Shown one piece after another: positions 1-64,000 of a DNA stretch of 64,000 nucleotides. Position numbers and translations under genes: made by a program. Under the pieces are notes generated by a model. The model saw nothing but the letters and a program-made list of their open reading frames with translations. It had not been told where the DNA came from and did no database searches. Positions within the stretch are counted from its first letter, which is position 1. Each line of letters begins with the position of its first letter. The stretch comes from Pseudanabaena frigida (GTDB lineage: Bacteria; Cyanobacteriota; Cyanobacteriia; Pseudanabaenales; Pseudanabaenaceae): contig QBML01000003.1 in NCBI GenBank assembly GCA_003242085.1, positions 124,001 to 188,000 on the forward strand, read 5' to 3'.

Positions 1-1
1 A

Positions 2-2017
2 GAACTGGTAGAGAAGTTAGCCGCAACCTTTGAGCAAGCTTTGGAAGTGAAATATACATTTAAAGGTGATGTTCTTGAAGGTGCGATCGCAAAACATCCG
101 ATTGTGGATCGCCCCAGCCCAATTGTTCTCGGCGATCACGTCACTGCTGAGTCAGGTACGGGTTTGGTACATACCGCACCAAATCACGGTCAAGATGACT
201 TTGTGGTGGGCAAAAAATATCATTTGGGAATGATTTCCCTTGTTGACGATCGCGGTATTTTCAATGATGATGCTGGCGAAGAGTTGGCAGGATTGAGCGT
301 CCTTAAGGAAGGCAATGCTAAGGTTGTAGAAATCTTGACAGCCAATGGAACTCTAATTAAAGAAGAAGCCTATAACCACAAATATCCCTACGATTGGCGC
401 ACTAAAAAGCCTGTAATTGTCAGAGCTACCGAACAATGGTTTGCCTCCGTTGATGGTTTCCGCGAAGAAGCACTGAAATCGATCAAAGAAGTCAGATGGA
501 TTCCTGCGATCGGTGAGAATCGGATCACCTCAATGGTACAAGAGCGATCGGACTGGTGTATTTCCCGTCAGCGCACTTGGGGTGTGCCGATTCCCGTATT
601 CTATGATGAAGAAACTAACGAGTCGCTACTTACGGAAGAGACGGTCAAGCATATTCAGGAACTAATTCGCGAACATGGTTCTGATGTGTGGTGGGAAAGA
701 GAAGTAGAGGAATTGCTTCCTGAATCCTATAAAAATAACGGTCGCAAGTATCGCAAAGGTACGGACACGATGGATGTCTGGTTTGACTCTGGTTCTTCAT
801 GGGCAGGCGTACTTGGCGGTGAAAGCCATAATTCTAAACTGGTTCCCTACGAACTAAACTATCCTGCGGATATCTACCTCGAAGGTTCCGATCAACATCG
901 CGGTTGGTTCCAATCTTCACTCCTTACGAGTGTGGCAACTAATGGCTATGCTCCCTACAAGACCGTGTTAACTCATGGTTTCTTGTTAGACGAGAAGGGA
1001 CAAAAGATGAGTAAATCCCTCGGCAACATTGTCGATCCGATGGTGGTGATCAATGGTGGCAAAGACCAGAAGAAAGAGCCTCCCTATGGTGCGGATGTGA
1101 TCCGTCTCTGGGCGGCGAGTGTAGACTATAGCAGCGATGTTCCCGTTGGTAAGACGATTTTGGCGCAGATGTCCGATGTATCGCGCAAGATTCGCAATAC
1201 GGCAAGATTCCTGCTCAGTAATCTTTTCGACTTCGATCCTGCAAAAGATGCCGTTGCCTATGCAGATTTACCAGAAAGCGATCGCTATATCCTGCATCGT
1301 CTCTCTGAAGTCACCAAAGACATCACCGAAGCCTACGACAAGTTTCAATTCTCGCGTTTCTTCCAAGTGATTCAAAACTTCTGCACGGTGGATTTATCTA
1401 ACTTCTATTTGGATATTGCCAAAGATCGCCTCTACATCAGTGCTCCCAACACTGCCCGTCGCCGCAGTTGCCAAACAGTGTTGATGTATTGCTTAGAGGC
1501 AATTGCTAAGGCGATCGCCCCAGTCCTCTCCCACACCGCCGAGGATATCTGGCAATATTTACCCTATCCTGTACCCCAAAAGTCTGTATTTCAATCAGGT
1601 TGGTTTGTTGCCCATGATGAATGGCATAAGCCCGAACTTGCGACTAAGTGGGAATATCTACGCGAAGTTCGATCGGAAGTAAATAAAGTTTTGGAATCAG
1701 CACGAACAGGTAAACTTATTGGCGCACCATTGGAAGCTAAGGTCTTGCTGACCGTATCTGATGTAACCCAGAAGAATTATTTAGCTTCTCTCGGTGAAGA
1801 GTTACGTTATCTTTTCATCGTTTCTCAAGCGGCGATCGTCGAAGAATTACCAGCTTCTGACTTTACATGTGCAGCTGAGAACCTCAAGATTGCTGTAATC
1901 AAAGCCGATGGCGAAAAATGCCCCCGCTGCTGGAACTATTCCACCCATATCGGTGAATCTACCGAGCATCCTCATATCTGCGATCGCTGCGTCGGCGCAT
2001 TAGCAGGTACTTTCTAA
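2..2017 (+). CDS. ileS: Isoleucyl-tRNA synthetase, C-terminal part (5' end outside window)
   Basis: Class I aminoacyl-tRNA synthetase that charges tRNA(Ile) in the cytoplasm. The frame is open to the left edge, so the TTG at 41 is internal and roughly 290 N-terminal residues are missing compared with the usual length of about 960. Visible parts in order are the end of the CP1 editing domain (HTAPNHGQDDF), the WCISRQRTWG and GSDQHRGWFQ catalytic-core segments, the KMSKS loop encoded at 1004-1018, the anticodon-binding helical domain, and a C-terminal zinc knuckle with CPRC and CDRC pairs. A strong hairpin follows 14 bases after the stop. Identification is secure. Confidence 0.97.
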   Translation, partial: ELVEKLAATFEQALEVKYTFKGDVLEGAIAKHPIVDRPSPIVLGDHVTAESGTGLVHTAPNHGQDDFVVGKKYHLGMISLVDDRGIFNDDAGEELAGLSVLKEGNAKVVEILTANGTLIKEEAYNHKYPYDWRTKKPVIVRATEQWFASVDGFREEALKSIKEVRWIPAIGENRITSMVQERSDWCISRQRTWGVPIPVFYDEETNESLLTEETVKHIQELIREHGSDVWWEREVEELLPESYKNNGRKYRKGTDTMDVWFDSGSSWAGVLGGESHNSKLVPYELNYPADIYLEGSDQHRGWFQSSLLTSVATNGYAPYKTVLTHGFLLDEKGQKMSKSLGNIVDPMVVINGGKDQKKEPPYGADVIRLWAASVDYSSDVPVGKTILAQMSDVSRKIRNTARFLLSNLFDFDPAKDAVAYADLPESDRYILHRLSEVTKDITEAYDKFQFSRFFQVIQNFCTVDLSNFYLDIAKDRLYISAPNTARRRSCQTVLMYCLEAIAKAIAPVLSHTAEDIWQYLPYPVPQKSVFQSGWFVAHDEWHKPELATKWEYLREVRSEVNKVLESARTGKLIGAPLEAKVLLTVSDVTQKNYLASLGEELRYLFIVSQAAIVEELPASDFTCAAENLKIAVIKADGEKCPRCWNYSTHIGESTEHPHICDRCVGALAGTF

Positions 2018-2030
2018 ATTAGCCACATAA

Positions 2031-2069
2031 CACAAAGAAGGGCTTGGCAATGCCAAGCCCTTCTTTGTG
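2031..2069. terminator. Terminator-like perfect hairpin after ileS
   Basis: Arms of 19 bp (2031-2049 and 2051-2069) pair perfectly around a single base. The core is AAGGGCTTGGCA/TGCCAAGCCCTT. It lies just after the ileS stop and before the hli pair. No long T-run follows, so it may act from either strand. Confidence 0.7.
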
Positions 2070-2184
2070 CATACCTCCTTATATAGGTGTAGTTAATCTG
2101 TCATCCATACCTTTAGCTAGATTCACATCTCGAAATACTTTGTTATATTTCTTTACATAAGGAACTCAAACAGAGGAAAAAACA

Positions 2185-2394
2185 ATGACTAACAGCTACA
2201 GAGTCGATGAACGCGGTGTACTTAACAACTTCGCAATTGAACCAAAGATGTATGTTGATGACACTGAGAAAGCTGGTTTTACACCTTATGCCGAATTACT
2301 AAACGGTAGACTTGCCATGATTGGTTTTGTCTATCTCCTTATTACTGAAGCTGCAACGGGGCATGGATTGATTTGGTTACTGGGGAATCTATAG
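2185..2394 (+). CDS. hli: High-light-inducible protein (Hlip), copy 1
   Basis: Single-helix chlorophyll-binding stress protein (69 aa) of the thylakoid membrane, related to plant LHC proteins. The signature ExxNGRxAMIGF occupies residues 37-48, followed by one transmembrane helix. Family members bind chlorophyll and carotenoid, protect photosystem II assembly intermediates and are induced by high light. An AGAGG ribosome site lies 8 bases before the ATG. The next gene is a near-identical copy that differs only at residues 2 (T/A) and 50 (Y/S). No terminator separates them, so they are probably co-transcribed. Confidence 0.95.
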   Translation: MTNSYRVDERGVLNNFAIEPKMYVDDTEKAGFTPYAELLNGRLAMIGFVYLLITEAATGHGLIWLLGNL

Positions 2395-2461
2395 ATTTTG
2401 GTTGCTTCCAATCAAAGTATTTAAAACAAAGTAAAAAAGAATTTAAACAGAGGAAAAAACA

Positions 2462-2671
2462 ATGGCTAACAGTTACAGAGTAGATGAAAGAGGCGTTCTC
2501 AACAACTTCGCAATTGAACCAAAGATGTATGTTGATGACACCGAGAAAGCTGGTTTTACACCCTATGCCGAATTATTAAACGGTAGACTTGCCATGATTG
2601 GTTTTGTCTCCCTCTTAATTACTGAAGCTGCCACGGGGCATGGTTTGATTTGGTTGTTGGGGAATTTGTAA
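2462..2671 (+). CDS. hli: High-light-inducible protein (Hlip), copy 2
   Basis: Tandem duplicate of the hli gene 67 bases upstream: 69 aa with the same chlorophyll-binding ExxNGRxAMIGF motif at 37-48 and one membrane helix. Similarity extends outside the coding region. The leader (AAACAGAGGAAAAAACA before the ATG) and the 3' flank (AATCAAA...ACAAAGTAAAAA) are shared, so the duplicated unit is about 280 bp. A rho-independent terminator follows at 2726-2749. The second copy probably raises dosage and could form a dimer with the first, since Hlips work as dimers. Confidence 0.95.
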
Positions 2672-2725
2672 ATATTGACCGTTCCTAATCAAAATGTTTG
2701 AGACAAAGTAAAAACGATTATTCGA

Positions 2726-2749
2726 CCCTACCGAAAGGTAGGGTTTTTT
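2726..2749 (+). terminator. Rho-independent terminator of the hli pair
   Basis: Stem CCCTACC (2726-2732), loop GAAA, stem GGTAGGG (2737-2743), then six T residues. This is a classical intrinsic terminator downstream of the second hli copy. Confidence 0.92.
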
Positions 2750-2796
2750 ATTGGTTTGGAGATATATAGCTACAGTCACTTGTCTTAGGAAAAATC

Positions 2797-2851
2797 AAAA
2801 CCCAAGAATTGATTGGCGGCGCTCCGCGCCGCCAATCAATTCTTGGGTTTT
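2797..2851. repeat. Long perfect palindrome of the AAAACCCA hairpin family
   Basis: Arms of 26 bp (2797-2822 and 2826-2851) pair perfectly around the loop TCC. Ends are AAAACCCA and TGGGTTTT and the core is GGCGGCGC/GCGCCGCC. The right arm overlaps the last codons of the minus-strand marR gene, so the hairpin forms part of that coding sequence and is probably its terminator. Confidence 0.85.
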
Positions 2852-3312
2852 ATATTTAATTGTGCCGAGTTACTTAATAAGCGATCGCATATTTGCTGTA
2901 GAGTTCTCGCCTCATCGTCTGAGATGTGACTAGCAAAATACTCAGAAATGCCCTCAGCGTAAACTACCCACATTTTTTTCTGCATCTCTAAACCTGCTTC
3001 AGATAAGACCGCATAAGTCCCACGCCGATCGCTAGGACAGGATTTTCGATAGAGAAAATCTGCTTTTTCTAAGCGATCGACAAGGCGCGTCAGATTGCTA
3101 CGGCTTAATAGCACTTTTTCCGCTAACTCGCTCAATCGTAAGCAGTAATCAGGAGCTTCCTTGAGTGTAAGCAGCACGTCGTACCACTCCAAAGGTGGCA
3201 GATCGGCTTGAGTAAGTTTTTCGGCAATGAGATCGAGCAGTCTCGTGTGGACGGTCAAAAGCGATCGCCAAACTGAATTTCGCAGAGGATCTAAGGCTGA
3301 ATTAGTTGACAT
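2836..3312 (-). CDS. MarR-family transcriptional regulator
   Basis: Winged-helix repressor or activator of the MarR family, 158 aa from the ATG at 3312. The open frame extends to 3411, but the ATG at 3312 has a GGAAG ribosome site just upstream and gives a normal family length. The helix-turn-helix is LRLSELAEKVLLSRSNLTRL and the wing carries the family signature SDRRGTYAVLSEAG. It is divergent from a glutathione-transferase gene. The shared control region carries three copies of a TTGCAATTGCAA-like palindrome, so it probably regulates itself and that gene. The final codons lie within the hairpin at 2797-2851. The ligand is unknown. Confidence 0.9.
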   Translation of the reverse strand: MSTNSALDPLRNSVWRSLLTVHTRLLDLIAEKLTQADLPPLEWYDVLLTLKEAPDYCLRLSELAEKVLLSRSNLTRLVDRLEKADFLYRKSCPSDRRGTYAVLSEAGLEMQKKMWVVYAEGISEYFASHISDDEARTLQQICDRLLSNSAQLNIKPKN

Positions 3313-3335
3313 ACTTCCAGTATCCGAAAAAATCG

Positions 3336-3447
3336 TTGCAATCGCAATTATCAAAATAGGCTTTATAGAGGAATCGCGAAGCGATTCCTCTATATTTAGT
3401 TGCAATTGCAATTAAATATGCTAAATTAAGTTTAGTTGCAATTGCAA
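3336..3447. promoter_or_regulatory. Three palindromic operator candidates between marR and gst
   Basis: TTGCAATTGCAA, a perfect 12-bp palindrome, occurs at 3400-3411 and 3436-3447, each inside a longer match (TTTAGTTGCAATTGCAATTA). A one-mismatch copy, TTGCAATCGCAA, occurs at 3336-3347, 24 bases before the marR start. The position in a divergent promoter region next to a MarR gene suggests binding sites for that regulator. Confidence 0.7.
3364..3394. repeat. Hairpin inside the marR/gst control region
   Basis: Arms of 14 bp (3364-3377 and 3381-3394) pair perfectly around GAA, with core GGAATCGC/GCGATTCC. Unlike most hairpins of this window it sits in a promoter region, between operator candidates, not behind a gene. 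Confidence 0.65.
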
Positions 3448-3497
3448 TTAGTGTAAATGCAACTATATCCAAATATTAGCCACATTTACAAATTGCC

Positions 3498-4160
3498 ATG
3501 TTACCTAAACTCAAGCTAATCAGCCATACCCTTTGTCCCTACGTGCAGCGATCTCTGATCACCGTCATTGAAAAACAAATTCCTTGCGATCGCGAATATA
3601 TTGACCTTGCAAACAAGCCCGATTGGTTTCTCAAAATTTCGCCGTTGGGTAAAGTTCCGCTTCTACTCGTTGATGATGAAGTTTTATTTGAATCGGCAGT
3701 AATTTGTGAATATCTCGATGAAATCACCCCAGATTCGCTACATCCACCAGATGCCTTAACAAAAGCCAAACATCGCTCTTGGATCGAGTTTGGTTCAAAT
3801 TTACTGGCAAAAATCGCAGGATTTTATGCCGCCAAGGATCAAGAAACCTTTGAAGCAAAACGTCTAGATTTGATTGCAAATTTAGAACTGCTGGAAACAC
3901 AACTCAATGCATCGCCATATTTTACTGGTGAAAAGTTTTCGCTGATTGATGCGGTCTATGCGCCGATCTTTCGCTATTTTGTCGCCTTCTATCGCTATCA
4001 AAATTTTGGCTTTAGCGATCGCACTCCCAAGGTTAATGCATGGCGCGAAGCTCTATTGCAAAGACCATCGGTTCAGCAGGCTGTTTCCGAAAATTACTAC
4101 GATTTACTGGATGAGTTTCTCAAAAAGAGAAATAGCTTTTTAGCAGAACTAATTAAATAG
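3498..4160 (+). CDS. Glutathione S-transferase family protein
   Basis: Cytosolic GST-like protein of 220 aa. The N-terminal thioredoxin fold has a cysteine active-site motif CPYVQR (Cys13) like the omega/DHAR/beta classes, the cis-proline of PLGKVP (Pro54) and the glutathione-binding Glu65-Ser66. The C-terminal half is the helical GST domain. A catalytic Cys favours thiol-transfer or dehydroascorbate-reductase-like chemistry over conjugation; the substrate is unknown. It is divergently transcribed from a MarR regulator and is likely its target, an arrangement often tied to electrophile or oxidant stress. Confidence 0.9.
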   Translation: MLPKLKLISHTLCPYVQRSLITVIEKQIPCDREYIDLANKPDWFLKISPLGKVPLLLVDDEVLFESAVICEYLDEITPDSLHPPDALTKAKHRSWIEFGSNLLAKIAGFYAAKDQETFEAKRLDLIANLELLETQLNASPYFTGEKFSLIDAVYAPIFRYFVAFYRYQNFGFSDRTPKVNAWREALLQRPSVQQAVSENYYDLLDEFLKKRNSFLAELIK

Positions 4161-4165
4161 CGATC

Positions 4166-4180
4166 GGGCGCAAAGCGCCC
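4166..4180. repeat. Short GGGCGC-AAA-GCGCCC hairpin
   Basis: 6-bp arms around AAA, six bases after the gst stop and before the convergent methyltransferase end at 4192. It is a short member of the GC-core hairpin family and may terminate either gene. Confidence 0.5.
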
Positions 4181-4191
4181 ATCACTATCAA

Positions 4192-5040
4192 CTAGATCTT
4201 TTGCCAAAGCTGGATTTCATAGCACAGATGCCTATGGAAGAGGGATGATGCTTGGAGACCTTCTGTAATCAATTTCTTGATTGACTTTCCAAAGAAGTAG
4301 CGCAGAATTTTATAGATGGGTGGCACTGCGATCTCGATCAGATTGCCGATATATTTCATCGTGGAAACTCCAAATGTTTGGAAGCTCTGCACGCAAATAT
4401 CCAAAGTTGGGGCAATATGTGCCGAAATATCGTCAGTCTTAACTAACTTAAATCCAGCATTCTCCATTGATTTATGCAGATCGGCATTGATCAGACAGTT
4501 GGAAAACATTCCTTCCTTATATTCAGGATCTTTCCGCAACATATCTGCTAACAGTACATAACTGCCAGATTTCGACACAGCAGCCGAACCATCAGCAATC
4601 ATTTCTGGTGACATATATTGAGTGCTTTCACTAAACAGAATTAAGTCATAGGTAAGCTGTGAAGAGTACTTCGCAGGGGCTTGCACGAATTCTTGGAAGG
4701 TATCGACATGGAATAAAGCCTTACCATTAGTACGTTCTAAGAAATTAGCTTGTTGCAGTGGGTCAGGAGCTAATCCCTCAACTTGCAAACCCTTCTCAAT
4801 CATCGCCACAGCATTATCACCATTGCCGCAACCAACATCTAATACAGTATGAATATCGGTTGGGAGAAAAGATAGAAGATGTGTTGCATAGGCTTCTTGA
4901 GCAGCACGGAGCTTGCTGACAGTCAACTCATCAGTAGGTAATGGAATGGGTTCCCAATAGCCATAGTGAAGATAGGAAGAGCCTGTCAGATCTCGGTAGT
5001 ACTGAAGTGCGGCGTTTTGGTAGCGAATTACATTGTTCAT
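4192..5040 (-). CDS. SAM-dependent methyltransferase
   Basis: Class I methyltransferase of 282 aa. Motif I, VLDVGCGNG, is at residues 66-74, and the early segment YLHYGYWEP resembles enzymes of the cyclopropane-synthase/sterol-methyltransferase type. The C-terminal third is hydrophobic and basic and may touch a membrane or a lipid-like substrate. The substrate cannot be told from sequence. It lies downstream of the riboswitch-controlled gene on the same strand, separated by 128 bases that include a hairpin, so co-regulation by cobalamin is possible but not shown. Confidence 0.85.
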   Translation of the reverse strand: MNNVIRYQNAALQYYRDLTGSSYLHYGYWEPIPLPTDELTVSKLRAAQEAYATHLLSFLPTDIHTVLDVGCGNGDNAVAMIEKGLQVEGLAPDPLQQANFLERTNGKALFHVDTFQEFVQAPAKYSSQLTYDLILFSESTQYMSPEMIADGSAAVSKSGSYVLLADMLRKDPEYKEGMFSNCLINADLHKSMENAGFKLVKTDDISAHIAPTLDICVQSFQTFGVSTMKYIGNLIEIAVPPIYKILRYFFGKSIKKLITEGLQASSLFHRHLCYEIQLWQKI

Positions 5041-5101
5041 AGATTAGTTAATATAGCAGTTTTCACATTAGGAATCTGGAACTTAATACTTAATAAAGAA
5101 C

Positions 5102-5144
5102 CCATTTTTAGTGAGGGTAGCTAAGCCGCCCTCACTAAAAATGG
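5102..5144. terminator. Hairpin between the B12-regulated gene and the methyltransferase gene
   Basis: 16-bp perfect arms (5102-5117 and 5129-5144) around an 11-base loop TAGCTAAGCCG. It sits 25 bases after the end of the minus-strand gene ending at 5169 and could terminate it before the methyltransferase gene. Confidence 0.65.
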
Positions 5145-5168
5145 TTATTTAATTACAGCTTTTTGCTC

Positions 5169-5618
5169 TCATTTAATGTGTGTTTCCAAGCAAGGTTGAA
5201 ACTCTTCCCAACGACGACTGACCTGTGCATAGCAGTCAGGAGGAAAAATTTTCAGGTTTTGGAAGAGATTGATTTCGAGATGTTGCTCCATCTTCATCAA
5301 GAGAACAATCTCTTTGTCTGGGGCATAATTCCCAACGGCTTGCACAAGAATAGCGATCAATTCTTGATCGAGAGAAAAAGCTTGGATTGAAGAGATTAAT
5401 TCTTGTTCAGCAATAAATTGGGATTTGAATTGGGTAACTTCTAAGCCTGTGTTACTGGGCGCGATCGCACTGCGATCGACATCACAAACCACGACTCCTC
5501 GACCATTCTGCAAAAAACCTTGCCATGCAGCATAGCCAATCATCATTAGGTTTGCGTGAATAAAGCTTTTTTGCCAATAGCCAAAATTGCCTTGCCAATC
5601 GCTATCTTTTAACTTCAT
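5169..5618 (-). CDS. Unrecognised protein under a cobalamin riboswitch
   Basis: 149 aa, no family recognised. The protein looks soluble, with no signal peptide or membrane segment. It has a Trp/Tyr-rich N-terminus (residues 8-33) and a segment NGRGVVVCDVDRS near residues 38-50. A good ribosome site (GAGG, six bases between it and the ATG at 5618) lies in the loop of a small hairpin, directly downstream of a cobalamin riboswitch. The protein is therefore probably needed when B12 is scarce, for example in uptake, salvage or a B12-independent bypass. That role is inferred only from the riboswitch. Confidence 0.8.
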   Translation of the reverse strand: MKLKDSDWQGNFGYWQKSFIHANLMMIGYAAWQGFLQNGRGVVVCDVDRSAIAPSNTGLEVTQFKSQFIAEQELISSIQAFSLDQELIAILVQAVGNYAPDKEIVLLMKMEQHLEINLFQNLKIFPPDCYAQVSRRWEEFQPCLETHIK

Positions 5619-5635
5619 CTATTACCTCGTAGATG
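5616..5635 (-). promoter_or_regulatory. Start-codon hairpin, likely riboswitch expression platform
   Basis: On the minus strand CATCTA (5635-5630) pairs with TAGATG (5621-5616), which contains the start codon. The ribosome site GAGG lies in the loop. This suggests translational control by the adjacent aptamer. Confidence 0.5.
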
Positions 5636-5647
5636 TAGATTTATGGA

Positions 5648-5785
5648 TTTGAAATGTGCTTCGGCGGGCGTTCTGACTCTTTCTGCTTATCAACAGAAAA
5701 TCACAGTTGCGGGACAGCGTTGGATTTGCACCAATCTTTCCCCATTACTTTCAGTGACTGCTCCTCACTAAAACCGAAAGCTGAA
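5648..5785 (-). ncRNA. Cobalamin (adenosylcobalamin-class) riboswitch
   Basis: Read on the minus strand, this leader has the conserved blocks of the cobalamin riboswitch in the right order: GGGGAAAG, GGTGCAAATCC, GCTGTCCCGCAACTGTGA, AAGCAG, and AGTCAGAACGCCCGCC. It ends about 30 bases before the ATG at 5618 of a gene of unknown function. When cobalamin binds, such elements normally shut off the downstream gene. Confidence 0.95.
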
Positions 5786-5895
5786 GTCAAAGTATAACAT
5801 CTATGGCGATTGGCAATTTTTCATGGACAAGCTGCAACGGCTATATTAGGATAGGCGGCAATTAGTACGGCTCATCCTCATCCTAAAATCCGACT

Positions 5896-7188
5896 ATGGA
5901 TCTTGAACTTTCGCGATTTTATAAGGCTTGCAATCCTACGCATCCTCTTGATTCTAGTAATGAAGAGGATCGCAGCTATTATGTCGATCTCTCGACAGTT
6001 CGCGGTGAAAAGCTGATTGAAAGTCTGTCCCGTAAGATTGTGAGGATTTCGCCTGATGAGTCAACCTGTCAGTTATTTACTGGACATATCGGCTGCGGCA
6101 AATCGACAGAGCTTTTGCGGCTGAAGCATGAGTTGACCGAGAAAAAATTTCATGTGGCTTATTTTGAATGCGATCGCCAGTTAGAACTGAGTGATGTTGA
6201 TGCGAGTGATATTTTGTTAGCGATCGCAGGACAACTCAGTAATGGCTTAGAAAAGGAAGGGATTAATATCATCCCAGAATATTTCAAGAAATTGTTTGGC
6301 GAACTGAAGGATATTTTGCAAACTAAGCTCGATCTGAGTGCAAATTTTAAGCTGTCAGTGGGAATTGCCGAGATTACGGCTCAAGCCAAGAATAGCCCGT
6401 CATTGCGTCGGCAAATGCGCGAAAGATTGGAATCACGAACCAATAGCATTATCAATTCGATTAATAAGGAGTTACTAGCTCCTGCGAAGGAAAGACTGAA
6501 AGCTATGGGTATGAATGGCTTAGTCGTGATTGTGGATAACCTTGATCGCATTGAAAATCGCATCGATCTGAAGGAGCAGTCAAGGGCTGGATATTTGTTT
6601 GTCGAACGGGGCGATCAGTTGCGGGGTTTGGATTGCCATGTAGTTTACACGGTTCCATTGTTGCTAACTTTTTCTAATGATGCCGCGATCGTGACCAGTC
6701 GGTTTGGAACCGATATTAAGACTTTGCCGATGGTTCCTGCAAGGTTGCAGGATGGTAGTGAATGTGAGGCAGGAATGGCGCTACTCAGACAAATTGTGAT
6801 GGCAAGAGCTTTCCCAAGGGTTAATTCAGTCCAACGGATTAATAGTGAATTTGTGAATAAAGTATTTGATTCACCTCAAACGCTCGATCGCCTGTGTCAA
6901 GCTAGTGGTGGTCACGTTCGTAATTTATTTCGACTGCTATATGGTTGCTTAGAACAGGACGATCCACCGATTACGGCTAAGTTGGTCGAGAGTATCATCG
7001 CTAAGGAGCGGAATAATAAAGTTAAAACGATTACTGAAGATGAATGGGAACTAATTGCAAAAGTAAAACAGGATAAGCGAGTTCGTGGTGAAGTGGAGTA
7101 CCAGACTCTGATTAAGAGTCAGTTTGTGTTTGAGTATGAGTATCAGGGGATTAGTTGGTTTGATGTGAATCCGATTTTGGATGATTAG
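5896..7188 (+). CDS. P-loop ATPase, partner of the downstream STAND protein
   Basis: 430-aa ATPase. Walker A is GHIGCGKST at residues 63-71 and Walker B is LVVIVDNLDRI at 209-219. A likely sensor strand (CHVVYTVPLLL) and a helical C-terminal region (LDRLCQASGGHVRNLFRLL) resemble the lid of AAA+/Orc1-Cdc6-type and KAP-like ATPases. It ends 11 bases before a very large STAND-WD40 gene, so the two are almost certainly an operon and probably work as one complex. No effector domain is visible. A function in signalling or biological conflict is inferred from the partner. Confidence 0.85.
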   Translation: MDLELSRFYKACNPTHPLDSSNEEDRSYYVDLSTVRGEKLIESLSRKIVRISPDESTCQLFTGHIGCGKSTELLRLKHELTEKKFHVAYFECDRQLELSDVDASDILLAIAGQLSNGLEKEGINIIPEYFKKLFGELKDILQTKLDLSANFKLSVGIAEITAQAKNSPSLRRQMRERLESRTNSIINSINKELLAPAKERLKAMGMNGLVVIVDNLDRIENRIDLKEQSRAGYLFVERGDQLRGLDCHVVYTVPLLLTFSNDAAIVTSRFGTDIKTLPMVPARLQDGSECEAGMALLRQIVMARAFPRVNSVQRINSEFVNKVFDSPQTLDRLCQASGGHVRNLFRLLYGCLEQDDPPITAKLVESIIAKERNNKVKTITEDEWELIAKVKQDKRVRGEVEYQTLIKSQFVFEYEYQGISWFDVNPILDD

Positions 7189-7199
7189 AGGCAAATTCT

Positions 7200-10100
7200 A
7201 TGAGCGATCGCACCAATATAATTGCAGATCACAATCGCGATGCCTTACGTCGATTGACGAGAATTGTGACGCGATCGCAGGGATTTTCATTGTCAATCGC
7301 TTTGTGTAACTATCGCGTATTGCAAGGTCGCGTATTACAGGACTTGCGATCGCAATTAGCAGAAAACAATTTACCAGAAACTGCGATCGCCATACTTGAA
7401 CTGAAACCTGACGCTAAGACTTTACTTGCACCAATTCAGGAATTGATGGGCGAGGTGCATCAATTGCCAACTGAGCAGAAGCCCAAGGTGCTAATGGTTT
7501 TGGGATTGGATGCGGTTACGGAAATCGAAGTGGTTTTGAAATCGGCAAATCGGGTACGAGAGGAATTTGCCAATTGTTTGGAATTTCCGATGGTACTGTG
7601 GCTGAGCGATCGCACTCAGGACATTTTGACCCGCGAGGCGAGCGATCTGGCGAACTGGACTACGGCAGGAGCGATCGAGTTTCGGCTGGAGCCTCTTGAG
7701 CTAAAGACGCTGGTACAAGCATCGACTGAAGAGATGTTCGATCGCTTTCAGGATGTTCGCAAACGTGAATCGATACATACAGCGATATCAGATCGGTTAC
7801 AGAAGTTTGAGCTAAAGACGGCGATCGCGGAGCTGGAAACTCAAGAGATAGAAATAGACGAAGAACTGAGGGCAAATCTTGATTTTGCTTTTGGTTGTAT
7901 TGCGTTTACTGAGTCGCAAATTGATTTGGCAAAGGAACTCTTTCAGAGGAGTCTGACGATTTGGCGGGGTAGGAATCAACTCAAGCAGGCGGTTTGTCTG
8001 TTGCAATTAGGAATGTGCGATCGCAATCAAGCTCTGCGCCATCGTTTTGACAAGGAGATATTTTATCTTTCATCACAGCAATATCTCACGGAATGCCTTA
8101 CAATTTTCCGACAATTGGAACGTGGGGATTTGGTAGCAGAATATATTAATTTTTTGACAGCAACAATGGAGGATTTATTGAGTCGGGAATCCCTCACCCC
8201 CAGCCCCTCTCCCAGAGGGAGAGGGGAGCAAGAAATGATTCTAACTTCCCCTCTCCCAGAGGGAGAGGGGCTGGGGGAGGAGAGTTTAGAAGCTCTCGCC
8301 AATGAAGCACTTGCACTACATCAAACCTATCCCAATCAATTGCGGGAAGCGCACGATCTCGCAATTTTGGCATCGGTGAGACTCTGGCATCATGACTATG
8401 CGTCGGCGCGGGAGTTAGCGGAGACTGCATTGGATCTTTATCGAGAAGGAGAAGCGCTAAAACTGCCGAATTTTCCATTTTCACAACGTTATGTCTATGG
8501 GAAGTATGAGCTATGGTTAGCAAAAGCCTTGGATGGATTGGGCGATCGCCAAGGTGCGATCGCAAGGCTAGAAGCGGTGCGTCATCAGTGGGAACATCAG
8601 TATGAGGCGCAGATCTATGTGTTGATTTTGGAGGAATTGCGATCGCTTTATACTGCCGCAGGTTTATATTTAGAAGCTTTTGAGACGAAGCAACATCAGC
8701 GATCGGTGGAGCAGCAGTATGGCTTACGTGCATTTATCGGGGCGGGTACGCTGAACCCTACGCGGGATGCAAATAATCCGAATATATATACAGAAGTTGC
8801 GAATCAGTCGGATAGCATTGCTCAAGAGATTGAGGCTTCAGGGCGGATGCTGGATGTGCAGAACTTAGCCGATCGCATCGGTCAGGCGAGATTTCCCTTG
8901 ACGGTGATTCATGGCGATTCAGGGGCAGGGAAAAGTTCGATCCTTAGTGGTGGCTTGGTTCCTGCGTTACGCACAAAGGGAACAATTGATGGGCGGAAGG
9001 TTTTAGTTTTTGCAATCAAAAATTATAAAGATTGGAGTGCGGAAGTCAAACGCAAGTTACAAAAGTATTTTGGCGATCGCCGTCCCGATCTCGATCCAAT
9101 TCAGCATTTCAAACGCAATATTGATGAGAATTATTTGACAGTATTGATTTTCGATCAGTTTGAGGATTTCTTTTTTAAGAAGGAAGATTTTCGCGATCGC
9201 CTACCGTTTTATAAGTTCCTCAAGGCTTGTTTGCATACAGATTTTGTGCGGGTGGTGTTGTCGCTACGGGAGGACTATCTGCATTATTTGTTGGAATGCG
9301 ATCGCGCGGTGGATTTGGAAAAGGTGGAGAATGATATTCTCGGTAAGCAGGTGCGGTACTATTTGGGGGATTTTACGCAGGCACAGGCGCGACAGGTGAT
9401 CGAGACGTTGACTAGGCGATCGCAGTTACGTTTAGAGCCTGAGTTAATCGATCGCCTTGTGACAGATTTGAGTGGTGAGCAGTTGCGGATTTTGCCGATT
9501 GAGTTGCAGGTGGTGGGGGCGCAGTTGGAGTCAGAAAATCCTCCTATTTCTACGCTTCAGCAATATCTGTCTCTGACGGGTAATACTGCTGAGAATAGGG
9601 GACGCAAGCCGAGTGAGGTGTTGGTGGAGCGGTGGTTGGAGAATGTGGTGCGGGATTGTGGGGTGGGGAATAAGGATTTGGCGGAGAGGGTGTTGTATGC
9701 GTTGACGGGGAATGAGGAGAAGCGTCCGCAAAAGACGCAAGCGGAGCTTGCGGCGGAGTTGTTGGGTGAGGTTTCAGGTGATGGTTTTCGATCCCCCCCA
9801 GCCCCCCTTAAAAAGGGGGGAGAAGAGTTAAACCAAGTTCCCCTTTTTAAGGGGGATGCCGAAGGCAGGGGGATCGAGCCTCTCAACGAAGCAGAAAATC
9901 TCTCGCTGGTGCTAGCGGTTCTAGTCGGCTCTGGACTTGCTTTTCGGGTGAGTAGTTCGCCTGATGACCGTTTTCAGTTGATTCATGATTATTTGGTTAG
10001 CTTTATTCGCAAAAAGTATGTCTTCGGTATGGCGGAAGAGTTGCGGATGACCAAAGAACAATTGCGATCGGCTCTAGAAGCGAAAGAAAAAGAACTCCAA

Positions 10101-12272
10101 CGTGCCGAAATTGCCGAAATCGAAGCGGTGAGCATCACCTGTGAGGCTTATTGGCTTGCCCATAAAGAACTAGATGCGATGTTGGCAGGATTAAGAGCCG
10201 CAAAGCGCATCTTCGATCCTGATATCCGTAAGATTATTCCAAATTATACTGAGGGCAGAACCTTTGGGCGATTGTGGGAAGTCATCTATAACATTCGAGA
10301 AGCTAATCGCCTCGATGGGCATAGCGGCTGGGTTAGGAGCATTGCCTTCTCTCCCAATGGTAAAGCCATAGCATCTGGTAGTTCTGATAGCACAATCAAG
10401 TTATGGAATCTTGACGGCAAAGAACTGCATACACTCACTGGGCACAGAGGTGGAGTTAATAGTGTGGCATTCTCACCAGATGGCAAAACTATCGCCTCTG
10501 GTAGTGAAGACAAAACGATCAAATTATGGAGTCTCAATGGTAGAGAACTCCAAACCATTACAGGGCATGGCAATTCGGTCTATAGTATCGCATTCTCACC
10601 AGATGGCAAAACCATCGCCTCTGGTAGTGAAGACAAAACAATCAAATTATGGAATCTTGAGGGTAAGGAACTACTTACCCTCATAGGTCATAGCATTGCT
10701 GTTCGTAGCGTGGCATTCTCACCCGATGGCAAGACCGTCGCTTCTGGCGGCTCTGATAGCACTATCAAACTATGGAACCTAGATAATAAAAAATGGAATC
10801 TTGGGGGGAGGAGTCTCCGTACAATCAAGGTTCCTGAAGCTGTGGTTTGGAGCGTGGCATTCTCACCCGATGGCAAAACCATCGCCTCTAGTAGTACGGA
10901 CAATACGATTAAACTATGGAATCTTGATGGCAAAGAACTGCTTACACTTACGGGGCATAGTGATGGGGTTATGTGTGTCGCTTTCTCGCCCGATGGCAAA
11001 ACCATCGCCTCTGGTAGTTGGGACAAAACGATCAAATTATGGAATCTTGATGGCAAAGAACTGCGTACACTCAAGGGTCATAGCAATATTGTTTTTAGCG
11101 TAGTATTCTCACCCGATGGCAAAACCATCGCCTCTGGTAGTTGGGACAAAACGATCAAACTATGGAATCTTGATGGCAAAGAACTGCCTACACTTAAGGG
11201 TCATAGCAATATTGTTTTTAGCGTAGTATTCTCACCCGATGGCAAAACCATCGCCTCTGGTAGTTGGGACAAAACGATCAAACTATGGAATCTTGATGGC
11301 AAAGAACTGCCTACACTTAAGGGTCATAGCAATATTGTTTTTAGCGTAGTATTCTCACCCGATGGCAAAACCATCGCCTCTGGTAGTTGGGACAAAACGA
11401 TCAAACTATGGAATCTTGATGGCAAAGAACTGCCTACACTTAAGGGTCATAGCAATATTGTTTTTAGCGTAGTATTCTCACCCGATGGCAAAACCATCGC
11501 CTCTGGTAGTTGGGACAAAACGATCAAACTATGGAATCTTGATGGCAAAGAACTGCTTACACTTACGGGGCATAGTGATGGGGTTACATGTGTCGCTTTC
11601 TCGCCCAATGGCAATTCTATCGCCTCTGGTAGTGGGGACAAAACGATCAAACTATGGAATCTTGATGGTAAGGAATTGATCACTCTACACGGACATAGAA
11701 GTAAAGTTTCGAGCGTGGCATTCTCACCAGATGGCACAATCATCGCCACTGGTAGTTATGACAAAACAATCAAATTATGGAATTGTGATGGTAAGGAACT
11801 ACAAACGTGCACAGGTCATAGTAGTCTTGTCTCAAGCGTCTCTTTCTCACCAGATAGTCAAACCATAGTATCTAGCAGTGGGGACAACACGATCAGATTA
11901 TGGAATCTTGAAGGTAACGAACTACGAATTTTCACAGGGCATAATGATAGCGTTTTGAGTGCAGGTTTCTCTCCCGATGGCAAAACCATCGCCTCTAGTA
12001 GTAAGGACAATACGATTAAACTATGGAATCTCGAAGGAAAAGAACTGCGGACGCTCACCAATCATAGAGGGGTTTGGAGCGGGGTTTGGAGCGTTGCCTT
12101 TTCTCCTGATGGCAAAACCATCGCCTCTGGCAGTTCTGACGACTCCATCAAATTATGGGATATCGATCCAGAGTTAGCAATTTCTAAAGCCTGCGATTGG
12201 CTACGTCCATACCTCACCAATAACCCCAATGTTTCTGAAAGCGACAGACAACTTTTGGGAAGTAAAAAGTAG
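7200..12272 (+). CDS. STAND-type NTPase with 15 WD40 repeats
   Basis: 1690 aa. Residues 1-175 look like an NTPase-like fold without a P-loop (VLMVLGLDAV then FPMVLWLSDR). Residues about 200-520 are helical and TPR-like. A STAND NTPase follows, with Walker A GDSGAGKSS at 572-580 and Walker B near 646-655 (LIFDQFED). Residues about 1038-1658 hold 15 WD40 repeats. STAND proteins are signal-sensing switches that oligomerise when triggered, and many act in defence or programmed cell death. Here the WD40 part would be the sensor; no known toxic domain is visible. Four WD40 units are almost identical at DNA level. Two dispersed repeats are inserted in frame at residues ~331-360 and ~864-893. The partner ATPase ends 11 bases upstream. 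Confidence 0.9.
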   Translation: MSDRTNIIADHNRDALRRLTRIVTRSQGFSLSIALCNYRVLQGRVLQDLRSQLAENNLPETAIAILELKPDAKTLLAPIQELMGEVHQLPTEQKPKVLMVLGLDAVTEIEVVLKSANRVREEFANCLEFPMVLWLSDRTQDILTREASDLANWTTAGAIEFRLEPLELKTLVQASTEEMFDRFQDVRKRESIHTAISDRLQKFELKTAIAELETQEIEIDEELRANLDFAFGCIAFTESQIDLAKELFQRSLTIWRGRNQLKQAVCLLQLGMCDRNQALRHRFDKEIFYLSSQQYLTECLTIFRQLERGDLVAEYINFLTATMEDLLSRESLTPSPSPRGRGEQEMILTSPLPEGEGLGEESLEALANEALALHQTYPNQLREAHDLAILASVRLWHHDYASARELAETALDLYREGEALKLPNFPFSQRYVYGKYELWLAKALDGLGDRQGAIARLEAVRHQWEHQYEAQIYVLILEELRSLYTAAGLYLEAFETKQHQRSVEQQYGLRAFIGAGTLNPTRDANNPNIYTEVANQSDSIAQEIEASGRMLDVQNLADRIGQARFPLTVIHGDSGAGKSSILSGGLVPALRTKGTIDGRKVLVFAIKNYKDWSAEVKRKLQKYFGDRRPDLDPIQHFKRNIDENYLTVLIFDQFEDFFFKKEDFRDRLPFYKFLKACLHTDFVRVVLSLREDYLHYLLECDRAVDLEKVENDILGKQVRYYLGDFTQAQARQVIETLTRRSQLRLEPELIDRLVTDLSGEQLRILPIELQVVGAQLESENPPISTLQQYLSLTGNTAENRGRKPSEVLVERWLENVVRDCGVGNKDLAERVLYALTGNEEKRPQKTQAELAAELLGEVSGDGFRSPPAPLKKGGEELNQVPLFKGDAEGRGIEPLNEAENLSLVLAVLVGSGLAFRVSSSPDDRFQLIHDYLVSFIRKKYVFGMAEELRMTKEQLRSALEAKEKELQRAEIAEIEAVSITCEAYWLAHKELDAMLAGLRAAKRIFDPDIRKIIPNYTEGRTFGRLWEVIYNIREANRLDGHSGWVRSIAFSPNGKAIASGSSDSTIKLWNLDGKELHTLTGHRGGVNSVAFSPDGKTIASGSEDKTIKLWSLNGRELQTITGHGNSVYSIAFSPDGKTIASGSEDKTIKLWNLEGKELLTLIGHSIAVRSVAFSPDGKTVASGGSDSTIKLWNLDNKKWNLGGRSLRTIKVPEAVVWSVAFSPDGKTIASSSTDNTIKLWNLDGKELLTLTGHSDGVMCVAFSPDGKTIASGSWDKTIKLWNLDGKELRTLKGHSNIVFSVVFSPDGKTIASGSWDKTIKLWNLDGKELPTLKGHSNIVFSVVFSPDGKTIASGSWDKTIKLWNLDGKELPTLKGHSNIVFSVVFSPDGKTIASGSWDKTIKLWNLDGKELPTLKGHSNIVFSVVFSPDGKTIASGSWDKTIKLWNLDGKELLTLTGHSDGVTCVAFSPNGNSIASGSGDKTIKLWNLDGKELITLHGHRSKVSSVAFSPDGTIIATGSYDKTIKLWNCDGKELQTCTGHSSLVSSVSFSPDSQTIVSSSGDNTIRLWNLEGNELRIFTGHNDSVLSAGFSPDGKTIASSSKDNTIKLWNLEGKELRTLTNHRGVWSGVWSVAFSPDGKTIASGSSDDSIKLWDIDPELAISKACDWLRPYLTNNPNVSESDRQLLGSKK
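8191..8280. repeat. Dispersed GC-rich repeat inserted in frame in the STAND gene
   Basis: Two hairpins CCCCTCTCCC-AGA-GGGAGAGGGG flanked by CCCTCACCCCCAGC at the left and GCTGGGGGAGG at the right. This pattern is familiar as a dispersed, usually intergenic repeat in cyanobacterial genomes. Here it stays open in the STAND frame and codes a Pro/Gly/Arg/Glu-rich linker (SLTPSPSPRGRGE..., SPLPEGEGLGEE). Confidence 0.85.
9789..9876. repeat. Second dispersed repeat inserted in frame in the STAND gene
   Basis: Begins with CGATCCCCCCCAGCCCCC and ends with GGGGGATCG, with internal CCCCTTAAAAAGGGG-type palindromes. The same pattern is common between genes in cyanobacteria. It encodes a linker (SPPAPLKKGGEE, VPLFKGDAEGRG) between the NTPase lid region and the next helical part without breaking the frame. 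A decayed relative lies at 52282-52321. Confidence 0.85.
11075..11566 (+). repeat. Four near-identical 123-bp WD40 units
   Basis: Units start at 11075, 11198, 11321 and 11444, exactly 123 bp (41 codons) apart. They are essentially identical, except that the last diverges at its end. Each encodes one WD40 blade with GHSNIVFSVVFSPDG. Identity at synonymous sites points to recent tandem expansion or gene conversion. Confidence 0.95.
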
Positions 12273-12312
12273 AAAGTAAAAAGAAAAAAATTTGGATTGA
12301 TTCGTTTTGTAG

Positions 12313-12524
12313 GGGCGTAGCATTTGCGCCACAATCTTGAACACCAACAGACAAACCCAATCCGCAAATGCTACGCCCTCTTCGCTTTCACGGATAAATC
12401 ATCCCTGCCCTAACCTCCCCACCTTCACCGATAAATCGTCTCTACATTGCGAATTTCTGGGCAAAGCATTCCCAAAATAAAGCGATCTTAAAAATTGATA
12501 GATTACTGCGGAAATGCTTTGCCC
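12313..12524. repeat. Inverted repeats in the 338-base gap after the STAND gene
   Basis: The gap 12273-12610 holds no gene. Two related inverted pairs occur. GGGCGTAGCATTTGCG at 12313-12328 pairs with 12363-12378, and GGGCAAAGCATT at 12459-12470 pairs with 12513-12524. Both include the motif GGGGC(A/G)(A/T)AGCATT, which looks like a dispersed cyanobacterial repeat. Confidence 0.65.
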
Positions 12525-12610
12525 CTACATGGCTTTCTATTTAAGATTCCGACATCCACAAAATTGCAGTTATAGGCAGTGTTAGCGATCACACTACTTG
12601 AAAAGTCACT

Positions 12611-12874
12611 TTATTTTTCGTAGTGAAATTTGCAACTCAAAATGATCACCGCATCCTCACTCACCTTATAGACCAAACGGTGTTCATCCGTAATCCGCCT
12701 TGACCAACAACCTTTCAATTCATGCTTGAGTGGTTCAGGCTTCCCAATACCTGTAAATGGATTGCGTAACGTATCATCAATCAATTCAACAATTTTGGCA
12801 TAAACCTTTTTATCTTCCTTTACCCAGCCATTAAACTGTTGGAAAGCCTTTTGCTCAAATATGATATTTCTCAT
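12611..12874 (-). CDS. yoeB: Txe/YoeB-family toxin
   Basis: 87-aa ribosome-dependent mRNA interferase of the RelE superfamily. It matches YoeB closely, with GKPEPLK, WSRRITDEHRLVY and the C-terminal FHY. Arg66, His84 and Tyr85 align with the catalytic Arg65, His83 and Tyr84 of E. coli YoeB. The ATG at 12874 lies within the end of the antitoxin gene (20-base overlap), so translation is coupled. All catalytic residues are present, so the toxin is probably active unless held by its antitoxin. Confidence 0.95.
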   Translation of the reverse strand: MRNIIFEQKAFQQFNGWVKEDKKVYAKIVELIDDTLRNPFTGIGKPEPLKHELKGCWSRRITDEHRLVYKVSEDAVIILSCKFHYEK

Positions 12875-13103
12875 GCCACTCCTCTGCCGAGAAAGAAATC
12901 AAATTTTCGCCACTCTCCACATTGGCGATCGCAGCTAAAAGGCGATCGCGATTTGCCTTTGTCGAAAGTAAATACTCTGTTTCATCCTGAGACTCAACCA
13001 ACAAAATTACTTCAATTGCAGTACCTTCAGCTAATTCAGGTGCATGAAGCTCGATTTTGCCATCTTTGCCCACAATGCCAAACTGCTTAATTGCCGTAAC
13101 CAT
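12855..13103 (-). CDS. Antitoxin of the YoeB pair
   Basis: About 82 aa. The C-terminal half (ETEYLLSTKANRDRLLAAI...) matches the toxin-neutralising part of YefM-type antitoxins. The N-terminal half (IVGKDGKIELHAPELAEGTAIEVILLVE) looks like an AbrB/SpoVT-type swapped-hairpin segment, not the usual YefM/Phd fold. Two ATGs are possible: a GGAGGT ribosome site abuts the one at 13109, so the second, at 13103 with six bases of spacing, is the better start. It overlaps the yoeB start and probably represses its own operon. Confidence 0.85.
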   Translation of the reverse strand: MVTAIKQFGIVGKDGKIELHAPELAEGTAIEVILLVESQDETEYLLSTKANRDRLLAAIANVESGENLISFSAEEWHEKYHI

Positions 13104-13282
13104 TGCCATACCTCCAAATCTAGCAAAAACTTAGCACGTTTCCCAAGGCAAATATGCTAGAAAAAATAAACTTGATATATCCAACAAGTATAAGCCGCAA
13201 TAGCAAGAGATCTAGAATATATCCGTCTCCCGTATAATTCAAATAAATCGCCAGCCATAAACTCAGGGACATCATAAGATTC

Positions 13283-14392
13283 ATGGACGTAAAAGCCGCA
13301 GTCGCCTTTGCCGCAGGACAACCCCTCAAAATCGAGACAGTCCAACTAGATTCCCCCAGAGCAGGAGAAGTCCTCGTCGAGATCAAAGCCACAGGAGTCT
13401 GTCACACCGATGCATTCACCCTCTCAGGCAATGACCCCGAAGGACTATTTCCCGCCATCCTCGGACATGAAGGCGCAGGTGTCGTCGTCGAAGTAGGCAC
13501 AGGTGTCACCTCTCTCAAAGCAGGCGATCGCATAATTCCTCTCTACACTCCCGAATGTCGCAATTGCTCCTACTGCCTCAGTGGTAAAACCAACCTCTGC
13601 CAAGCGATCCGCGTCACCCAAGGTCAAGGCTTAATGCCCGATGGAACTAGTCGCTTCTCCATCAATGGCGAAAAAATCCATCATTATATGGGAACATCCA
13701 CCTTCGCGAACTACACAGTTCTCCCTGAAATTGCCCTCGCCAAAATCCGCGATGATGCTCCATTTGAGAAAGTATGCTACATCGGCTGCGGCGTAACCAC
13801 AGGCATCGGCGCAGTAATTAACACCGCCAAAGTTGAATATGGCTCCAATGTCGTTGTCTTTGGCTTAGGAGGCATCGGCTTAAACGTGATCCAAGCATGT
13901 CGCATGGTCGGCGCAAACATGATCGTCGGCGTAGACATTAATCCCAAAAAACGCGCCCTCGCTGAAAAAATGGGCATGACCCATTTTGTGAATCCTTTAG
14001 AAGTAGAAGGCGATCTCGTTCCCTATCTCGTCGATCTCACTAAAGGCGGCGCAGACTATACCTTTGAATGCATCGGCAGAACCCAAACCATGCGCCAAGC
14101 TCTCGAATGCTGTCACAAAGGTTGGGGAGTAAGCGTGATTGTCGGTGTGGCAGGCGCAGGTCAAGAAATCAGCACTCGTCCATTCCAATTAGTCACAGGT
14201 CGAGTCTGGAAAGGCACAGCCTTTGGTGGCGCAAAGGGACGTACTGATGTTCCCAAAATTGTCGATTGGTATATGGAAGGCAAAATCGATATTGATAGTT
14301 TAATTACTAATGTAATGCCGATTGAGGAGATAAATGAGGCATTTGCGATGATGCATAGAGGCGATGCAATTCGCACTGTACTCACATTCTAA
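13283..14392 (+). CDS. frmA: S-(hydroxymethyl)glutathione dehydrogenase (class III alcohol dehydrogenase)
   Basis: 369 aa, full length. A zinc- and NAD-dependent enzyme that oxidises S-hydroxymethylglutathione in formaldehyde detoxification and usually also reduces S-nitrosoglutathione. Catalytic zinc ligands Cys40 and His62 (GHEGAG) and the structural-zinc cysteines 92, 95, 98 and 106 are visible. [13 protein letters not shown] is the class III substrate segment, and [15 protein letters not shown] with VGVDIN forms the NAD fold. No S-formylglutathione hydrolase (frmB) lies next to it. A strong hairpin terminator follows at once. Confidence 0.97.
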
Positions 14393-14427
14393 AAAAGAGA
14401 AGCCTCGCGACGCGAGGCTTCTCTTTT
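14393..14427. terminator. Bidirectional terminator between frmA and sodB
   Basis: 17-bp perfect arms (14393-14409 and 14411-14427) around one base, with A-run before and T-run after. It lies between convergent genes and can serve both. Confidence 0.92.
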
Positions 14428-14457
14428 ACAATTAATAGCGCTATGCACTATTTACAA

Positions 14458-15060
14458 CTAGACAGCCGTGAAGTTAGCAGCGACGAAATCCCAGTTGATT
14501 AGCTTTTCGACGAAGTTAGCCATGAAGTTAGGACGGCTATTTTGGAAGTCGAGGTAATAAGCATGTTCCCAAACATCCATTGTCAACAAAGGAACTTGAC
14601 CTTCATGGATTAGAGGATTTTCAGCGTTAGGGGTTTTGGTGATTTTCAATGTACCGCCTTCAGCAACAAGCCATGCCCAGCCGCTACCAAATTGGGTTGC
14701 ACCAGCATTTTTAAATTCGGTCTTAAAATTATCCAAGCTACCAAAGCTTGCATTGATAGCATCCAACAAAGCACCAGTAGGAGCGCCGCCACCAGCAGGC
14801 TTAATACCATTCCAGTAGAAGGTATGATTCCAAACTTGAGCTGCATTATTGAAGATTCCAGCTTTGCCTTCTTTATAGCTAATCTTGATGATTTCTTCTA
14901 AGGATTTGTCAGCAAGATCGGTATCTTTAATCAGGTTGTTGAGGTTGTCAACATACGCTTTATGGTGCTTACCATAGTGAAATGATAGGGTCTCAGCAGA
15001 CATACCCGAAGCTGCGAGAGCATCTTGGGCGTAGGGTAAAGATGGGAGTTCAAATGCCAT
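14458..15060 (-). CDS. sodB: Iron superoxide dismutase
   Basis: 200-aa cytosolic enzyme that dismutates superoxide. Metal ligands are visible as His27 (FHYGKHH), the His of AAQVWNHTFYW, and Asp and His of DVWEHAYY. The Gln in AAQVWNHTF and the segment AGATQFGSGWAWL are typical of the iron form, not the manganese form. Length and start (ATG at 15060) fit the family. It is divergent from msrB, another oxidative-stress gene, across a 216-base control region. Confidence 0.96.
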   Translation of the reverse strand: MAFELPSLPYAQDALAASGMSAETLSFHYGKHHKAYVDNLNNLIKDTDLADKSLEEIIKISYKEGKAGIFNNAAQVWNHTFYWNGIKPAGGGAPTGALLDAINASFGSLDNFKTEFKNAGATQFGSGWAWLVAEGGTLKITKTPNAENPLIHEGQVPLLTMDVWEHAYYLDFQNSRPNFMANFVEKLINWDFVAANFTAV

Positions 15061-15276
15061 TGTTGTTTAACCTGTTAAAGTTTGAAGTGATTTCTCAGCT
15101 TTAAGTATTGTTACAATTATAATCGAGATTGTAAACCGTAGTAGTTGTTACAGCTTTATATTTTAAGGATTGAGATCGCCAAATTCCACATCCATACCCC
15201 CATCGACTTTCGTAGATTTAGTTAAAGCAATAAAAAAGTCCAAAGTGATTAGCAATACCAAGTTGGAATATCAACA

Positions 15277-15813
15277 ATGAAAAAAAGAGATCTATTAATC
15301 ACTGGAGCCTCCGTCATCGGTGGCGCTTGGCTATTCCAATTTTGGCGATCGCAATCCATAGAGTCCACACCCATAGACTCAGCGATCGCGTTAGACACAG
15401 TAGACTTAACTAAAGCAACTAAGAAGTACAAAATCATGAAGACCGAAGATGAATGGAATCAAATCCTTACTCCAGAGCAGTTTCGTGTTTTACGGAAACA
15501 TGGTACCGAGCGCTCATTTAGCAGTCCTCTAGATAAGGAATATAGCAAGGGTACTTATAACTGCGCTGGCTGCGATCTGCCATTGTTCACATCTGATACT
15601 AAGTTCAATAGCCGTACAGGTTGGCCAAGCTTTTTTCAACCAATTGATGAAGCGATCGCAACCACCGTTGATACTTCCTTATTTATGAAGCGTGTTGAAG
15701 TGCATTGCAGCCGATGTGGCGGTCATTTGGGTCACGTTTTTGACGATGGGCCAAAACCAACAGGACAGCGCTATTGCATGAATGGAGTTTCTCTCAAATT
15801 TATTCCTGCTTAG
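15277..15813 (+). CDS. msrB: Methionine-R-sulfoxide reductase B with N-terminal membrane anchor
   Basis: 178 aa. Residues 1-25 form a basic start and a hydrophobic stretch (LLITGASVIGGAWLF) that look like a membrane anchor or an export signal, so the enzyme may work on the lumenal or periplasmic side. The MsrB domain follows, with two zinc CxxC pairs (CAGC and CSRC), RTGWPSFF, and the catalytic Cys of RYCMNG near the end. It reduces methionine-R-sulfoxide in oxidised proteins, usually with thioredoxin. It is divergent from sodB, which fits an oxidative-stress pair. Confidence 0.94.
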   Translation: MKKRDLLITGASVIGGAWLFQFWRSQSIESTPIDSAIALDTVDLTKATKKYKIMKTEDEWNQILTPEQFRVLRKHGTERSFSSPLDKEYSKGTYNCAGCDLPLFTSDTKFNSRTGWPSFFQPIDEAIATTVDTSLFMKRVEVHCSRCGGHLGHVFDDGPKPTGQRYCMNGVSLKFIPA

Positions 15814-15817
15814 AACT

Positions 15818-15846
15818 AAAGAGGCGGTGCAAAGCACCGCCTCTTT
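15818..15846. terminator. Bidirectional terminator, GGCGGTGC-AAA-GCACCGCC core
   Basis: 13-bp perfect arms (15818-15830 and 15834-15846) around AAA between the convergent msrB and DUF3769 genes. It is a member of the GC-core hairpin family. Confidence 0.85.
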
Positions 15847-17882
15847 TAATTACGCTGTTCTATTCCGTTTTGAACATTTGTCACATTGGAAGGTGGGCGC
15901 GTCCAGTTAAAGTCACTAATCCGAATCAGAAATTCCCCTAATCCTTGGTTTGGATTATACCGAACTAATACGGAATAGGTACGTCTTGCATATTCCAAGG
16001 AATAGACAGAATCGTATAAATTTCCAGTGTCCAAACTCCAACTTTGCTGAATGCCAAGGCGAAGTGGCCCGTATATTTGTTGGACGATCCCTGCCGTTAA
16101 TGAGCGATTATCAGCAACCCGATCGAATAGGAATGGCGATTTGCCACTAGAAAATGCTTGAGTGTAACTGACCGTAAAACCTGTATAGTCCAGAAAATCT
16201 TTGACAAAATTGCCAACTTCTCCAGACAAGCCAACGGTTCCATATAGAACAGCTTGATTAGCTCCGTTAGAGTAAAAAGAGTTTACCCCCTGCGCTGACA
16301 AGAAGGCATCTAGCTTCGGCACAATTGGTGTGGGAGAGAAGCGTAAACCAGCTTCTTTTGTGGCTGGTGCTGGCTCGCCACGCAACAAGGGAAAAGATCT
16401 GCTCAGTACAGCAGCGCTTTGCAAACGGACTAACGTACCAACAGTACTAGGTTGAATATCATCGCGCACTGCACCAACTAGCTGAGCAGAAACTTGATAG
16501 CCAAAGGAAATTTGGGAATCACCAAGCACATAATTAGGCGAGAACAAAGTCGATCCCAGAATGTTATTTACATCCTGAAATCCTAGCGAACCATTATAAA
16601 CCCGATCGCGAAAGGCATATTGTGACAGCAACGTGTGGTTGCCAAATACAGGAAGCTGATAGCTCGCATTAGCTCGCAACAAGGAATCAATTTTAGAGAA
16701 ATTTAAACCTGAGAAACTGGCTCTTGCCGATAAGCTGGAACCATCATCAAAAGCTCCATTTAAGGTAGCCACCACCCCAAGGATATCAAAGCCTGAGAAT
16801 CCACTTTGACTAGAAAAAGCTCTTTGCAACAGCAATTGTGGGGACAATTGAAAACTCAAGTTAGGTTGCGTGACTACATCAAAACTCTGTTGATAAAAAA
16901 CACCATCGCGATCGCGTTTATCAAATCCCACCAAAGCAGGCGCAAAGCGCTGAAAGCGATCCAAGATAATGCTATTAACTGGGATTGGCAGTGAAAAGCC
17001 TTGATCGAAAACAATGCGTGGAGATTCTAAATCCAGACGGTTTTGGGTTGGCGAAATTGGCGTTAAGGTTGCCTTACTGGTAGTAAGTTCTAGTTCAGGC
17101 GGCGTAAAAGGATCGTTAGTAACGCGCAAATTTTCGGCAGTCCAAGTATCTCCATCAAGAATTAAGCGATCGGCAATAAAACCAAGGCGGCGTACTTGCC
17201 CATCACTAGAATTTCCCGATCCGATGGCGGAGATGGTAATCGAATTGGGTGCAGTTTGCGTTGGCGATCGCGATACTTCTGAACTATTTAAAGTACCAAG
17301 GTCAACGGCTCCCGAGGCATTTAGCAGGTCACCCTTAACATTGCTGTAATTATAAGTAAGCTTTGAACCACGTATCTTTTGATCGCCCCGTGTAAAAAAT
17401 ACATTACCCTCAGCAATAACTTCTTGGGTTTTGGTATTCAGTTGGACGCGATCGGCTTTTAGTTCTGATTTTCTGTACTTAATAAAAACATTGCCTTCAG
17501 CGACAAACACCTGAGTGTTGATGTCATATTCTTGGCGATCGCTAACTACATTTAGTACTTCCCCCGTTGGCGGCGGCAAGATCGGTCTTGGCTTATCTCT
17601 AGGCTTTGGCTTCGGTAAACTATTTGGTTTAATTGGTCCCGCTTGGGCAATTAACTTGGATTCGATCAGTTGACGGGCGATCTTATCGGGATCGGGTAGC
17701 GCCTCTAAAAAAAGCTGTAACTGAGCTTTTACCTCTATCGGCAATTCAACAGATAATCTAGAAACACGACTATTAAGCGTTGGCTGTGAAGTCAACGTCT
17801 GATTAGAACGCGCCTGTCGCACCTCGGCATAGTTGCTGGGTGACAGTTGAGATGAAGGTGGTGGTAAAAAATCCATACGCAA
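15846..17882 (-). CDS. LptD-like outer-membrane protein (DUF3769)
   Basis: 678 aa. After a Pro-rich N-terminal part (residues ~75-108) comes an OstA/LptA-like repeat region of about 110-200 (YDINTQVFVAEGNV, VQLNTKTQEVIAEGNV). The rest is beta-strand-rich and ends in aromatic strands, as in an outer-membrane barrel. DUF3769 proteins are the cyanobacterial counterpart of LptD, which inserts lipopolysaccharide into the outer membrane. No clear signal peptide is visible at the annotated start. It lies downstream of dnaN on the same strand, with 287 bases between. Confidence 0.85.
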   Translation of the reverse strand: MRMDFLPPPSSQLSPSNYAEVRQARSNQTLTSQPTLNSRVSRLSVELPIEVKAQLQLFLEALPDPDKIARQLIESKLIAQAGPIKPNSLPKPKPRDKPRPILPPPTGEVLNVVSDRQEYDINTQVFVAEGNVFIKYRKSELKADRVQLNTKTQEVIAEGNVFFTRGDQKIRGSKLTYNYSNVKGDLLNASGAVDLGTLNSSEVSRSPTQTAPNSITISAIGSGNSSDGQVRRLGFIADRLILDGDTWTAENLRVTNDPFTPPELELTTSKATLTPISPTQNRLDLESPRIVFDQGFSLPIPVNSIILDRFQRFAPALVGFDKRDRDGVFYQQSFDVVTQPNLSFQLSPQLLLQRAFSSQSGFSGFDILGVVATLNGAFDDGSSLSARASFSGLNFSKIDSLLRANASYQLPVFGNHTLLSQYAFRDRVYNGSLGFQDVNNILGSTLFSPNYVLGDSQISFGYQVSAQLVGAVRDDIQPSTVGTLVRLQSAAVLSRSFPLLRGEPAPATKEAGLRFSPTPIVPKLDAFLSAQGVNSFYSNGANQAVLYGTVGLSGEVGNFVKDFLDYTGFTVSYTQAFSSGKSPFLFDRVADNRSLTAGIVQQIYGPLRLGIQQSWSLDTGNLYDSVYSLEYARRTYSVLVRYNPNQGLGEFLIRISDFNWTRPPSNVTNVQNGIEQRN

Positions 17883-17998
17883 CTAAGTCTACAGGATCTT
17901 TCGCTGAGATGAAAAGGAGTAGATCGCCTAGTAGCGATTCTAATTACAAAAGTCCGCTAACAGCAGACTTTTTATCGTAGATTTTCGGAACCCCAAGT

Positions 17999-18106
17999 AT
18001 AAGAGGTTGTGCTTTGCACTACTTCTTATATTTTTCCTACATCCTATTTAGGGTTTATGCCGTACAAGAAATTATGAAAGTGCTACAAAGCAATACTTTC
18101 ATAATT
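17999..18106. repeat. Two hairpins between dnaN and the DUF3769 gene
   Basis: 17999-18029 is a decayed hairpin (ATAAGAGGTTGTGC-TTT-GCACTACTTCTTAT). 18070-18081 pairs perfectly with 18095-18106 (AATTATGAAAGT/ACTTTCATAATT), with an inner TGCT/AGCA. A smaller stem with T-run, AAAAGTC...GACTTTT, lies at 17948-17973. Together they probably end dnaN transcription. Confidence 0.6.
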
Positions 18107-18169
18107 CCTTGGATTTTGAAAGGGCGCTTTGAGCTGTAATGAGGATGGCAACAGATATAAAAGACCAAA

Positions 18170-19324
18170 TTAGTTACGAATTTGGACGGGCATGAGCAGA
18201 TAGGTCATTTTAGTTGCCCCAATCGGTACGAGTACCGCAGGGCTAGTTGGATTATTTAGCTGGATTTGAATTTCATTACTAGGCAGTGCTTTTAAGCCAT
18301 CAAGCAAATATTTGACGTTAAAGGCGATTTCCACGTCATCGCCTGAAATTTGAGCGGGTAGAGATTCACGTCCTGCGGCGACATCTGGTGCTTCTACAGA
18401 GAGCGAAATTTCTTGCCCTGTAGAATCAATCGTGATTTTAACAATGTTATTTTTTTGGTCAGCAAGAACGGCAATCCGCTCTAGTGCAGACAAAAATAAC
18501 TTACGTTCTACTGTGACTTGTCGGGTAAAACTACTAGGGATCAATTGGCGATAGTTGGGATAAGTACCATCCAACAAGCGGGAAATCAAGATCTGGTTAG
18601 CACTCTGAAAAATCATGTTTGCGCGATCAAACTGAACCGCGATCGCGCCTTCAGTTTGTTGATTGAGCATTCGTTCTAGTTCGCGCAAAGCTCTTGCAGG
18701 GATCGTTACTTCCAAGCTGGTGGTCACTGTATCACCCGTCACAGGTGGCTCATCCGCATCCAAAAATCCTGTCTGTACAACTGACAAGCGATGTCCATCC
18801 GTCGCGGCAAACTCTAGGCGATCGGCTGCTGCCGTCAAATGCACGCCCGTAAGAATCCGTTTAGTTTCGTCAGTGGAGGTCGCAAACAAGGTCGAAGCCA
18901 ATCCGCTCAGCATCGATTCCACTGGCAAATAGGTAGTCTCACCATCTTCACCGATTTGGGGCAACTCAGGAAATTCCTCAACAGGCAAGCCATGCATTTG
19001 GTAACGACCTGAACCACAAACAATCGAGACCATCGTGTTGTCCTTGTCCACAGTGATGGTGATGTCCTCGTCGGGCAGCCGCGAAACTATGTCGTTGAGT
19101 AACTTTGCAGGCAGAGTAATCGATCCCGCTTCTAACACCTGCGCGGGGAAAGATACCTGAATACCAAGATTAAGATCGAAGGCGGTCATCCCCAGACTTT
19201 GGTTGGAGCTATCGGCATCTAGTCGAATATTTGCCAAGATCGGGTGTGTAGGACGAGATGCGACAGCGCGACCGACAAGGGCAAGGTTGGCAGCAAGTTG
19301 GTTTTGAGGACAGACTAGTCGCAT
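18170..19324 (-). CDS. dnaN: DNA polymerase III beta subunit (sliding clamp)
   Basis: 384 aa, full length. The ring-shaped clamp that tethers the replicase to DNA. It begins MRLVCPQNQL and has the three repeated clamp domains of about 125 residues. The recognisable segments include ATDGHRLSVV in the middle domain and YLLMPVQIRN at the C-terminus (family consensus YxxMPMR). The gene is transcribed away from a cluster of DnaA boxes that begins about 395 bases before its start. An oriC next to dnaN is the known arrangement in Synechococcus elongatus and other cyanobacteria. Confidence 0.97.
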   Translation of the reverse strand: MRLVCPQNQLAANLALVGRAVASRPTHPILANIRLDADSSNQSLGMTAFDLNLGIQVSFPAQVLEAGSITLPAKLLNDIVSRLPDEDITITVDKDNTMVSIVCGSGRYQMHGLPVEEFPELPQIGEDGETTYLPVESMLSGLASTLFATSTDETKRILTGVHLTAAADRLEFAATDGHRLSVVQTGFLDADEPPVTGDTVTTSLEVTIPARALRELERMLNQQTEGAIAVQFDRANMIFQSANQILISRLLDGTYPNYRQLIPSSFTRQVTVERKLFLSALERIAVLADQKNNIVKITIDSTGQEISLSVEAPDVAAGRESLPAQISGDDVEIAFNVKYLLDGLKALPSNEIQIQLNNPTSPAVLVPIGATKMTYLLMPVQIRN

Positions 19325-19711
19325 AGTTTGAGGGAAATTTTTAAACTAAGTGAAGAAGCGTTTAGGATGGATTGAGATTTGGCAGCTTGAGGAAAAGGCG
19401 ACACATGAGTGCGAGGTTGATCCAAGAACGTTGAGACTTAGCCTCTGAGACTTTCTACATTTTGAATTCTAAGAAAATGAAAAAAATGTGTTTAAGAATA
19501 TTTAAAGATATTTTCGAGAAGGCACTTTAAAACAAAATTTTTTAACGAGGACTTTTGAGGTTTTTAATTTCTAGTTTTTTGATTTGTGGAAATCAACTAT
19601 AGCACCGTTGGCAAATTTTATACTGCCAAAATAAAATTTTATTTTTTCACTATTTTTTCGTTTTGAACTATTTATTACTCTTTAAAGAATAAACAAATCT
19701 AGATAGTAGTA

Positions 19712-19998
19712 GTAGGGGCTGTGGAAAATGTGGAAAACTCTAAGAAAAGTATATTTAATGAGCTTTCTAGCGTTTTTTGCCTGTGGAAAACCCTGTGGAA
19801 AAACTGGCTAGTTATCCACAGGGTATAAATACCTATTAAAAGTTTTCCACATTTACAGCAAAGTTATCCCCAGATATTAGTAACTTATCCACAGGAGATT
19901 TAAAGTTTTCCACAGGTTTTCCACAAGTAAAAAAGAAGTCTACAGATCTGCTAATAAATAAACAGTCAAAATTTATACAAAATTTATACAAAATTTTT
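19712..19998. other. oriC: Probable chromosomal replication origin (oriC)
   Basis: Within the gene-free 19325-20297 lie nine perfect DnaA boxes. Four read TGTGGAAAA (19720, 19729, 19782, 19794). Five read TT(A/T)TCCACA on the opposite strand (19812, 19843, 19885, 19906, 19917). A one-mismatch box, TTATCCCCA, is at 19864. The orientation switches at about 19803-19811. An AT-rich repeat follows at 19968. The flanks (19480-19680, 19930-20110) are strongly AT-rich. The position beside dnaN supports oriC. Confidence 0.93.
19968..19998. repeat. AT-rich 11-mer repeat, candidate DNA unwinding element
   Basis: AAAATTTATAC occurs exactly at 19968-19978 and 19979-19989, followed by a partial third copy (AAAATTTTT). 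It borders the DnaA-box cluster about 40 bases away, as unwinding repeats do in other bacterial origins. Confidence 0.65.
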
Positions 19999-20297
19999 AG
20001 ATTTTGAAGTGGTTATAAAGCCTAAAACTCAGAAATTTAGATCTGTGAATTTAGTAATATCTTTTGTTTACTTTTTAGAAATTATTCTGATTTTTTGTGA
20101 TGCCCCAATTTTGTCATGAGTGTTATGGCGATCTCTTTTCGATCGGTTTGGCTCCGATCTAGAGATTTGTGGAAACCTTATCTGAATACTCAGAGATTCC
20201 AAGTGTAAAAATATCTTTTTAAGTTCTTGATAATCTTGGCTTACCTTTGTTCTATTAACTGAATTGAGATAGATGAAACCTTTTGTAGGAGCCTATT

Positions 20298-21479
20298 ATG
20301 AACTTTGAATACCGCAAATTCCAGAAGCCTGTTCTCTATAGCACAATTTTTTTGATGGGAGCCTCGGTTGCACTGGGTGGTAGACAGCTACTAACTCACA
20401 ATAATGCTGAAGCTCAAGGATTAGCGCCTGTAGTTGCTGAGTCTATTGCTGCAAGTAGAATGCCGATCGCTAGCGATATGAATTTTGTGACCGCAACTGT
20501 GCAAAAAGATGGTGGCGCGGTCGTGCGGATTGATTCTTCGCGTACAATTGTTCGCAATATGCCAGATATTAGCGATCCTTTCTCTAGCTTGTTTGACGAG
20601 TCTGAAATTCCTAATCAACAAAGAAAGGAAGTTTTACAAGGAACAGGATCGGGATTTATTTTTAGTAATAATGGAGAGATTTTAACTAATGCCCATGTTG
20701 TCAGTGGTGCAGATAAAGTAACCGTGACGCTCAAAGATGGCAGATCTTTTAATGGCAAAGTTTTGGGTGCAGACACAGTTACGGATGTTGCGGTAGTCAA
20801 AATTGATGCTCCGAACTTACCAGTCATTAGTTTGGGAGATTCCGATCGCATTCAGCCTGGAGAATGGGCGATCGCGATCGGTAATCCGCTTGGGTTAGAT
20901 AACACGGTGACTTCAGGAATTGTCAGTGCTACAGGACGCTCTAGCTCTCAGGTAGGGATTCCCGATCAACAAGTGCAATATATTCAGACTGACGCTGCCA
21001 TTAATCCTGGAAACTCTGGTGGCCCCCTCCTCAACCAGCGTGGTGAAGTGATTGGCATGAATACAGCAATTATCAAAGGTGCTCAAGGAATTGGCTTTGC
21101 AATTCCCATTAATAAAGCGAAAAGTATTGCTCAGCAACTGATTAGCCAAGGTAAGGTCGATCATCCATATCTGGGAGTGCAGATGGTGGGAATCACGCCT
21201 GAAGTGCTTCAGAAATTGCCTGAAAAATTGAAAGTAAATAGCGATCGCGGCGTATTGATTGTGGCAGTGCAGAGGAATTCACCTGCGGCAAATGCAGGTC
21301 TGAAAGCTGGTGATGTAATTGTTAAATTCAATAATACCGATGTAAACAAGCCAGAAAACTTGCAGAAATTAGTTCAAGACAGTGCTGTTGGTAGTAACCT
21401 GCAATTGGAAGTTAATCGTAGTGGTCAGCAAATCAAAGTAAGCGTTCAAGTTGGGACTTTCCCAAATCGAGCAGGATAG
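20298..21479 (+). CDS. HtrA/Deg-type serine protease
   Basis: 393 aa. Residues ~12-29 form a membrane anchor or signal. The trypsin-like domain has a complete catalytic triad: His133 (LTNAHVV), Asp163 (TDVAVVKI) and Ser240 (NPGNSGGPL). One PDZ domain occupies about 290-390 (AGLKAGDVIVKFNNTDV). Such proteins degrade or refold damaged periplasmic or thylakoid-lumen proteins; cyanobacteria usually carry three (HtrA, HhoA, HhoB), and which one this is cannot be decided here. GTAGGAG is the ribosome site. It is the first gene rightward of oriC, and two large hairpins follow it. Confidence 0.95.
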   Translation: MNFEYRKFQKPVLYSTIFLMGASVALGGRQLLTHNNAEAQGLAPVVAESIAASRMPIASDMNFVTATVQKDGGAVVRIDSSRTIVRNMPDISDPFSSLFDESEIPNQQRKEVLQGTGSGFIFSNNGEILTNAHVVSGADKVTVTLKDGRSFNGKVLGADTVTDVAVVKIDAPNLPVISLGDSDRIQPGEWAIAIGNPLGLDNTVTSGIVSATGRSSSQVGIPDQQVQYIQTDAAINPGNSGGPLLNQRGEVIGMNTAIIKGAQGIGFAIPINKAKSIAQQLISQGKVDHPYLGVQMVGITPEVLQKLPEKLKVNSDRGVLIVAVQRNSPAANAGLKAGDVIVKFNNTDVNKPENLQKLVQDSAVGSNLQLEVNRSGQQIKVSVQVGTFPNRAG

Positions 21480-21483
21480 AAAA

Positions 21484-21550
21484 CTTAGTATACAAATAAT
21501 TTTCTTAAGTTTTGCTCTGCAAAACTTAAGAAAATTATTTGTATACTAAG
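21484..21550. terminator. 32-bp perfect hairpin after the HtrA gene
   Basis: Arms of 32 bp (21484-21515 and 21519-21550) pair perfectly around TCT. The AT-rich base and inner TTTTGC/GCAAAA differ from the GC-core family. It lies five bases after the stop, so it probably acts as a terminator. Confidence 0.8.
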
Positions 21551-21570
21551 GAACGCGCAGTAAAATAAAG

Positions 21571-21616
21571 AACCGATTTTTGTGGCGCGGCGAAGCCGCG
21601 CCACAAAAATCTGGTT
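21571..21616. repeat. GC-core hairpin upstream of the response regulator
   Basis: Arms of about 21 bp around GAA (21592-21594), with core GTGGCGCGGC/GCCGCGCCAC and one extra T in the right arm. It directly follows the hairpin at 21484-21550, and the spurious upstream extension of the next reading frame runs through it. Confidence 0.75.
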
Positions 21617-21645
21617 TTTCATTAAATCGCAGAACTCTAACTATT

Positions 21646-22323
21646 ATGCGAATTCTTTTAGTTGAAGATGATGACTATATTGCTAAGCCGCTTGCCAAAG
21701 ATATACGGCATCAGGGGCATGTAGTCGATGTTGCCAGCGATGGTGTTAGTGGTTGGGAATACACTCAAGCTGTGGAATACGATCTGATCTTGTTAGATTT
21801 GATGTTGCCTCGAATGGATGGAATTTCATTATGCAAGCAACTACGAGCATCAGGATGTAAAACTCATATTCTGATGCTGACTGCAAAAGATACGATTCCC
21901 GATCGCGTTTTAGGATTAGATACTGGTGCTGATGACTATCTAGTTAAACCCTTTGATTTGGAAGAATTGGCGGCGCGAATTAGAGCTTTATCGCGGAGGG
22001 TTGTGGATATGCAGCAGATGGCGATCGTCCAAGGCTCTCTAGAACTCAATGGCAATTCGCATACGATCGCCTATGCGGGACAACCTTTAGGATTAACGCC
22101 CAAGGAATATGTGATTTTAGAATGCTTTTTGAGAAATCCAACTCAAGTATTTACGCGAGCTAACCTCCTTGACAAGCTTTGGGACTTAGATAAGCTCTCT
22201 GGTGAAGAAACAGTGAGAACGCACATCACGAATATTCGCCGCAAACTTAAAGCTGTAGGTGGTTCTGAGGACTTGATTCAAACAGTCTATGGAGTTGGTT
22301 ATAGTTTTAATTCTAAACTATAG
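21646..22323 (+). CDS. OmpR/PhoB-type response regulator
   Basis: 225 aa from the ATG at 21646 (MRILLVEDDD). The longer open frame from 21580 only reads through a hairpin. The receiver domain has the acidic pocket Glu7-Asp8-Asp9, phospho-acceptor Asp51 (LLDLMLP), Thr79 and Lys101 (LVKPFD). The C-terminal winged helix ends VYGVGYSF. A histidine kinase follows 116 bases downstream, so they form a two-component pair. The architecture resembles cyanobacterial RppA/RppB and NrsR/NrsS, but the signal is unknown. The gap to the kinase holds a palindrome made of two DnaA boxes. Confidence 0.93.
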   Translation: MRILLVEDDDYIAKPLAKDIRHQGHVVDVASDGVSGWEYTQAVEYDLILLDLMLPRMDGISLCKQLRASGCKTHILMLTAKDTIPDRVLGLDTGADDYLVKPFDLEELAARIRALSRRVVDMQQMAIVQGSLELNGNSHTIAYAGQPLGLTPKEYVILECFLRNPTQVFTRANLLDKLWDLDKLSGEETVRTHITNIRRKLKAVGGSEDLIQTVYGVGYSFNSKL

Positions 22324-22362
22324 AGTTATCCACAATTGTTTAAACAACTGTGGATAACTCTA
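22321..22362. promoter_or_regulatory. Palindrome of two inverted perfect DnaA boxes
   Basis: TTATCCACA (22326-22334) and TGTGGATAA (22349-22357) face each other within a near-perfect 42-bp palindrome, with one mismatch. It starts at the response-regulator stop codon. It could be a terminator, an attenuator, or a DnaA binding site about 2.4 kb from oriC. Confidence 0.65.
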
Positions 22363-22439
22363 CAATCAATCTAAATAGTGTTTCGCGATTTTCAATTTAG
22401 CTCAGCCAAATTGAAAATCGCCATAGTTAAGGACTTGAG

Positions 22440-23666
22440 ATGTTTCAGAAAACGCGACTACGATTATTACTGGCTTATCTTGGCATTTTTGCTTCCATTT
22501 TGAGTATATTTGCGATCGCAGTACGAACTGTGTTTGTCCACACTATGACCAATCAAGTTGTGGATAAACTTACAACCCTCGGACAGACTGTTGCCGCTAG
22601 TTCGGGATTTAAAAATGGAAGAATTCAAGTTGCGGATAATCTATCGGTGCGAGACTTGGACGTGCAAAGGCAAGCTTTACAATGGATTGATATCAAAGGG
22701 AACACTATCTATATACAGGGAAATCGCACCTTATCTTTACCTGCGGCTATTCGAGAATCGATCCAAATTCAACCGAGTAAGCCATCTTTAATTAGCGTTA
22801 ACATTCCCATTGTGGATACTTATAATCGTAGTTTAGTTGGTTATTTGCGTGTTAGTCAGTCCCTCGAAGACTTAAATGAAACCTTTAGAAAATTAGATAT
22901 TGGGCTGGCGGGAGGGGCGGCGATCGCTTTGATTTTAGTTGGTATGGGCGGTATCTTTCTCACTCGCCAAGCGATGCGTCCGATTGAAAATAGTTTCGAT
23001 CGCTTGCAACAGTTTACGGCGGATGCTTCCCATGAGTTGCGGAGTCCGTTGATGGCAATTAAGGCGAGTTCGCAAGTTGCACTGCGATATCCTGAAGGAA
23101 TGCGACCCACTGATGCTGAAGAGTTTAAGGCGATCGCGCGATCGGCTGAGCGGATGAGTCGGCTGACTGAGGACTTGCTGATATTGGCGAGAATGGATAA
23201 AAAGTTAAAAGCTACATGGGAAAGTATTAACTTAACTGAATTACTTCAGCATTTAGTAACCCAGTTTCAGGCTCAAGCTTTGGAGAAAAATCTGACTTTA
23301 ATTTATCAATCTAGTGGCTCTCTGATGCTTAAAGGCAACTCAGAGCAAATACTGCGATTATTTACAAATTTGATTGAGAATGCCATTCACTATACGCCAT
23401 CAGGTGGAAAAATTACTGTTTCTGCAAGTTTAATCGGTCAATCGATAGATGTGAAAGTTGAAGATACAGGGATTGGGATTGCACCCGATCAGTTAGAACA
23501 TATTTTCGATCGATTTTGGCGAGCTGATACTTCGCGATCGCAATGGACGGGAGGTAGCGGTTTAGGACTGGCGATCGCTAAATCAATTGTGGAAGCTCAC
23601 GGTGGCAAAATCACAGTTACCTGTGAGCTTGTTGGTAGCTGTTTCACCGTAAAGTTGCCGACATGA
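22440..23666 (+). CDS. Membrane sensor histidine kinase
   Basis: 408 aa. Two membrane helices (about 9-33 and 155-178) flank an extracytoplasmic sensor loop of about 120 residues. A short HAMP-like linker follows, then the HisKA dimerisation domain with phospho-acceptor His198 (FTADASHELRSPL). The ATPase domain has N, G1 and G2 boxes (NLIENAIHYTPSGG, DTGIGI, GGSGLGLAIAK). It forms a pair with the upstream OmpR-type regulator. The loop shows no family that would reveal the stimulus. The stop lies in a bidirectional hairpin shared with the carbonic anhydrase gene. Confidence 0.94.
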   Translation: MFQKTRLRLLLAYLGIFASILSIFAIAVRTVFVHTMTNQVVDKLTTLGQTVAASSGFKNGRIQVADNLSVRDLDVQRQALQWIDIKGNTIYIQGNRTLSLPAAIRESIQIQPSKPSLISVNIPIVDTYNRSLVGYLRVSQSLEDLNETFRKLDIGLAGGAAIALILVGMGGIFLTRQAMRPIENSFDRLQQFTADASHELRSPLMAIKASSQVALRYPEGMRPTDAEEFKAIARSAERMSRLTEDLLILARMDKKLKATWESINLTELLQHLVTQFQAQALEKNLTLIYQSSGSLMLKGNSEQILRLFTNLIENAIHYTPSGGKITVSASLIGQSIDVKVEDTGIGIAPDQLEHIFDRFWRADTSRSQWTGGSGLGLAIAKSIVEAHGGKITVTCELVGSCFTVKLPT

Positions 23667-23691
23667 ACAAATAGAGTCTCTATTTGTTCAT
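23663..23691. terminator. Bidirectional hairpin between kinase and carbonic anhydrase genes
   Basis: 14-bp perfect arms (23663-23676 and 23678-23691) around one base. It overlaps the kinase stop codon and the last codons of the convergent carbonic anhydrase gene. Confidence 0.8.
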
Positions 23692-24300
23692 AAATTCTAC
23701 TTTGCCAGTTGCCAATCTGTAATAGGCAGGGACAACTTTCAGGATGCCATTTTTTACTTCGTGGGAGAGAATTGGCTCAGTGGATTGAATTTCACTGACC
23801 ATTAAATTCACATGGGCTTTGACCGTATCGCTGATGACGCAGTCGCCATTTGCCTGCTGACCTGCTTTTACCGCAGGTTCGATGTAGCTAATCAGTGAAT
23901 TGAGCTTTCCTTCTGAAAATGCATGGTTGATCGCCGCCATCACTGCGCCACACTTTTCATGTCCAAGTACTACTACTAATCTAGTTCCCAAATGTTCGAC
24001 AGCGAACTCAATGCTGGCAATTACAGCATCATCAGCAATATGTCCTGCAACCCTGAGTACAAATAAATCGCCAACGCCTTGATCGAAAATTAGTTCGGGA
24101 ACAACGCGAGAATCCGCACAACCTAACACGATCGCAAAAGGATGTTGGGCAGAAGAAAGATCGACTCGGCGTTGAGCGCCTTCGTGGGGATGCTCCACAT
24201 GATCGAGAACATAGCGATCGTTACCGTCCTTTAGCTCTTGTAAGGCAGCTTCGGCAGTCAGGTTTTCGACGGTGTAGTAGGTTTGGTTTGCGGCGAGCAT
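23680..24300 (-). CDS. Beta-class carbonic anhydrase
   Basis: 206 aa. It interconverts CO2 and bicarbonate. The zinc site is clear: Cys61 with Asp63-Arg65 (GCADSRV), and His114 and Cys117 (GHEKCGAV). There is no signal peptide and no long C-terminal extension of the kind found in carboxysomal CcaA (which adds about 70 residues), so this looks like a shorter beta enzyme of unknown location. No carboxysome genes are nearby. Confidence 0.94.
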   Translation of the reverse strand: MLAANQTYYTVENLTAEAALQELKDGNDRYVLDHVEHPHEGAQRRVDLSSAQHPFAIVLGCADSRVVPELIFDQGVGDLFVLRVAGHIADDAVIASIEFAVEHLGTRLVVVLGHEKCGAVMAAINHAFSEGKLNSLISYIEPAVKAGQQANGDCVISDTVKAHVNLMVSEIQSTEPILSHEVKNGILKVVPAYYRLATGKVEFMNK

Positions 24301-24557
24301 GGGTGATTATGTAATATTAATAACCAAAGTTAGCGATCTTTCTTTGCTTAAAAAGTAGTGAACCAGACATATACACGATCGTGACTAGCGAATATATCGA
24401 TCTCATGACTAAATTTTTGCTTTTAGAATCTATTTAAGAATTGTAATTTTGCTGCCTATCCCCTGTAAATTTAGATAGGGAAGGCGATCTCCCAGAAAAT
24501 TTAGTTAGAGAACGATAAGACTCAAATTTATAGTGTAAGATTTTTATCTAAAAAACA

Positions 24558-24887
24558 ATGAAGACCTCTACGTTAAAAATCCTCGCACTAACTATTAATT
24601 TACTAGGTATTCCAGCGACTTTGCTTACAGGAATTTTTGCTGTGGAAGCTCCTATAATATTAATCTATGCATCAAATGGCAGAGCCTCTTTCTGGGCGAT
24701 CGCTGCATTGGGATTTTGTTTTGTACTGCTACCTATTTTACTGATAGGTGCCGAAATATCTGGCTGGCAAAATTTTAAACAACGGAAATATATCGATTCT
24801 ATTAGTGCATACAAATGGGTGCTTGCAGACCTTTTAATCATGCTATTTCTCGCAGTTGCCATGAGTGCAGGTTGGGTAAATAAGTAA
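24558..24887 (+). CDS. Small membrane protein, unknown function
   Basis: 109 aa, not recognised. Three hydrophobic segments are predicted by eye, at about 7-35, 43-66 and 86-104. A short charged loop (QNFKQRKYID) lies before the last. It stands alone between the carbonic anhydrase gene and the nuclease-STAND gene. An HIP1-like site (GCGATCGC) within it suggests it is native to this genome, unlike the next gene. Confidence 0.6.
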   Translation: MKTSTLKILALTINLLGIPATLLTGIFAVEAPIILIYASNGRASFWAIAALGFCFVLLPILLIGAEISGWQNFKQRKYIDSISAYKWVLADLLIMLFLAVAMSAGWVNK

Positions 24888-25085
24888 CTAATAAGCTCCA
24901 TAGTGAAATCATTCCGAAAAATCATATAAGTTGTGTTTGTTAAGTGTGCTCGATAGGCAAGTAAAAATAAAATTTTGGATAAAATGACTTTGCTTATAGT
25001 GATACTTACAAAGTACTGATGAGAGAATATAGAATAACAATGTTTGTTATGAGTAATTTAAGTATAACTAGTAGCCTATTAGCAT

Positions 25086-28000
25086 ATGGCTGAAGACTTT
25101 AAGCCCATGAATAGATCTGCGGAAGCCGCGATTCGTGGTTATGTTTATCAAGTTGATGTAACCATTGAACGATGGCTCAAGCTAGATCCTAATGAGTACT
25201 TGGAGCTTGAGTGTGGTGAAGATATTGATCACATTTTTGAAAATGGAAGAACAACGGTGCAGGTCAAGGATGTTAAAAGCAATACGTTGACTCTTTTAAG
25301 TGGACTTGAATCGATCATTAATTTTGTTAAAAATTGTAAAGCTAATCCAAGTCAGAATTTATATTTCTTGTACATAACAACAGCATCTGTAGGGAAAGAA
25401 AGGAATTTACCGCCTATTTTTAGAGGACAACCATCAATTGAAATATGGGAGCAAATTCGTCAAGATTGTCTTGGTGATATTCCACAAAATGAGGCTTTGA
25501 TAGGTATACGCGATGTTTTATGTAACTCACAAAAATATGAAGAAAAAGCGAATCAGAATGTTTTGAGAGACTACATCTGCAATGCTAATAATGATGATTT
25601 GCTTAAAATTGTCCATCGATTTCAGTGGCTTTATGAGAATCTATCTTCTGACTCAATTGGCCATCAAATCATACAGATGTTAATGAAAAAATATGATCTT
25701 ATAGAAGAAGTTAAAGCCAAGGAATTATACAACCGCTTATTCATTTACGTTTTTAAAGCGCTGACACGATCAGGTGTGAAACGGCTAACTATCGACAACT
25801 TAACAGAGCAAATTGAATGTCCAAAACTGAGTTGTGAGGATGAAAGCCTCTTAGAGCTGGTAAATCAAGTAAATATTCGTGTTTCCAAGCTTGAGGAAGA
25901 TGTTTACGATCTTGGTGGGCGAGTATCTAATCTCGAAAAGGGTAATGGGAAATATGATGATAATCTGATAAGTCAACCAGAACGATTAGAAAAGCGAAAG
26001 CTTCTTTGTAGACAGCACTTTATCGAAAGTCTACGTGTATTTGTAGATGATGACACTGCTATTAAACTTGCTAATGATTCCTCGATTTGGACACCACTTT
26101 CTGAGTTAAATCTTCGCTATGGGGAAGTTAACTTTTTAGTTGGTGACATTGGTATAGGGAAGACAGCTATTGCACTACGCATCTATCAAGAAGCTCTTGA
26201 AAAATTTGAAATAGATAAAGATGCACCAATACCTGTTTTTCTTGAATCTGGAGCATGGTGTCAGGATAAATACATCAAAACATCTATAGAGAACGCTATC
26301 TATGGATGGGGAAATCCTGAAGAGAGAGGCGTTATAGCAATTCTTGATGGATTCGATCAGGTAGGAGTAGAGATTACTAGTGATATTCCGAGACAAGCTA
26401 ATCTTTTAGTTGTAGATTGGGATAAAACCACCATAATTATTACTAGTAGATCTATTCGCCTTCTAGACAATATTGAAAATAAAATCCATATTCCTCAACT
26501 TTCAGAAAAACAGTCGTATGAGTTAATAGCGAAAGCATCTGGTCTTGCAATGACAGCAATGATCTGTTCTGGATGGACATTAGCTATCCAAGAAGCTATT
26601 CGTTATCCTCTATTTGCTCTTATTATGGCTAGTTATTTAAAACAAGATTTAGTAAATTCTCCACAGTCAACTGGAGAATTACTTTCATGGCTTGTTGATG
26701 ACGCTCTAAGGCGTTCTAAGGTGGAGTATGTCAATTATGAAAGTCTATTACAACAATTAGCATTGCAATCTATAGAAAATGGAGGACAAGGGATTCGAGC
26801 TACAGATATTGCAAAAAGTAATCAGATAAAGCTACTTTTAGACTCTGGTTTGGTTGTTGCTCGTTCTAGAGATGTAATTTCATTTCCTTTGCAAATTCTT
26901 GATGAGTGGTTTGCTGCCAAAAGTCTAGAGGATAATCCCGAAAAGGTTAGAGAATTTGCAAATAATCCTCAACAGTTGGAAAAATGGCGATTTTCTCTAA
27001 CTATTGCTGTAGCAACTTTTAGATTTGATATAGTATCGAAAATGCTACAGCCAATTGTAGAAATATTTCCTGCTTTTGTTGTTGAGCTTGTAATTAGGGC
27101 ATCAACACGTTGGGGAAGAAAAGAAAGGCAACTTCCCACTTTTTATAAATGTGGGCAACAAATTCAAACTGCAATGCAATTATGGGCAAAGGGGCTAATG
27201 CATTTAGCAGAAATTGCTATTCCTATTCAGAATGACGGAAAAGTTTGTCCTATAGGAGTTAAAACTGATGGAATAAGACTTGAAACAGCTTGGTATGTGG
27301 GCACTGACTTGCTTGACGAAGATGTTGTTGAACTGCCAGAAGAATGGGATGATGATTTTTATAGTAAAAGATTGAATTGGCGTAATGGCACATCTTCTGA
27401 CCCTAGTGATGAGTCTGCATGGGCATGGAGATGGACAATAAACGTAATCTTTAGAAACCTATCAGATAGACTTAAATACCCAATTTTACCTGTTGACAGC
27501 CAACCACTTATCAAAGAGGCAGCTTGGCGTTGCGCTTTGGCAATTATTGAGTACCGACGAAGGAAAAGAATTACGAAGATTAAGCTTAATTGGTGGGGAA
27601 TTGAGCATTTCTCTATAGAAGAGATTATTGAAACAGTTTTTGAAATTGAACAAGCAGCTTTACAGAACATTGATATTACGCTGTCGGATATTTCAGACTT
27701 AGTAGATATAAACGTTCAAGCATATTTTCTTAAGCAACTGAAAATAGAAATATATTATTTGCTTGAGAAGAATGAGACAATAATGCACAGCATGTATCCA
27801 GTTCCAGATATAGATGGAGGTAAAAGGCTATGGCAACTTTACAGTAATGCTCAGTTAAGTTTACGAGTAAAAATGGTCTATAAAAATGCACTTGATGCTT
27901 ATCAAGAGATAACTCATACATGGTTCAATCAACTGATTCCTAATATGCAAGTTAGTGCCATGTTGCCCGCTCGTCTTGTCGGTATAATTATTATGCCTCT

Positions 28001-28331
28001 ACCTGATCGATCACTACTTGATATGCCATACCTAGATTGGTTTTTAGAACCATTATCAAAAAATTCAGAGAATGAAGTTGAGATTACATTTATTGAACGT
28101 GGTGCTGACAGAACAAATTACGATAACAGAAGAGAATTAGCCTCAAACAAGATTAAGTTATTGCGTTCTAAATATGCAGTCTGGATATCAAACTATTGGC
28201 ACAAAGATGCACTGGATGATGATTTCTTTTTACATAGCCCAGCTACGAAACTAGCATACTCATGGTTACAAAAAGATCTCGTAAAAATATTTGGATTTAA
28301 TACCTTCCCCCGTGAAACAAAGACAAGTTAG
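25086..28331 (+). CDS. Cap4/DUF4297-like nuclease fused to a STAND NTPase
   Basis: 1081 aa. Residues ~10-210 match the dsDNA-nuclease domain found in Cap4 and some Avs proteins: RGYVYQ, then an acidic pair near ECGEDID (42-48) and QVK (59-61) as a PD-(D/E)XK site. A coiled coil (~263-290) follows. The NTPase has Walker A GDIGIGKT at 353-360 and Walker B VIAILDGFD at 416-424. The rest (~500-1081) is a helical sensor of unknown type. In related proteins the C-terminus senses a phage product and oligomerisation unleashes the nuclease. The whole gene lacks GCGATCGC sites and is AT-rich, which suggests transfer. No partner gene is needed or seen. Confidence 0.85.
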   Translation: MAEDFKPMNRSAEAAIRGYVYQVDVTIERWLKLDPNEYLELECGEDIDHIFENGRTTVQVKDVKSNTLTLLSGLESIINFVKNCKANPSQNLYFLYITTASVGKERNLPPIFRGQPSIEIWEQIRQDCLGDIPQNEALIGIRDVLCNSQKYEEKANQNVLRDYICNANNDDLLKIVHRFQWLYENLSSDSIGHQIIQMLMKKYDLIEEVKAKELYNRLFIYVFKALTRSGVKRLTIDNLTEQIECPKLSCEDESLLELVNQVNIRVSKLEEDVYDLGGRVSNLEKGNGKYDDNLISQPERLEKRKLLCRQHFIESLRVFVDDDTAIKLANDSSIWTPLSELNLRYGEVNFLVGDIGIGKTAIALRIYQEALEKFEIDKDAPIPVFLESGAWCQDKYIKTSIENAIYGWGNPEERGVIAILDGFDQVGVEITSDIPRQANLLVVDWDKTTIIITSRSIRLLDNIENKIHIPQLSEKQSYELIAKASGLAMTAMICSGWTLAIQEAIRYPLFALIMASYLKQDLVNSPQSTGELLSWLVDDALRRSKVEYVNYESLLQQLALQSIENGGQGIRATDIAKSNQIKLLLDSGLVVARSRDVISFPLQILDEWFAAKSLEDNPEKVREFANNPQQLEKWRFSLTIAVATFRFDIVSKMLQPIVEIFPAFVVELVIRASTRWGRKERQLPTFYKCGQQIQTAMQLWAKGLMHLAEIAIPIQNDGKVCPIGVKTDGIRLETAWYVGTDLLDEDVVELPEEWDDDFYSKRLNWRNGTSSDPSDESAWAWRWTINVIFRNLSDRLKYPILPVDSQPLIKEAAWRCALAIIEYRRRKRITKIKLNWWGIEHFSIEEIIETVFEIEQAALQNIDITLSDISDLVDINVQAYFLKQLKIEIYYLLEKNETIMHSMYPVPDIDGGKRLWQLYSNAQLSLRVKMVYKNALDAYQEITHTWFNQLIPNMQVSAMLPARLVGIIIMPLPDRSLLDMPYLDWFLEPLSKNSENEVEITFIERGADRTNYDNRRELASNKIKLLRSKYAVWISNYWHKDALDDDFFLHSPATKLAYSWLQKDLVKIFGFNTFPRETKTS

Positions 28332-28452
28332 CAAATAGATAAAACGTGCTTAGTATTTAGGGAATCATAATTTATGTTACGCGGGTAAGCATGACAGTGT
28401 AAATGCTACTTTCCCAATGTGTGTGATATTGGCTTTCTCTCCATCCTCGCTA

Positions 28453-28485
28453 AAAAAAGCAGTCCGTCAAACAGGCTGCTTTTTT
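28453..28485 (+). terminator. Intrinsic terminator after the nuclease-STAND gene
   Basis: AAAAAAGCAG (28453-28462) pairs with CTGCTTTTTT (28476-28485), and the T-run is part of the stem. The gap 28332-28653 holds no gene. Confidence 0.8.
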
Positions 28486-28518
28486 GTTGATTGCTTACTC
28501 ACGCGAACAAGCGATCGC
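28459..28518. repeat. 60-bp segment duplicated at 30132-30191
   Basis: 54 of 60 bases match 30132-30191, including TTTTTTGTTGATTG, TTACTCACGCGAACA and GCGATCGC. Both copies lie about 120-140 bases before a Uma2 gene, so the upstream flank of the locus was duplicated. Confidence 0.85.
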
Positions 28519-28653
28519 TAATAAATTGAACGCCTAAAATCGCAATAAATTCACATTGTTACCCAAAAACCACCCCACTCAAGAGAATGGGATATTATAT
28601 GAGTAGCAATTGGGAATTTAGATCTTACTTTTTATCTTGAGAGGCAAGAGGTT

Positions 28654-29313
28654 ATGGTTGCAATAGTTGAGACAGAAAAAGTTTCAAGTCAAAGCTTTAT
28701 TCTGAAAGAATGGATATCAGCAACTTGGGAAGATTTCTTGCAGATATCTCAGGCAGCAAGCAATGACAAGGCAAAATTTTACTATTTTCAAGGGAGTTAC
28801 TACAGCGAAATGGGTGTTGGTGCAGATCATGCCTTTGTAAATACAGTAGTGATCATCCTGATTTCACTTTATTGTATGAAGAGAAATATCTTAGCTAAAG
28901 GCTATACGAACTGTAGTTATCGCAAAGTGGGAATACGAGAATGTCAGCCTGACATTTCTTATTATGTAGGCGATCGCACTCAGAATGCACCTCAAAGTAG
29001 CGCGATCGTCGATCTTGATGAGAGTTTGCCCCCTGATATCGTGATTGAGATTGCCGATACCTCATTAGGCTATGACCTCGGCGCAAAGCGCTTGCTATAC
29101 GAAGAAGTGCGTGTCGGTGAATATTGGGTAATCGATGTCCAGAACATGAAAATCACTGCGTTCCGTATTTTGCAGGGTTTAGGGAGCGAAAGGATTACAG
29201 AATCCTCAGTATTAGGAGGATTGCGATTGAGTTTATTAGAAGAAGCTTTACAACGTAGCCGTGAAATAGATAATTCCCAAATTGGTTCTTGGTTTATGGA
29301 ACAGTTAGGTTAG
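28654..29313 (+). CDS. Uma2-family (DUF820) endonuclease-fold protein, copy A
   Basis: 219 aa. The family has a PD-(D/E)XK restriction-endonuclease-like fold. It is very numerous in cyanobacteria and its function is unproven. Visible features are LPPDIVIEIADTS (acidic residues of the core) and the later strand VGEYWVID. AAGAGG is the ribosome site before the ATG. A decayed copy of its 3' end lies at 30930-31025. It is the first of four Uma2 genes within 4 kb. Confidence 0.85.
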   Translation: MVAIVETEKVSSQSFILKEWISATWEDFLQISQAASNDKAKFYYFQGSYYSEMGVGADHAFVNTVVIILISLYCMKRNILAKGYTNCSYRKVGIRECQPDISYYVGDRTQNAPQSSAIVDLDESLPPDIVIEIADTSLGYDLGAKRLLYEEVRVGEYWVIDVQNMKITAFRILQGLGSERITESSVLGGLRLSLLEEALQRSREIDNSQIGSWFMEQLG

Positions 29314-29353
29314 AGAGATAAATTTTCCTGATTGCTCCTAAAATTGTTAGCCA

Positions 29354-30001
29354 TTAAGGCAATTCACCAAATCGATCGCGATATTGCTGTAATAAAACTT
29401 GGGCTTCAGCAAGTTGTTGAGTAGTTTGCTCTAGTAGTTGATTAACCTCAATGTATGAGTAAAACTTTGTGCCGTCGGGTTTGTAGAGTTGGATACGACC
29501 TGTGGATGTATCAAAGCGCACTTCGAGGCGAGGACTCGTCCAGTTATCGGATTGGGCGATCGGTTCTAGTCCTTCGCTAGTGCGAATCCAGATGTCGAGA
29601 AGATTGGTTTCGGGGTCGTAAAGATAATATTCCTCGACTTTGTGGCGATCGAAGAAGAGAAGCTTTTTACTCATTTCAATGCGATCGTTACTGGGAGAGA
29701 GAATCTCGAAGACAACTTGGGGGGCGATGTTCTCTTCTTCCCATTGTTTGTAAGAGCCGCGATCGCCTTTGGGACGACCGAAAACCACCATAACATCAGG
29801 GGCAGTGACAATTTTGGACTGTCCTTGAACGGGATACCAGAAAAGGTCGCCTGCAATGAAGACGTTAGGTTCGTTGATATAGAGTAGATCTAAGCCTTTT
29901 TTGATTTCAACGATGAGTTCAAACTGTTTGGTATTGTCTGCCATTGGCTTACCATCGCTGTCAGGGTAGATGATTTCAGGTTTGCTGATTTGACTGACCA
30001 T
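29354..30001 (-). CDS. Uma2-family (DUF820) endonuclease-fold protein, minus strand
   Basis: 215 aa. Core residues of the nuclease fold are seen in TAPDVMVVFG, QVVFEILSPSNDR and the strand VEEYYLYDPETN. After the core, residues ~165-210 form a helical tail (VNQLLEQTTQQLAEAQVLLQQY) likely to be a coiled coil, as in many longer Uma2 members. It is convergent with copy A and divergent from copy B. Function is unproven, as for the family. Confidence 0.85.
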   Translation of the reverse strand: MVSQISKPEIIYPDSDGKPMADNTKQFELIVEIKKGLDLLYINEPNVFIAGDLFWYPVQGQSKIVTAPDVMVVFGRPKGDRGSYKQWEEENIAPQVVFEILSPSNDRIEMSKKLLFFDRHKVEEYYLYDPETNLLDIWIRTSEGLEPIAQSDNWTSPRLEVRFDTSTGRIQLYKPDGTKFYSYIEVNQLLEQTTQQLAEAQVLLQQYRDRFGELP

Positions 30002-30131
30002 GATGGTTGTCTCCTGAACTGGTGTTTGGATTGTTTTGATTATAGTGGAGATTTTTCGATGTGTTTACGGAATTTGATAGTGATGATCGGTATCCCTTAC
30101 TCGCTAGAGGATGCTTACGTCTCATAAAAGA

Positions 30132-30191
30132 GCTGTGCATCAAACAGGCTGATTTTTTGTTGATTGATTACTCACGCGAACAGGCGATCGC
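30132..30191. repeat. Second copy of the duplicated 60-bp segment
   Basis: 54 of 60 bases match 28459-28518. The terminator stem of the first copy is degraded here. It lies in the 310-base gap 30002-30311, which has no gene. Confidence 0.85.
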
Positions 30192-30311
30192 CTAAAAACC
30201 GTAAGACAAACCATCTGATAAAATATAGCTGAGGCTCAGTTGTCATAATTGCGAGAATATCCTCAATAAATTAGGAACGCATCAACTTTTTTGCAAAAAA
30301 GGAGTACTAAA

Positions 30312-30893
30312 ATGACTACAGTGATTCAATCGCCAGTGATAGAGAAAGACACATTGCAGCGAATGACATTGGCGGAATTTTTGGCAAGCCCTGAGTCGGA
30401 TCGGAATTATGAATTTATCGATGGTCAAGCCATAAGAAAAATGTCGCCCAAAAGATTTCATGCTTCTTTACAAGCAGAATTATTGATTTTTTTGCGGACT
30501 CTGTTTGAAGGCAAAGGCTTTGTCTATCCAGAATGGGGAATTGTGTTAAAACGCAATGAACAAGATTGGTGTCCCGTGCCTGATTTGACCTATATTTCGA
30601 TAGAACGATTGCCTAATGATGTCGGTAATGAAATGTGTCCAGTACCGCCAGAGTTAGTAATTGAGATTATGTCAGAGGGACAGACTTTTAAGGAGTTTGT
30701 AGCGAAGGCTGGTGATTACTTGAAAGCTGGGATATTACGAGTATGGGTTATCGATCTGATGAGCAGAACTTTCACGGTGTTCTATCCCGATCGCTCACCC
30801 GAAACTTATCAAGGCGATCGCCAATTAACCGATGAGTTGTTCCCAGACTTAGCAGTGACAGCAGAGCAGTTTTTTGTAAAGGCAAGAATTTGA
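30312..30893 (+). CDS. Uma2-family (DUF820) endonuclease-fold protein, copy B
   Basis: 193 aa from the ATG at 30312, chosen because GGAG lies seven bases upstream; the open frame begins slightly earlier. Core features are the start TLAEFLASPESDRNYEFIDGQ, the strand PVPDLTYIS, the acidic PPELVIEIMSEG, and ILRVWVIDLM. It sits between a duplicated upstream segment (30132-30191) and a remnant of copy A (30930-31025). It therefore occupies the place of a second copy A. Confidence 0.87.
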   Translation: MTTVIQSPVIEKDTLQRMTLAEFLASPESDRNYEFIDGQAIRKMSPKRFHASLQAELLIFLRTLFEGKGFVYPEWGIVLKRNEQDWCPVPDLTYISIERLPNDVGNEMCPVPPELVIEIMSEGQTFKEFVAKAGDYLKAGILRVWVIDLMSRTFTVFYPDRSPETYQGDRQLTDELFPDLAVTAEQFFVKARI

Positions 30894-30929
30894 GAATTAG
30901 AGACAAGTAATTATGCTTGCAATAGCATT

Positions 30930-31025
30930 TAGGAGGATTACATTTACTTAGAAGAATCCTTGCAACTTAGCCATGAAATAGACAATTCCCAAATTAGTTC
31001 TTGGTTTATGGAACAGTTAGGTTAA
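30930..31025 (+). pseudogene. Remnant of the 3' end of Uma2 copy A
   Basis: About 96 bases match the last ~100 bases of copy A (29214-29313), including TCTTGGTTTATGGAACAGTT, with a 5-base deletion that shifts the frame. The match continues about 20 bases past the stop (TTTTCCTGATTG). No 5' part remains. Confidence 0.85.
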
Positions 31026-31136
31026 AGTGATGTTTTTTCCTGATTGTTTTTAATTTGTTTCTCATACTTGCTAGGGGAGTTGATCGATTGTAAACTCAGT
31101 ATGTCTTCTTTAGCAGTTTGAACATTTCATTCTTAA

Positions 31137-31688
31137 TTGCTAGAGAACGAGTCAATTGGAAATAAACCCTGCCCAATAACCCTATCAAACTATTTTATGT
31201 ACCCTAAAAACAGATATATTGAAACTAGAATTGTCGAATTTAGTTTCAATATTTTCCTAGTTTTAGTTTTAGTTACTATTCTTAGTGTCTTTACTAGTAG
31301 TGGCTGGATGACAGTTTTGTTTTTAATTTATTTTGTGCCATTATTTGTTTTTGTCAGTTTTATATCAATATTGATCGCCTTTGGTATAAAATATTCTGCT
31401 CACAAATCGCTGGTTTGGGTAGATAAATATCTTGCATATCCCATGCTTTTTATTCAAGTATTTGTAACTATCTTCAATATTGGCGATTGTGGTGGTAGCT
31501 CAACTAAAGTCGGCAATTTTATCCAAAGAATTATTCATGGATTTATATTGAGACAAGTTGAATGCTCAGAGAGCGTATATCCTTGGATTCGCCAAGAAAT
31601 TATTATGGGGCTTTACGTACTAAATCTATTTATTTTAGCCATTTTTATAATAAAAACCCTAGCTTCATCTCATTCAAAATCAGCTTAA
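31137..31688 (+). CDS. Membrane protein, unknown function
   Basis: Up to 183 aa from a TTG at 31137, or 163 aa from the ATG at 31197; neither has a clear ribosome site. No family recognised. Four hydrophobic segments are seen: two adjacent ones around residues 34-84, one near 100-113 and one near 155-172. A cysteine and glycine patch (NIGDCGGSS) lies between the third and fourth. The gene is AT-rich without HIP1 sites, within the Uma2 cluster, so it may be part of the accessory material there. Confidence 0.6.
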   Translation: MLENESIGNKPCPITLSNYFMYPKNRYIETRIVEFSFNIFLVLVLVTILSVFTSSGWMTVLFLIYFVPLFVFVSFISILIAFGIKYSAHKSLVWVDKYLAYPMLFIQVFVTIFNIGDCGGSSTKVGNFIQRIIHGFILRQVECSESVYPWIRQEIIMGLYVLNLFILAIFIIKTLASSHSKSA

Positions 31689-31852
31689 ACCTTGATAATT
31701 CCTTTTTAGAAATTTCTGACTTATCGGTATCGCAATTGTCAGGAATTTCTAAATAAAGAGGATGTCTTTTTCGTCGTTTTTGTTCTGATAAAATATAACT
31801 GATGATAGCTACAGGCAAACTTAAAAAACTATGCATCAGGAGAATATCAAGC

Positions 31853-32500
31853 GTGACAGTCACTATTCCCATCAAATCGATTGATCTACGATATGGTAGT
31901 GCGATCTCCATTCATTCTCTGAGTTGGCGTGATTGTGAAGACATCCTTAATGAGCTAGGTGAAGATCGCCATACTCGCATTGCATACTATCAAGGCACTC
32001 TAGAAATTATGTCCCCATTATCCAGACATGAGCGCCCCCATCGTCTCGCGGGTTATATTGTGACGGCAATTTTAGACGCGCAAGGGAGAGATTGGGAAGA
32101 TTTTGGCTCAACTACCTTTTATCGAAAAGGAATGGCTGGTGTGGAACCTGATACTTGTCTCTATGTGACTAATTCAGCTTTAGTCCGTGATTGTCAGGAA
32201 CGTATTGATGTGGATATCTATCCGCCACCTGATTTAGCGATCGAGTCAGATGTAACTTCTAAAACCTTGTTATCTGCTTACGAAGCGATCGCAGTGCCTG
32301 AAGTTTGGATTTATCGTGATGATAGCTTGAAGATATTTTTACTCACTAATGGACATTATCTGGAGTCAGAGAGTAGTTTGCTTTTTCCAGATATGGCAAT
32401 CAAGAATCTGATTCCACAGCTTGTAAATCAAGCGATCGCGATCGGAACAAGCACTATGTTAAGAGAGTTTCGCAAATCTTTAAGCAATACTTATAAATAA
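31853..32500 (+). CDS. Uma2-family (DUF820) endonuclease-fold protein, fourth copy
   Basis: 215 aa from the GTG at 31853, which has AGGAG ten bases before it; upstream codons to 31802 are probably not translated. Features are SWRDCEDILNELGEDRHTRIAYYQGTLEIM at the N-terminus (spread over residues ~23-53), VEPDTCLYV, and PPDLAIESDVTS, where the usual Glu is followed by Ser-Asp. Then comes VPEVWIYRDD. It is more distant from copies A and B than they look at the flanks. Function is unproven. Confidence 0.85.
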   Translation: MTVTIPIKSIDLRYGSAISIHSLSWRDCEDILNELGEDRHTRIAYYQGTLEIMSPLSRHERPHRLAGYIVTAILDAQGRDWEDFGSTTFYRKGMAGVEPDTCLYVTNSALVRDCQERIDVDIYPPPDLAIESDVTSKTLLSAYEAIAVPEVWIYRDDSLKIFLLTNGHYLESESSLLFPDMAIKNLIPQLVNQAIAIGTSTMLREFRKSLSNTYK

Positions 32501-32560
32501 AATCTCACTTACCATGAAGATCGAAGTCGAGAAATTATCGAGCAAAATAAAAACATAAAT

Positions 32561-32935
32561 ATGGAAAAAATAATTCAAGATCTGGAAGAGCGAATACGCA
32601 AAGCGCAACTCTCTAATGATGTAAATACACTGGATGAATTAATTTCTAATCAGTTGCAGTTCGTTTTTCTAGATGGATCTGTAGCGTCAAAATCTGACGA
32701 CTTAGAAGCGCATAGAAATAAATTAGTCACCTTCCACAGCATCACTTTCACAGACCAAATCATTCAAACTTTTGAAAATTTAGCTACTGCAACTGTTAGG
32801 GCAGAAATCAGTGGCACTATGAATGGTCAAGACTTTCATGGCTATTACCGATATGGAAGAACTTGGGCGATGCTAAATGGTCAATGGCAACTCATCGCAG
32901 GCAACGTAGTTCAACTGCCTGAGTCTCATAAGTAG
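32561..32935 (+). CDS. NTF2-like (DUF4440) protein
   Basis: 124 aa. Small alpha+beta cone fold of the nuclear-transport-factor-2 superfamily, as seen in ketosteroid-isomerase-like and DUF4440 proteins. The N-terminal helix pair LEERIRKAQLSNDVNTLDELIS is followed by the strand FVFLDGSVASK and the C-terminal YRYGRTWAMLNGQWQLIAGN. Such proteins bind small molecules, and the ligand here is unknown. It follows the fourth Uma2 gene on the same strand at 60 bases. Confidence 0.8.
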   Translation: MEKIIQDLEERIRKAQLSNDVNTLDELISNQLQFVFLDGSVASKSDDLEAHRNKLVTFHSITFTDQIIQTFENLATATVRAEISGTMNGQDFHGYYRYGRTWAMLNGQWQLIAGNVVQLPESHK

Positions 32936-32951
32936 CTGGGCATAGTTAAAT

Positions 32952-33437
32952 ATGAACAATACAGCCAAAGTTTACACTTTATATTTTGCAATTGACGATC
33001 TTACAAATTCAATTTGTAGAATCATCAATAATCGAGAAAACTCCAAAACAGTTAATAGCGATGAGTTTTTTAATGGATTCTGGACTAAGGCAAAAAATAA
33101 ATACTCTAATCTAAACTACGACCTGGTATGTGAAATTGGATTAGCTAATTCTAAGGCAGAAGAAGAGTTCGCTAGAATTGCCTCAGCAATAAAAAATGCT
33201 TTAGGAGAATTGGAAAACGATCGTTATTGCTACTTGATTTATTGCCTGTGGTTTGCCTTCAATACTGCCATAGTTGAGTATTCTTTGACTGACCCATCTG
33301 TAAATCAACATAACCTATACTATGAGATTGAAGACAAGTTGAAATTGGGTTCGCAGAAATATCTATCCTTATCTCAATCTATTGAAGAATGGCAGAATAT
33401 TGATTTGATCGTTAAGTCGAAATTAGGGGATTTTTAA
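32952..33437 (+). CDS. Hypothetical protein
   Basis: 161 aa, no family recognised. It appears soluble and mostly helical (for example [20 protein letters not shown]), with no signal peptide. It starts 16 bases after the NTF2-like gene, so the two are probably co-transcribed. No HIP1 site occurs in it, and its AT content is higher than that of housekeeping genes here. Confidence 0.65.
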
Positions 33438-33472
33438 AGGCGATGTCGGTGGAATCTCTACTTTCTCATATC

Positions 33473-33511
33473 TCATTTAGGATGGCTATATATCATTTAG
33501 GAATGCTTTAG
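33473..33511. repeat. CATTTAGGAT-GCTATAT repeat motif
   Basis: CATTTAGGATGGCTATATA is followed by CATTTAGGAATGCTT. The same motif, CATTTAGGATTGCTATATA, lies at 46145-46163. This looks like a worn dispersed element, possibly the edge of an old insertion sequence. Confidence 0.45.
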
Positions 33512-33534
33512 ACATTAAAAGTTGAAGGTGTTAG

Positions 33535-33581
33535 TCTAAAATTGGTAATGTTTGGCGCAGCCAAACATTACCAATTTTAGA
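33535..33581. repeat. 22-bp-arm hairpin upstream of the SDR gene
   Basis: Perfect arms 33535-33556 and 33560-33581 around GCA, with core GTTTGGC/GCCAAAC. It lies just before the short-chain dehydrogenase gene. Confidence 0.8.
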
Positions 33582-33599
33582 TTACGAAGGAAGTAAATA

Positions 33600-34400
33600 A
33601 TGATCGCCGATACTAGCATCTCCCAATTACTTCAGCAAATTTCTCCAGACAGATTAGCTCAACTTTCAGGTAAATCTATTTGGGTAGTTGGTGGTGGTTC
33701 TGGCTATGGCAAAGCAGCTTCTTTAGTGCTTCTAGCTGCTGGTTGTGATGTATTTATATCTGGTCGTAACTATGAGAAACTGCAAAAAACTCAGAAAATG
33801 GCAGCACTAATGAAGTTGGACGTGACTAATATGCATCTCATCCCCACAGATATTAATAATTCGAAGAGGATAGAGAAGACAGTAAAGGCGATCGCATCTT
33901 ATAGTGATTCCTTAGATGGATTGGTACTAACTGCCGCAGTTCCTCAAAATAATTCTACTAATACTCCATTGCTAGATTACTCTTTTGAGCAATGGCAGAC
34001 AATGCTGAATACTAATCTTTCCTCAGCATTTCTACTGGTTCAGAGCGCGTTGCCGTTGCTGGTTGCGACTGAAAGTTCCCGAATTGTTTGTTTTACTTCT
34101 AGAGCGGGTTGGGCAGACACCCTAGGCTTTGGCTCCTATAATATTTCCAAATGCGCTTTGAATTCTTATATTGCTTCAATGGCTCAAGAACTGACTTATA
34201 AATATCCTGATAAAGATATTCAGATTAATGGGATTGAGCCAGGAGAAGCATTTACCGAAATGAATCAAGGTTCGCCCACATCACCCTTAGCAATCAGTAA
34301 AGTGTTGTTGCATCTGCTGACTATGCCAAAAAATCAACCATCGGGCAGGTTTTTTGACAGAGAGTTGAACTTGATAAATTTCAACTCTGTAGGCAGTTAA
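33600..34400 (+). CDS. Short-chain dehydrogenase/reductase
   Basis: 266 aa. NAD(P)-binding Rossmann fold with GGGSGYG at 31-37 and the catalytic pair Tyr180 and Lys184 (YNISK), with the serine segment FTSRAG before it. SGRN after the second strand suggests NADP preference. The substrate is not recognisable. A GAAGGA ribosome site lies before the ATG. Two long hairpins follow the stop. Confidence 0.92.
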   Translation: MIADTSISQLLQQISPDRLAQLSGKSIWVVGGGSGYGKAASLVLLAAGCDVFISGRNYEKLQKTQKMAALMKLDVTNMHLIPTDINNSKRIEKTVKAIASYSDSLDGLVLTAAVPQNNSTNTPLLDYSFEQWQTMLNTNLSSAFLLVQSALPLLVATESSRIVCFTSRAGWADTLGFGSYNISKCALNSYIASMAQELTYKYPDKDIQINGIEPGEAFTEMNQGSPTSPLAISKVLLHLLTMPKNQPSGRFFDRELNLINFNSVGS

Positions 34401-34416
34401 TCAAGCTATAGCAATG

Positions 34417-34455
34417 AATAAATAAAGGCGGCGCGGAGCGCCGCCTTTATTTATT
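34417..34455. terminator. GC-core hairpin after the SDR gene
   Basis: 18-bp perfect arms (34417-34434 and 34438-34455) around GGA, with core GGCGGCGC/GCGCCGCC flanked by AATAAATAAA. It lies 17 bases after the stop. Confidence 0.85.
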
Positions 34456-34477
34456 TGGGCTTCAAAACTTGCATTAA

Positions 34478-34520
34478 CCCAAAGAGAGTTGTGGCGCAAA
34501 GCGCCACAACTCTCTTTGGG
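34478..34520. repeat. AAACCCA-family hairpin, second after the SDR gene
   Basis: 20-bp perfect arms (34478-34497 and 34501-34520) around AAA, with core GTGGCGC/GCGCCAC and ends AACCCA/TGGGGTTTT. A small GCGGC-TAA-GCCGC stem follows near 34611. No gene lies in 34401-34691. Confidence 0.85.
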
Positions 34521-34691
34521 GTTTTGTTTTTGTTTGACGGGCTGTCTTTTGACTGACCGAGCAAATACCGTCATGATAACCACAGACTAAAATTCAACTC
34601 GACTTTGCGGCTAAGCCGCGTAGGGCATTAGCATAGGCTTTGCCCTTATTTTTCGTGAATGTTTGTCGTAAATATTTAAGGAATAATAACT

Positions 34692-35033
34692 ATGAAACGC
34701 ATTTTTTCTATTATCGCGATCGCCTTAACCATGTTTGTGAGTCTTGCTTTCGGTCAACCAGCTTTTGCTGAGGTATCCGCAGGCGCAAAAATCTTTAATA
34801 ACAACTGCGCTCAGTGTCATGCAGGCGGCAAAAATAACGTAGTCGCAGCTAAAACCTTGAAAGCTGATGCCTTGGAAAAGTATGGCAAAAATACAGTTGA
34901 GGCAATTTCTTTGCAAGTCTCCAAGGGTAAAGGAGCCATGCCTGCATTTGGCAAAAAACTCAGCGCTGATGAAATTAATTTAGTTGCTAACTATGTGCTC
35001 GACCAAGCTAAGAACGGCTGGGCTAAGGGCTAA
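34692..35033 (+). CDS. petJ: Cytochrome c6
   Basis: 113 aa precursor. The signal peptide ends at AFA, cleaved after residue 26. The mature protein has the heme site CAQCH (39-43) and the axial Met83 (GAMPAF), with the C-terminal helix LVANYVLDQA. It carries electrons from cytochrome b6f to photosystem I in the thylakoid lumen, often replacing plastocyanin when copper is low. A SodC-like gene and a DsbD_2-like membrane gene follow on the same strand. A hairpin directly after the stop probably ends most transcripts. Confidence 0.96.
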   Translation: MKRIFSIIAIALTMFVSLAFGQPAFAEVSAGAKIFNNNCAQCHAGGKNNVVAAKTLKADALEKYGKNTVEAISLQVSKGKGAMPAFGKKLSADEINLVANYVLDQAKNGWAKG

Positions 35034-35040
35034 ACCTAAG

Positions 35041-35069
35041 AGAATTGCGGCGCGAAGCGCCGCAATTCT
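35041..35069. terminator. GC-core hairpin terminator after petJ
   Basis: 13-bp perfect arms (35041-35053 and 35057-35069) around GAA, then TTTT. Core GCGGCGC/GCGCCGC. Confidence 0.88.
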
Positions 35070-35104
35070 TTTGGAAAATCGTATTTTTTGAGGGAAGCGA
35101 TCGC

Positions 35105-35701
35105 ATGATTAACCAAAATCCAAACAATTTTCAATCTCGATTTTCGTCTAAATTCGCTATTTTGTTATCTTGTGTTGCACTTGCCACGATGGGCAGTACT
35201 GTGGCGATCGCCCAAACAGCGAAACCTAACGCTACGGCAAACATTTTCAATTTCAAGGGTGAACGGGTCGGAACCGCAACATTTATCCAAACTCCTTTAG
35301 GTGTAAAAGTTACATTGCAGGTGCAAAAGCTTGCACAGGGAGAGCATATGGTGCATTTACACGAAAAAGGGAAATGTGACGCACCAGACTTTAAGACATC
35401 AGGCGATCATTTCAATCCCGTAGATATGGATGATGAGCATCACGATCGTATGCAAATGCAAAACAAGCATGAAGAGGGCAAACAAAAACCTGCGGGCGAT
35501 CTGCCGAATATTAAGGTTAAGCAGGACGGTAATGGTTCTCTAACTGCACTATTACCAGAATTAACTTTAGGAACTGGCAAAAATTCTTTGCTGAAGCAAG
35601 GCGGAACCTCGATTATTATTCATGCGGGTGCAAACGGGAAATCGACAATTCCTAATGTGGATTACAAGACTCGTATTGCCTGTGGGATTATTAAACCTTG
35701 A
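35105..35701 (+). CDS. Cu/Zn superoxide dismutase-like protein with altered zinc site
   Basis: 198 aa from the ATG at 35105, with GAGGGAAG upstream; the frame is open earlier but runs through the petJ hairpin. A signal peptide or anchor ends near AIAQ (37). Copper ligands are His84, His86, His102 and His173; Asp132, the disulfide cysteines 91 and 193 and the active-site Arg190 are present. The zinc-ligand His expected in HAGDLPN is Pro129 (KPAGDLPN). A His-rich insert (EHHDRMQMQNKHEE, 111-124) precedes it and might replace the site. It may be an active SodC, a copper-only form, or a copper-binding relative. Confidence 0.85.
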   Translation: MINQNPNNFQSRFSSKFAILLSCVALATMGSTVAIAQTAKPNATANIFNFKGERVGTATFIQTPLGVKVTLQVQKLAQGEHMVHLHEKGKCDAPDFKTSGDHFNPVDMDDEHHDRMQMQNKHEEGKQKPAGDLPNIKVKQDGNGSLTALLPELTLGTGKNSLLKQGGTSIIIHAGANGKSTIPNVDYKTRIACGIIKP

Positions 35702-35772
35702 AAAGATATAGGGGCTTAGACTTCACAAGAAATCATAATTCGCGCAAAAAACTTTTAAGGGAAACTTAAACA

Positions 35773-36219
35773 ATGCTAGAAGTAGCTTCAATCTTATTAA
35801 ACTTGAATTTATCTAATGCTCCCAACCTAAATTCACATTTAGAAATATCACCTATTCGGATTGCCCATGAAGTGAAAACCTCGCAAGAGGTTGGCGGCAC
35901 AATGCATATTGAACCCAACGATCGCCCTGTGGCTGGCAAAAAATCCATAATTTGGATCGCGCTTACCAAGCGTGGCGGCGAGATTATTCCCTACGAGAAA
36001 TGTAATTGTCGAATGGAGGTGCGATCGCTAACGGATCGCAGTATTAAATTTACAGTCGCCAATCCCTTGGCGATCGTTGAGCGTTTTATCGGTTTACCAA
36101 GTATGGAAGTTACATTCCCGCAGGTAGGCAGATACGAACTCAAGTTGATCGGTTCTCCTAGAGGCGATGAAGATTTTCAACCCTTTGAACTAACTTTTAC
36201 GACCAATGTGGGCAAATAG
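35773..36219 (+). CDS. Hypothetical protein next to the DsbD_2-like gene
   Basis: 148 aa. I do not recognise it firmly. The beta-strand pattern (KKSIIWIALTKRGGEIIPYEKCNCRMEV ... FTVANP ... VGRYELKLIGSP, interrupted here) looks like a small immunoglobulin-like domain such as YtkA/FixH-like or CopC-like periplasmic proteins. A Cys-x-Cys pair (KCNCR) is notable for a possible metal site. The N-terminus is only weakly hydrophobic, so export is uncertain. It sits 72 bases before a DsbD_2-type membrane gene, with a hairpin between them. Confidence 0.6.
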   Translation: MLEVASILLNLNLSNAPNLNSHLEISPIRIAHEVKTSQEVGGTMHIEPNDRPVAGKKSIIWIALTKRGGEIIPYEKCNCRMEVRSLTDRSIKFTVANPLAIVERFIGLPSMEVTFPQVGRYELKLIGSPRGDEDFQPFELTFTTNVGK

Positions 36220-36227
36220 ATAGGGGC

Positions 36228-36258
36228 GTTAAAAGTGTTGCGAAGCAACACTTTTAAC
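36228..36258. repeat. Hairpin between the hypothetical gene and the DsbD_2-like gene
   Basis: 14-bp perfect arms (36228-36241 and 36245-36258) around GAA. A tiny AGCGC-AAA-GCGCT stem follows at 36267-36279. Confidence 0.75.
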
Positions 36259-36290
36259 AATAATTCAGCGCAAAGCGCTATAAATAAAGA

Positions 36291-37583
36291 ATGCTAGATT
36301 TATTGCTTGTTGCTGCTTTAGGTTTTTTAGGAAGTTTCGGTCATTGCGTGGGGATGTGTGGCCCCTTGACCGTTGCTTTTTCGCTTTCAGGCAAAGAAAG
36401 CAATTCCAAAGATAATTTCAAAAGTAATTCTAAAGGTTGGCAACAGCATTTGTACTTTCACGCATTACTAAATATTGGCAGAATTTTCAGCTATGCGATC
36501 GCAGGGGCGGCGATTGGGGCGATCGGTTCTGTACTGGTTGCAGGCGGACAGTTTGCAGGGATTGAGAGCGATTTGCGCCGTTGGCTAGCAATTTTGACGG
36601 GTATTTTGTTGGTCTGGATGGGGCTCATGCAGATTAAACCTGAAGGTTTGCCTAATATGCCTTTTCTGAATCCGATGGCATTAGTGGGACTGCATCAGCG
36701 CCTCAGCAACGCGATGATGAAATTATCGCTATATTCCCATCCACTCACACCAGCATTGCTCGGAATGACATGGGGATTGATTCCCTGTGGATTTCTGTAC
36801 ACAGCTCAAATCAAGGCAGCAGAAACCAGTGACATGATGCAGGGAGCGCTGACGATGTTAGCTTTTGGAATCGGAACTCTACCCTCAATGCTCGGTATCG
36901 GTGTGTTTGCAGGAATGCTAAGTCGCGATCGCCGCAGTCAATTGTTTCGGATGGGTGGCTGGATTACACTCACCATCGGCATCTTAACGCTACTGCGAAC
37001 TAGCGATATGGTGGACTATACAGGGCACGCGGGGCTGATTTTGCTCATGCTAGCTCTAGCTGCCCGTCCCCTCAGTCAAATTTTCAAATCTTGGTCAGCA
37101 TTAAAGACCTACCGCAGGGCGATCGGGGTTGGTGCATTTGTGTTATCCCTTGCCCATGCTTTCCATAAAATTGAGCATACTTTCCAATGGAACTTTGATG
37201 CCTTATCCTTCATGATTCCCCTGCATCAAGTTTCGATTTGGCTGGGTACGATCGCGATCGCCCTGATGACTCCTGCCGCGCTCACGAGTTCGGATTGGAT
37301 GGTTGCCAAATTAGGTAAAGCTTGGCGCTATTTACATTTGCTATCGGTTCCTGCTTTGGCACTAGCTTCAATTCATACGATCGCGATCGGTTCTAGCTAT
37401 CTCGGCGCAGTGGAATGGACTCCCAAAAATTGGATTTTAACGATTATCTGTGGAGCGATTACGGTAGTTATTTTGTTGATTAGAGTTTTGAGATTTGGTA
37501 AAAAATTAGACGATCGTCCTAGGTTACCGCTTCGATTACCAGATGTATTTCATGATCACAATCAAGATCGAAGCGATCGCTGA
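36291..37583 (+). CDS. DsbD_2/SafE-like membrane protein with C-terminal heme-reductase-like part
   Basis: 430 aa, about ten to twelve membrane segments. The N-terminal half (1-240) begins GFLGSFGHCVGMCGPL, the CxxxC signature of DsbD_2/UreH-like proteins (CcdA relatives, often involved in copper handling or cytochrome assembly), and repeats a WGLIPCG motif. The C-terminal half (~275-400) has paired histidines in membrane helices (LAHAFHKIEH, LHLLSVPALALASIH), like ferric-reductase transmembrane heme domains. The fusion could pass electrons across the membrane. Neighbours (cytochrome c6, SodC-like) favour a metal or redox role. The 3' end overlaps the convergent gene by 48 bases. Confidence 0.75.
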   Translation: MLDLLLVAALGFLGSFGHCVGMCGPLTVAFSLSGKESNSKDNFKSNSKGWQQHLYFHALLNIGRIFSYAIAGAAIGAIGSVLVAGGQFAGIESDLRRWLAILTGILLVWMGLMQIKPEGLPNMPFLNPMALVGLHQRLSNAMMKLSLYSHPLTPALLGMTWGLIPCGFLYTAQIKAAETSDMMQGALTMLAFGIGTLPSMLGIGVFAGMLSRDRRSQLFRMGGWITLTIGILTLLRTSDMVDYTGHAGLILLMLALAARPLSQIFKSWSALKTYRRAIGVGAFVLSLAHAFHKIEHTFQWNFDALSFMIPLHQVSIWLGTIAIALMTPAALTSSDWMVAKLGKAWRYLHLLSVPALALASIHTIAIGSSYLGAVEWTPKNWILTIICGAITVVILLIRVLRFGKKLDDRPRLPLRLPDVFHDHNQDRSDR

Positions 37584-37985
37584 GCAGGAAAGAATGAGTT
37601 CAAACTTCTGAAAATGCTTTGCTTCGATCGGCTTTAGGTAACTGATTGGAAATAAAGAATCATCTTCCTCATCAAATACTTTTGGCTCGTATAGTCCTAA
37701 TGCTCGTTCTACTCTTACCGAAATACTCATGGTTTTGATATAGCCTCTTCTAATGTCCATCAGGATTAGTAAATTACCAACCCAAAACATTAAAATGATG
37801 CAAATGAATAGCATGGTTTCTGGAAGAGAAGGTTTGGCTATTCTTTGCACAATCCAACCGATAAACACCGTAAACAGAGTAATAGCAGTACTGACAATGC
37901 TAAAAACTCTTGCTCTCATCTCCCTTAAACTTTCTTGGGTCGAGCCACGTAAGGACAGCAAGATCTGTGTTTTTTCATCACTCAT
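37536..37985 (-). CDS. Small membrane protein, unknown function
   Basis: 149 aa, not recognised. Hydrophobic segments lie at about 28-50 and 57-77, with a last one at 130-148. Between the second and last is an acidic soluble part (PKVFDEEDDSLFP). The two-helix N-terminal hairpin recalls SLATT-type proteins, but no motif supports this. Its last 16 codons lie opposite the end of the DsbD_2-like gene. Confidence 0.6.
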   Translation of the reverse strand: MSDEKTQILLSLRGSTQESLREMRARVFSIVSTAITLFTVFIGWIVQRIAKPSLPETMLFICIILMFWVGNLLILMDIRRGYIKTMSISVRVERALGLYEPKVFDEEDDSLFPISYLKPIEAKHFQKFELILSCSAIASILIVIMKYIW

Positions 37986-38055
37986 AACTTTAAAAAAATC
38001 GCTTAAAGCATTATCTACCTAGATCCGATCGTATTTTCTGGTAACAATAAAGAGT

Positions 38056-38511
38056 TTACAGCTTCTCCTTACGACGCATTAACGCCTCACCAGTGGGTCG
38101 TCCAGTCACAAACTTCCACAATGTTGTATTAATGTCTTCTAACAAAATATCTCCTAAAGTAAAAGTAATTCCCTGATAAAAGGCTTGCTCGATCGCCTTT
38201 ACCTTTTTGACTATTTGATGACCTGATATCGTTAGGGAAAGCGTCACCCTGCGGCGATCGATTTCAGAAGACTTTCTTTCCACTAAACCCTTCTCTACCA
38301 ACATATTTACCAACCGACTAGGGCTACCAGTTTCACAAATCAGCCGTTCGCCCAGTTCTAGTAATGACAAGGGTGCATAGTCATCAAGAACTCGTAAAAC
38401 TTCTGCTTGTGAAGTGGTTAGCCCAATCGGCTCTAGTGCTGCCGAGAGAAGGCGATCGCCCTCCCGTTGTGCTGCCAAAATTAAATAGCGTAACTCCTCA
38501 ATCGAATTCAT
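38056..38511 (-). CDS. MarR-family transcriptional regulator (second)
   Basis: 151 aa. Winged helix-turn-helix: LTTSQAEVLRVLDDYAPLSL, LGERLICETGSPSRLVNMLVEKGLVERK (in pieces) and the wing EIDRRRVTLSLTISG. Its start codon overlaps the stop of the alpha/beta hydrolase by the four bases ATGA, so the two genes are translationally coupled. It may control the hydrolase operon. No palindromic operator as clear as that at 3336-3447 was found. Confidence 0.9.
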   Translation of the reverse strand: MNSIEELRYLILAAQREGDRLLSAALEPIGLTTSQAEVLRVLDDYAPLSLLELGERLICETGSPSRLVNMLVEKGLVERKSSEIDRRRVTLSLTISGHQIVKKVKAIEQAFYQGITFTLGDILLEDINTTLWKFVTGRPTGEALMRRKEKL

Positions 38512-39260
38512 GTCGCGATCGCTACATCTCCAAGACGCAATTGTAAAAACTCTTTGATGGCATTAGCATACGCGATCGGATGGGTGAAACGAAACATATG
38601 TCCTGTCCTTGGCAAAATCACCTCAGTTGCGTCAGGCATTCCCTCTAATAAGTCCCGTGCTGCCTTTTGACCGATCAGGCGATCGTAGTCAGGCGTGAGA
38701 ACTAAAGTAGGAACTTGAATAAGGGAAAGTCGATCCAGATAGTTAGCAGAGAACGCTGCCTTCATCCGACTGAGATAGCTACGCCGTGGTGTATTTTCAA
38801 TAAACAAACTCCGAATCTTTGACTGTGAGTAAGGAATTTGTCCATCACGATCGAAGGGTGAAGCTAAAACCTGAGCGTGAAAACGTAAGGTGATTTGTCG
38901 ATATAGCTCTCCACCAAGGAAAGACGCAGCAGTTAGTTTTAGCTTTGTGAGTGGATCTGTGACTGGATCGGCAGCAAAACCACCTGATAAAACTAATGCC
39001 TCCAGCCCTTTAGGTCGTCTTGTGGCAAGGGCGATCGCAATATTTGCACCAAAGGAATCACCCACCAGAATATAGCGATCTAAGTCAGCAACTTGTTTGG
39101 CTAAAAAGTCTGCATACATTTCGATGTTGTCTAACGCCTCAGGCAATCGCATCGTTCGCAAAGAATATTTTGACAAAGGAGTTAGCCGATCGAGATACCA
39201 AGGGCTACCAGAAAAGCAAGGAACGGTAACTATTGTTGGAGATATTAGAGAAATATTCAT
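38508..39260 (-). CDS. Alpha/beta hydrolase
   Basis: 250 aa. The nucleophile elbow is VGDSFGAN, with catalytic Ser. An acidic residue follows in TPDYDRLIG and the final His in LPRTGHMFRF, so the triad looks complete. The N-terminus (TVPCFSGSPWYLDRL) has the oxyanion region. The family covers esterases, lipases and C-C hydrolases and the substrate is unknown. It is co-transcribed with the downstream MarR gene. Confidence 0.9.
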   Translation of the reverse strand: MNISLISPTIVTVPCFSGSPWYLDRLTPLSKYSLRTMRLPEALDNIEMYADFLAKQVADLDRYILVGDSFGANIAIALATRRPKGLEALVLSGGFAADPVTDPLTKLKLTAASFLGGELYRQITLRFHAQVLASPFDRDGQIPYSQSKIRSLFIENTPRRSYLSRMKAAFSANYLDRLSLIQVPTLVLTPDYDRLIGQKAARDLLEGMPDATEVILPRTGHMFRFTHPIAYANAIKEFLQLRLGDVAIAT

Positions 39261-39473
39261 CTTGATATAATATAAATGATGTGTAATCTAATGTTATGTC
39301 ATTAAATGTTTGACTGATTCATCCTTTTGGGCGATCCTTGCAGCCTTTTGTAATCAAAAATTATTTGGGTTTTGTTTCAGCGCAAAGTGTTATTGATTGC
39401 TTGAGTGTAAAATACTTTTGATTAAAAATGAGAGTGCTATTTTAGGTCTATAGCTTGAAACTAGATTGTCAAA

Positions 39474-40055
39474 ATGATTGAATCTTTGCGCTTATTTATT
39501 CAACATATCTCTCCTCAATTTGATATGGACTGGAGGCAGGTCGAGTACCTATTAGAGAAAAGAACGCTGAATAAAGGAGAGTTCTTATTTCAAGAAGGTG
39601 ATATTTGTAAATTTGTGGGATTGACGCTTAAAGGTTGCTTGAGAATGTTCTTTCTGAAAGATGGCAAAGAACTCACATTGTTTTTCCATCATGAGAATTA
39701 TGCTGTTGGCGATTATCAGAGTTTTCGGCTGCAATGTCCTGCTTGCTTTTCTTGTCAGGCGATCGAAGATTCAGAAGTACTAATTTTAAATCAACAGGTT
39801 ATCCAAGCTCTAGAGTCAGCGCTAAACGGTCAACAACTACTGAGGCTCATTGTTGAATATCAAGCTTTTCAACTACGCGATCGCCTGATGTCCCTATACC
39901 GAGATACGCCTGAGCAGCGATACCTTGATCTGATTGAGACTCAGCCAAAACTGTTGCAACGGATTCCCCAACATTATCTTGCGTCATATCTTGGTATCGA
40001 ACCAGAATCATTCAGCCGTCTAAAGCGACGTATGTATCAGAAGAATATTTCTTAG
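39474..40055 (+). CDS. Crp/Fnr-family transcriptional regulator
   Basis: 193 aa. The cyclic-nucleotide-binding beta barrel (LNKGEFLFQEGDICKFVGL, LFFHHENYAVGDYQSF) is followed by a C-terminal helix-turn-helix (YLASYLGIEPESFSRLKRR). The effector pocket lacks the RxS arginine typical of cAMP binding, so it may respond to something else or be constitutive. It is divergent from the hydrolase/MarR pair across 213 bases and may control it. A GC-core hairpin follows. Confidence 0.88.
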   Translation: MIESLRLFIQHISPQFDMDWRQVEYLLEKRTLNKGEFLFQEGDICKFVGLTLKGCLRMFFLKDGKELTLFFHHENYAVGDYQSFRLQCPACFSCQAIEDSEVLILNQQVIQALESALNGQQLLRLIVEYQAFQLRDRLMSLYRDTPEQRYLDLIETQPKLLQRIPQHYLASYLGIEPESFSRLKRRMYQKNIS

Positions 40056-40078
40056 TAGAGCTATGGCAGGCTTTTAGA

Positions 40079-40113
40079 GCTAGGATGAGCGGCGCTTTGC
40101 GCCGCCCATCCTA
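40079..40113. terminator. GC-core hairpin after the Crp/Fnr gene
   Basis: 16-bp arms with one mismatch (40079-40094 and 40098-40113) around TTT, with core GCGGCGC/GCGCCGC. Confidence 0.8.
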
Positions 40114-40185
40114 GTTTCTTAACCCAAGTCAATGCTGGATAAATATTTATCTACTAGCATGGGCTTATCGCTTTAAAAACGCACT

Positions 40186-40644
40186 ATGGAAATTAATTCT
40201 CAAGCCCCTGCGATCGCTCGCCATGAAATTACGATTAATGCTTCAAGTGAGAAAGTTTGGGAAGTCCTCACTAATATTAACGATTGGACTGCGTGGCATC
40301 CAAATATTTCTGAATCAAAATTAGAAGGACTACTTCAGTCTGGTACTACCTTTCGATGGAAGTCTGGTGGAATGGCTATTTTATCGACCTTGCAAGAGGT
40401 TGAACCTCAACGCCGCCTTAGTTGGACTGGAAAGGCGATCGGTACAAAGGCTATTCATGTATGGATTCTAGAGCCTTGTGAAAATGGTATGCTCGTGCGA
40501 ACTGAAGAGTCATTTGAAGGTTGGTTGGTAAGTCTATTAAGGGGAATGATGCAAGGAATGCTGGATACTTCCTTACAAGCTTGGTTAGTCCTGTTGAAAC
40601 AAAAAGCTGAAGCAAAGTCATATAGCGATGCAAGGTTAACTTAA
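40186..40644 (+). CDS. SRPBCC-family (START/Bet v1-like) protein
   Basis: 152 aa. The hydrophobic-ligand-binding helix-grip fold is shown by HEITINASSEKVWEVLTNINDWTAWHPNI (in pieces), EVEPQRRLSWTG, and the long C-terminal helix. Such polyketide-cyclase/dehydrase-like proteins bind lipids or aromatic compounds. The ligand is unknown. A long hairpin follows the stop by four bases. Confidence 0.88.
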   Translation: MEINSQAPAIARHEITINASSEKVWEVLTNINDWTAWHPNISESKLEGLLQSGTTFRWKSGGMAILSTLQEVEPQRRLSWTGKAIGTKAIHVWILEPCENGMLVRTEESFEGWLVSLLRGMMQGMLDTSLQAWLVLLKQKAEAKSYSDARLT

Positions 40645-40646
40645 CC

Positions 40647-40689
40647 CAAATAAAGAAAGGCGGAGCTTCGCTCCGCCTTTCTTTATTTG
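40647..40689. terminator. AAACCCA-family hairpin after the SRPBCC gene
   Basis: 20-bp perfect arms (40647-40666 and 40670-40689) around TTC, with core GGCGGAGC/GCTCCGCC and left flank AACCCAAATAAAG. Confidence 0.87.
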
Positions 40690-40882
40690 AGGTTTGATAA
40701 GATGAAAATTTTGAGAGTGATTTTTTGGGGTTTGACTGGCTCTAATGGCGATCGCTATAAGTTATAAGGACATAGTGGCATTAGTTCTTGACTTCAGTCT
40801 TAATAAAACGTTTAATGCAATAGCTACCTGCCCATTGGGGATGTAACTGGTTAAAATTTTTGTATAGAGATTATTAAAACTA

Positions 40883-41590
40883 ATGAAATATTTTTCTGCA
40901 CAAGAACTGGTCGATATTTACAATCAAAAAGTTAAAAAAAGTCCAGAATACTTTCAAAAATATGCATCTTTAGAACCTTATATTGACGATAAAATAGCAA
41001 ACCTTTTAAATGGCAAGGACTATCCAAGAGTCCCTTGTGTATTAGATTTTAAAGAATGGATTAAAAAGTACAATATTATTCCAGAGAAATTACTCTGTAC
41101 TTGTAGTGATGATTTTGAATTAAGTTATATTGACCCTAAAATAGGATATTTACTACAGTATGAAATTTCCAATAATACTGGGGATCTACACACGTTTAAT
41201 TTAACTGAAAAAGACTTTGACTTTATTATATTTTCACAAACCTTAGAGCATCTTTATAACCCCTTTGTGGCGGTTGAAAAAATTTACGAGCATGTGAGAC
41301 CTGGTGGATTTGTTTTTACGAGTGTTCCAGCTATTAATATTCCTCACTTAGTTCCATTCCATTTCTCTGGAATATATCCGATGGGTCTTGCCGTGTTATT
41401 TGAATCCGCAGGTTTTACAATCTTAGAAATGGGGCAATGGGGTAATTTGCACTATTTAGAATACATTTTTAAGCATCATGGATGGCCAGATTATGAATAT
41501 CTTAAATCTCTCGGCAGAGGGACTATAACTAACGAAGAAGCAAATATTGCTCAATGTTGGTGTCTTGCTCAGAAAATTACTACTGATTAA
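40883..41590 (+). CDS. SAM-dependent methyltransferase
   Basis: 235 aa. Class I methyltransferase of the Methyltransf_23 type. The glycine-rich motif I is degenerate (LLCTCSDDFELSYID). Motif II/III is clear in DFIIFSQTLEHLYNPFVAVEKI and HVRPGGFVFTSVP. The C-terminal part (FESAGFTILEMGQWGN) is typical of sugar or small-molecule methyltransferases near polysaccharide genes. The substrate is unknown. Its AT-rich composition and absence of HIP1 suggest recent arrival. Confidence 0.8.
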   Translation: MKYFSAQELVDIYNQKVKKSPEYFQKYASLEPYIDDKIANLLNGKDYPRVPCVLDFKEWIKKYNIIPEKLLCTCSDDFELSYIDPKIGYLLQYEISNNTGDLHTFNLTEKDFDFIIFSQTLEHLYNPFVAVEKIYEHVRPGGFVFTSVPAINIPHLVPFHFSGIYPMGLAVLFESAGFTILEMGQWGNLHYLEYIFKHHGWPDYEYLKSLGRGTITNEEANIAQCWCLAQKITTD

Positions 41591-41647
41591 GAGATGTGTT
41601 TTGAATAACTAGTTCTCCTGTATCAATGCAAGTTTCGCTTAGGACAT

Positions 41648-41689
41648 AAAACCCAAACAAATAGAGGCGCCTCTATTTGTTTGGGTTTT
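41648..41689. terminator. 42-bp perfect palindrome, AAAACCCA ends
   Basis: Arms 41648-41668 and 41669-41689 pair perfectly with no spacer. Ends AAAACCCA/TGGGTTTT, centre GAGGCGCCTC. A family member lacking the three-base loop. Confidence 0.87.
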
Positions 41690-41882
41690 GATTTTTCCTA
41701 GCTATTTCTTGTATTGCTGTAATTCGTTGCTTGGCGGTTGCTATCTACAGGCAAGATTAACCCATTGGTTTATGTATGTGATAAAAAAAAGAAAATAGCT
41801 GTCAGTCTTTAGTTTAGGTTACACTCCGTAATTTGGTGAATAATATGCAGTAATTTAATTATGTGCGTTTATTTAAAGAGAT

Positions 41883-44135
41883 ATGACCCCGACCCTCCCC
41901 ACCGAGCAAATCGATCGCATTGTGTGGAATCAGCACCACGATCCATTCGCTGTTCTAGGTCCACATGAAATTACGCAAGAAGGTAAGTCGGTCTGGGTGG
42001 TAAGAGCGTATCTACCCGACGCAGAAGCGGTATCTGTTGTTACGCCCGATCAACACAAAGAATATCCTATGCATTCGGTGCATCATCCCCACTTTTTTGA
42101 ATGCATTATTAGTGACGCGCCCCACCTATTTAACTACCAATTTAAAGTTAAGTCTGGAGTCAGCTATCAGCTAATCCACGATCCCTACTACTTCAAGTCA
42201 CCCTTGATGAGTGAGTTTGATACTTACTTATTTGGCGAAGGTACACATTACCAAATTTACGAAAAAATGGGTGCTCACTGCACCACTATTGATAACGTAA
42301 GTGGCGTTTATTTTGCTGTATGGGCTCCAAATGCGCGTAACGTCTCCATTATCGGGGACTTTAATAGCTGGGATGGACGCAAACATCAAATGCGTAAAGG
42401 AAATACAGGTGTTTGGGACTTATTTGTCCCCGATCTGCAAGTCGGTACAGTCTACAAATATGAAATTAAAAGTCCAGAAGGGCATATTTACGAAAAATCT
42501 GACCCCTACGGCTTCTTTCAGGAGATTCGCCCTAAAACGGCTTCAATTGTTGCCGATCTCGATACCTATGAATGGAACGACCAAAAATGGCTAGAAAAGC
42601 GTCGTAGTGAAGACCCACTGAAAAAGCCCATCTCAGTCTATGAAATGCATCTTGGATCGTGGATGCACGCTGCGGCTGTAAGTCCTCCTGAAAGTGGCTA
42701 TCCAGCCGTTTCGGCTGCCGATCTTAAGCCTGGTGCTAGATTTCTGACCTATCGCGAACTAGCCGAAGACCTAATTCCCTACGTTAAGGAAATGGGCTAT
42801 ACCCATATCGAAATGATGCCTGTTGCCGAACATCCTTTCGATGGTTCGTGGGGCTATCAAGTCACAGGTTATTATGCCGCAACCTCTCGTTATGGCACAC
42901 CCCAAGATTTGATGTATTTCATCGACCAATGCCATCAAAATGATATTGGGATTATTGTCGATTGGGTTCCCGCGCATTTTCCTAAGGATGGTCATGGGCT
43001 CTCTTTCTTTGATGGCACATTTTTATACGAACCTGCTGATGTTCGCATTGGTGAGCATAAAGAATGGGGAACTAAAATCTTTAACTACAAACGTAGTGAA
43101 GTCAAAAACTTTTTGATTGCCAATGTTCTATTTTGGTTTGATAAGTACCACATTGATGGAATCCGCGTTGATGCCGTTGCCTCGATGATCTATCGTGACT
43201 ACAATCGTGACCCAGGAACATGGTTGGCTAACGAGTATGGTGGTCGTGAAAGTCTGGAAGCGATCGAGTTATTCCGTCATCTTCATAGTATTTTATTTAC
43301 TTATTACCCAGGGGCGCTTTCCATCGCTGAAGAGTCTACTTCTTGGCCGATGGTGACTTGGCCAGCTTATTCAGGTGGTTTAGGCTTTAACTTGAAGTGG
43401 AATATGGGCTGGATGCATGACATGCTCGATTATTTCAAGCTCGATCCATATTTCCGCGGACATAATAACAACTATCTCACCTTTAGCATTTGGTACGCCT
43501 TTAGTGAGAACTTCATGCTCGCGCTTTCCCATGACGAAGTGGTGCATGGCAAGAGTCCGATGATTGGCAAGATGCCTGGGGATGAATGGCAGAAGTTTGC
43601 TAACTTGCGCTGTCTCTATGGCTATATGTTCACGCACCCAGGCAAGAAGACTATGTTTATGGGTATGGAGTTTGGACAGTGGTCGGAATGGAATGTATGG
43701 GGTGATTTGGAATGGCATTTACTGCAATACCCTAGCCACAAAACGCTTCAGAAATATGTTGGCGACCTCAATAAACTATTACGATCGCTGCCCGAACTCT
43801 ATACTCAAGACTTCTCTCCTGAAGGGTTTGAATGGATTGAGTGCAATGATACTCAAAACTCAGTAATTTCGTTCTTGCGTAAAGGACTAGATAATGAGTT
43901 TGTCTTAGTTGTTTGTAACTTTACTCCTGTCGTACACCATAACTATCGTGTTGGCGTTCCCGAAAAAGGCTTCTATAAAGAAGTTCTCAATAGTGATGCG
44001 CCGATTTATGGTGGTAGTGGTATTGGCAATCTAGGCGGTAAATATACCGATGACTATGGTAGTCATGGTAAGCCTTATTCGCTTGATGTAACTGCGCCTC
44101 CTTTAGGAGTAGTTGTCCTAAAGTATCTGGGCTAA
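41883..44135 (+). CDS. glgB: 1,4-alpha-glucan branching enzyme
   Basis: 750 aa, full length. It makes alpha-1,6 branches in glycogen. Order: an N-terminal CBM48-type domain pair (DPFAVLGPH at 20-28, then VYFAVWAPNARNVSIIGDFN), the (beta/alpha)8 GH13 domain with catalytic DGIRVDAV, AEEST and LSHDEVVHGK, and a C-terminal beta domain. It stands alone; no other glycogen gene is in view. Hairpins follow the stop. Confidence 0.97.
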   Translation: MTPTLPTEQIDRIVWNQHHDPFAVLGPHEITQEGKSVWVVRAYLPDAEAVSVVTPDQHKEYPMHSVHHPHFFECIISDAPHLFNYQFKVKSGVSYQLIHDPYYFKSPLMSEFDTYLFGEGTHYQIYEKMGAHCTTIDNVSGVYFAVWAPNARNVSIIGDFNSWDGRKHQMRKGNTGVWDLFVPDLQVGTVYKYEIKSPEGHIYEKSDPYGFFQEIRPKTASIVADLDTYEWNDQKWLEKRRSEDPLKKPISVYEMHLGSWMHAAAVSPPESGYPAVSAADLKPGARFLTYRELAEDLIPYVKEMGYTHIEMMPVAEHPFDGSWGYQVTGYYAATSRYGTPQDLMYFIDQCHQNDIGIIVDWVPAHFPKDGHGLSFFDGTFLYEPADVRIGEHKEWGTKIFNYKRSEVKNFLIANVLFWFDKYHIDGIRVDAVASMIYRDYNRDPGTWLANEYGGRESLEAIELFRHLHSILFTYYPGALSIAEESTSWPMVTWPAYSGGLGFNLKWNMGWMHDMLDYFKLDPYFRGHNNNYLTFSIWYAFSENFMLALSHDEVVHGKSPMIGKMPGDEWQKFANLRCLYGYMFTHPGKKTMFMGMEFGQWSEWNVWGDLEWHLLQYPSHKTLQKYVGDLNKLLRSLPELYTQDFSPEGFEWIECNDTQNSVISFLRKGLDNEFVLVVCNFTPVVHHNYRVGVPEKGFYKEVLNSDAPIYGGSGIGNLGGKYTDDYGSHGKPYSLDVTAPPLGVVVLKYLG

Positions 44136-44169
44136 GTCTAGACATAGCTATAGACATAAAACCCAGAAG

Positions 44170-44244
44170 AGAGTAGCGGCGGGAGCAAAGCATCGCTACT
44201 CTATAGCAATAAAGGGAGCGCTTAGCGCTCCCTTTATTGCTATA
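44170..44244. terminator. Double hairpin between glgB and the transporter gene
   Basis: First AGAGTAGCG/CGCTACTCT (44170-44178, 44194-44202), preceded by AAAACCCAG. Then 20-bp perfect arms 44202-44221 and 44225-44244 around TTA, with core GGGAGCGC/GCGCTCCC. It serves the convergent glgB and transporter genes. Confidence 0.85.
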
Positions 44245-45286
44245 CGCCTCGAAATCCGATGGGCATTTCCATTTTTTCGAGAGTAGTCGGTCTATCTTTT
44301 ATTCGCTTGGCTCTATCTTGATTTAGATTGCCAATAAAACTTAAGATCAGACCAATTATCAATAGACTGACTCCCCAGAATTGAGCTTGAGTGGGTACTT
44401 GCCCTAAAATCAAATAGGCTAGACAAATTGTAAGAACTGGATTCACTAAGGCAGCTAAATTGATTTCTGTCGAGGTAGAGAGCTTCAAACCTACTAACCA
44501 GCTAACTCTGGCTACGACAACGATAAATATTGCATAGATGATCATCCACTGCCATAGCAAAGGCGATAAGATATCCACGAAATGCATCGGACCGTAAAGA
44601 ATGTTCGCCAGCAGGAAAAAAAGCATTGTTCCTACGGCGTTACGATAAATCGAAAAAAATCCGACAGGAATTTCTTGTAACTGTAATTTTGTATTTACAG
44701 TCGAAATGGAAGTAATGATGGCAGCGATCGCTACTAAGATTTCTCCAGTACCAATTTGTAATCCCCCCATCTTCATCGCATTTCCTGCTCCTCCTAAAAT
44801 AATTGTTGTCGCCACTCCACCTAGGGATACCAACGAGCCTGAAAGAGTCCAACCATCTACCCGTAAACCAAACAGCCAGATGCTCAACATGAGCGTTAAA
44901 AATGGCTCAATACGACCAATTAAAACAACATTAGCAATATTCGCATGTCCGATTGCGGTAAACGTTAATGCAGGCGCAATCGCTCCTGATAAAACGCTGG
45001 TAATCGTCAAATTAATCCAGTCTTTGCGAGTTAGAGCTTTTAGGGTACTCAGTTTTAAATCTTTATAAAAAATTAAAACCATCACACCAAAGGCGCAAAT
45101 ATTACCGACAAATAAAACATTGCACAGTGAGATCGGATTTCTGCCATCGATCAGATTATGTTGTCCGATATCAATAATTATGCGCGTGAAAGAGTTTGAA
45201 GCGGCAAAAATTAAAACCGCAACTGCAAGGTATATCCAGCCAGGAACTTGGCTAAAAGTTTTTTGTATATTATTGTTAATATTCAT
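44240..45286 (-). CDS. EamA/DMT-superfamily transporter
   Basis: 348 aa with ten hydrophobic helices in two EamA repeats (about 17-160 and 185-315), as in drug/metabolite exporters. The repeat signature is seen in FTAIGHANIANVVLIGRIEPFLTLMLS (in part). The C-terminal tail is basic (KDRPTTLEKM). The substrate cannot be inferred. The stop codon region lies in the hairpin shared with glgB. Confidence 0.9.
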   Translation of the reverse strand: MNINNNIQKTFSQVPGWIYLAVAVLIFAASNSFTRIIIDIGQHNLIDGRNPISLCNVLFVGNICAFGVMVLIFYKDLKLSTLKALTRKDWINLTITSVLSGAIAPALTFTAIGHANIANVVLIGRIEPFLTLMLSIWLFGLRVDGWTLSGSLVSLGGVATTIILGGAGNAMKMGGLQIGTGEILVAIAAIITSISTVNTKLQLQEIPVGFFSIYRNAVGTMLFFLLANILYGPMHFVDILSPLLWQWMIIYAIFIVVVARVSWLVGLKLSTSTEINLAALVNPVLTICLAYLILGQVPTQAQFWGVSLLIIGLILSFIGNLNQDRAKRIKDRPTTLEKMEMPIGFRGV

Positions 45287-45473
45287 ATTCTATTTTGTCA
45301 GACTTTGATCGCCAAGTTAGCAAGGATTACGATCTAAGTTTGAGTAATTTCTGACATTGTGACAGCTTAATGTAGGAAAAGAATATATAGAATTTGCAAA
45401 AAATAAAGAATTTAAACTTAACCCTTGGGATTCTGTTTATATATCGATTGAACTTTGTTGAGAATTGATTCTG

Positions 45474-45998
45474 CTAATTTATATTAACAACACCGTTGAT
45501 CTCCTCGACAGTCCATTGAACTTGAGATTCATCATTCTTCCAAGTCACTTTTGTTTTTGCTCTTAGAGCACAGTCTGATTGACCGCTAGTTCTAATTTGT
45601 CCGATTTCATATCCCCAAAGAAGATGATTTGTATATATATGGAGTGGATAGCAACCAAGCAGCCCACATCTTTCTTTGATCATGATTGAATGTATCTCAC
45701 TAGGCGAAGTATATTCTGTTACACAACCCTCTCCCATAAAAGAACCTGGAATTGCGAGGATGAGGATAGAGCAGAAGAAAAGTGATGATACAATCAAGCC
45801 ACTGAGGTTTTTAAAATTGTTTTTATTTCCTATGCTAATGACTGCTAAGAAAGAGATAACCAAAGTTATGCTATAAAGAATAAATTCGCTATGAACTCCT
45901 CTCAGAGTATATCTAGATTTAAGTTCTAAAAAAAGAATGGTTACAGATACTATCTGCAAACCTAAAGATAGGAATAAAAGTGATTTCGACTTAATCAT
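45474..45998 (-). CDS. Membrane protein, unknown function
   Basis: 174 aa, not recognised. Three hydrophobic helices (about 6-24, 36-57 and 67-87) precede a soluble domain containing four cysteines (EGCVTEY, KERCGLLGCYPLHIY, SDCALR) and ending in beta strands (TKVTWKNDESQVQWTVEEING). The Cys-rich domain is probably outside the cytoplasm. No functional call can be made. Confidence 0.6.
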   Translation of the reverse strand: MIKSKSLLFLSLGLQIVSVTILFLELKSRYTLRGVHSEFILYSITLVISFLAVISIGNKNNFKNLSGLIVSSLFFCSILILAIPGSFMGEGCVTEYTSPSEIHSIMIKERCGLLGCYPLHIYTNHLLWGYEIGQIRTSGQSDCALRAKTKVTWKNDESQVQWTVEEINGVVNIN

Positions 45999-46181
45999 CT
46001 TATAAATTCCCTAATAATAATTCTCATTACAATGTGTAGCTATAGCATTTCTAAATCACAAAATCATTCGTGGGACTCATTAGGCTTCGACTTCTCTCAG
46101 TCAGCTTAGACCATTGGCTGAATATAGTCAAAGTTTCCCTCATATCATTTAGGATTGCTATATAGCCAAGTAAGTTAAGAT

Positions 46182-46228
46182 GTAAAACCCAGCAGAGAGT
46201 CGCGGCGCGACTCTCTGCTGGGTTTTAC
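46182..46228. repeat. AAAACCCA-family hairpin
   Basis: 22-bp perfect arms (46182-46203 and 46207-46228) around GGC, with ends GTAAAACCCA/TGGGTTTTAC and core GAGTCGC/GCGACTC. It ends ten bases before the end of the minus-strand gene at 46238. Confidence 0.88.
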
Positions 46229-46237
46229 GTTTATTTC

Positions 46238-46519
46238 CTAAGAGGCATTCGCGACTATGCGATCGCGAGACTCATGTAAATTTGCGATTTCAAGATGATT
46301 GTGTTTCCATGTGCGTGAACTTAAAAATGTGGGTAGTTCAACTTTGCTAGTAGGGACTACATCAATTACTTGAGACTTTGATTGCCAATCTAATTCTTGC
46401 GGAAAGTCTTGATAATCTTTCTCGATTTCACCTAAAACCTGTAAAGCCAGATGGAGATGTGCTTCCAGATAGTTAATACGATTTTGTAATGCTTCGATGG
46501 TCGCTTCTTGAGTATTCAT
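46238..46519 (-). CDS. Short coiled-coil hypothetical protein
   Basis: 93 aa, no family recognised. Residues 4-35 form a heptad-like helix (IEALQNRINYLEAHLHLALQVLGEIE); the rest is polar. No signal peptide or membrane helix. The hairpin at 46182-46228 lies just downstream and probably ends the transcript. Confidence 0.6.
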   Translation of the reverse strand: MNTQEATIEALQNRINYLEAHLHLALQVLGEIEKDYQDFPQELDWQSKSQVIDVVPTSKVELPTFLSSRTWKHNHLEIANLHESRDRIVANAS

Positions 46520-46683
46520 AACATGACCTCCATCAGTAGGCTGGTACTGACCTTTTCAATCCAAATCTGTGAGATAGAGTGTAGCCTCTAAATCTATAGA
46601 GTTTCCTCCTGCAAAAGGATGATATAACAATTCTAATTCAGTCATGAGATTATTTAGAGTGCTTCGACAGATTATTTAGATTC

Positions 46684-46734
46684 GCTTCGACTTCGCTCAG
46701 CCACCGTAGACCGATAGCTGAGCGAAGTCGAAGC
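46684..46734. repeat. CTTCGACTTCGCTCAG inverted repeat
   Basis: 17-bp perfect arms (46684-46700 and 46718-46734), GCTTCGACTTCGCTCAG and its complement, around CCACCGTAGACCGATAG. A worn relative lies at 46084-46118. This repeat type is common between cyanobacterial genes. Just left, GATTATTTAGA is also repeated (46648, 46669). Confidence 0.75.
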
Positions 46735-46757
46735 CTTCTACTGTCTTGGCTTTGGGA

Positions 46758-48170
46758 TTATGCTTGACTTAAGAAATCTAATAGCTCACCCAATATCCAA
46801 TCCATTTCTTCTTTCTCCATCAATATCGAGTCAAAGCGATGCTTAGTTTCGCCCCTCCAGATAGCATAGTGATTGGTTTTTTGCCCATTGTCCGATACGA
46901 TCTCCTCAATACCAATGCGGGTAATCTCCACGATATAACCACGTTCGCGCCCAACTCTTAGACCAAATAGATGCCACGCAATCCGAAAGGTTTGGCGATC
47001 CACTTCAATTAAGACATTGCCAATTAATGCATAGACAAACAAAACGGCACACATCAAAGACATTAGACCAACTATAAAAGCTGCAAATCCCAGTGGAATC
47101 TGCGAGAGTAAGCCAAAAGTATTAATGTAAGGAAGGATAAATTTATCTAGTCCCCAATAGATAGCGCCAGCAAGAACTCCAAATACCCATGTAAGTGGAC
47201 GATAGCCGAGGCTAGGAATTTTAAATATAAGGCGATCTCGAGTTCTGTCATATTGAATGCGCGTATCTAAGGGCTTGAGTTTACGGGCTTTTTCTATTTC
47301 CCCTGATGCTTTTAGTGACGCGATGTAATTCTTCTTTGACTGATAAATGGATGAGCTATTGTTTTGTAATGCTTCTAGGGCTGAACCTGCGGAATTAAAG
47401 CGATCCTCGGTGGCGGGTTCGATCGTTTGCTCTAGCCAATTGGCAAACTCTTCAGAAACATTAGTACAGGCTCGCACATCAATTTTCATGCGATTTTGTG
47501 GCAGTTCAGCAGGCGATCGGTGAGTGAGTAAAAATAGCAATGTCGCGCCCAAGCCATACAAGTCTGAAGCGCAACTTGCTTGTCCTCGAAACTGCTCGGG
47601 AGACATATAGCCATAGGTTCCGACAAAGGTGCTACCACCAGCGATCGTATTGCGATAAATATCTTGCACTGCGCCAAAATCAACGAGGGCGATCGCCCCA
47701 TCGGGACGACGAATTAAATTTTGGGGCTTAATGTCACGATGAACGACGGGCGGCGAAAGTTCGTGGAGATAACACAGCACATTTAAAATTTGTGTCGCAA
47801 TCTCTTTTACTTCTAATTCGGTCAATCGCACACCATTCTGAGCGATCGCTGCTAATGACTTGCCTTCAATTAGTTCTTGAACGATATAAAATCGGCGATC
47901 GCTCTCCAAATCAATATGAAAATAATCGAGATATTTAGGGATCTGGGGATGATTTAGACTAGCTAAAACTTTAGCTTCGCGTTCAAATAACTCGATCGCT
48001 TTCCATTGACTTGACTGGCGCAATGACAGTACTTTAATCGCAACTGACTGATAGCTATTATCACAATCTTCTGCTGCATAGGTGGTCGCCATACCACCAC
48101 GTCCTAATACTGAAATGATTTTGTAGCGATCGCTTACAATATCTCCAATTTGATGCAGTTCTTCTATCAT
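46758..48170 (-). CDS. Serine/threonine protein kinase with membrane helices
   Basis: 470 aa. The Hanks-type kinase domain (about 14-270) has the glycine loop GRGGMATTY, Lys in VAIKVL, the catalytic loop VHRDIKPQNL and DFGAVQ. Here the usual DFG is intact, followed by Ala. After a linker come two membrane helices (about 330-350 and 362-385) and a C-terminal cytoplasmic part. Cyanobacterial kinases of this kind regulate stress and development; targets are unknown. It is divergent from the large PAS/GAF histidine kinase gene (135-base gap). Confidence 0.94.
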   Translation of the reverse strand: MIEELHQIGDIVSDRYKIISVLGRGGMATTYAAEDCDNSYQSVAIKVLSLRQSSQWKAIELFEREAKVLASLNHPQIPKYLDYFHIDLESDRRFYIVQELIEGKSLAAIAQNGVRLTELEVKEIATQILNVLCYLHELSPPVVHRDIKPQNLIRRPDGAIALVDFGAVQDIYRNTIAGGSTFVGTYGYMSPEQFRGQASCASDLYGLGATLLFLLTHRSPAELPQNRMKIDVRACTNVSEEFANWLEQTIEPATEDRFNSAGSALEALQNNSSSIYQSKKNYIASLKASGEIEKARKLKPLDTRIQYDRTRDRLIFKIPSLGYRPLTWVFGVLAGAIYWGLDKFILPYINTFGLLSQIPLGFAAFIVGLMSLMCAVLFVYALIGNVLIEVDRQTFRIAWHLFGLRVGRERGYIVEITRIGIEEIVSDNGQKTNHYAIWRGETKHRFDSILMEKEEMDWILGELLDFLSQA

Positions 48171-48305
48171 CTTTGGTTGCTAATTAATGAAGTACAAGCA
48201 GAAATAAAATTTTCCTTTGAAAATCTATTTGTTTATTCTCAAATTGAAGTGATTACATTTTATAATGCCATCATGGTGTTTTACTTACTTACCTAAATAA
48301 GTTAA

Positions 48306-51300
48306 ATGAACAAAGGCATAGCTAGCTCTGAACAACAAGTTTTAATTATTACAGATAGCTATGAAGAGCTTTTTCATAGGAACTTACGATCGCTTGACTT
48401 TGCGAATATTGTAGAGTACCGCAAAAATCGATACCAAATTCAGCAATGCGAATCCCCATTATTCAGAGATTTAGAAATTTTCCTTCAAGATTCTCCTGAC
48501 TGCGTCTTACTGGACTGGGAGTTGCCAAATCTAGATAGGGAAAATGTTCTCCAACAACTGATTTCCAAGCAAATTCCTGTAGTAATTTTAGTAAGTGCAT
48601 CAAGTGAGGAGTTAGTATCTTGTACTGAGCAAGATTATCTAGTTAAAGAGACTCTCACTAAGGAGTTGATTCTCTCCACGATTCGGAATGCGATCGCCCA
48701 TGATAAACTAAAACTCATTCATAATCGCTCGGAAGCATTACTGGAAACTCAAAACCGATGTCTAGGCTGTATCGCGGTGGGAGATCAACTTTTAGAAGCA
48801 TTTAACCTACTTTCCCAACTGATTGAGTTACAGATTCCTGAGGCTCTATGTTCTATTTTAGTTTTTGATAATCAAGGTAAATTGAATAGCCTTGCGGCTC
48901 CTAACTTGCCAGAAGATTTTAATCTAATCATCAAAGATATTACTATTAATGAAGCAAAATCTCTCTTTGGTAAGAATCTTGCAGGAACAACTATAAATAT
49001 TAGTGATATTAATAACCATTATTGGCAAGATTATCAAGATTTAGCCTTAAAAAATGGATTGAGAACTTGTTGGGCTGCACCGATCTTTGCCCGTGATGGA
49101 CAACAAATTTTAGGATTTTTTGCTTTATATTATCGAGATTTACTTACGCCTTCACTAGAAGAAATCAAGGTGATTAAAAACACTGCTTATGCTGCTGGTA
49201 TTGCGATTGAGCGCGATCGCAGTGAGACTAACCTACAGCAACAGTTGCAACGAGAGCGTCAACTTTATCAGCAATTACAGCAAGAATTAAGCGATCGCCA
49301 GCAGGTTGAACTCAAGTTTCAAGAGAGCCAAAAATTCATTCAAAAGATTGCAGATGCATCACCTAATATTCTTTACCTATATAACGTTCAAGAGCAGCGA
49401 AATATTTATTCAAACCGAGAGATTTATTCGATACTTGGCTATACACCACAAGAAATCCAAGAAATGGGAGGAGATTTCTTTCAAAGACTCATGCATCCAG
49501 ACGATTTTGTTAGAGTGCCTAATAACTTAGAACTGATTTACAACTCTCCTGATGGGGAAATCATTGGTATGGAGTATCGGATGCAAAACTCCAATGGTGA
49601 ATGGCGTTGGCTCTACAGTCGAAGCTCAATTTTTAGTCGAGATGATCGTGGCAGAGTACTATTAACAATTGGAACCGCAGAAGATATCACCGATCGCAAA
49701 CGATCGGAAGAAGAATTAAAAAGAAGTGAAGCCCATCAACAAGCCTTAATTAAGGCTATTCCCGACTTAATCATGCGGATCAACCGATCGGGAATTTATC
49801 TAGAGTTTATTGCTAATCCTATGTTTCCCTTGGTTGGCGATATTCCTGACATGATCGGCAAACATGCATCACAGATCCTATCGCCTGAATTAGCGCAAAA
49901 ACGGATTGAGCATGTTCAACTAGCATTAGAAACAAACTCTATCCAGATCTACGAGCAAAGGCTTTCTGTTGATGGCAACGTTCAAGAAGAAGAAGTTCGC
50001 ATTGTTCCTTACTGCGAAGAAGAAGTTTTGGTGTTAGTCCGCAATATTACCGATCGCAAAATCGCCGAAGAGGCTTTGCGAGAAAGCAAGAAAAGGTTTG
50101 AACGAATTGCGGAAACTCTTCCAGGTGTTATTTACACTATGATTCAATGTCCAGACGGATCGCGTTATTTTGAATATATGAGTTCGGGGGTCACAAAAAT
50201 ACATGAAATAACGATTGAGCAGGCACTTAAAAATCCTAGATGGATTGACGATCAATTTCATCCTGATGATAAAGCAGGGTTTATTGCAGCCGCTAGGTAT
50301 AGTGATGAGACCCTATCATCTTTTAACTATGAATGGCGAATTATTACTCCTTCAGGCAAGATTAAATGGTTGCAAATCACATCTTTGCTTGAAAAGATCG
50401 AGAATCAAGGTGTTGTTTCATTTAAACGTCAAAATGGAGATATTGCTCGGCATGGCATTGTTCTAGACATTACCGATCGCAAAACTGCCGATATCCAATT
50501 GCAACAGCAGGCAGAACAACAAAGACTGCTTAGTGGCATTACCCAGCGCATTCGGTCATCACTTAACCTCGAAGAAATTCTGAATATAACTGTTGCCGAA
50601 ATACATCAGGTCTTAAAATCAGATCGAGTATTGGTCTATCAGATCTTTGCGGATGGGACAGGTGCTGTGATTGCTGAATCTGTGTCTCCCAATTGTCAAT
50701 CAATCATTAATAAGAAATATCCAGAAGAAGTTTTTCCAGAAGAGATATACGAGAGCTATTTACAAGGAAAAGTCTCAACTCTCAATGATCTAGAGACCGA
50801 ATCTGTCCTATCTTGGTTAGTAGAATTACTTCAAGAAATTCAAGTCAGAGCTAAGTTAACCGTGCCGATTATCCAAGATCAGAAACTTTGGGGACTGCTG
50901 ATCTCCCATCAGTGTAATCATCCTCGACAGTGGCAAAATTGGGAAATAGACTTACTCAAACAATTGTCGAGCCAACTAGCGATCGCCATTCAACAGGCGA
51001 GTCTATACCAGCAACTGCAACTTGAACTACGCGATCGCCAACGAGCCGAGAAACTAATTCATCAACAAGTAGAAAGAGAATCCTTATTGCGAGAAGTCAT
51101 GCAGAGAATTCGGCAAACTCTCGATCTGCATACTATTTTCGAGACTGCGACCCTTGAAATTCGCCAATTTCTCCATGCCGATCGGGTGGGCATTTTTAAA
51201 TTTTATCCAGAATCTAATTACAATGATGGCGAGTTTGTTGCTGAATCCGTCGTGGTTGAATTTAATTCAATTGTCGCAATTAAATCTCACGACCATTGTT

Positions 51301-52250
51301 TTGGCGAACAATACGCCGAATCATATCAGCGTGGCAGATTTCAGGCTGTTGACGATATTTATAATGCTGGACTTTCAGATTGTCATGTCAATATTTTGTC
51401 AGCATTTCAGGTTAGAGCAAATTTAGTTGTGCCATTGCTTAATGGTAAGAAATTATGGGGACTGCTTTGTGTTCATCAATGTTCATCGCCTCGACATTGG
51501 GAAAATACGGAAATTTCACTCGTTTATCAAATTAGCAATCAATTAGCGATCGCCATTCAGCAGGCAAGCCTATATCAACAAATACAGACAGAACTAGCTG
51601 AGAAAGAAAAACTATATCTGAAACTGGCTAACGAATTACACCAGAAAAAAGTATTACTCAAAGAAGTCCATCATCGTGTCAAGAACAACTTACAAGTAAT
51701 GTCTAGCCTGTTAAGAATGCAGTTTCGCAAAACTACACCTGAATTAAAAAATCTAATCGAGGATTATCAAAATCGAATCCAGTCTATGGCTCTAATTCAC
51801 GCTCAGCTTCATCAAAATGATGATTTAGCAAACATCAATTTTCATGACTACATTTCTGACTTAACAACTAATCTTTTTGAATGCTATGGTAGTAAATCTG
51901 CCAATGTGCAACGTAAACTGGAAGTTAGCAATATTTCCTTATCTCTAGACCAATCAATTCCTCTCGGTCTAATCATCAATGAATTAATATCTAATGCTTT
52001 AAAACATGCCTTTCCCCAAGGCTCTGGCGAAATAAATATTCAATTAGTTCAGGTAGAATCTCAGTATCATTTAATTGTGTCTGACAATGGTATAGGAATC
52101 TTACCAGAACTTCTTGACCTGAGACATACTGATAGCTTGGGAATGCAGTTAATGTATGGCTTAACTGAGCAACTAGAAGGAGAACTTACCTATGATAGCC
52201 ATAACGGATCGAGATTTCAGATAAAGTTTCCTATCTTAGAAACCATTTAA
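48306..52250 (+). CDS. Large PAS/GAF sensor histidine kinase (HisKA_2 type)
   Basis: 1314 aa, no membrane segment, so a cytosolic sensor. In order: a receiver-like domain (1-135, with Asp in VLLDWELPN), a GAF domain (~150-310), a coiled coil, three PAS domains (~345-470, 480-590, 600-740), two GAF domains (~755-910, 935-1090), the phospho-acceptor segment VHHRVKNNLQ (His1122/1123) and an ATPase domain. GAF domains in cyanobacteria may bind bilins, but no canonical chromophore Cys was identified by eye. The REC-kinase gene downstream is a likely partner. Confidence 0.92.
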   Translation: MNKGIASSEQQVLIITDSYEELFHRNLRSLDFANIVEYRKNRYQIQQCESPLFRDLEIFLQDSPDCVLLDWELPNLDRENVLQQLISKQIPVVILVSASSEELVSCTEQDYLVKETLTKELILSTIRNAIAHDKLKLIHNRSEALLETQNRCLGCIAVGDQLLEAFNLLSQLIELQIPEALCSILVFDNQGKLNSLAAPNLPEDFNLIIKDITINEAKSLFGKNLAGTTINISDINNHYWQDYQDLALKNGLRTCWAAPIFARDGQQILGFFALYYRDLLTPSLEEIKVIKNTAYAAGIAIERDRSETNLQQQLQRERQLYQQLQQELSDRQQVELKFQESQKFIQKIADASPNILYLYNVQEQRNIYSNREIYSILGYTPQEIQEMGGDFFQRLMHPDDFVRVPNNLELIYNSPDGEIIGMEYRMQNSNGEWRWLYSRSSIFSRDDRGRVLLTIGTAEDITDRKRSEEELKRSEAHQQALIKAIPDLIMRINRSGIYLEFIANPMFPLVGDIPDMIGKHASQILSPELAQKRIEHVQLALETNSIQIYEQRLSVDGNVQEEEVRIVPYCEEEVLVLVRNITDRKIAEEALRESKKRFERIAETLPGVIYTMIQCPDGSRYFEYMSSGVTKIHEITIEQALKNPRWIDDQFHPDDKAGFIAAARYSDETLSSFNYEWRIITPSGKIKWLQITSLLEKIENQGVVSFKRQNGDIARHGIVLDITDRKTADIQLQQQAEQQRLLSGITQRIRSSLNLEEILNITVAEIHQVLKSDRVLVYQIFADGTGAVIAESVSPNCQSIINKKYPEEVFPEEIYESYLQGKVSTLNDLETESVLSWLVELLQEIQVRAKLTVPIIQDQKLWGLLISHQCNHPRQWQNWEIDLLKQLSSQLAIAIQQASLYQQLQLELRDRQRAEKLIHQQVERESLLREVMQRIRQTLDLHTIFETATLEIRQFLHADRVGIFKFYPESNYNDGEFVAESVVVEFNSIVAIKSHDHCFGEQYAESYQRGRFQAVDDIYNAGLSDCHVNILSAFQVRANLVVPLLNGKKLWGLLCVHQCSSPRHWENTEISLVYQISNQLAIAIQQASLYQQIQTELAEKEKLYLKLANELHQKKVLLKEVHHRVKNNLQVMSSLLRMQFRKTTPELKNLIEDYQNRIQSMALIHAQLHQNDDLANINFHDYISDLTTNLFECYGSKSANVQRKLEVSNISLSLDQSIPLGLIINELISNALKHAFPQGSGEINIQLVQVESQYHLIVSDNGIGILPELLDLRHTDSLGMQLMYGLTEQLEGELTYDSHNGSRFQIKFPILETI

Positions 52251-52281
52251 GAATTACTTTATGCAGTCAAAAACTCTAAGA

Positions 52282-52321
52282 GATTCCCCAGCCCCATTTT
52301 AAGGGTGATTGCGGGGGATCT
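52282..52321. repeat. Decayed copy of the GATCCCCC dispersed repeat
   Basis: GATTCCCCAGCCCC...GGGGGATC resembles the repeat embedded in the STAND gene at 9789-9876. It lies in the 315-base gap 52251-52565, which otherwise shows only AT-rich sequence. Confidence 0.6.
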
Positions 52322-52565
52322 AGACAATTATTAAATGGTTTCTTAAGCCATCACCACTAATACAAAAAAGACCGTCTGCTAAATTTCACAAAAATTAAAT
52401 TAAATTAGATTAGACTAAATTGTTAAATCAATATAAACTCTATAAAATTACTGGCATAAGCTTGCGTTTAAAAAACGTTTTAGTTTTTTAAACATTTGAT
52501 TCATATTTTGTTCAAATTTGTTCAAATATTTTTACAAACTTCTGCTTATAAATGGGGCTGAGACA

Positions 52566-53681
52566 TTGAGCTTTCAAGTAGTAATCGTTGAAGATGAGAG
52601 CCTTGTTGCTCAGGATATTAGTCAAATACTTCGAGATGAAGGCTATATCATTCAGGCGATCGCATCTGATGGCGAAACAGCTATCAAGAAAATCGTCGAA
52701 CATGCTCCAGATCTAGTCCTGCTAGATGTTCAGATTAAAGGAGAAATAGATGGCATAGATGTAGCCCAATTTACTCAATCCTTCTATGACGTTCCCATTG
52801 TTTACTTAACTGCCTTCTCAGATACAGAAACCTTAAAACGTGCTCAATCAACTAATCCATTAGGATATGTAGTTAAACCATTTCGCCGTGAGCAACTTCT
52901 TGGCTCAATCGCTATAGCATTGTCAACTCATGCTGCTCAAAAACAAGATGATGACGAAACACATCTCAAAAAACAATTCCTAGCGATAGTTAGCCACGAA
53001 CTCCGCACTCCGCTTAATGCAATTATAGGATTTGCAGAATGTTTAAGTCAAGAATTTTTTGGGCTAGTCAATCCAGAGCAAATAGAAGCTTTACAAGTTA
53101 TTAACAGTAGCGGAAATCATTTACTAAGTCTAATTAATAGTATTCTTGATTTGGCATTGATAGAAGCAGGAAAGTTTAAATTACAACTTGACCTAACGCC
53201 GCTCGCTCCAGTTTGCCAAACTAGTTTAGAATATATCCAACAAGAAGCCCTGCAAAAACGGATTCAGCTTGAAGCAAAGATTCCAGCCAATCTCCCCTAC
53301 CTGATGTTGGATGAACGACGGGTTTTCCAGATTTTAATTAATCTACTCAAAAATGCTGTGAAATTTACTCCAGACAATGGACATATCACCCTAGAGGTGA
53401 TCCATGAACAGCACTTCTCAACTACAGAAGATATATCATCCATTAGGATTTCTGTAATTGATACAGGTATTGGTATTGCTCAAGACAACATTGACAAATT
53501 ATTTCAGGCTTTCAGCCAAGTTGACAGTAGCTACAGCCGTAAATATGAGGGATTAGGGCTAGGACTTACCTTTGTCAAAAGAATTGTGGAATTACACGGT
53601 GGTACAGTAGAAGTAGTAAGTGAACTAGGTATAGGAAGCCGCTTTACAATTGATTTACCCTGTGCTAATCCAATTCTTTAA
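52566..53681 (+). CDS. Response regulator-histidine kinase hybrid
   Basis: About 371 aa if translation begins at the TTG at 52566 (LSFQVVIVEDE); the frame is open from 52518 but has no ATG, so the start is uncertain. An N-terminal receiver domain (Asp in LVLLDVQIKG, Lys in VVKPFRR) precedes a kinase core with SHELRTPLNAIIGF, NLLKNAVKFTPDNG, DTGIGI and GLGLGLTFVKRI. The order receiver-then-kinase suits a relay that takes phosphate from the 1314-residue kinase upstream and passes it on. No output regulator is nearby. Confidence 0.9.
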   Translation: MSFQVVIVEDESLVAQDISQILRDEGYIIQAIASDGETAIKKIVEHAPDLVLLDVQIKGEIDGIDVAQFTQSFYDVPIVYLTAFSDTETLKRAQSTNPLGYVVKPFRREQLLGSIAIALSTHAAQKQDDDETHLKKQFLAIVSHELRTPLNAIIGFAECLSQEFFGLVNPEQIEALQVINSSGNHLLSLINSILDLALIEAGKFKLQLDLTPLAPVCQTSLEYIQQEALQKRIQLEAKIPANLPYLMLDERRVFQILINLLKNAVKFTPDNGHITLEVIHEQHFSTTEDISSIRISVIDTGIGIAQDNIDKLFQAFSQVDSSYSRKYEGLGLGLTFVKRIVELHGGTVEVVSELGIGSRFTIDLPCANPIL

Positions 53682-53693
53682 TTCAAGAAGATT

Positions 53694-54122
53694 ATGACCA
53701 TTTACTTTTACAGCACTAACCAAGCTTATGCAGAGTTCTCTAACTTTGCTCCTTTTGGGATTGAATTGGATGGTCAATGGTGGCGAACTACCGAACATTA
53801 TTTTCAAGCTCAAAAATTTTTAGACAAAACTTATCAAGAAAAAATACGTCAGGCTCCCGATCCTAAAATAGCAGCAAATCTGGGGCGTAGTCGCTCAGTT
53901 CCACTTCGAGAAGATTGGGAAAACATCAAAGACGATGTAATGCGTAGGGCTGTTCTCAAGAAATTTCAAACCCATCCCCAACTAAAAGAGCTTTTGATTG
54001 CCACAGGTGATCAGGAAATTGTGGAAAATGCTCCAGGGGACTACTATTGGGGTTGTGGAGCCGATGGCTCTGGCAAAAACATGTTAGGTAAAATCTTGCA
54101 AGAAGTTCGCGATCAAATCTAA
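53694..54122 (+). CDS. NADAR-family protein
   Basis: 142 aa. NADAR (YbiA/RibX-like) N-glycosidase fold: FSNFAPFGIELDGQWWRTTEHYFQAQKF, LGRSRSVPLREDWENIKDDVMRRAVLKKF (in pieces) and the C-terminal YYWGCGADGSGKNMLG. Known members cleave damaged riboflavin precursors, and some reverse DNA ADP-ribosylation by DarT-like toxins. No DarT gene or riboflavin gene is next to it. It lies 12 bases after the hybrid kinase and 17 bases before an Rpn gene. Confidence 0.92.
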   Translation: MTIYFYSTNQAYAEFSNFAPFGIELDGQWWRTTEHYFQAQKFLDKTYQEKIRQAPDPKIAANLGRSRSVPLREDWENIKDDVMRRAVLKKFQTHPQLKELLIATGDQEIVENAPGDYYWGCGADGSGKNMLGKILQEVRDQI

Positions 54123-54139
54123 AATGCTAAAATCCTGCC

Positions 54140-54967
54140 ATGATTGATAACATCTGTAAGTTTTTAGCAGAAAGCTTCTCCGCAGACTTCGCAAGTTGGA
54201 TATTAGGAGAAGCGATCGCTTTAACCAAAATCGAACCATCCGAACTCTCGGCTGAGCCAATCCGTGCTGACTCAGTGATATTCCTCGAATCAACCAAAAT
54301 TATCCTGCATATTGAATTTCAGACCGAGCCAAATAAAAATATTCCCTTCCGCATGGCAGATTATCGGCTCAGGCTGTATCGTAAATTTCCCGACAGACAG
54401 ATTCATCAGGTTGTTATCTATCTCAATGCCAGTCAATCATCATTAGTACATGAAACAACTTTTAGGATTGGTGCATTAAATCATGAATTTAACGTCATTA
54501 GGCTATGGGAACAGCCCACAGAAATATTTCAGCAATATCAGGGACCATTTCCTTTTGCGACATTATCTCAAACCAGCAACCCCGAAGAAACGCTAAGACA
54601 AGTTGCCAAGCAAATTGAAAATATCCAAGATAAAGAAATACAAAGTAACGTAGCTGCATCGACCGCTATAATATCAGGTATAGCCCTGAATAAAGAAATC
54701 ATCCAAAGACTTTTGAGGAGCGAAATCATGAAAGAATCGGTAATTTATCAAGAAATTTTAATGGAAGGCAAAGCTGAAGGCAAAGCTGAAGGCAAAGCTG
54801 AAACTGCTAATCAAATTGCCACAAATATGTTGCTTTCCAATATTTCTGTAGAATTAGTCTCTCAATTTACAGGACTTACCCTAAAACAAGTCGAAAAACT
54901 AAGAAAGCTTTCTCAAAAATCCAAGATGCCTAAATCGTCCAAACCTAAGAGATCGTCAAAAAATTAA
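54140..54967 (+). CDS. Rpn-family (PD-(D/E)XK) nuclease-like protein
   Basis: 275 aa. It matches the Rpn/transposase_31-like cyanobacterial family: an N-terminal nuclease-fold domain (IRADSVIFL, ILHIEFQTEPN, YRLRLYRKFP) and a C-terminal tail. The tail has an in-frame three-copy repeat of EGKA (residues ~212-225), then a helical hook (LVSQFTGLTLKQVEKLRKLS) and a basic end. Family members promote RecA-independent recombination in E. coli, and some act in phage defence. It follows the NADAR gene closely, suggesting an operon. Confidence 0.88.
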   Translation: MIDNICKFLAESFSADFASWILGEAIALTKIEPSELSAEPIRADSVIFLESTKIILHIEFQTEPNKNIPFRMADYRLRLYRKFPDRQIHQVVIYLNASQSSLVHETTFRIGALNHEFNVIRLWEQPTEIFQQYQGPFPFATLSQTSNPEETLRQVAKQIENIQDKEIQSNVAASTAIISGIALNKEIIQRLLRSEIMKESVIYQEILMEGKAEGKAEGKAETANQIATNMLLSNISVELVSQFTGLTLKQVEKLRKLSQKSKMPKSSKPKRSSKN

Positions 54968-55067
54968 TCGCTACCATTCACATAATGGAAAGTTATCAAG
55001 ATTACCATGAGTTAAACCTGCAAATAGTTCATACGTTATTTGGGGAGAAGAAGCTATTGGGATAAAC

Positions 55068-57362
55068 ATGTCACCAACTAATTGGCATATCTTAGAAACA
55101 GTTGAACTACCGACTTGGTTAATCGAAAAAGTGGGGAATTTTGCCGCGCAGTTACTTTATCAAAGGGGAATATTTGAGCCTAAGCAAGTAGCTGCATTTT
55201 TAGATACAGAAGCCTATCGACCGACGAGTGCTTTTGCTTTTCCTGAGATGCAGCAGGCGATCGCCCGTATTCAACAAGCTTACGCACAGGGAGAAACGAT
55301 CGCGATTTGGGGGGACTTTGATGCGGATGGGATTACGGCAACATCGGTGTTGTGGGAGGGCTTAGGACAGTTTTTTGCTCAAGGCGATCGCTTAGTTTTT
55401 TATATTCCCGATCGCCTTAAAGAGTCGCATGGTATATCGATTCGGGGTTTAGATGAGTTGCGATCGCAATGCGAAGCCGCAGGAAAGTCTCTAGAGCTAA
55501 TTATTACTTGCGATACGGGTAGCACTAACTTAGAAGCTCTCAAGTATGCTAGCGAATTAGGAATTGATATCATTGTTACTGATCATCACACTTTACCCGA
55601 TGAACGTCCGCCAGTTGTGGCGATTATCAATCCGCGCTATTTACCTAATGATCATCCCTTATTCCATTTATCGGGTGTGGCAGTTGCGTATAAATTAATG
55701 GAAGCATTGTATGAAACCTTGCCTGAAGTTCCCAATCAGCCCTTAGAGGATTTGTTAGATTTAGTAGCGATCGGCTTAGTAGCGGATTTGGTGCAGCTTA
55801 AGGACGATTGCCGCTATCTTGCCCAAAAGGGTATTGAAGTTTTGCGGCAAAAGAAACGTCTCGGTGTGCGAATGCTCTTAGAGCAATGTAAAAAAGTTGG
55901 CGATCGCCCGATTGATATTAGTTTTGGAATTGCGCCGCGCATTAATGCTGTCAGCCGCATCTGGGGCGACGTACGGAAATGTGTAGAATTGCTCACCACC
56001 CGCGATGAGAAAGTTTGTAAGTCGCTAATTGAGCAGACGGAAATGGCGAATGTACAGCGTAAAGCTTTACAGAAAAAGGTATTCAAGCAAGTTCAGTCCA
56101 AAATCGAACAACTCGATCTTTCGACTACGGGAATCATCGTACTTGCCGATCCGCAATGGTCGGTGGGAGTTTTGGGGCTAGTCGCAGGTCAAGTAGTGGT
56201 GGAATATGGTCGCCCGACAATTCTCTGTACGGTTGAGGATGGCATTGCGAAGGGAAGTGCGCGATCGCTGGAGGGTGTGAATCTCTACGATCTGCTCAAA
56301 GGTCAAGAACATCTACTATTAAGCTTTGGTGGACATCCGCTTGCGGGGGGCTTGAGCTTTCGCCTTGAGAATTTGTTGGTACTGATTGAGTCTCTCGATC
56401 GAAGATTTTGGAGTCAGTACGGACAATTGCAGAGTAAGGCGATCGCGATCGATTTAGAAGTAAAAATTACTGACCTTACCAAAGAACTATTTAATGAATT
56501 CAAACAATTAGATCCCTTTGGTATGGGTAATCCCTATCCTCGATTGCTAGTTCGCGATTGTAAATTTTTAGAAGTATCTAACGCGAATATTCGCACCCAA
56601 AAAGGACAGAAAGTTGAGTACATTAAAACCCAATATGTCTTAAGCGATCGCCTTGGTAACCAGATTTATGGCGATTGGTGGGGGCACTACAGCTATGAGT
56701 TACCTGATACATTCTGTGATGTGGTGATTGAATTAGTTGATAATCCTTTTCGCCGTCGTTATGATGTGCGTCTAATCGATTTCCATGCTCAGAGTGCGCC
56801 GCTCAGTGCAGATTTGCCATCTCTTGCCTCGACATCTTTAAAAAGCTCCGATCGCGCTAACTTGAAGATCATCGATCTACGCGGTCGCGATCTTGTCGAA
56901 TTCGATCAAGGTCTAATAACTACCTGCGATCGCTGTCCGCAAAGTTGGCAAGATTTGAATACCATTATTGATCGAGCCAATCAATCTCAACAATCGTTAG
57001 CTTTGGTTTATCCACCACCCGTTCAAATGAATGGCATAAATGTATGGAAGATTTTGGTTGGGATTGCGAAATACCTTAGTCGGACTGGAAAAGAGATTAG
57101 GCGATCGCAATTAGTCGAAAAGTTAGGAATTGACGATCAAGATGTCTTGCAGCTTGGCTTTGATGAGTTGCGACAGTATGGTTATGTGGTGGATATTGAT
57201 GACGACCACGAAGATTTAGACCAGAAAATTTGCATTAGTTCTATTCCTAAAACTGAGCATTTATCTGTTCCATCTCAGCTATTTATCCAAGCCGCGAATG
57301 AATTATTATTTCAGCAACAGTTCTTTGATCGGCAATTGCTTTCATTTAGTCAAGTTGCTTAA
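55068..57362 (+). CDS. recJ: Single-stranded-DNA-specific exonuclease RecJ
   Basis: 764 aa. 5'-to-3' ssDNA exonuclease of recombination and repair. The DHH domain has IWGDFDADGITAT (motif I), CDTGS, and TDHHTLPDE; the DHHA1 domain has FGGHPLAGGLSF. The OB-fold C-terminal region follows (FGMGNPYPRLLVRD). The protein is about 190 residues longer than E. coli RecJ; the added C-terminal part carries a winged-helix-like stretch (RSQLVEKLGIDDQDVLQLGFDELRQYG, in pieces), as in other cyanobacterial RecJ. Confidence 0.96.
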   Translation: MSPTNWHILETVELPTWLIEKVGNFAAQLLYQRGIFEPKQVAAFLDTEAYRPTSAFAFPEMQQAIARIQQAYAQGETIAIWGDFDADGITATSVLWEGLGQFFAQGDRLVFYIPDRLKESHGISIRGLDELRSQCEAAGKSLELIITCDTGSTNLEALKYASELGIDIIVTDHHTLPDERPPVVAIINPRYLPNDHPLFHLSGVAVAYKLMEALYETLPEVPNQPLEDLLDLVAIGLVADLVQLKDDCRYLAQKGIEVLRQKKRLGVRMLLEQCKKVGDRPIDISFGIAPRINAVSRIWGDVRKCVELLTTRDEKVCKSLIEQTEMANVQRKALQKKVFKQVQSKIEQLDLSTTGIIVLADPQWSVGVLGLVAGQVVVEYGRPTILCTVEDGIAKGSARSLEGVNLYDLLKGQEHLLLSFGGHPLAGGLSFRLENLLVLIESLDRRFWSQYGQLQSKAIAIDLEVKITDLTKELFNEFKQLDPFGMGNPYPRLLVRDCKFLEVSNANIRTQKGQKVEYIKTQYVLSDRLGNQIYGDWWGHYSYELPDTFCDVVIELVDNPFRRRYDVRLIDFHAQSAPLSADLPSLASTSLKSSDRANLKIIDLRGRDLVEFDQGLITTCDRCPQSWQDLNTIIDRANQSQQSLALVYPPPVQMNGINVWKILVGIAKYLSRTGKEIRRSQLVEKLGIDDQDVLQLGFDELRQYGYVVDIDDDHEDLDQKICISSIPKTEHLSVPSQLFIQAANELLFQQQFFDRQLLSFSQVA

Positions 57363-57383
57363 AGGAAAGTGTCCAAAGCGAAA

Positions 57384-58106
57384 TTAATCCTGTTCTGATG
57401 AAGGTAAGCGCCGACGAGCAGAAGCGATCGCTTGCTGGAGTTTTGCTTGGAGTAGTTCTTTGGGTGGTAATACGGTAAGGTATTCAGCAACGTGGATACC
57501 GCTTTTGTCTAGTTCCAGTAATTCAATTTGTTCTTGTTTTTTGCCTGCACATAAAATGATTCCTAATGGTGGAAGTTCATCGCTCTCTTGGTCATATTTG
57601 GCAAGCCAACGTAAATAGAGTTCCATTTGGCTTTTGTATTCATGGCGAAAGTTGCCGAGTTTAAGGTCGATCGCGACAAGGCGTTTGAGTTTACGGTTAT
57701 AGAGCAGCAGGTCAATATAAAAGTCATCATTATCGATTTGGATGCGTTTTTGCCGTGCAATAAAGGTAAATCCTGCGCCAAGTTCTAATAAAAATTTCTC
57801 GATATCGCGCAGGATGGCATCTTCAAGGTCTTTTTCAAGGTAGCGATCGCTTATATCTAAAAAGTCTAGGATGTAGGGATCTTTTATCAGCAAGTCTGTG
57901 GATATTTGCTGCTCTTGACGCAGTTGTTCTAAATGATGACGAATAGGGTCTTCGGGTTTCCGCACAAGCTCGGCATTTCTAATAACAGCAAGGGCGGCGC
58001 GTTGTTTGGCAGCATCAATAAGCTGACTAATTTCGCTAAAGAGTGTTTGCGCTGTTTCTTGGATATCTGGATTAATCTGTGGTGAGTTGCGATCGGATGT
58101 GTTCAT
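57384..58106 (-). CDS. YhcG/DUF1016-type PD-(D/E)XK nuclease, shortened
   Basis: 240 aa. The C-terminal nuclease domain is intact: FYIDLLLYNRKLKRLVAIDLKLG (Asp, then Asp-x-Lys), QMELYLRWL and PPLGIILCAGK. The helical DUF1016 N-terminal domain is reduced to about 95 residues, against about 150-180 in full-length members of ~340 aa. The family is linked to restriction-like systems and Holliday-junction-type activity, but function is unproven. No partner is visible, and DUF433 follows on the upstream side. Confidence 0.85.
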   Translation of the reverse strand: MNTSDRNSPQINPDIQETAQTLFSEISQLIDAAKQRAALAVIRNAELVRKPEDPIRHHLEQLRQEQQISTDLLIKDPYILDFLDISDRYLEKDLEDAILRDIEKFLLELGAGFTFIARQKRIQIDNDDFYIDLLLYNRKLKRLVAIDLKLGNFRHEYKSQMELYLRWLAKYDQESDELPPLGIILCAGKKQEQIELLELDKSGIHVAEYLTVLPPKELLQAKLQQAIASARRRLPSSEQD

Positions 58107-58189
58107 AATATTTCTCTATTTTGAGAATAAGTATTAGGCGAAGTAGAAGGCGATGATCGCTGGGGATAAATGAGGATCAATCCAGATGG

Positions 58190-58414
58190 TCATGCGACTA
58201 ATACAGGATGATTGAGTTTACGCGATGCATAGGCTAGTGCTGCTTTTAGGTCATCTCTTTCTAGATCGGGCATTTCTTCTAAAATCTCTTCGGCGCTGAG
58301 TCCAGCTACAAATAAGTCGAGAACATCTGAGACGCGAATTCTTATGCCACGAATGCAGGGACGACCACCGCATTGTCTGGGGTTAATTGTAATTCTTTTA
58401 AGTAGTTCTGGCAT
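58190..58414 (-). CDS. DUF433 family protein, antitoxin-like
   Basis: 74 aa. DUF433 signature: NPRQCGGRPCIRGIRIRVSDVLDLF, then EEILEEMPDLERDDLKAALAYA, a winged-helix-like fold. Members often act as antitoxins (VapB45-like) to a DUF5615 nuclease-fold toxin located just downstream. No such toxin is next to it; the following same-strand gene is a YhcG nuclease 83 bases downstream. It may be an orphan antitoxin. Confidence 0.9.
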   Translation of the reverse strand: MPELLKRITINPRQCGGRPCIRGIRIRVSDVLDLFVAGLSAEEILEEMPDLERDDLKAALAYASRKLNHPVLVA

Positions 58415-58611
58415 TTGAGTATTTACCTAACACTTTTTTCCAGTATAGATGAGTAGTGGTGAGAATAAGTATTAGATGGAAGGAGATCGCCCAGACACTT
58501 TTTATTTAGATTCTTTCACTAATGTCTAATAAGGATTAGCAAAAGGAAGACATAGTATTTTTCATGTTTTATCATGCTAGTATTACTTTATTTTTACAAT
58601 TACTTTAGGTA

Positions 58612-60156
58612 ATGAAAGTGAGTAATCAATGGTGGCTCGCTCGTACAATCAACGCGGATTCTAGTTGGGGAGGAGTTCGCGCACTTGCAGTCAGTTCACA
58701 AAGTTTAGATCTTGCCAGTGCGGGCGATGATCATGGGATCAAAATAATTGACATTACCCGCAACAGGATAGTTTCAACATTAAAAGGGCATACAGGGTCT
58801 ATTCGATCACTTGTTTTTACGCCAGATGGCAAGACCTTAGTATCTGGTAGTGATGACAGTAGAATTTTACTGTGGGATAGATTTGAGAAGAAACAGATAG
58901 GTGAAATCCGCAGTCATGCCAATTCAGTAACTACGCTTGCTACACTGAAATCCAAAAACTTGCTAATTAGTGGTAGTGATGATCTAACAATCAAAATTCA
59001 CAATTTACAAAATTTGCAGGAAGTAGCAGTATTGAAAGGTCATTCAAGCTATATTCAATCATTATCTGTATCACCAAATCAGAAATGGATTGTTAGTGGT
59101 AGTTGTGATAGAACTGCCAAGATTTGGAGTGCTACCAGCTATCAAGAAATGTTTACGCTGTATGGACATTCCTCAGATATTCGTTGTGTTGATTGCAATG
59201 ATAAAATTGTTGCGGCTGGTTCAGATGATGGCGATATCATTCTTTGGAATATTGAGTCTGGAATGCCAGAAGTTACAATTTATGGTCATCTTAGTGGTGT
59301 GCGTTCTCTTGTCTTTAGTAAAAATAATCAGATAATGGCTAGTGGTGATGATGGAGGAAATATAAAAATATGGGATCTATCCTCCAAAGAATTGATTTTT
59401 GATTACAAGCTACATTCGTCAGGAGTTAGTAGTCTTGTATTTACCTCTGATGATCAGTTGTTAGTAAGTAGTGGTTGGGATAGAAATGTAAATGTTATGG
59501 CATCTAGTATGTCCATGTTGTTTTCACTTAATAAGGCTGAGAATTATCAACAGGAAGGATCACTTGTTAAACCAGTAATTGAATCTTCTCCTATTAAATC
59601 AGTAGTTGAACCAGAATCATTTCGTTTTGAGCAAGAATCTTTAACTATTTCATTTCAGGATCTTCAGATTACTGGAGACGATCTCAGAAAATATTTAAAG
59701 AAATGTGGTCAAGAGTACGCAAGCAGGAGAAAAGAAGAACGTTCAAAAGAAAGGGTTAGAATGAGAAATGTGTCTTTAGAGATTCAAAAAAGACGAGAAG
59801 AACGTCTTGAAAGAGAACAGACTCAACGTGAGCAAAGAGAAAAAGAAAGAAAAGAGCAAGTAGCGCGTGAACGTTCGGCGAGAGATCAAGAAGAAAGAGA
59901 GCGCAAAGAAAAAGCTTATCAAGAGAGGAAAGAACAGGCAGTACGGGAGCGTCTAGCCAGAGGGCAGGAAGAGGCAAAACAAGAACAAAAGAAGAAAGCA
60001 GAAGAGTCTAAGAAAAAAGCTGAAAAAGGTTTTTGGGATGAGCTTTTTAGTGGTGATGGGCGCAGTTACTCAAGTTCTAATGATGGAACTTATGTTAAGG
60101 ATTACCAGAAAAAGGATGGGACAAAAGTGAAAGGACATAATCGTAAAAAAAAGTAA
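58612..60156 (+). CDS. WD40-repeat protein with charged coiled-coil tail
   Basis: 514 aa. Residues ~20-300 form seven WD40 repeats (GHTGSIRSLVFTPDGKTLVSGSDDSRILLW and similar, in pieces), i.e. one propeller. Residues ~370-480 are an extremely charged helix rich in E, R, K and Q (EREQTQREQREKERKEQ), a coiled coil or single alpha-helix. The tail ends basic (KDGTKVKGHNRKKK). There is no enzymatic domain, so it is likely a scaffold. Relation to the STAND-WD40 gene at 7200 is by fold only. Confidence 0.85.
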   Translation: MKVSNQWWLARTINADSSWGGVRALAVSSQSLDLASAGDDHGIKIIDITRNRIVSTLKGHTGSIRSLVFTPDGKTLVSGSDDSRILLWDRFEKKQIGEIRSHANSVTTLATLKSKNLLISGSDDLTIKIHNLQNLQEVAVLKGHSSYIQSLSVSPNQKWIVSGSCDRTAKIWSATSYQEMFTLYGHSSDIRCVDCNDKIVAAGSDDGDIILWNIESGMPEVTIYGHLSGVRSLVFSKNNQIMASGDDGGNIKIWDLSSKELIFDYKLHSSGVSSLVFTSDDQLLVSSGWDRNVNVMASSMSMLFSLNKAENYQQEGSLVKPVIESSPIKSVVEPESFRFEQESLTISFQDLQITGDDLRKYLKKCGQEYASRRKEERSKERVRMRNVSLEIQKRREERLEREQTQREQREKERKEQVARERSARDQEERERKEKAYQERKEQAVRERLARGQEEAKQEQKKKAEESKKKAEKGFWDELFSGDGRSYSSSNDGTYVKDYQKKDGTKVKGHNRKKK

Positions 60157-60365
60157 GTAAAACTGAATATTGAAACTATCGAGATTTGTAATATATTCGG
60201 CGATCGCCGATCTTTGCCTAACTCACCTTCTGACTTTTACCGCGATCGCTTTTATCTACAAGGCTATGTTAGCGATCTCGCTTGGTGATGATAAAAGGCG
60301 AACTTCTTTACTACTAAGATTTTGCTAAACTAAAAATAACTTGAGTGTTAATCGAGCAAAGTCGT

Positions 60366-60623
60366 ATGAACGCAATTAAAAATGAGATAGTACAACGCTT
60401 AGAAATTATCCCCGATGATAAGCTAAGAGAAGTTCTTAGCTTCTTAAACTATCTGGTATGGCAAACTGAAAATCCTCAAACTCAAGAAGATACAGACTGG
60501 CTAGAGAGCGACTTGTCAAGTTTAGATAACTATGAACCCTATGAATGGCAAGAAGGAGAACTTCAAGAAGGAATACCCGTTAAATTTATTGCTGAAACAG
60601 GAAAAATTGAGATCGGTGTATGA
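60366..60623 (+). CDS. Antitoxin (DUF2281-like) of a MazF-type pair
   Basis: 85 aa from the ATG at 60366; the open frame starts earlier but the ATG gives the usual form. N-terminal helices EIVQRLEIIPDDKLREVLSFLNYL match the DUF2281 segment found in several antitoxins. The stop overlaps the toxin start by four bases (ATGA), so translation is coupled. The remaining acidic part (EDTDWLESDLSSLDNYEPYEW) is suited to bind a basic toxin. Confidence 0.85.
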   Translation: MNAIKNEIVQRLEIIPDDKLREVLSFLNYLVWQTENPQTQEDTDWLESDLSSLDNYEPYEWQEGELQEGIPVKFIAETGKIEIGV

Positions 60624-60997
60624 CAGAGCGTATTTTACAAATTGGTGATGTCGTCACAGCAAAATTTCCTAGTCAAAATCCTAGCGGTAGAGAGCAAGAA
60701 GGCTACAGACCTGCAATTGTTGTAGGAATCCCCAGCCGATTAGGGAAACTGCGATTTCCTCTAGTCTTTGTTGTACCCATGACAACGGATCGAGGTCAAG
60801 AATGGGCTAACATAAATCCTAATTTATATGTACGATTTTCGGCTGGTGTTGCTAATTTAAAATCACCATCAATTGCTCTATTAGATCAAGTTCGTGCAAT
60901 AGATATTTCTCGCATTGTGGCATATCGTGGTAGCCTTACACCTCAAGAATATGAAGCGATCGCAGAATCCCTTCAGAAAATAATGGAACCTGAGTAA
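60620..60997 (+). CDS. MazF/PemK-family toxin
   Basis: 125 aa. mRNA interferase fold with GDVVTAKFPSQNPSGREQEGYRPAIVVG and the later strand FVVPMTTDR, then DQVRAIDISRI. The catalytic Arg of the YRPAIVV segment and the Thr in MTTDR are in the usual positions. It overlaps the antitoxin gene, so the pair is a complete module. Confidence 0.92.
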   Translation: MTERILQIGDVVTAKFPSQNPSGREQEGYRPAIVVGIPSRLGKLRFPLVFVVPMTTDRGQEWANINPNLYVRFSAGVANLKSPSIALLDQVRAIDISRIVAYRGSLTPQEYEAIAESLQKIMEPE

Positions 60998-61134
60998 AAG
61001 CTTCATCGCCATTTGTAGAGATTATTTGTGCGATCGCATTGCTAAGTTGTGATGATGGATATAGGCGATCGCTTCTTAAAAATGTCAGTATATAACCGCT
61101 ATAATCAAAAAATAATCCTCACCTGTAAATCGTA

Positions 61135-61401
61135 ATGACACTTAAAGAATTACTATTACAAGAAATTAACAGCACTCCAAACGAAGAGATAGAAGATCTA
61201 TTTGGCTTTGTCAAATCACTCAAAGCACCGACAAAAACACCACTAGCAACATACCTTGAACTTTTGGAACGGATTGATTATCTAGAAGCGATCGTCGGTA
61301 TTCGCAAGGGGCTAGACGAATTTGACCAAGGAAAAGGAATTCCTGCTGAACAAGCATTGGCAAATCTACAGCAAAAACTTAGCATTCCCCCTCGCCCATG
61401 A
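61135..61401 (+). CDS. Antitoxin (DUF2281-like) of a RelE/ParE pair
   Basis: 88 aa. It begins MTLKELLLQEINSTPNEEIEDLFGFVKSL, a DUF2281-like start, and ends with a helical part (GIPAEQALANLQQKLSIPPRP) that probably binds the toxin. A TATAAT box lies at 61100-61105. It overlaps the toxin start by four bases. Confidence 0.85.
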   Translation: MTLKELLLQEINSTPNEEIEDLFGFVKSLKAPTKTPLATYLELLERIDYLEAIVGIRKGLDEFDQGKGIPAEQALANLQQKLSIPPRP

Positions 61402-61715
61402 ATTACCAAATCCTCATTCAACCTACTGCTTTTCAAGAAATTGAAATATCCTATCGTTGGATGTGCGACAATCTAAGCGCTGATACAGCAAACAATTGGT
61501 ATTACGAACTTCACGACGCGATTGCTTCATTACAAACATTCCCAAATCGGTGTCCTATAGCACCAGAAGCATCAATAATTGGGCGTGAAATTCATCAACT
61601 TTTGATTGGTAAACGAAAGAAATATCGAGTTTTGTTTGTCGTTGAGAAAGAAGTCATAGCGATTCTTCATGTTCGCCATAGCCACCAATCCTATGTAGGT
61701 GAGAGTTTTGAATGA
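61398..61715 (+). CDS. RelE/ParE-family toxin
   Basis: 105 aa. ParE_toxin fold: ISYRWMCDNLSADTANNWYYELHDAIASLQTFPNRCPIAPEA (in pieces), then REIHQLLIGKRKKYRVLFVVEKEVIAILHVRH. The basic RKKYR and final RHSH resemble active or gyrase-binding surfaces of RelE/ParE; which target applies cannot be told. It completes the second module within 1.4 kb. Confidence 0.92.
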   Translation: MNYQILIQPTAFQEIEISYRWMCDNLSADTANNWYYELHDAIASLQTFPNRCPIAPEASIIGREIHQLLIGKRKKYRVLFVVEKEVIAILHVRHSHQSYVGESFE

Positions 61716-61799
61716 TTGTTATTGTTGAAGGCGATCGCCATTGGTAGAGACTATTTGCGCGATCGCCAACTTTTCTCTTATCGATGATTCTTTTTGTAG

Positions 61800-64000
61800 T
61801 TAGCTGTCCACAAAAAAGGTCAGCACCGTTTCGTCAATGCCTTTGAGCTTGAGAGGTTCGCGCTTGCGGAGTTCTGATTCGTTGAGATAGTCAGCGACGG
61901 CGGCGGATACGAGAATGCAGTCGGGTTCTGCGGCTGCTTGGATACGAGCCGCGATATTTACCGTCGGTCCGATCGCCGTATAGTCCGATCGCTCAGCACT
62001 GCCAAACATCCCTACTACTGCCGTGCCTTGATGGATACCGCAGCGAAATCTGACTTGAGGAATGCCTTGGGCTTGCCATTGCTCATTGAGCTTAGCAAGC
62101 GATCGCTGCATATGCCTAGCCGCTTGTACGGCACGGTGGACTTGCTCATTGGGGCTGCAATCCTCAGGCGCACCAAACAGAGCCATAATTCCATCACCCA
62201 TAAATTTATCGACCGTACCACCATTCTCAAAAATAGCTTCTGTCATCGCGCCGAGATATTGATTGAGCAGTTCCGCAACCCGTAGCGATCGCAAAGTATT
62301 AGATAGAGAAGTAAAGCCGACAATATCCGTAAAGAGAACTGTAATCATCCTTGGTTCGGGACGTAAATCGAGACTGAGTTCTCCCGTAGCCGCTTTAGCA
62401 ACTAAGCCTGGTGGCAAAAAGCGTTTGAGAACTGATTCCGTTAAATAGAGATTAAGTTGTTCGATACGACGTTCATTTGTCTTCAGTGCCAAGAGATTGC
62501 GAACTTCTGCTAACAATTCGCGATCGTTAAAAGGCTTAGCCAGATAGCCATCTGCACCCATTTCTGTACCTTCGATGCGCGTCTCTTCATTGGCTTTGGC
62601 TGTCAGCAAAATCATCGGCGTACCTGATAGCTGCTCATCTTTGCGAATTAGTGCAATCAAGTCTAGTCCCGATACTTGAGGCATCATTAAATCGGTCACG
62701 ATCAAGTCAGGTCGGTGCTGTTTGGCTTTGACATAGCCATGAGCACCATTATGGGCTGAAATCACGCCGTAGCCAGCTTTGTTGAGCACGCGCCGCAAAT
62801 AACTACGTAGATCGCGATTGTCATCAACGATTAAGATTTTTCCTGTTTGAATTGGACTGGAAGCTGAATTTTCAGTACTACTGAGGATTGTATCTTCTTC
62901 TAAATTGAGATCGATTTCCACATCAGCAAGTTCTATAGATGCCCTTGATATCTGGATATCCGCAGGTAAGTTTGTAACTTGGTCGATCGGTAAATGTGCT
63001 TTACCAGTAGGAATAGAGATTGCAAAAGTTGTACCATGACCATAATCTGAGGTCACAGAGATATCACCACCGTGAAGATTGACTAATTCTTTGACTAGAG
63101 CTAAGCCTAAGCCACTGCCCTCATAGCTGCGATTGACGGAACCTTCGGCTTGTCGAAAGCGATCGAACAGGAACGGAATTTGATCTTGACGAATTCCAAT
63201 CCCAGTATCTCGGACGCTAAGAACGCAGTGCTTACCATCTCGATCGGGATTGATGCGGACGGTGATATTGCCATTGCTAGGCGTAAACTTCATCGCATTG
63301 GAAAGCAAGTTATAGAGAACTTTATCAAACTTCTCCAAGTCCAGATAGATTTCAGGACATTCGCTAAAATCACTCAGCAAATTAATGTTTTTGCGATCGC
63401 AATAGGGACGGAAAGAATCAATGGTTTGACTAGTAAATTCGACGATGTCACAGGCTCGGAAGCAGGCTTGCATCTTGCCAGCATCAAGGCGCTGAATATC
63501 GAGTAGTTGATTGACTAGTCGTAGCAGACGGCGACAGTTTCGTAAGGCGATTACGCATTGGTCATAGGGAAGGGCTTGCGATTGCTCGATCGCCGCTTCC
63601 AAGGGGCCAATTGTGAGAGTGAGTGGAGTGCGGAACTCGTGGGAAAGATTTTGAAAGAATTCAGTCTTCTGTCGATCGAGTTCTAGAAGTTGCTGCGCTT
63701 GTTGGCGAGTAGTTTGAAAAAGATTGGCTTGCTGCACAGCGATCGCGGCTTGAGCGGCGACAGATTGGACGAGGGAAATTTCTTCGGGTTTCCAGTGGCG
63801 GGGATGTTGATTTTGACGCATGGAAATACTACCAATGATCTTGCCATCCGCAAGCAATGGCACGATTAGTAGCGATCGCGCTGTCGATCGCAATGGTAGA
63901 TCGACAAGATTCCATTCTGAATTTTCATGCAGATCGCTGATCGCTACAGGTTGCTTGGATTCAATTAACGCTTGAAAAACGGGATTGATGGAGATATCAA
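61800..64000 (-). CDS. Sensor kinase-response regulator-adenylate cyclase hybrid (partial, 5' end outside)
   Basis: The frame is open to the right edge; the TTG at 63893 is internal. In order from the edge: a GAF domain (ending SMRQNQHPRHWKPEEISLVQSVAAQAAIAV), a HisKA domain (LSHEFRTPLTL), a kinase ATPase domain (NLLSNAMKFTPSNG, GSGLGLALVKEL), a receiver (ILIVDDNRDL, Asp in LIVTDLMMP, Lys in LAKPFNDRE) and a class III cyclase domain with FTDIVGFTSLSNTL, VDKFMGDGIMALFG and RCGIHQGTAVVGMFG. The metal-binding aspartates are present. It may turn a phosphorelay into cAMP or cGMP output. Confidence 0.93.
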   Translation of the reverse strand, partial: DISINPVFQALIESKQPVAISDLHENSEWNLVDLPLRSTARSLLIVPLLADGKIIGSISMRQNQHPRHWKPEEISLVQSVAAQAAIAVQQANLFQTTRQQAQQLLELDRQKTEFFQNLSHEFRTPLTLTIGPLEAAIEQSQALPYDQCVIALRNCRRLLRLVNQLLDIQRLDAGKMQACFRACDIVEFTSQTIDSFRPYCDRKNINLLSDFSECPEIYLDLEKFDKVLYNLLSNAMKFTPSNGNITVRINPDRDGKHCVLSVRDTGIGIRQDQIPFLFDRFRQAEGSVNRSYEGSGLGLALVKELVNLHGGDISVTSDYGHGTTFAISIPTGKAHLPIDQVTNLPADIQISRASIELADVEIDLNLEEDTILSSTENSASSPIQTGKILIVDDNRDLRSYLRRVLNKAGYGVISAHNGAHGYVKAKQHRPDLIVTDLMMPQVSGLDLIALIRKDEQLSGTPMILLTAKANEETRIEGTEMGADGYLAKPFNDRELLAEVRNLLALKTNERRIEQLNLYLTESVLKRFLPPGLVAKAATGELSLDLRPEPRMITVLFTDIVGFTSLSNTLRSLRVAELLNQYLGAMTEAIFENGGTVDKFMGDGIMALFGAPEDCSPNEQVHRAVQAARHMQRSLAKLNEQWQAQGIPQVRFRCGIHQGTAVVGMFGSAERSDYTAIGPTVNIAARIQAAAEPDCILVSAAVADYLNESELRKREPLKLKGIDETVLTFFVDS

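Follow-up and report, generated by a model that had tools for sequence, protein, structure and literature searches.

The gene and its three parts

The window analysed here, a stretch of 64,000 nucleotides, belongs to a cyanobacterial-type host genome of 5.4 Mb with HIP1 sites at 1.6 per kb. It carries on the forward strand a gene opened by ATG and read through 1081 codons without interruption, whose product is a tripartite protein composed of a DUF4297/Cap4-like nuclease, a NACHT-type STAND switch and a C-terminal module that has no library match. The gene, its parts and the edges of the slot that holds it are the following:

24558..24928, +: left slot edge, a small membrane-protein-like ORF (24558-24887) and the following bases, common to same-genus genomes; homology to the sister genome G016 stops at 24928
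25086..28331, +: whole gene (nuclease, NACHT, C-terminal module), an open reading frame of 1081 aa
25086..25907, +: DUF4297/Cap4-like PD-(D/E)XK nuclease domain, residues 1 to about 274, from PADLOC LmuA/DUF4297 and profile matches to 8xav, 8ziq and 9c1m
25221-25223, 25260-25262 and 25266-25268, +: predicted nuclease active site (D46, Q59 and K61, respectively), invariant in 7 homologues and aligned to HerA-DUF4297
25983..27047, +: NACHT-type STAND switch with winged-helix/helical part, residues about 300-654, from the full-length model, Foldseek and conserved columns
26142..26165, +: Walker A GDIGIGKT, residues 353-360, from sequence and conserved columns
26346..26360, +: Walker B DGFDQ, residues 421-425, from sequence and conserved columns
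26907..26918, +: WFAA signature, residues 608-611, invariant among NACHT-type members
27048..28310, +: shared C-terminal module, proposed sensor, residues about 655-1075, from the profile start behind NB-ARC switches and the structure model
28453..28526, +: right slot edge, a recurring terminator-like repeat; G016 homology resumes at 28453, and Uma2 genes follow

A Pfam scan of the 1081-aa protein returned nothing above the family cut-offs. The N-terminal part was matched by the PADLOC models LmuA (residues 7-330, E 6e-18) and DUF4297 (residues 8-61, E 6e-9), and by the NCBIfam model DUF4297_antiphage at 3e-9 and 36 bits, a score far under the equivalog cut-off of 300. The solved DUF4297 structure 8xav was matched at 7e-4, and a seven-sequence profile, in which the window protein was aligned with proteins from Deinococcus, Sphingopyxis, Burkholderia, Rhizobium, Agrobacterium and Bradyrhizobium, matched 8xav at 5e-10, 8ziq at 3e-8 and 9c1m at 3e-5. 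The joint mutation D40A/Q53A/K55A in DUF4297 was reported to abolish defence by HerA-DUF4297 (PMC11291478). Their aligned counterparts in the window protein are D46, Q59 and K61, at equal spacing, and the three positions are invariant in 7/7 sequences, so the nuclease active site is predicted to be intact. The sequence-only reading had proposed a DUF4297/Cap4-like nuclease at this end, with which the LmuA match, the profile match to 8xav and the kept D/Q/K site agree; solved DUF4297 nucleases having been matched, the domain probably lies within the nuclease superfamily and not outside it. The fold itself is assigned from sequence, since the N-terminal domain of the full-length model has a pLDDT under 50, the alignment holding no homologous rows there.

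The central switch is modelled with a NACHT fold, and Foldseek on the confident switch model placed the NACHT structures of NLRP3, NOD2 and NLRC4 best (E about 1e-8, probability 1.00), which are its nearest solved folds. The Pfam NACHT family was not reached by the window protein and was approached weakly by relatives, with 26.6 bits in L006 against a cut-off of 26.7. The NTPase, previously described as intact, does retain Walker A, Walker B and arginine 455, the last at a position conserved across the family. Its Walker B ends in DGFDQ, against DGLDE in many relatives, and this difference was counted against the reading of the protein as an immune receptor.

A slot shared with CRISPR-Cas genes

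The gene occupies a slot used by defence genes. In G016, a sister genome of the same genus, this slot holds genes for a WYL/WCX-type regulator, Cmr2 (Cas10) and RAMP proteins, together with a CRISPR array in which at least 43 repeats were counted, a type III CRISPR-Cas content placed at 1470-13402 of L085 (G016:C23:60000-78000). The same regulator and Cmr2 follow the left anchor in G019, up to the contig end, and in G021 and G017 regulator/Cmr2 genes adjoin Uma2 genes resembling those of the right anchor.

The terminator-like repeat of the right edge recurs several times near Uma2 genes, among other places at 30105-30198 and in L085. The Uma2-family genes, coding for putative endonucleases, form a cluster (28654-30893 and 31802-32500, the latter copy assigned through homologues rather than by family scan) that is reshuffled among same-genus genomes. 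L090 (G022:C3:138000-153000) encodes at 9107-12793 a large ATPase that looks like BREX BrxC on visual inspection, a few kilobases from a Uma2 gene similar to the one at the right anchor, possibly a further case of defence genes using this neighbourhood.

The gene has a GC content of 0.362 and a third-position GC of 0.258, the latter being lower than in any other of the 23 long open stretches tabulated for the window. A search of 25 same-genus genomes gave no full relative; one of them (G012) carries an NB-ARC-type member of the module family. Within the same genome, L002 (G000:C5:274727-276994) is a second cassette of NACHT and C-terminal module behind a different short N-terminus; it contains one in-frame TGA, which was left unmended, the two open stretches being read separately. 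Taken together, the slot content, the low third-position GC, the rarity in the genus and the second copy support a mobile accessory defence gene. The interrupted paralogue and the rarity in the genus would also suit a decayed remnant devoid of function, a very improbable reading for 1081 uninterrupted codons that keep both active-site and Walker residues.

Transfer had been suggested by the sequence-only reading from a missing HIP1 site. The absence is real, as the gene contains no GCGATCGC (HIP1), the flanking sites start at 24696 and 28511, and at the window mean of 1.6 per kb a stretch of 3246 bp would lack the site with a Poisson probability of 0.006. However, it is not distinctive, because HIP1-free gaps of similar size lie at 9416-12925 and 40748-44724 of the window, and 32/1216 sampled windows of the gene's length had no site. 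The missing site was thus ruled out as proof of transfer and argues for it weakly; transfer as such stood, with the third-position GC, the 25 genomes devoid of a full relative and the CRISPR-Cas content of the sister slot as the better evidence. The two other HIP1-free stretches measure 3.5-4.0 kb, and one of them covers an ORF of 752 aa whose composition is ordinary.

A C-terminal module behind exchanged effectors

The model of residues 600-1081 (pLDDT 87.8, pTM 0.89) predicts a mixed alpha/beta domain preceded by a short helical stretch. The claim that this C-terminus was unrecognised held in Pfam, NCBIfam, PADLOC, PDB and BFVD: the family scans returned no match, Pfam and PADLOC gave no convincing family match on 19 module members, and the fold searches stayed at chance level, with best E values of 0.31 for Foldseek on PDB and 0.17 on BFVD and, in a VIA fold search, a best Z of 5.3 over 111 residues. 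The missing PDB or BFVD match does not prove the modelled fold to be new, and a literature search that found no description of the family does not show that none exists.

A profile made of NACHT-type members only found the module behind NB-ARC switches in 4 cyanobacterial proteins (E 1e-37 to 1e-72), in which NB-ARC was confirmed by Pfam, and the same profile gave 0 matches against 2400 shuffled sequences. Since its matches in the NB-ARC proteins begin at profile position 55-88, the module starts near residue 655, whatever the switch type.

A scan of species genomes gave 20 loci in Cyanobacteria, Bacillota, Actinomycetota, Chloroflexota, Verrucomicrobiota and Deinococcota, and plasmid records added the module in Priestia, Niallia, Microbacterium, Rhodococcus and Nostoc. 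It is rare among Cyanobacteria (6/386 sampled genomes, one of the six being a fragment), and no viral relatives were found in IMG/VR or phage records. Across the six phyla, the module follows NACHT or NB-ARC switches and stands behind about ten N-terminal kinds:

DUF4297/Cap4: window protein
Second Cap4-like: L051 (PDC-M54A, 2e-11)
SMEK nuclease: L006 (= L045; Pfam, 3.5e-46)
HNH nuclease of the kind found in CBASS effectors: L038, L052 and L058
Alpha/beta hydrolase: L035
DUF4062: L046 (7e-9) and, weakly, L054
Caspase: L024 (1.9e-11)
EAD10: L018 (= L040) and L043, with L044 placed here through its close similarity
Uncharacterised helical: L037, L056, L057 and L060
HTH-like, tentative: L041 and L042

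Further module members carry N-termini of no assigned type. Among the listed kinds, DUF4062 has been reported to be an NADase that resembles TIR and acts against phage (PMC13174449). On a module tree of 27 proteins, at least 18 changes of N-terminal type were counted, with type labels assigned by the analyst and no shuffled baseline, and a six-member cyanobacterial clade that includes the window protein (support 100/100) displays five N-terminal types. For example, L041 from Microseira wollei and L042 from an Oscillatoriaceae MAG share 88.8% DNA identity over 2385 bp, from just upstream of the switch to the gene end, and blastn gave no match between the rest of the two loci, the N-termini being unrelated. 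The reverse pairing also occurs: in Deinococcus, Sphingopyxis and Bradyrhizobium, the nuclease type of the window protein heads other STAND/TPR-type proteins, some 1350 aa in length. The natural effector swaps, L041/L042 above all, would offer ready-made chimeras for asking whether specificity resides in the switch-sensor cassette or in the effector. On plasmid pn3 of Nostoc sp. UHCC 0926 (L040, 3289-12301), a caspase, an EAD10-NACHT protein with the same C-terminal module, a CHAT protein and a further NACHT protein were observed.

Across members, W736, E811 and Y939 of the module are invariant and W779, W781 and D1064 near-invariant, and identity to the nearest relative is 48% in the module versus 43% in the NTPase. 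Fast evolution of the C-terminus was rejected as a sign of a sensor, the module being about as conserved as the NTPase. This conservation and the six-phylum spread are unlike a fast-evolving recognition surface and were counted against the receptor reading.

A predicted single-gene immune receptor and its relation to known systems

The protein is read, at a probability of about 0.75, as a bacterial NLR-like (bNACHT-type STAND) immune receptor that works alone through nuclease-mediated abortive infection. This reading is drawn from the nuclease homology with its matching active site and the NLR-type NACHT fold, from the constancy of the C-terminal module while the N-terminus varies, from the occupation of the slot by CRISPR-Cas in the sister genome and from the precedent of bNACHT25 and bNACHT32, which carry a PD-(D/E)XK DNase required for protection (PMC12169576). 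The single-gene antiphage candidate of the sequence-only reading is upheld as the most likely reading, with a predicted nuclease, a STAND switch and an unrecognised C-terminus fused in one protein. Nuclease-NACHT single-gene receptors are already known, and the protein is very likely an anti-phage receptor of this general type; the undescribed part would be the proposed C-terminal sensor, which has no entry in the family and fold libraries searched.

By analogy with bNACHT25 (PMC12169576), Avs (PMC12931631) and DUF4297-HerA (PMC11291478), the NACHT switch would keep the resting protein inactive, with the C-terminal module folded onto it. A ligand supplied by infection would bind the module (residues about 655-1075), and the released NACHT would undergo nucleotide exchange and oligomerise, bringing the DUF4297/Cap4-like nuclease domains together. 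The assembled nucleases would then cut double-stranded DNA of host and phage, so that the infected cell would die or stop and the infection would be aborted, a course expected to protect against phage.

The position of the module and the exchange of effectors suggest that it acts as the sensor, in which case its conservation predicts a single shared trigger. With conservation on a par with that of the NTPase, the module would more probably read a host-derived cue or a conserved phage fold than a ligand that changes fast. It is conceivable, at somewhat short of even odds, that residues 655-1075 form a new-fold receptor domain reading one conserved infection cue in at least six phyla, as part of a mobile switch-plus-sensor cassette that gains killing domains at a fixed junction before the switch. 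With nuclease and switch unchanged, the module could instead be a guard that senses a host factor or an infection-altered host state; this is a possible though less probable option, which would accord with a module conserved across phyla and evolving no faster than the NTPase, and with bNACHT25, which senses infection via host DnaJ (PMC12169576). Conservation alone does not decide for the guard, however, because Avs proteins also read conserved phage folds, such as terminase and portal, without rapid divergence (PMC12931631). That the module acts as a further enzyme or as a platform for oligomerisation, with the trigger read elsewhere, is unlikely: its occurrence after both NACHT and NB-ARC switches and its few invariant polar and aromatic residues would allow this, but no enzyme fold was matched, and a place after the switch and constancy beside changing effectors are traits of a receptor part.

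An even less probable alternative to the immune receptor as a whole is that the gene serves a multicellular cyanobacterium as a switch for cell death or stress, unrelated to phage defence. The EAD10 and caspase partners belong to conflict and death systems enriched in multicellular prokaryotes (PMC7159879), but relatives are carried by unicellular Bacillota and Actinomycetota and by plasmids, the sister genome's slot holds CRISPR-Cas, and DUF4297 is an anti-phage effector.

The immune receptor proposed here shares with bNACHT proteins generally a central NACHT-type STAND, an N-terminal effector and a distinct C-terminal region, and with bNACHT25 and bNACHT32 (clade 6) the single gene in which an N-terminal PD-(D/E)XK DNase is placed on a NACHT switch (PMC12169576). 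The latter two carry a helical NCH1 C-terminus, where the window protein is predicted to have an alpha/beta module lacking a library match. Clade 14 carries a short SNaCT C-terminal domain; the module here has about 420 aa.

An Avs-type layout had been proposed as well. The effector-STAND-sensor order is indeed the same, Avs3 carrying a Cap4 domain on which the DUF4297 domain was superimposed (PMC11291478). However, the Avs label itself is not supported, because the switch is nearest in fold to the NLR-type NACHT of NLRP3, NOD2 and NLRC4 and the C-terminus is predicted as mixed alpha/beta with no repeat-family match, whereas Avs proteins have a C-terminal TPR-like repeat sensor. The PADLOC scan showed LmuA and DUF4297 only, and the profile touches solved Avs2 solely at the P-loop region (E 0.1).

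The nuclease of HerA-DUF4297 is homologous and has its active-site residues spaced alike (D-x12-Q-x-K), but it is activated there by a HerA ATPase partner, whereas no HerA gene was found among the neighbouring ORFs, which are instead the small membrane-protein-like ORF and the Uma2 genes. Unlike CBASS Cap4, the protein has no SAVED match in Pfam or PADLOC, and no CD-NTase-like gene was seen among the listed neighbouring ORFs, part of which were scanned. The likeness to Lamassu lies in the LmuA model matching the nuclease part; no LmuB (SMC-like) was found among the neighbouring ORFs, and the LmuA model does not include the NACHT and C-terminal parts. In the Priestia relative, it is the hydrolase that another LmuA model matches, at 1.5e-17.
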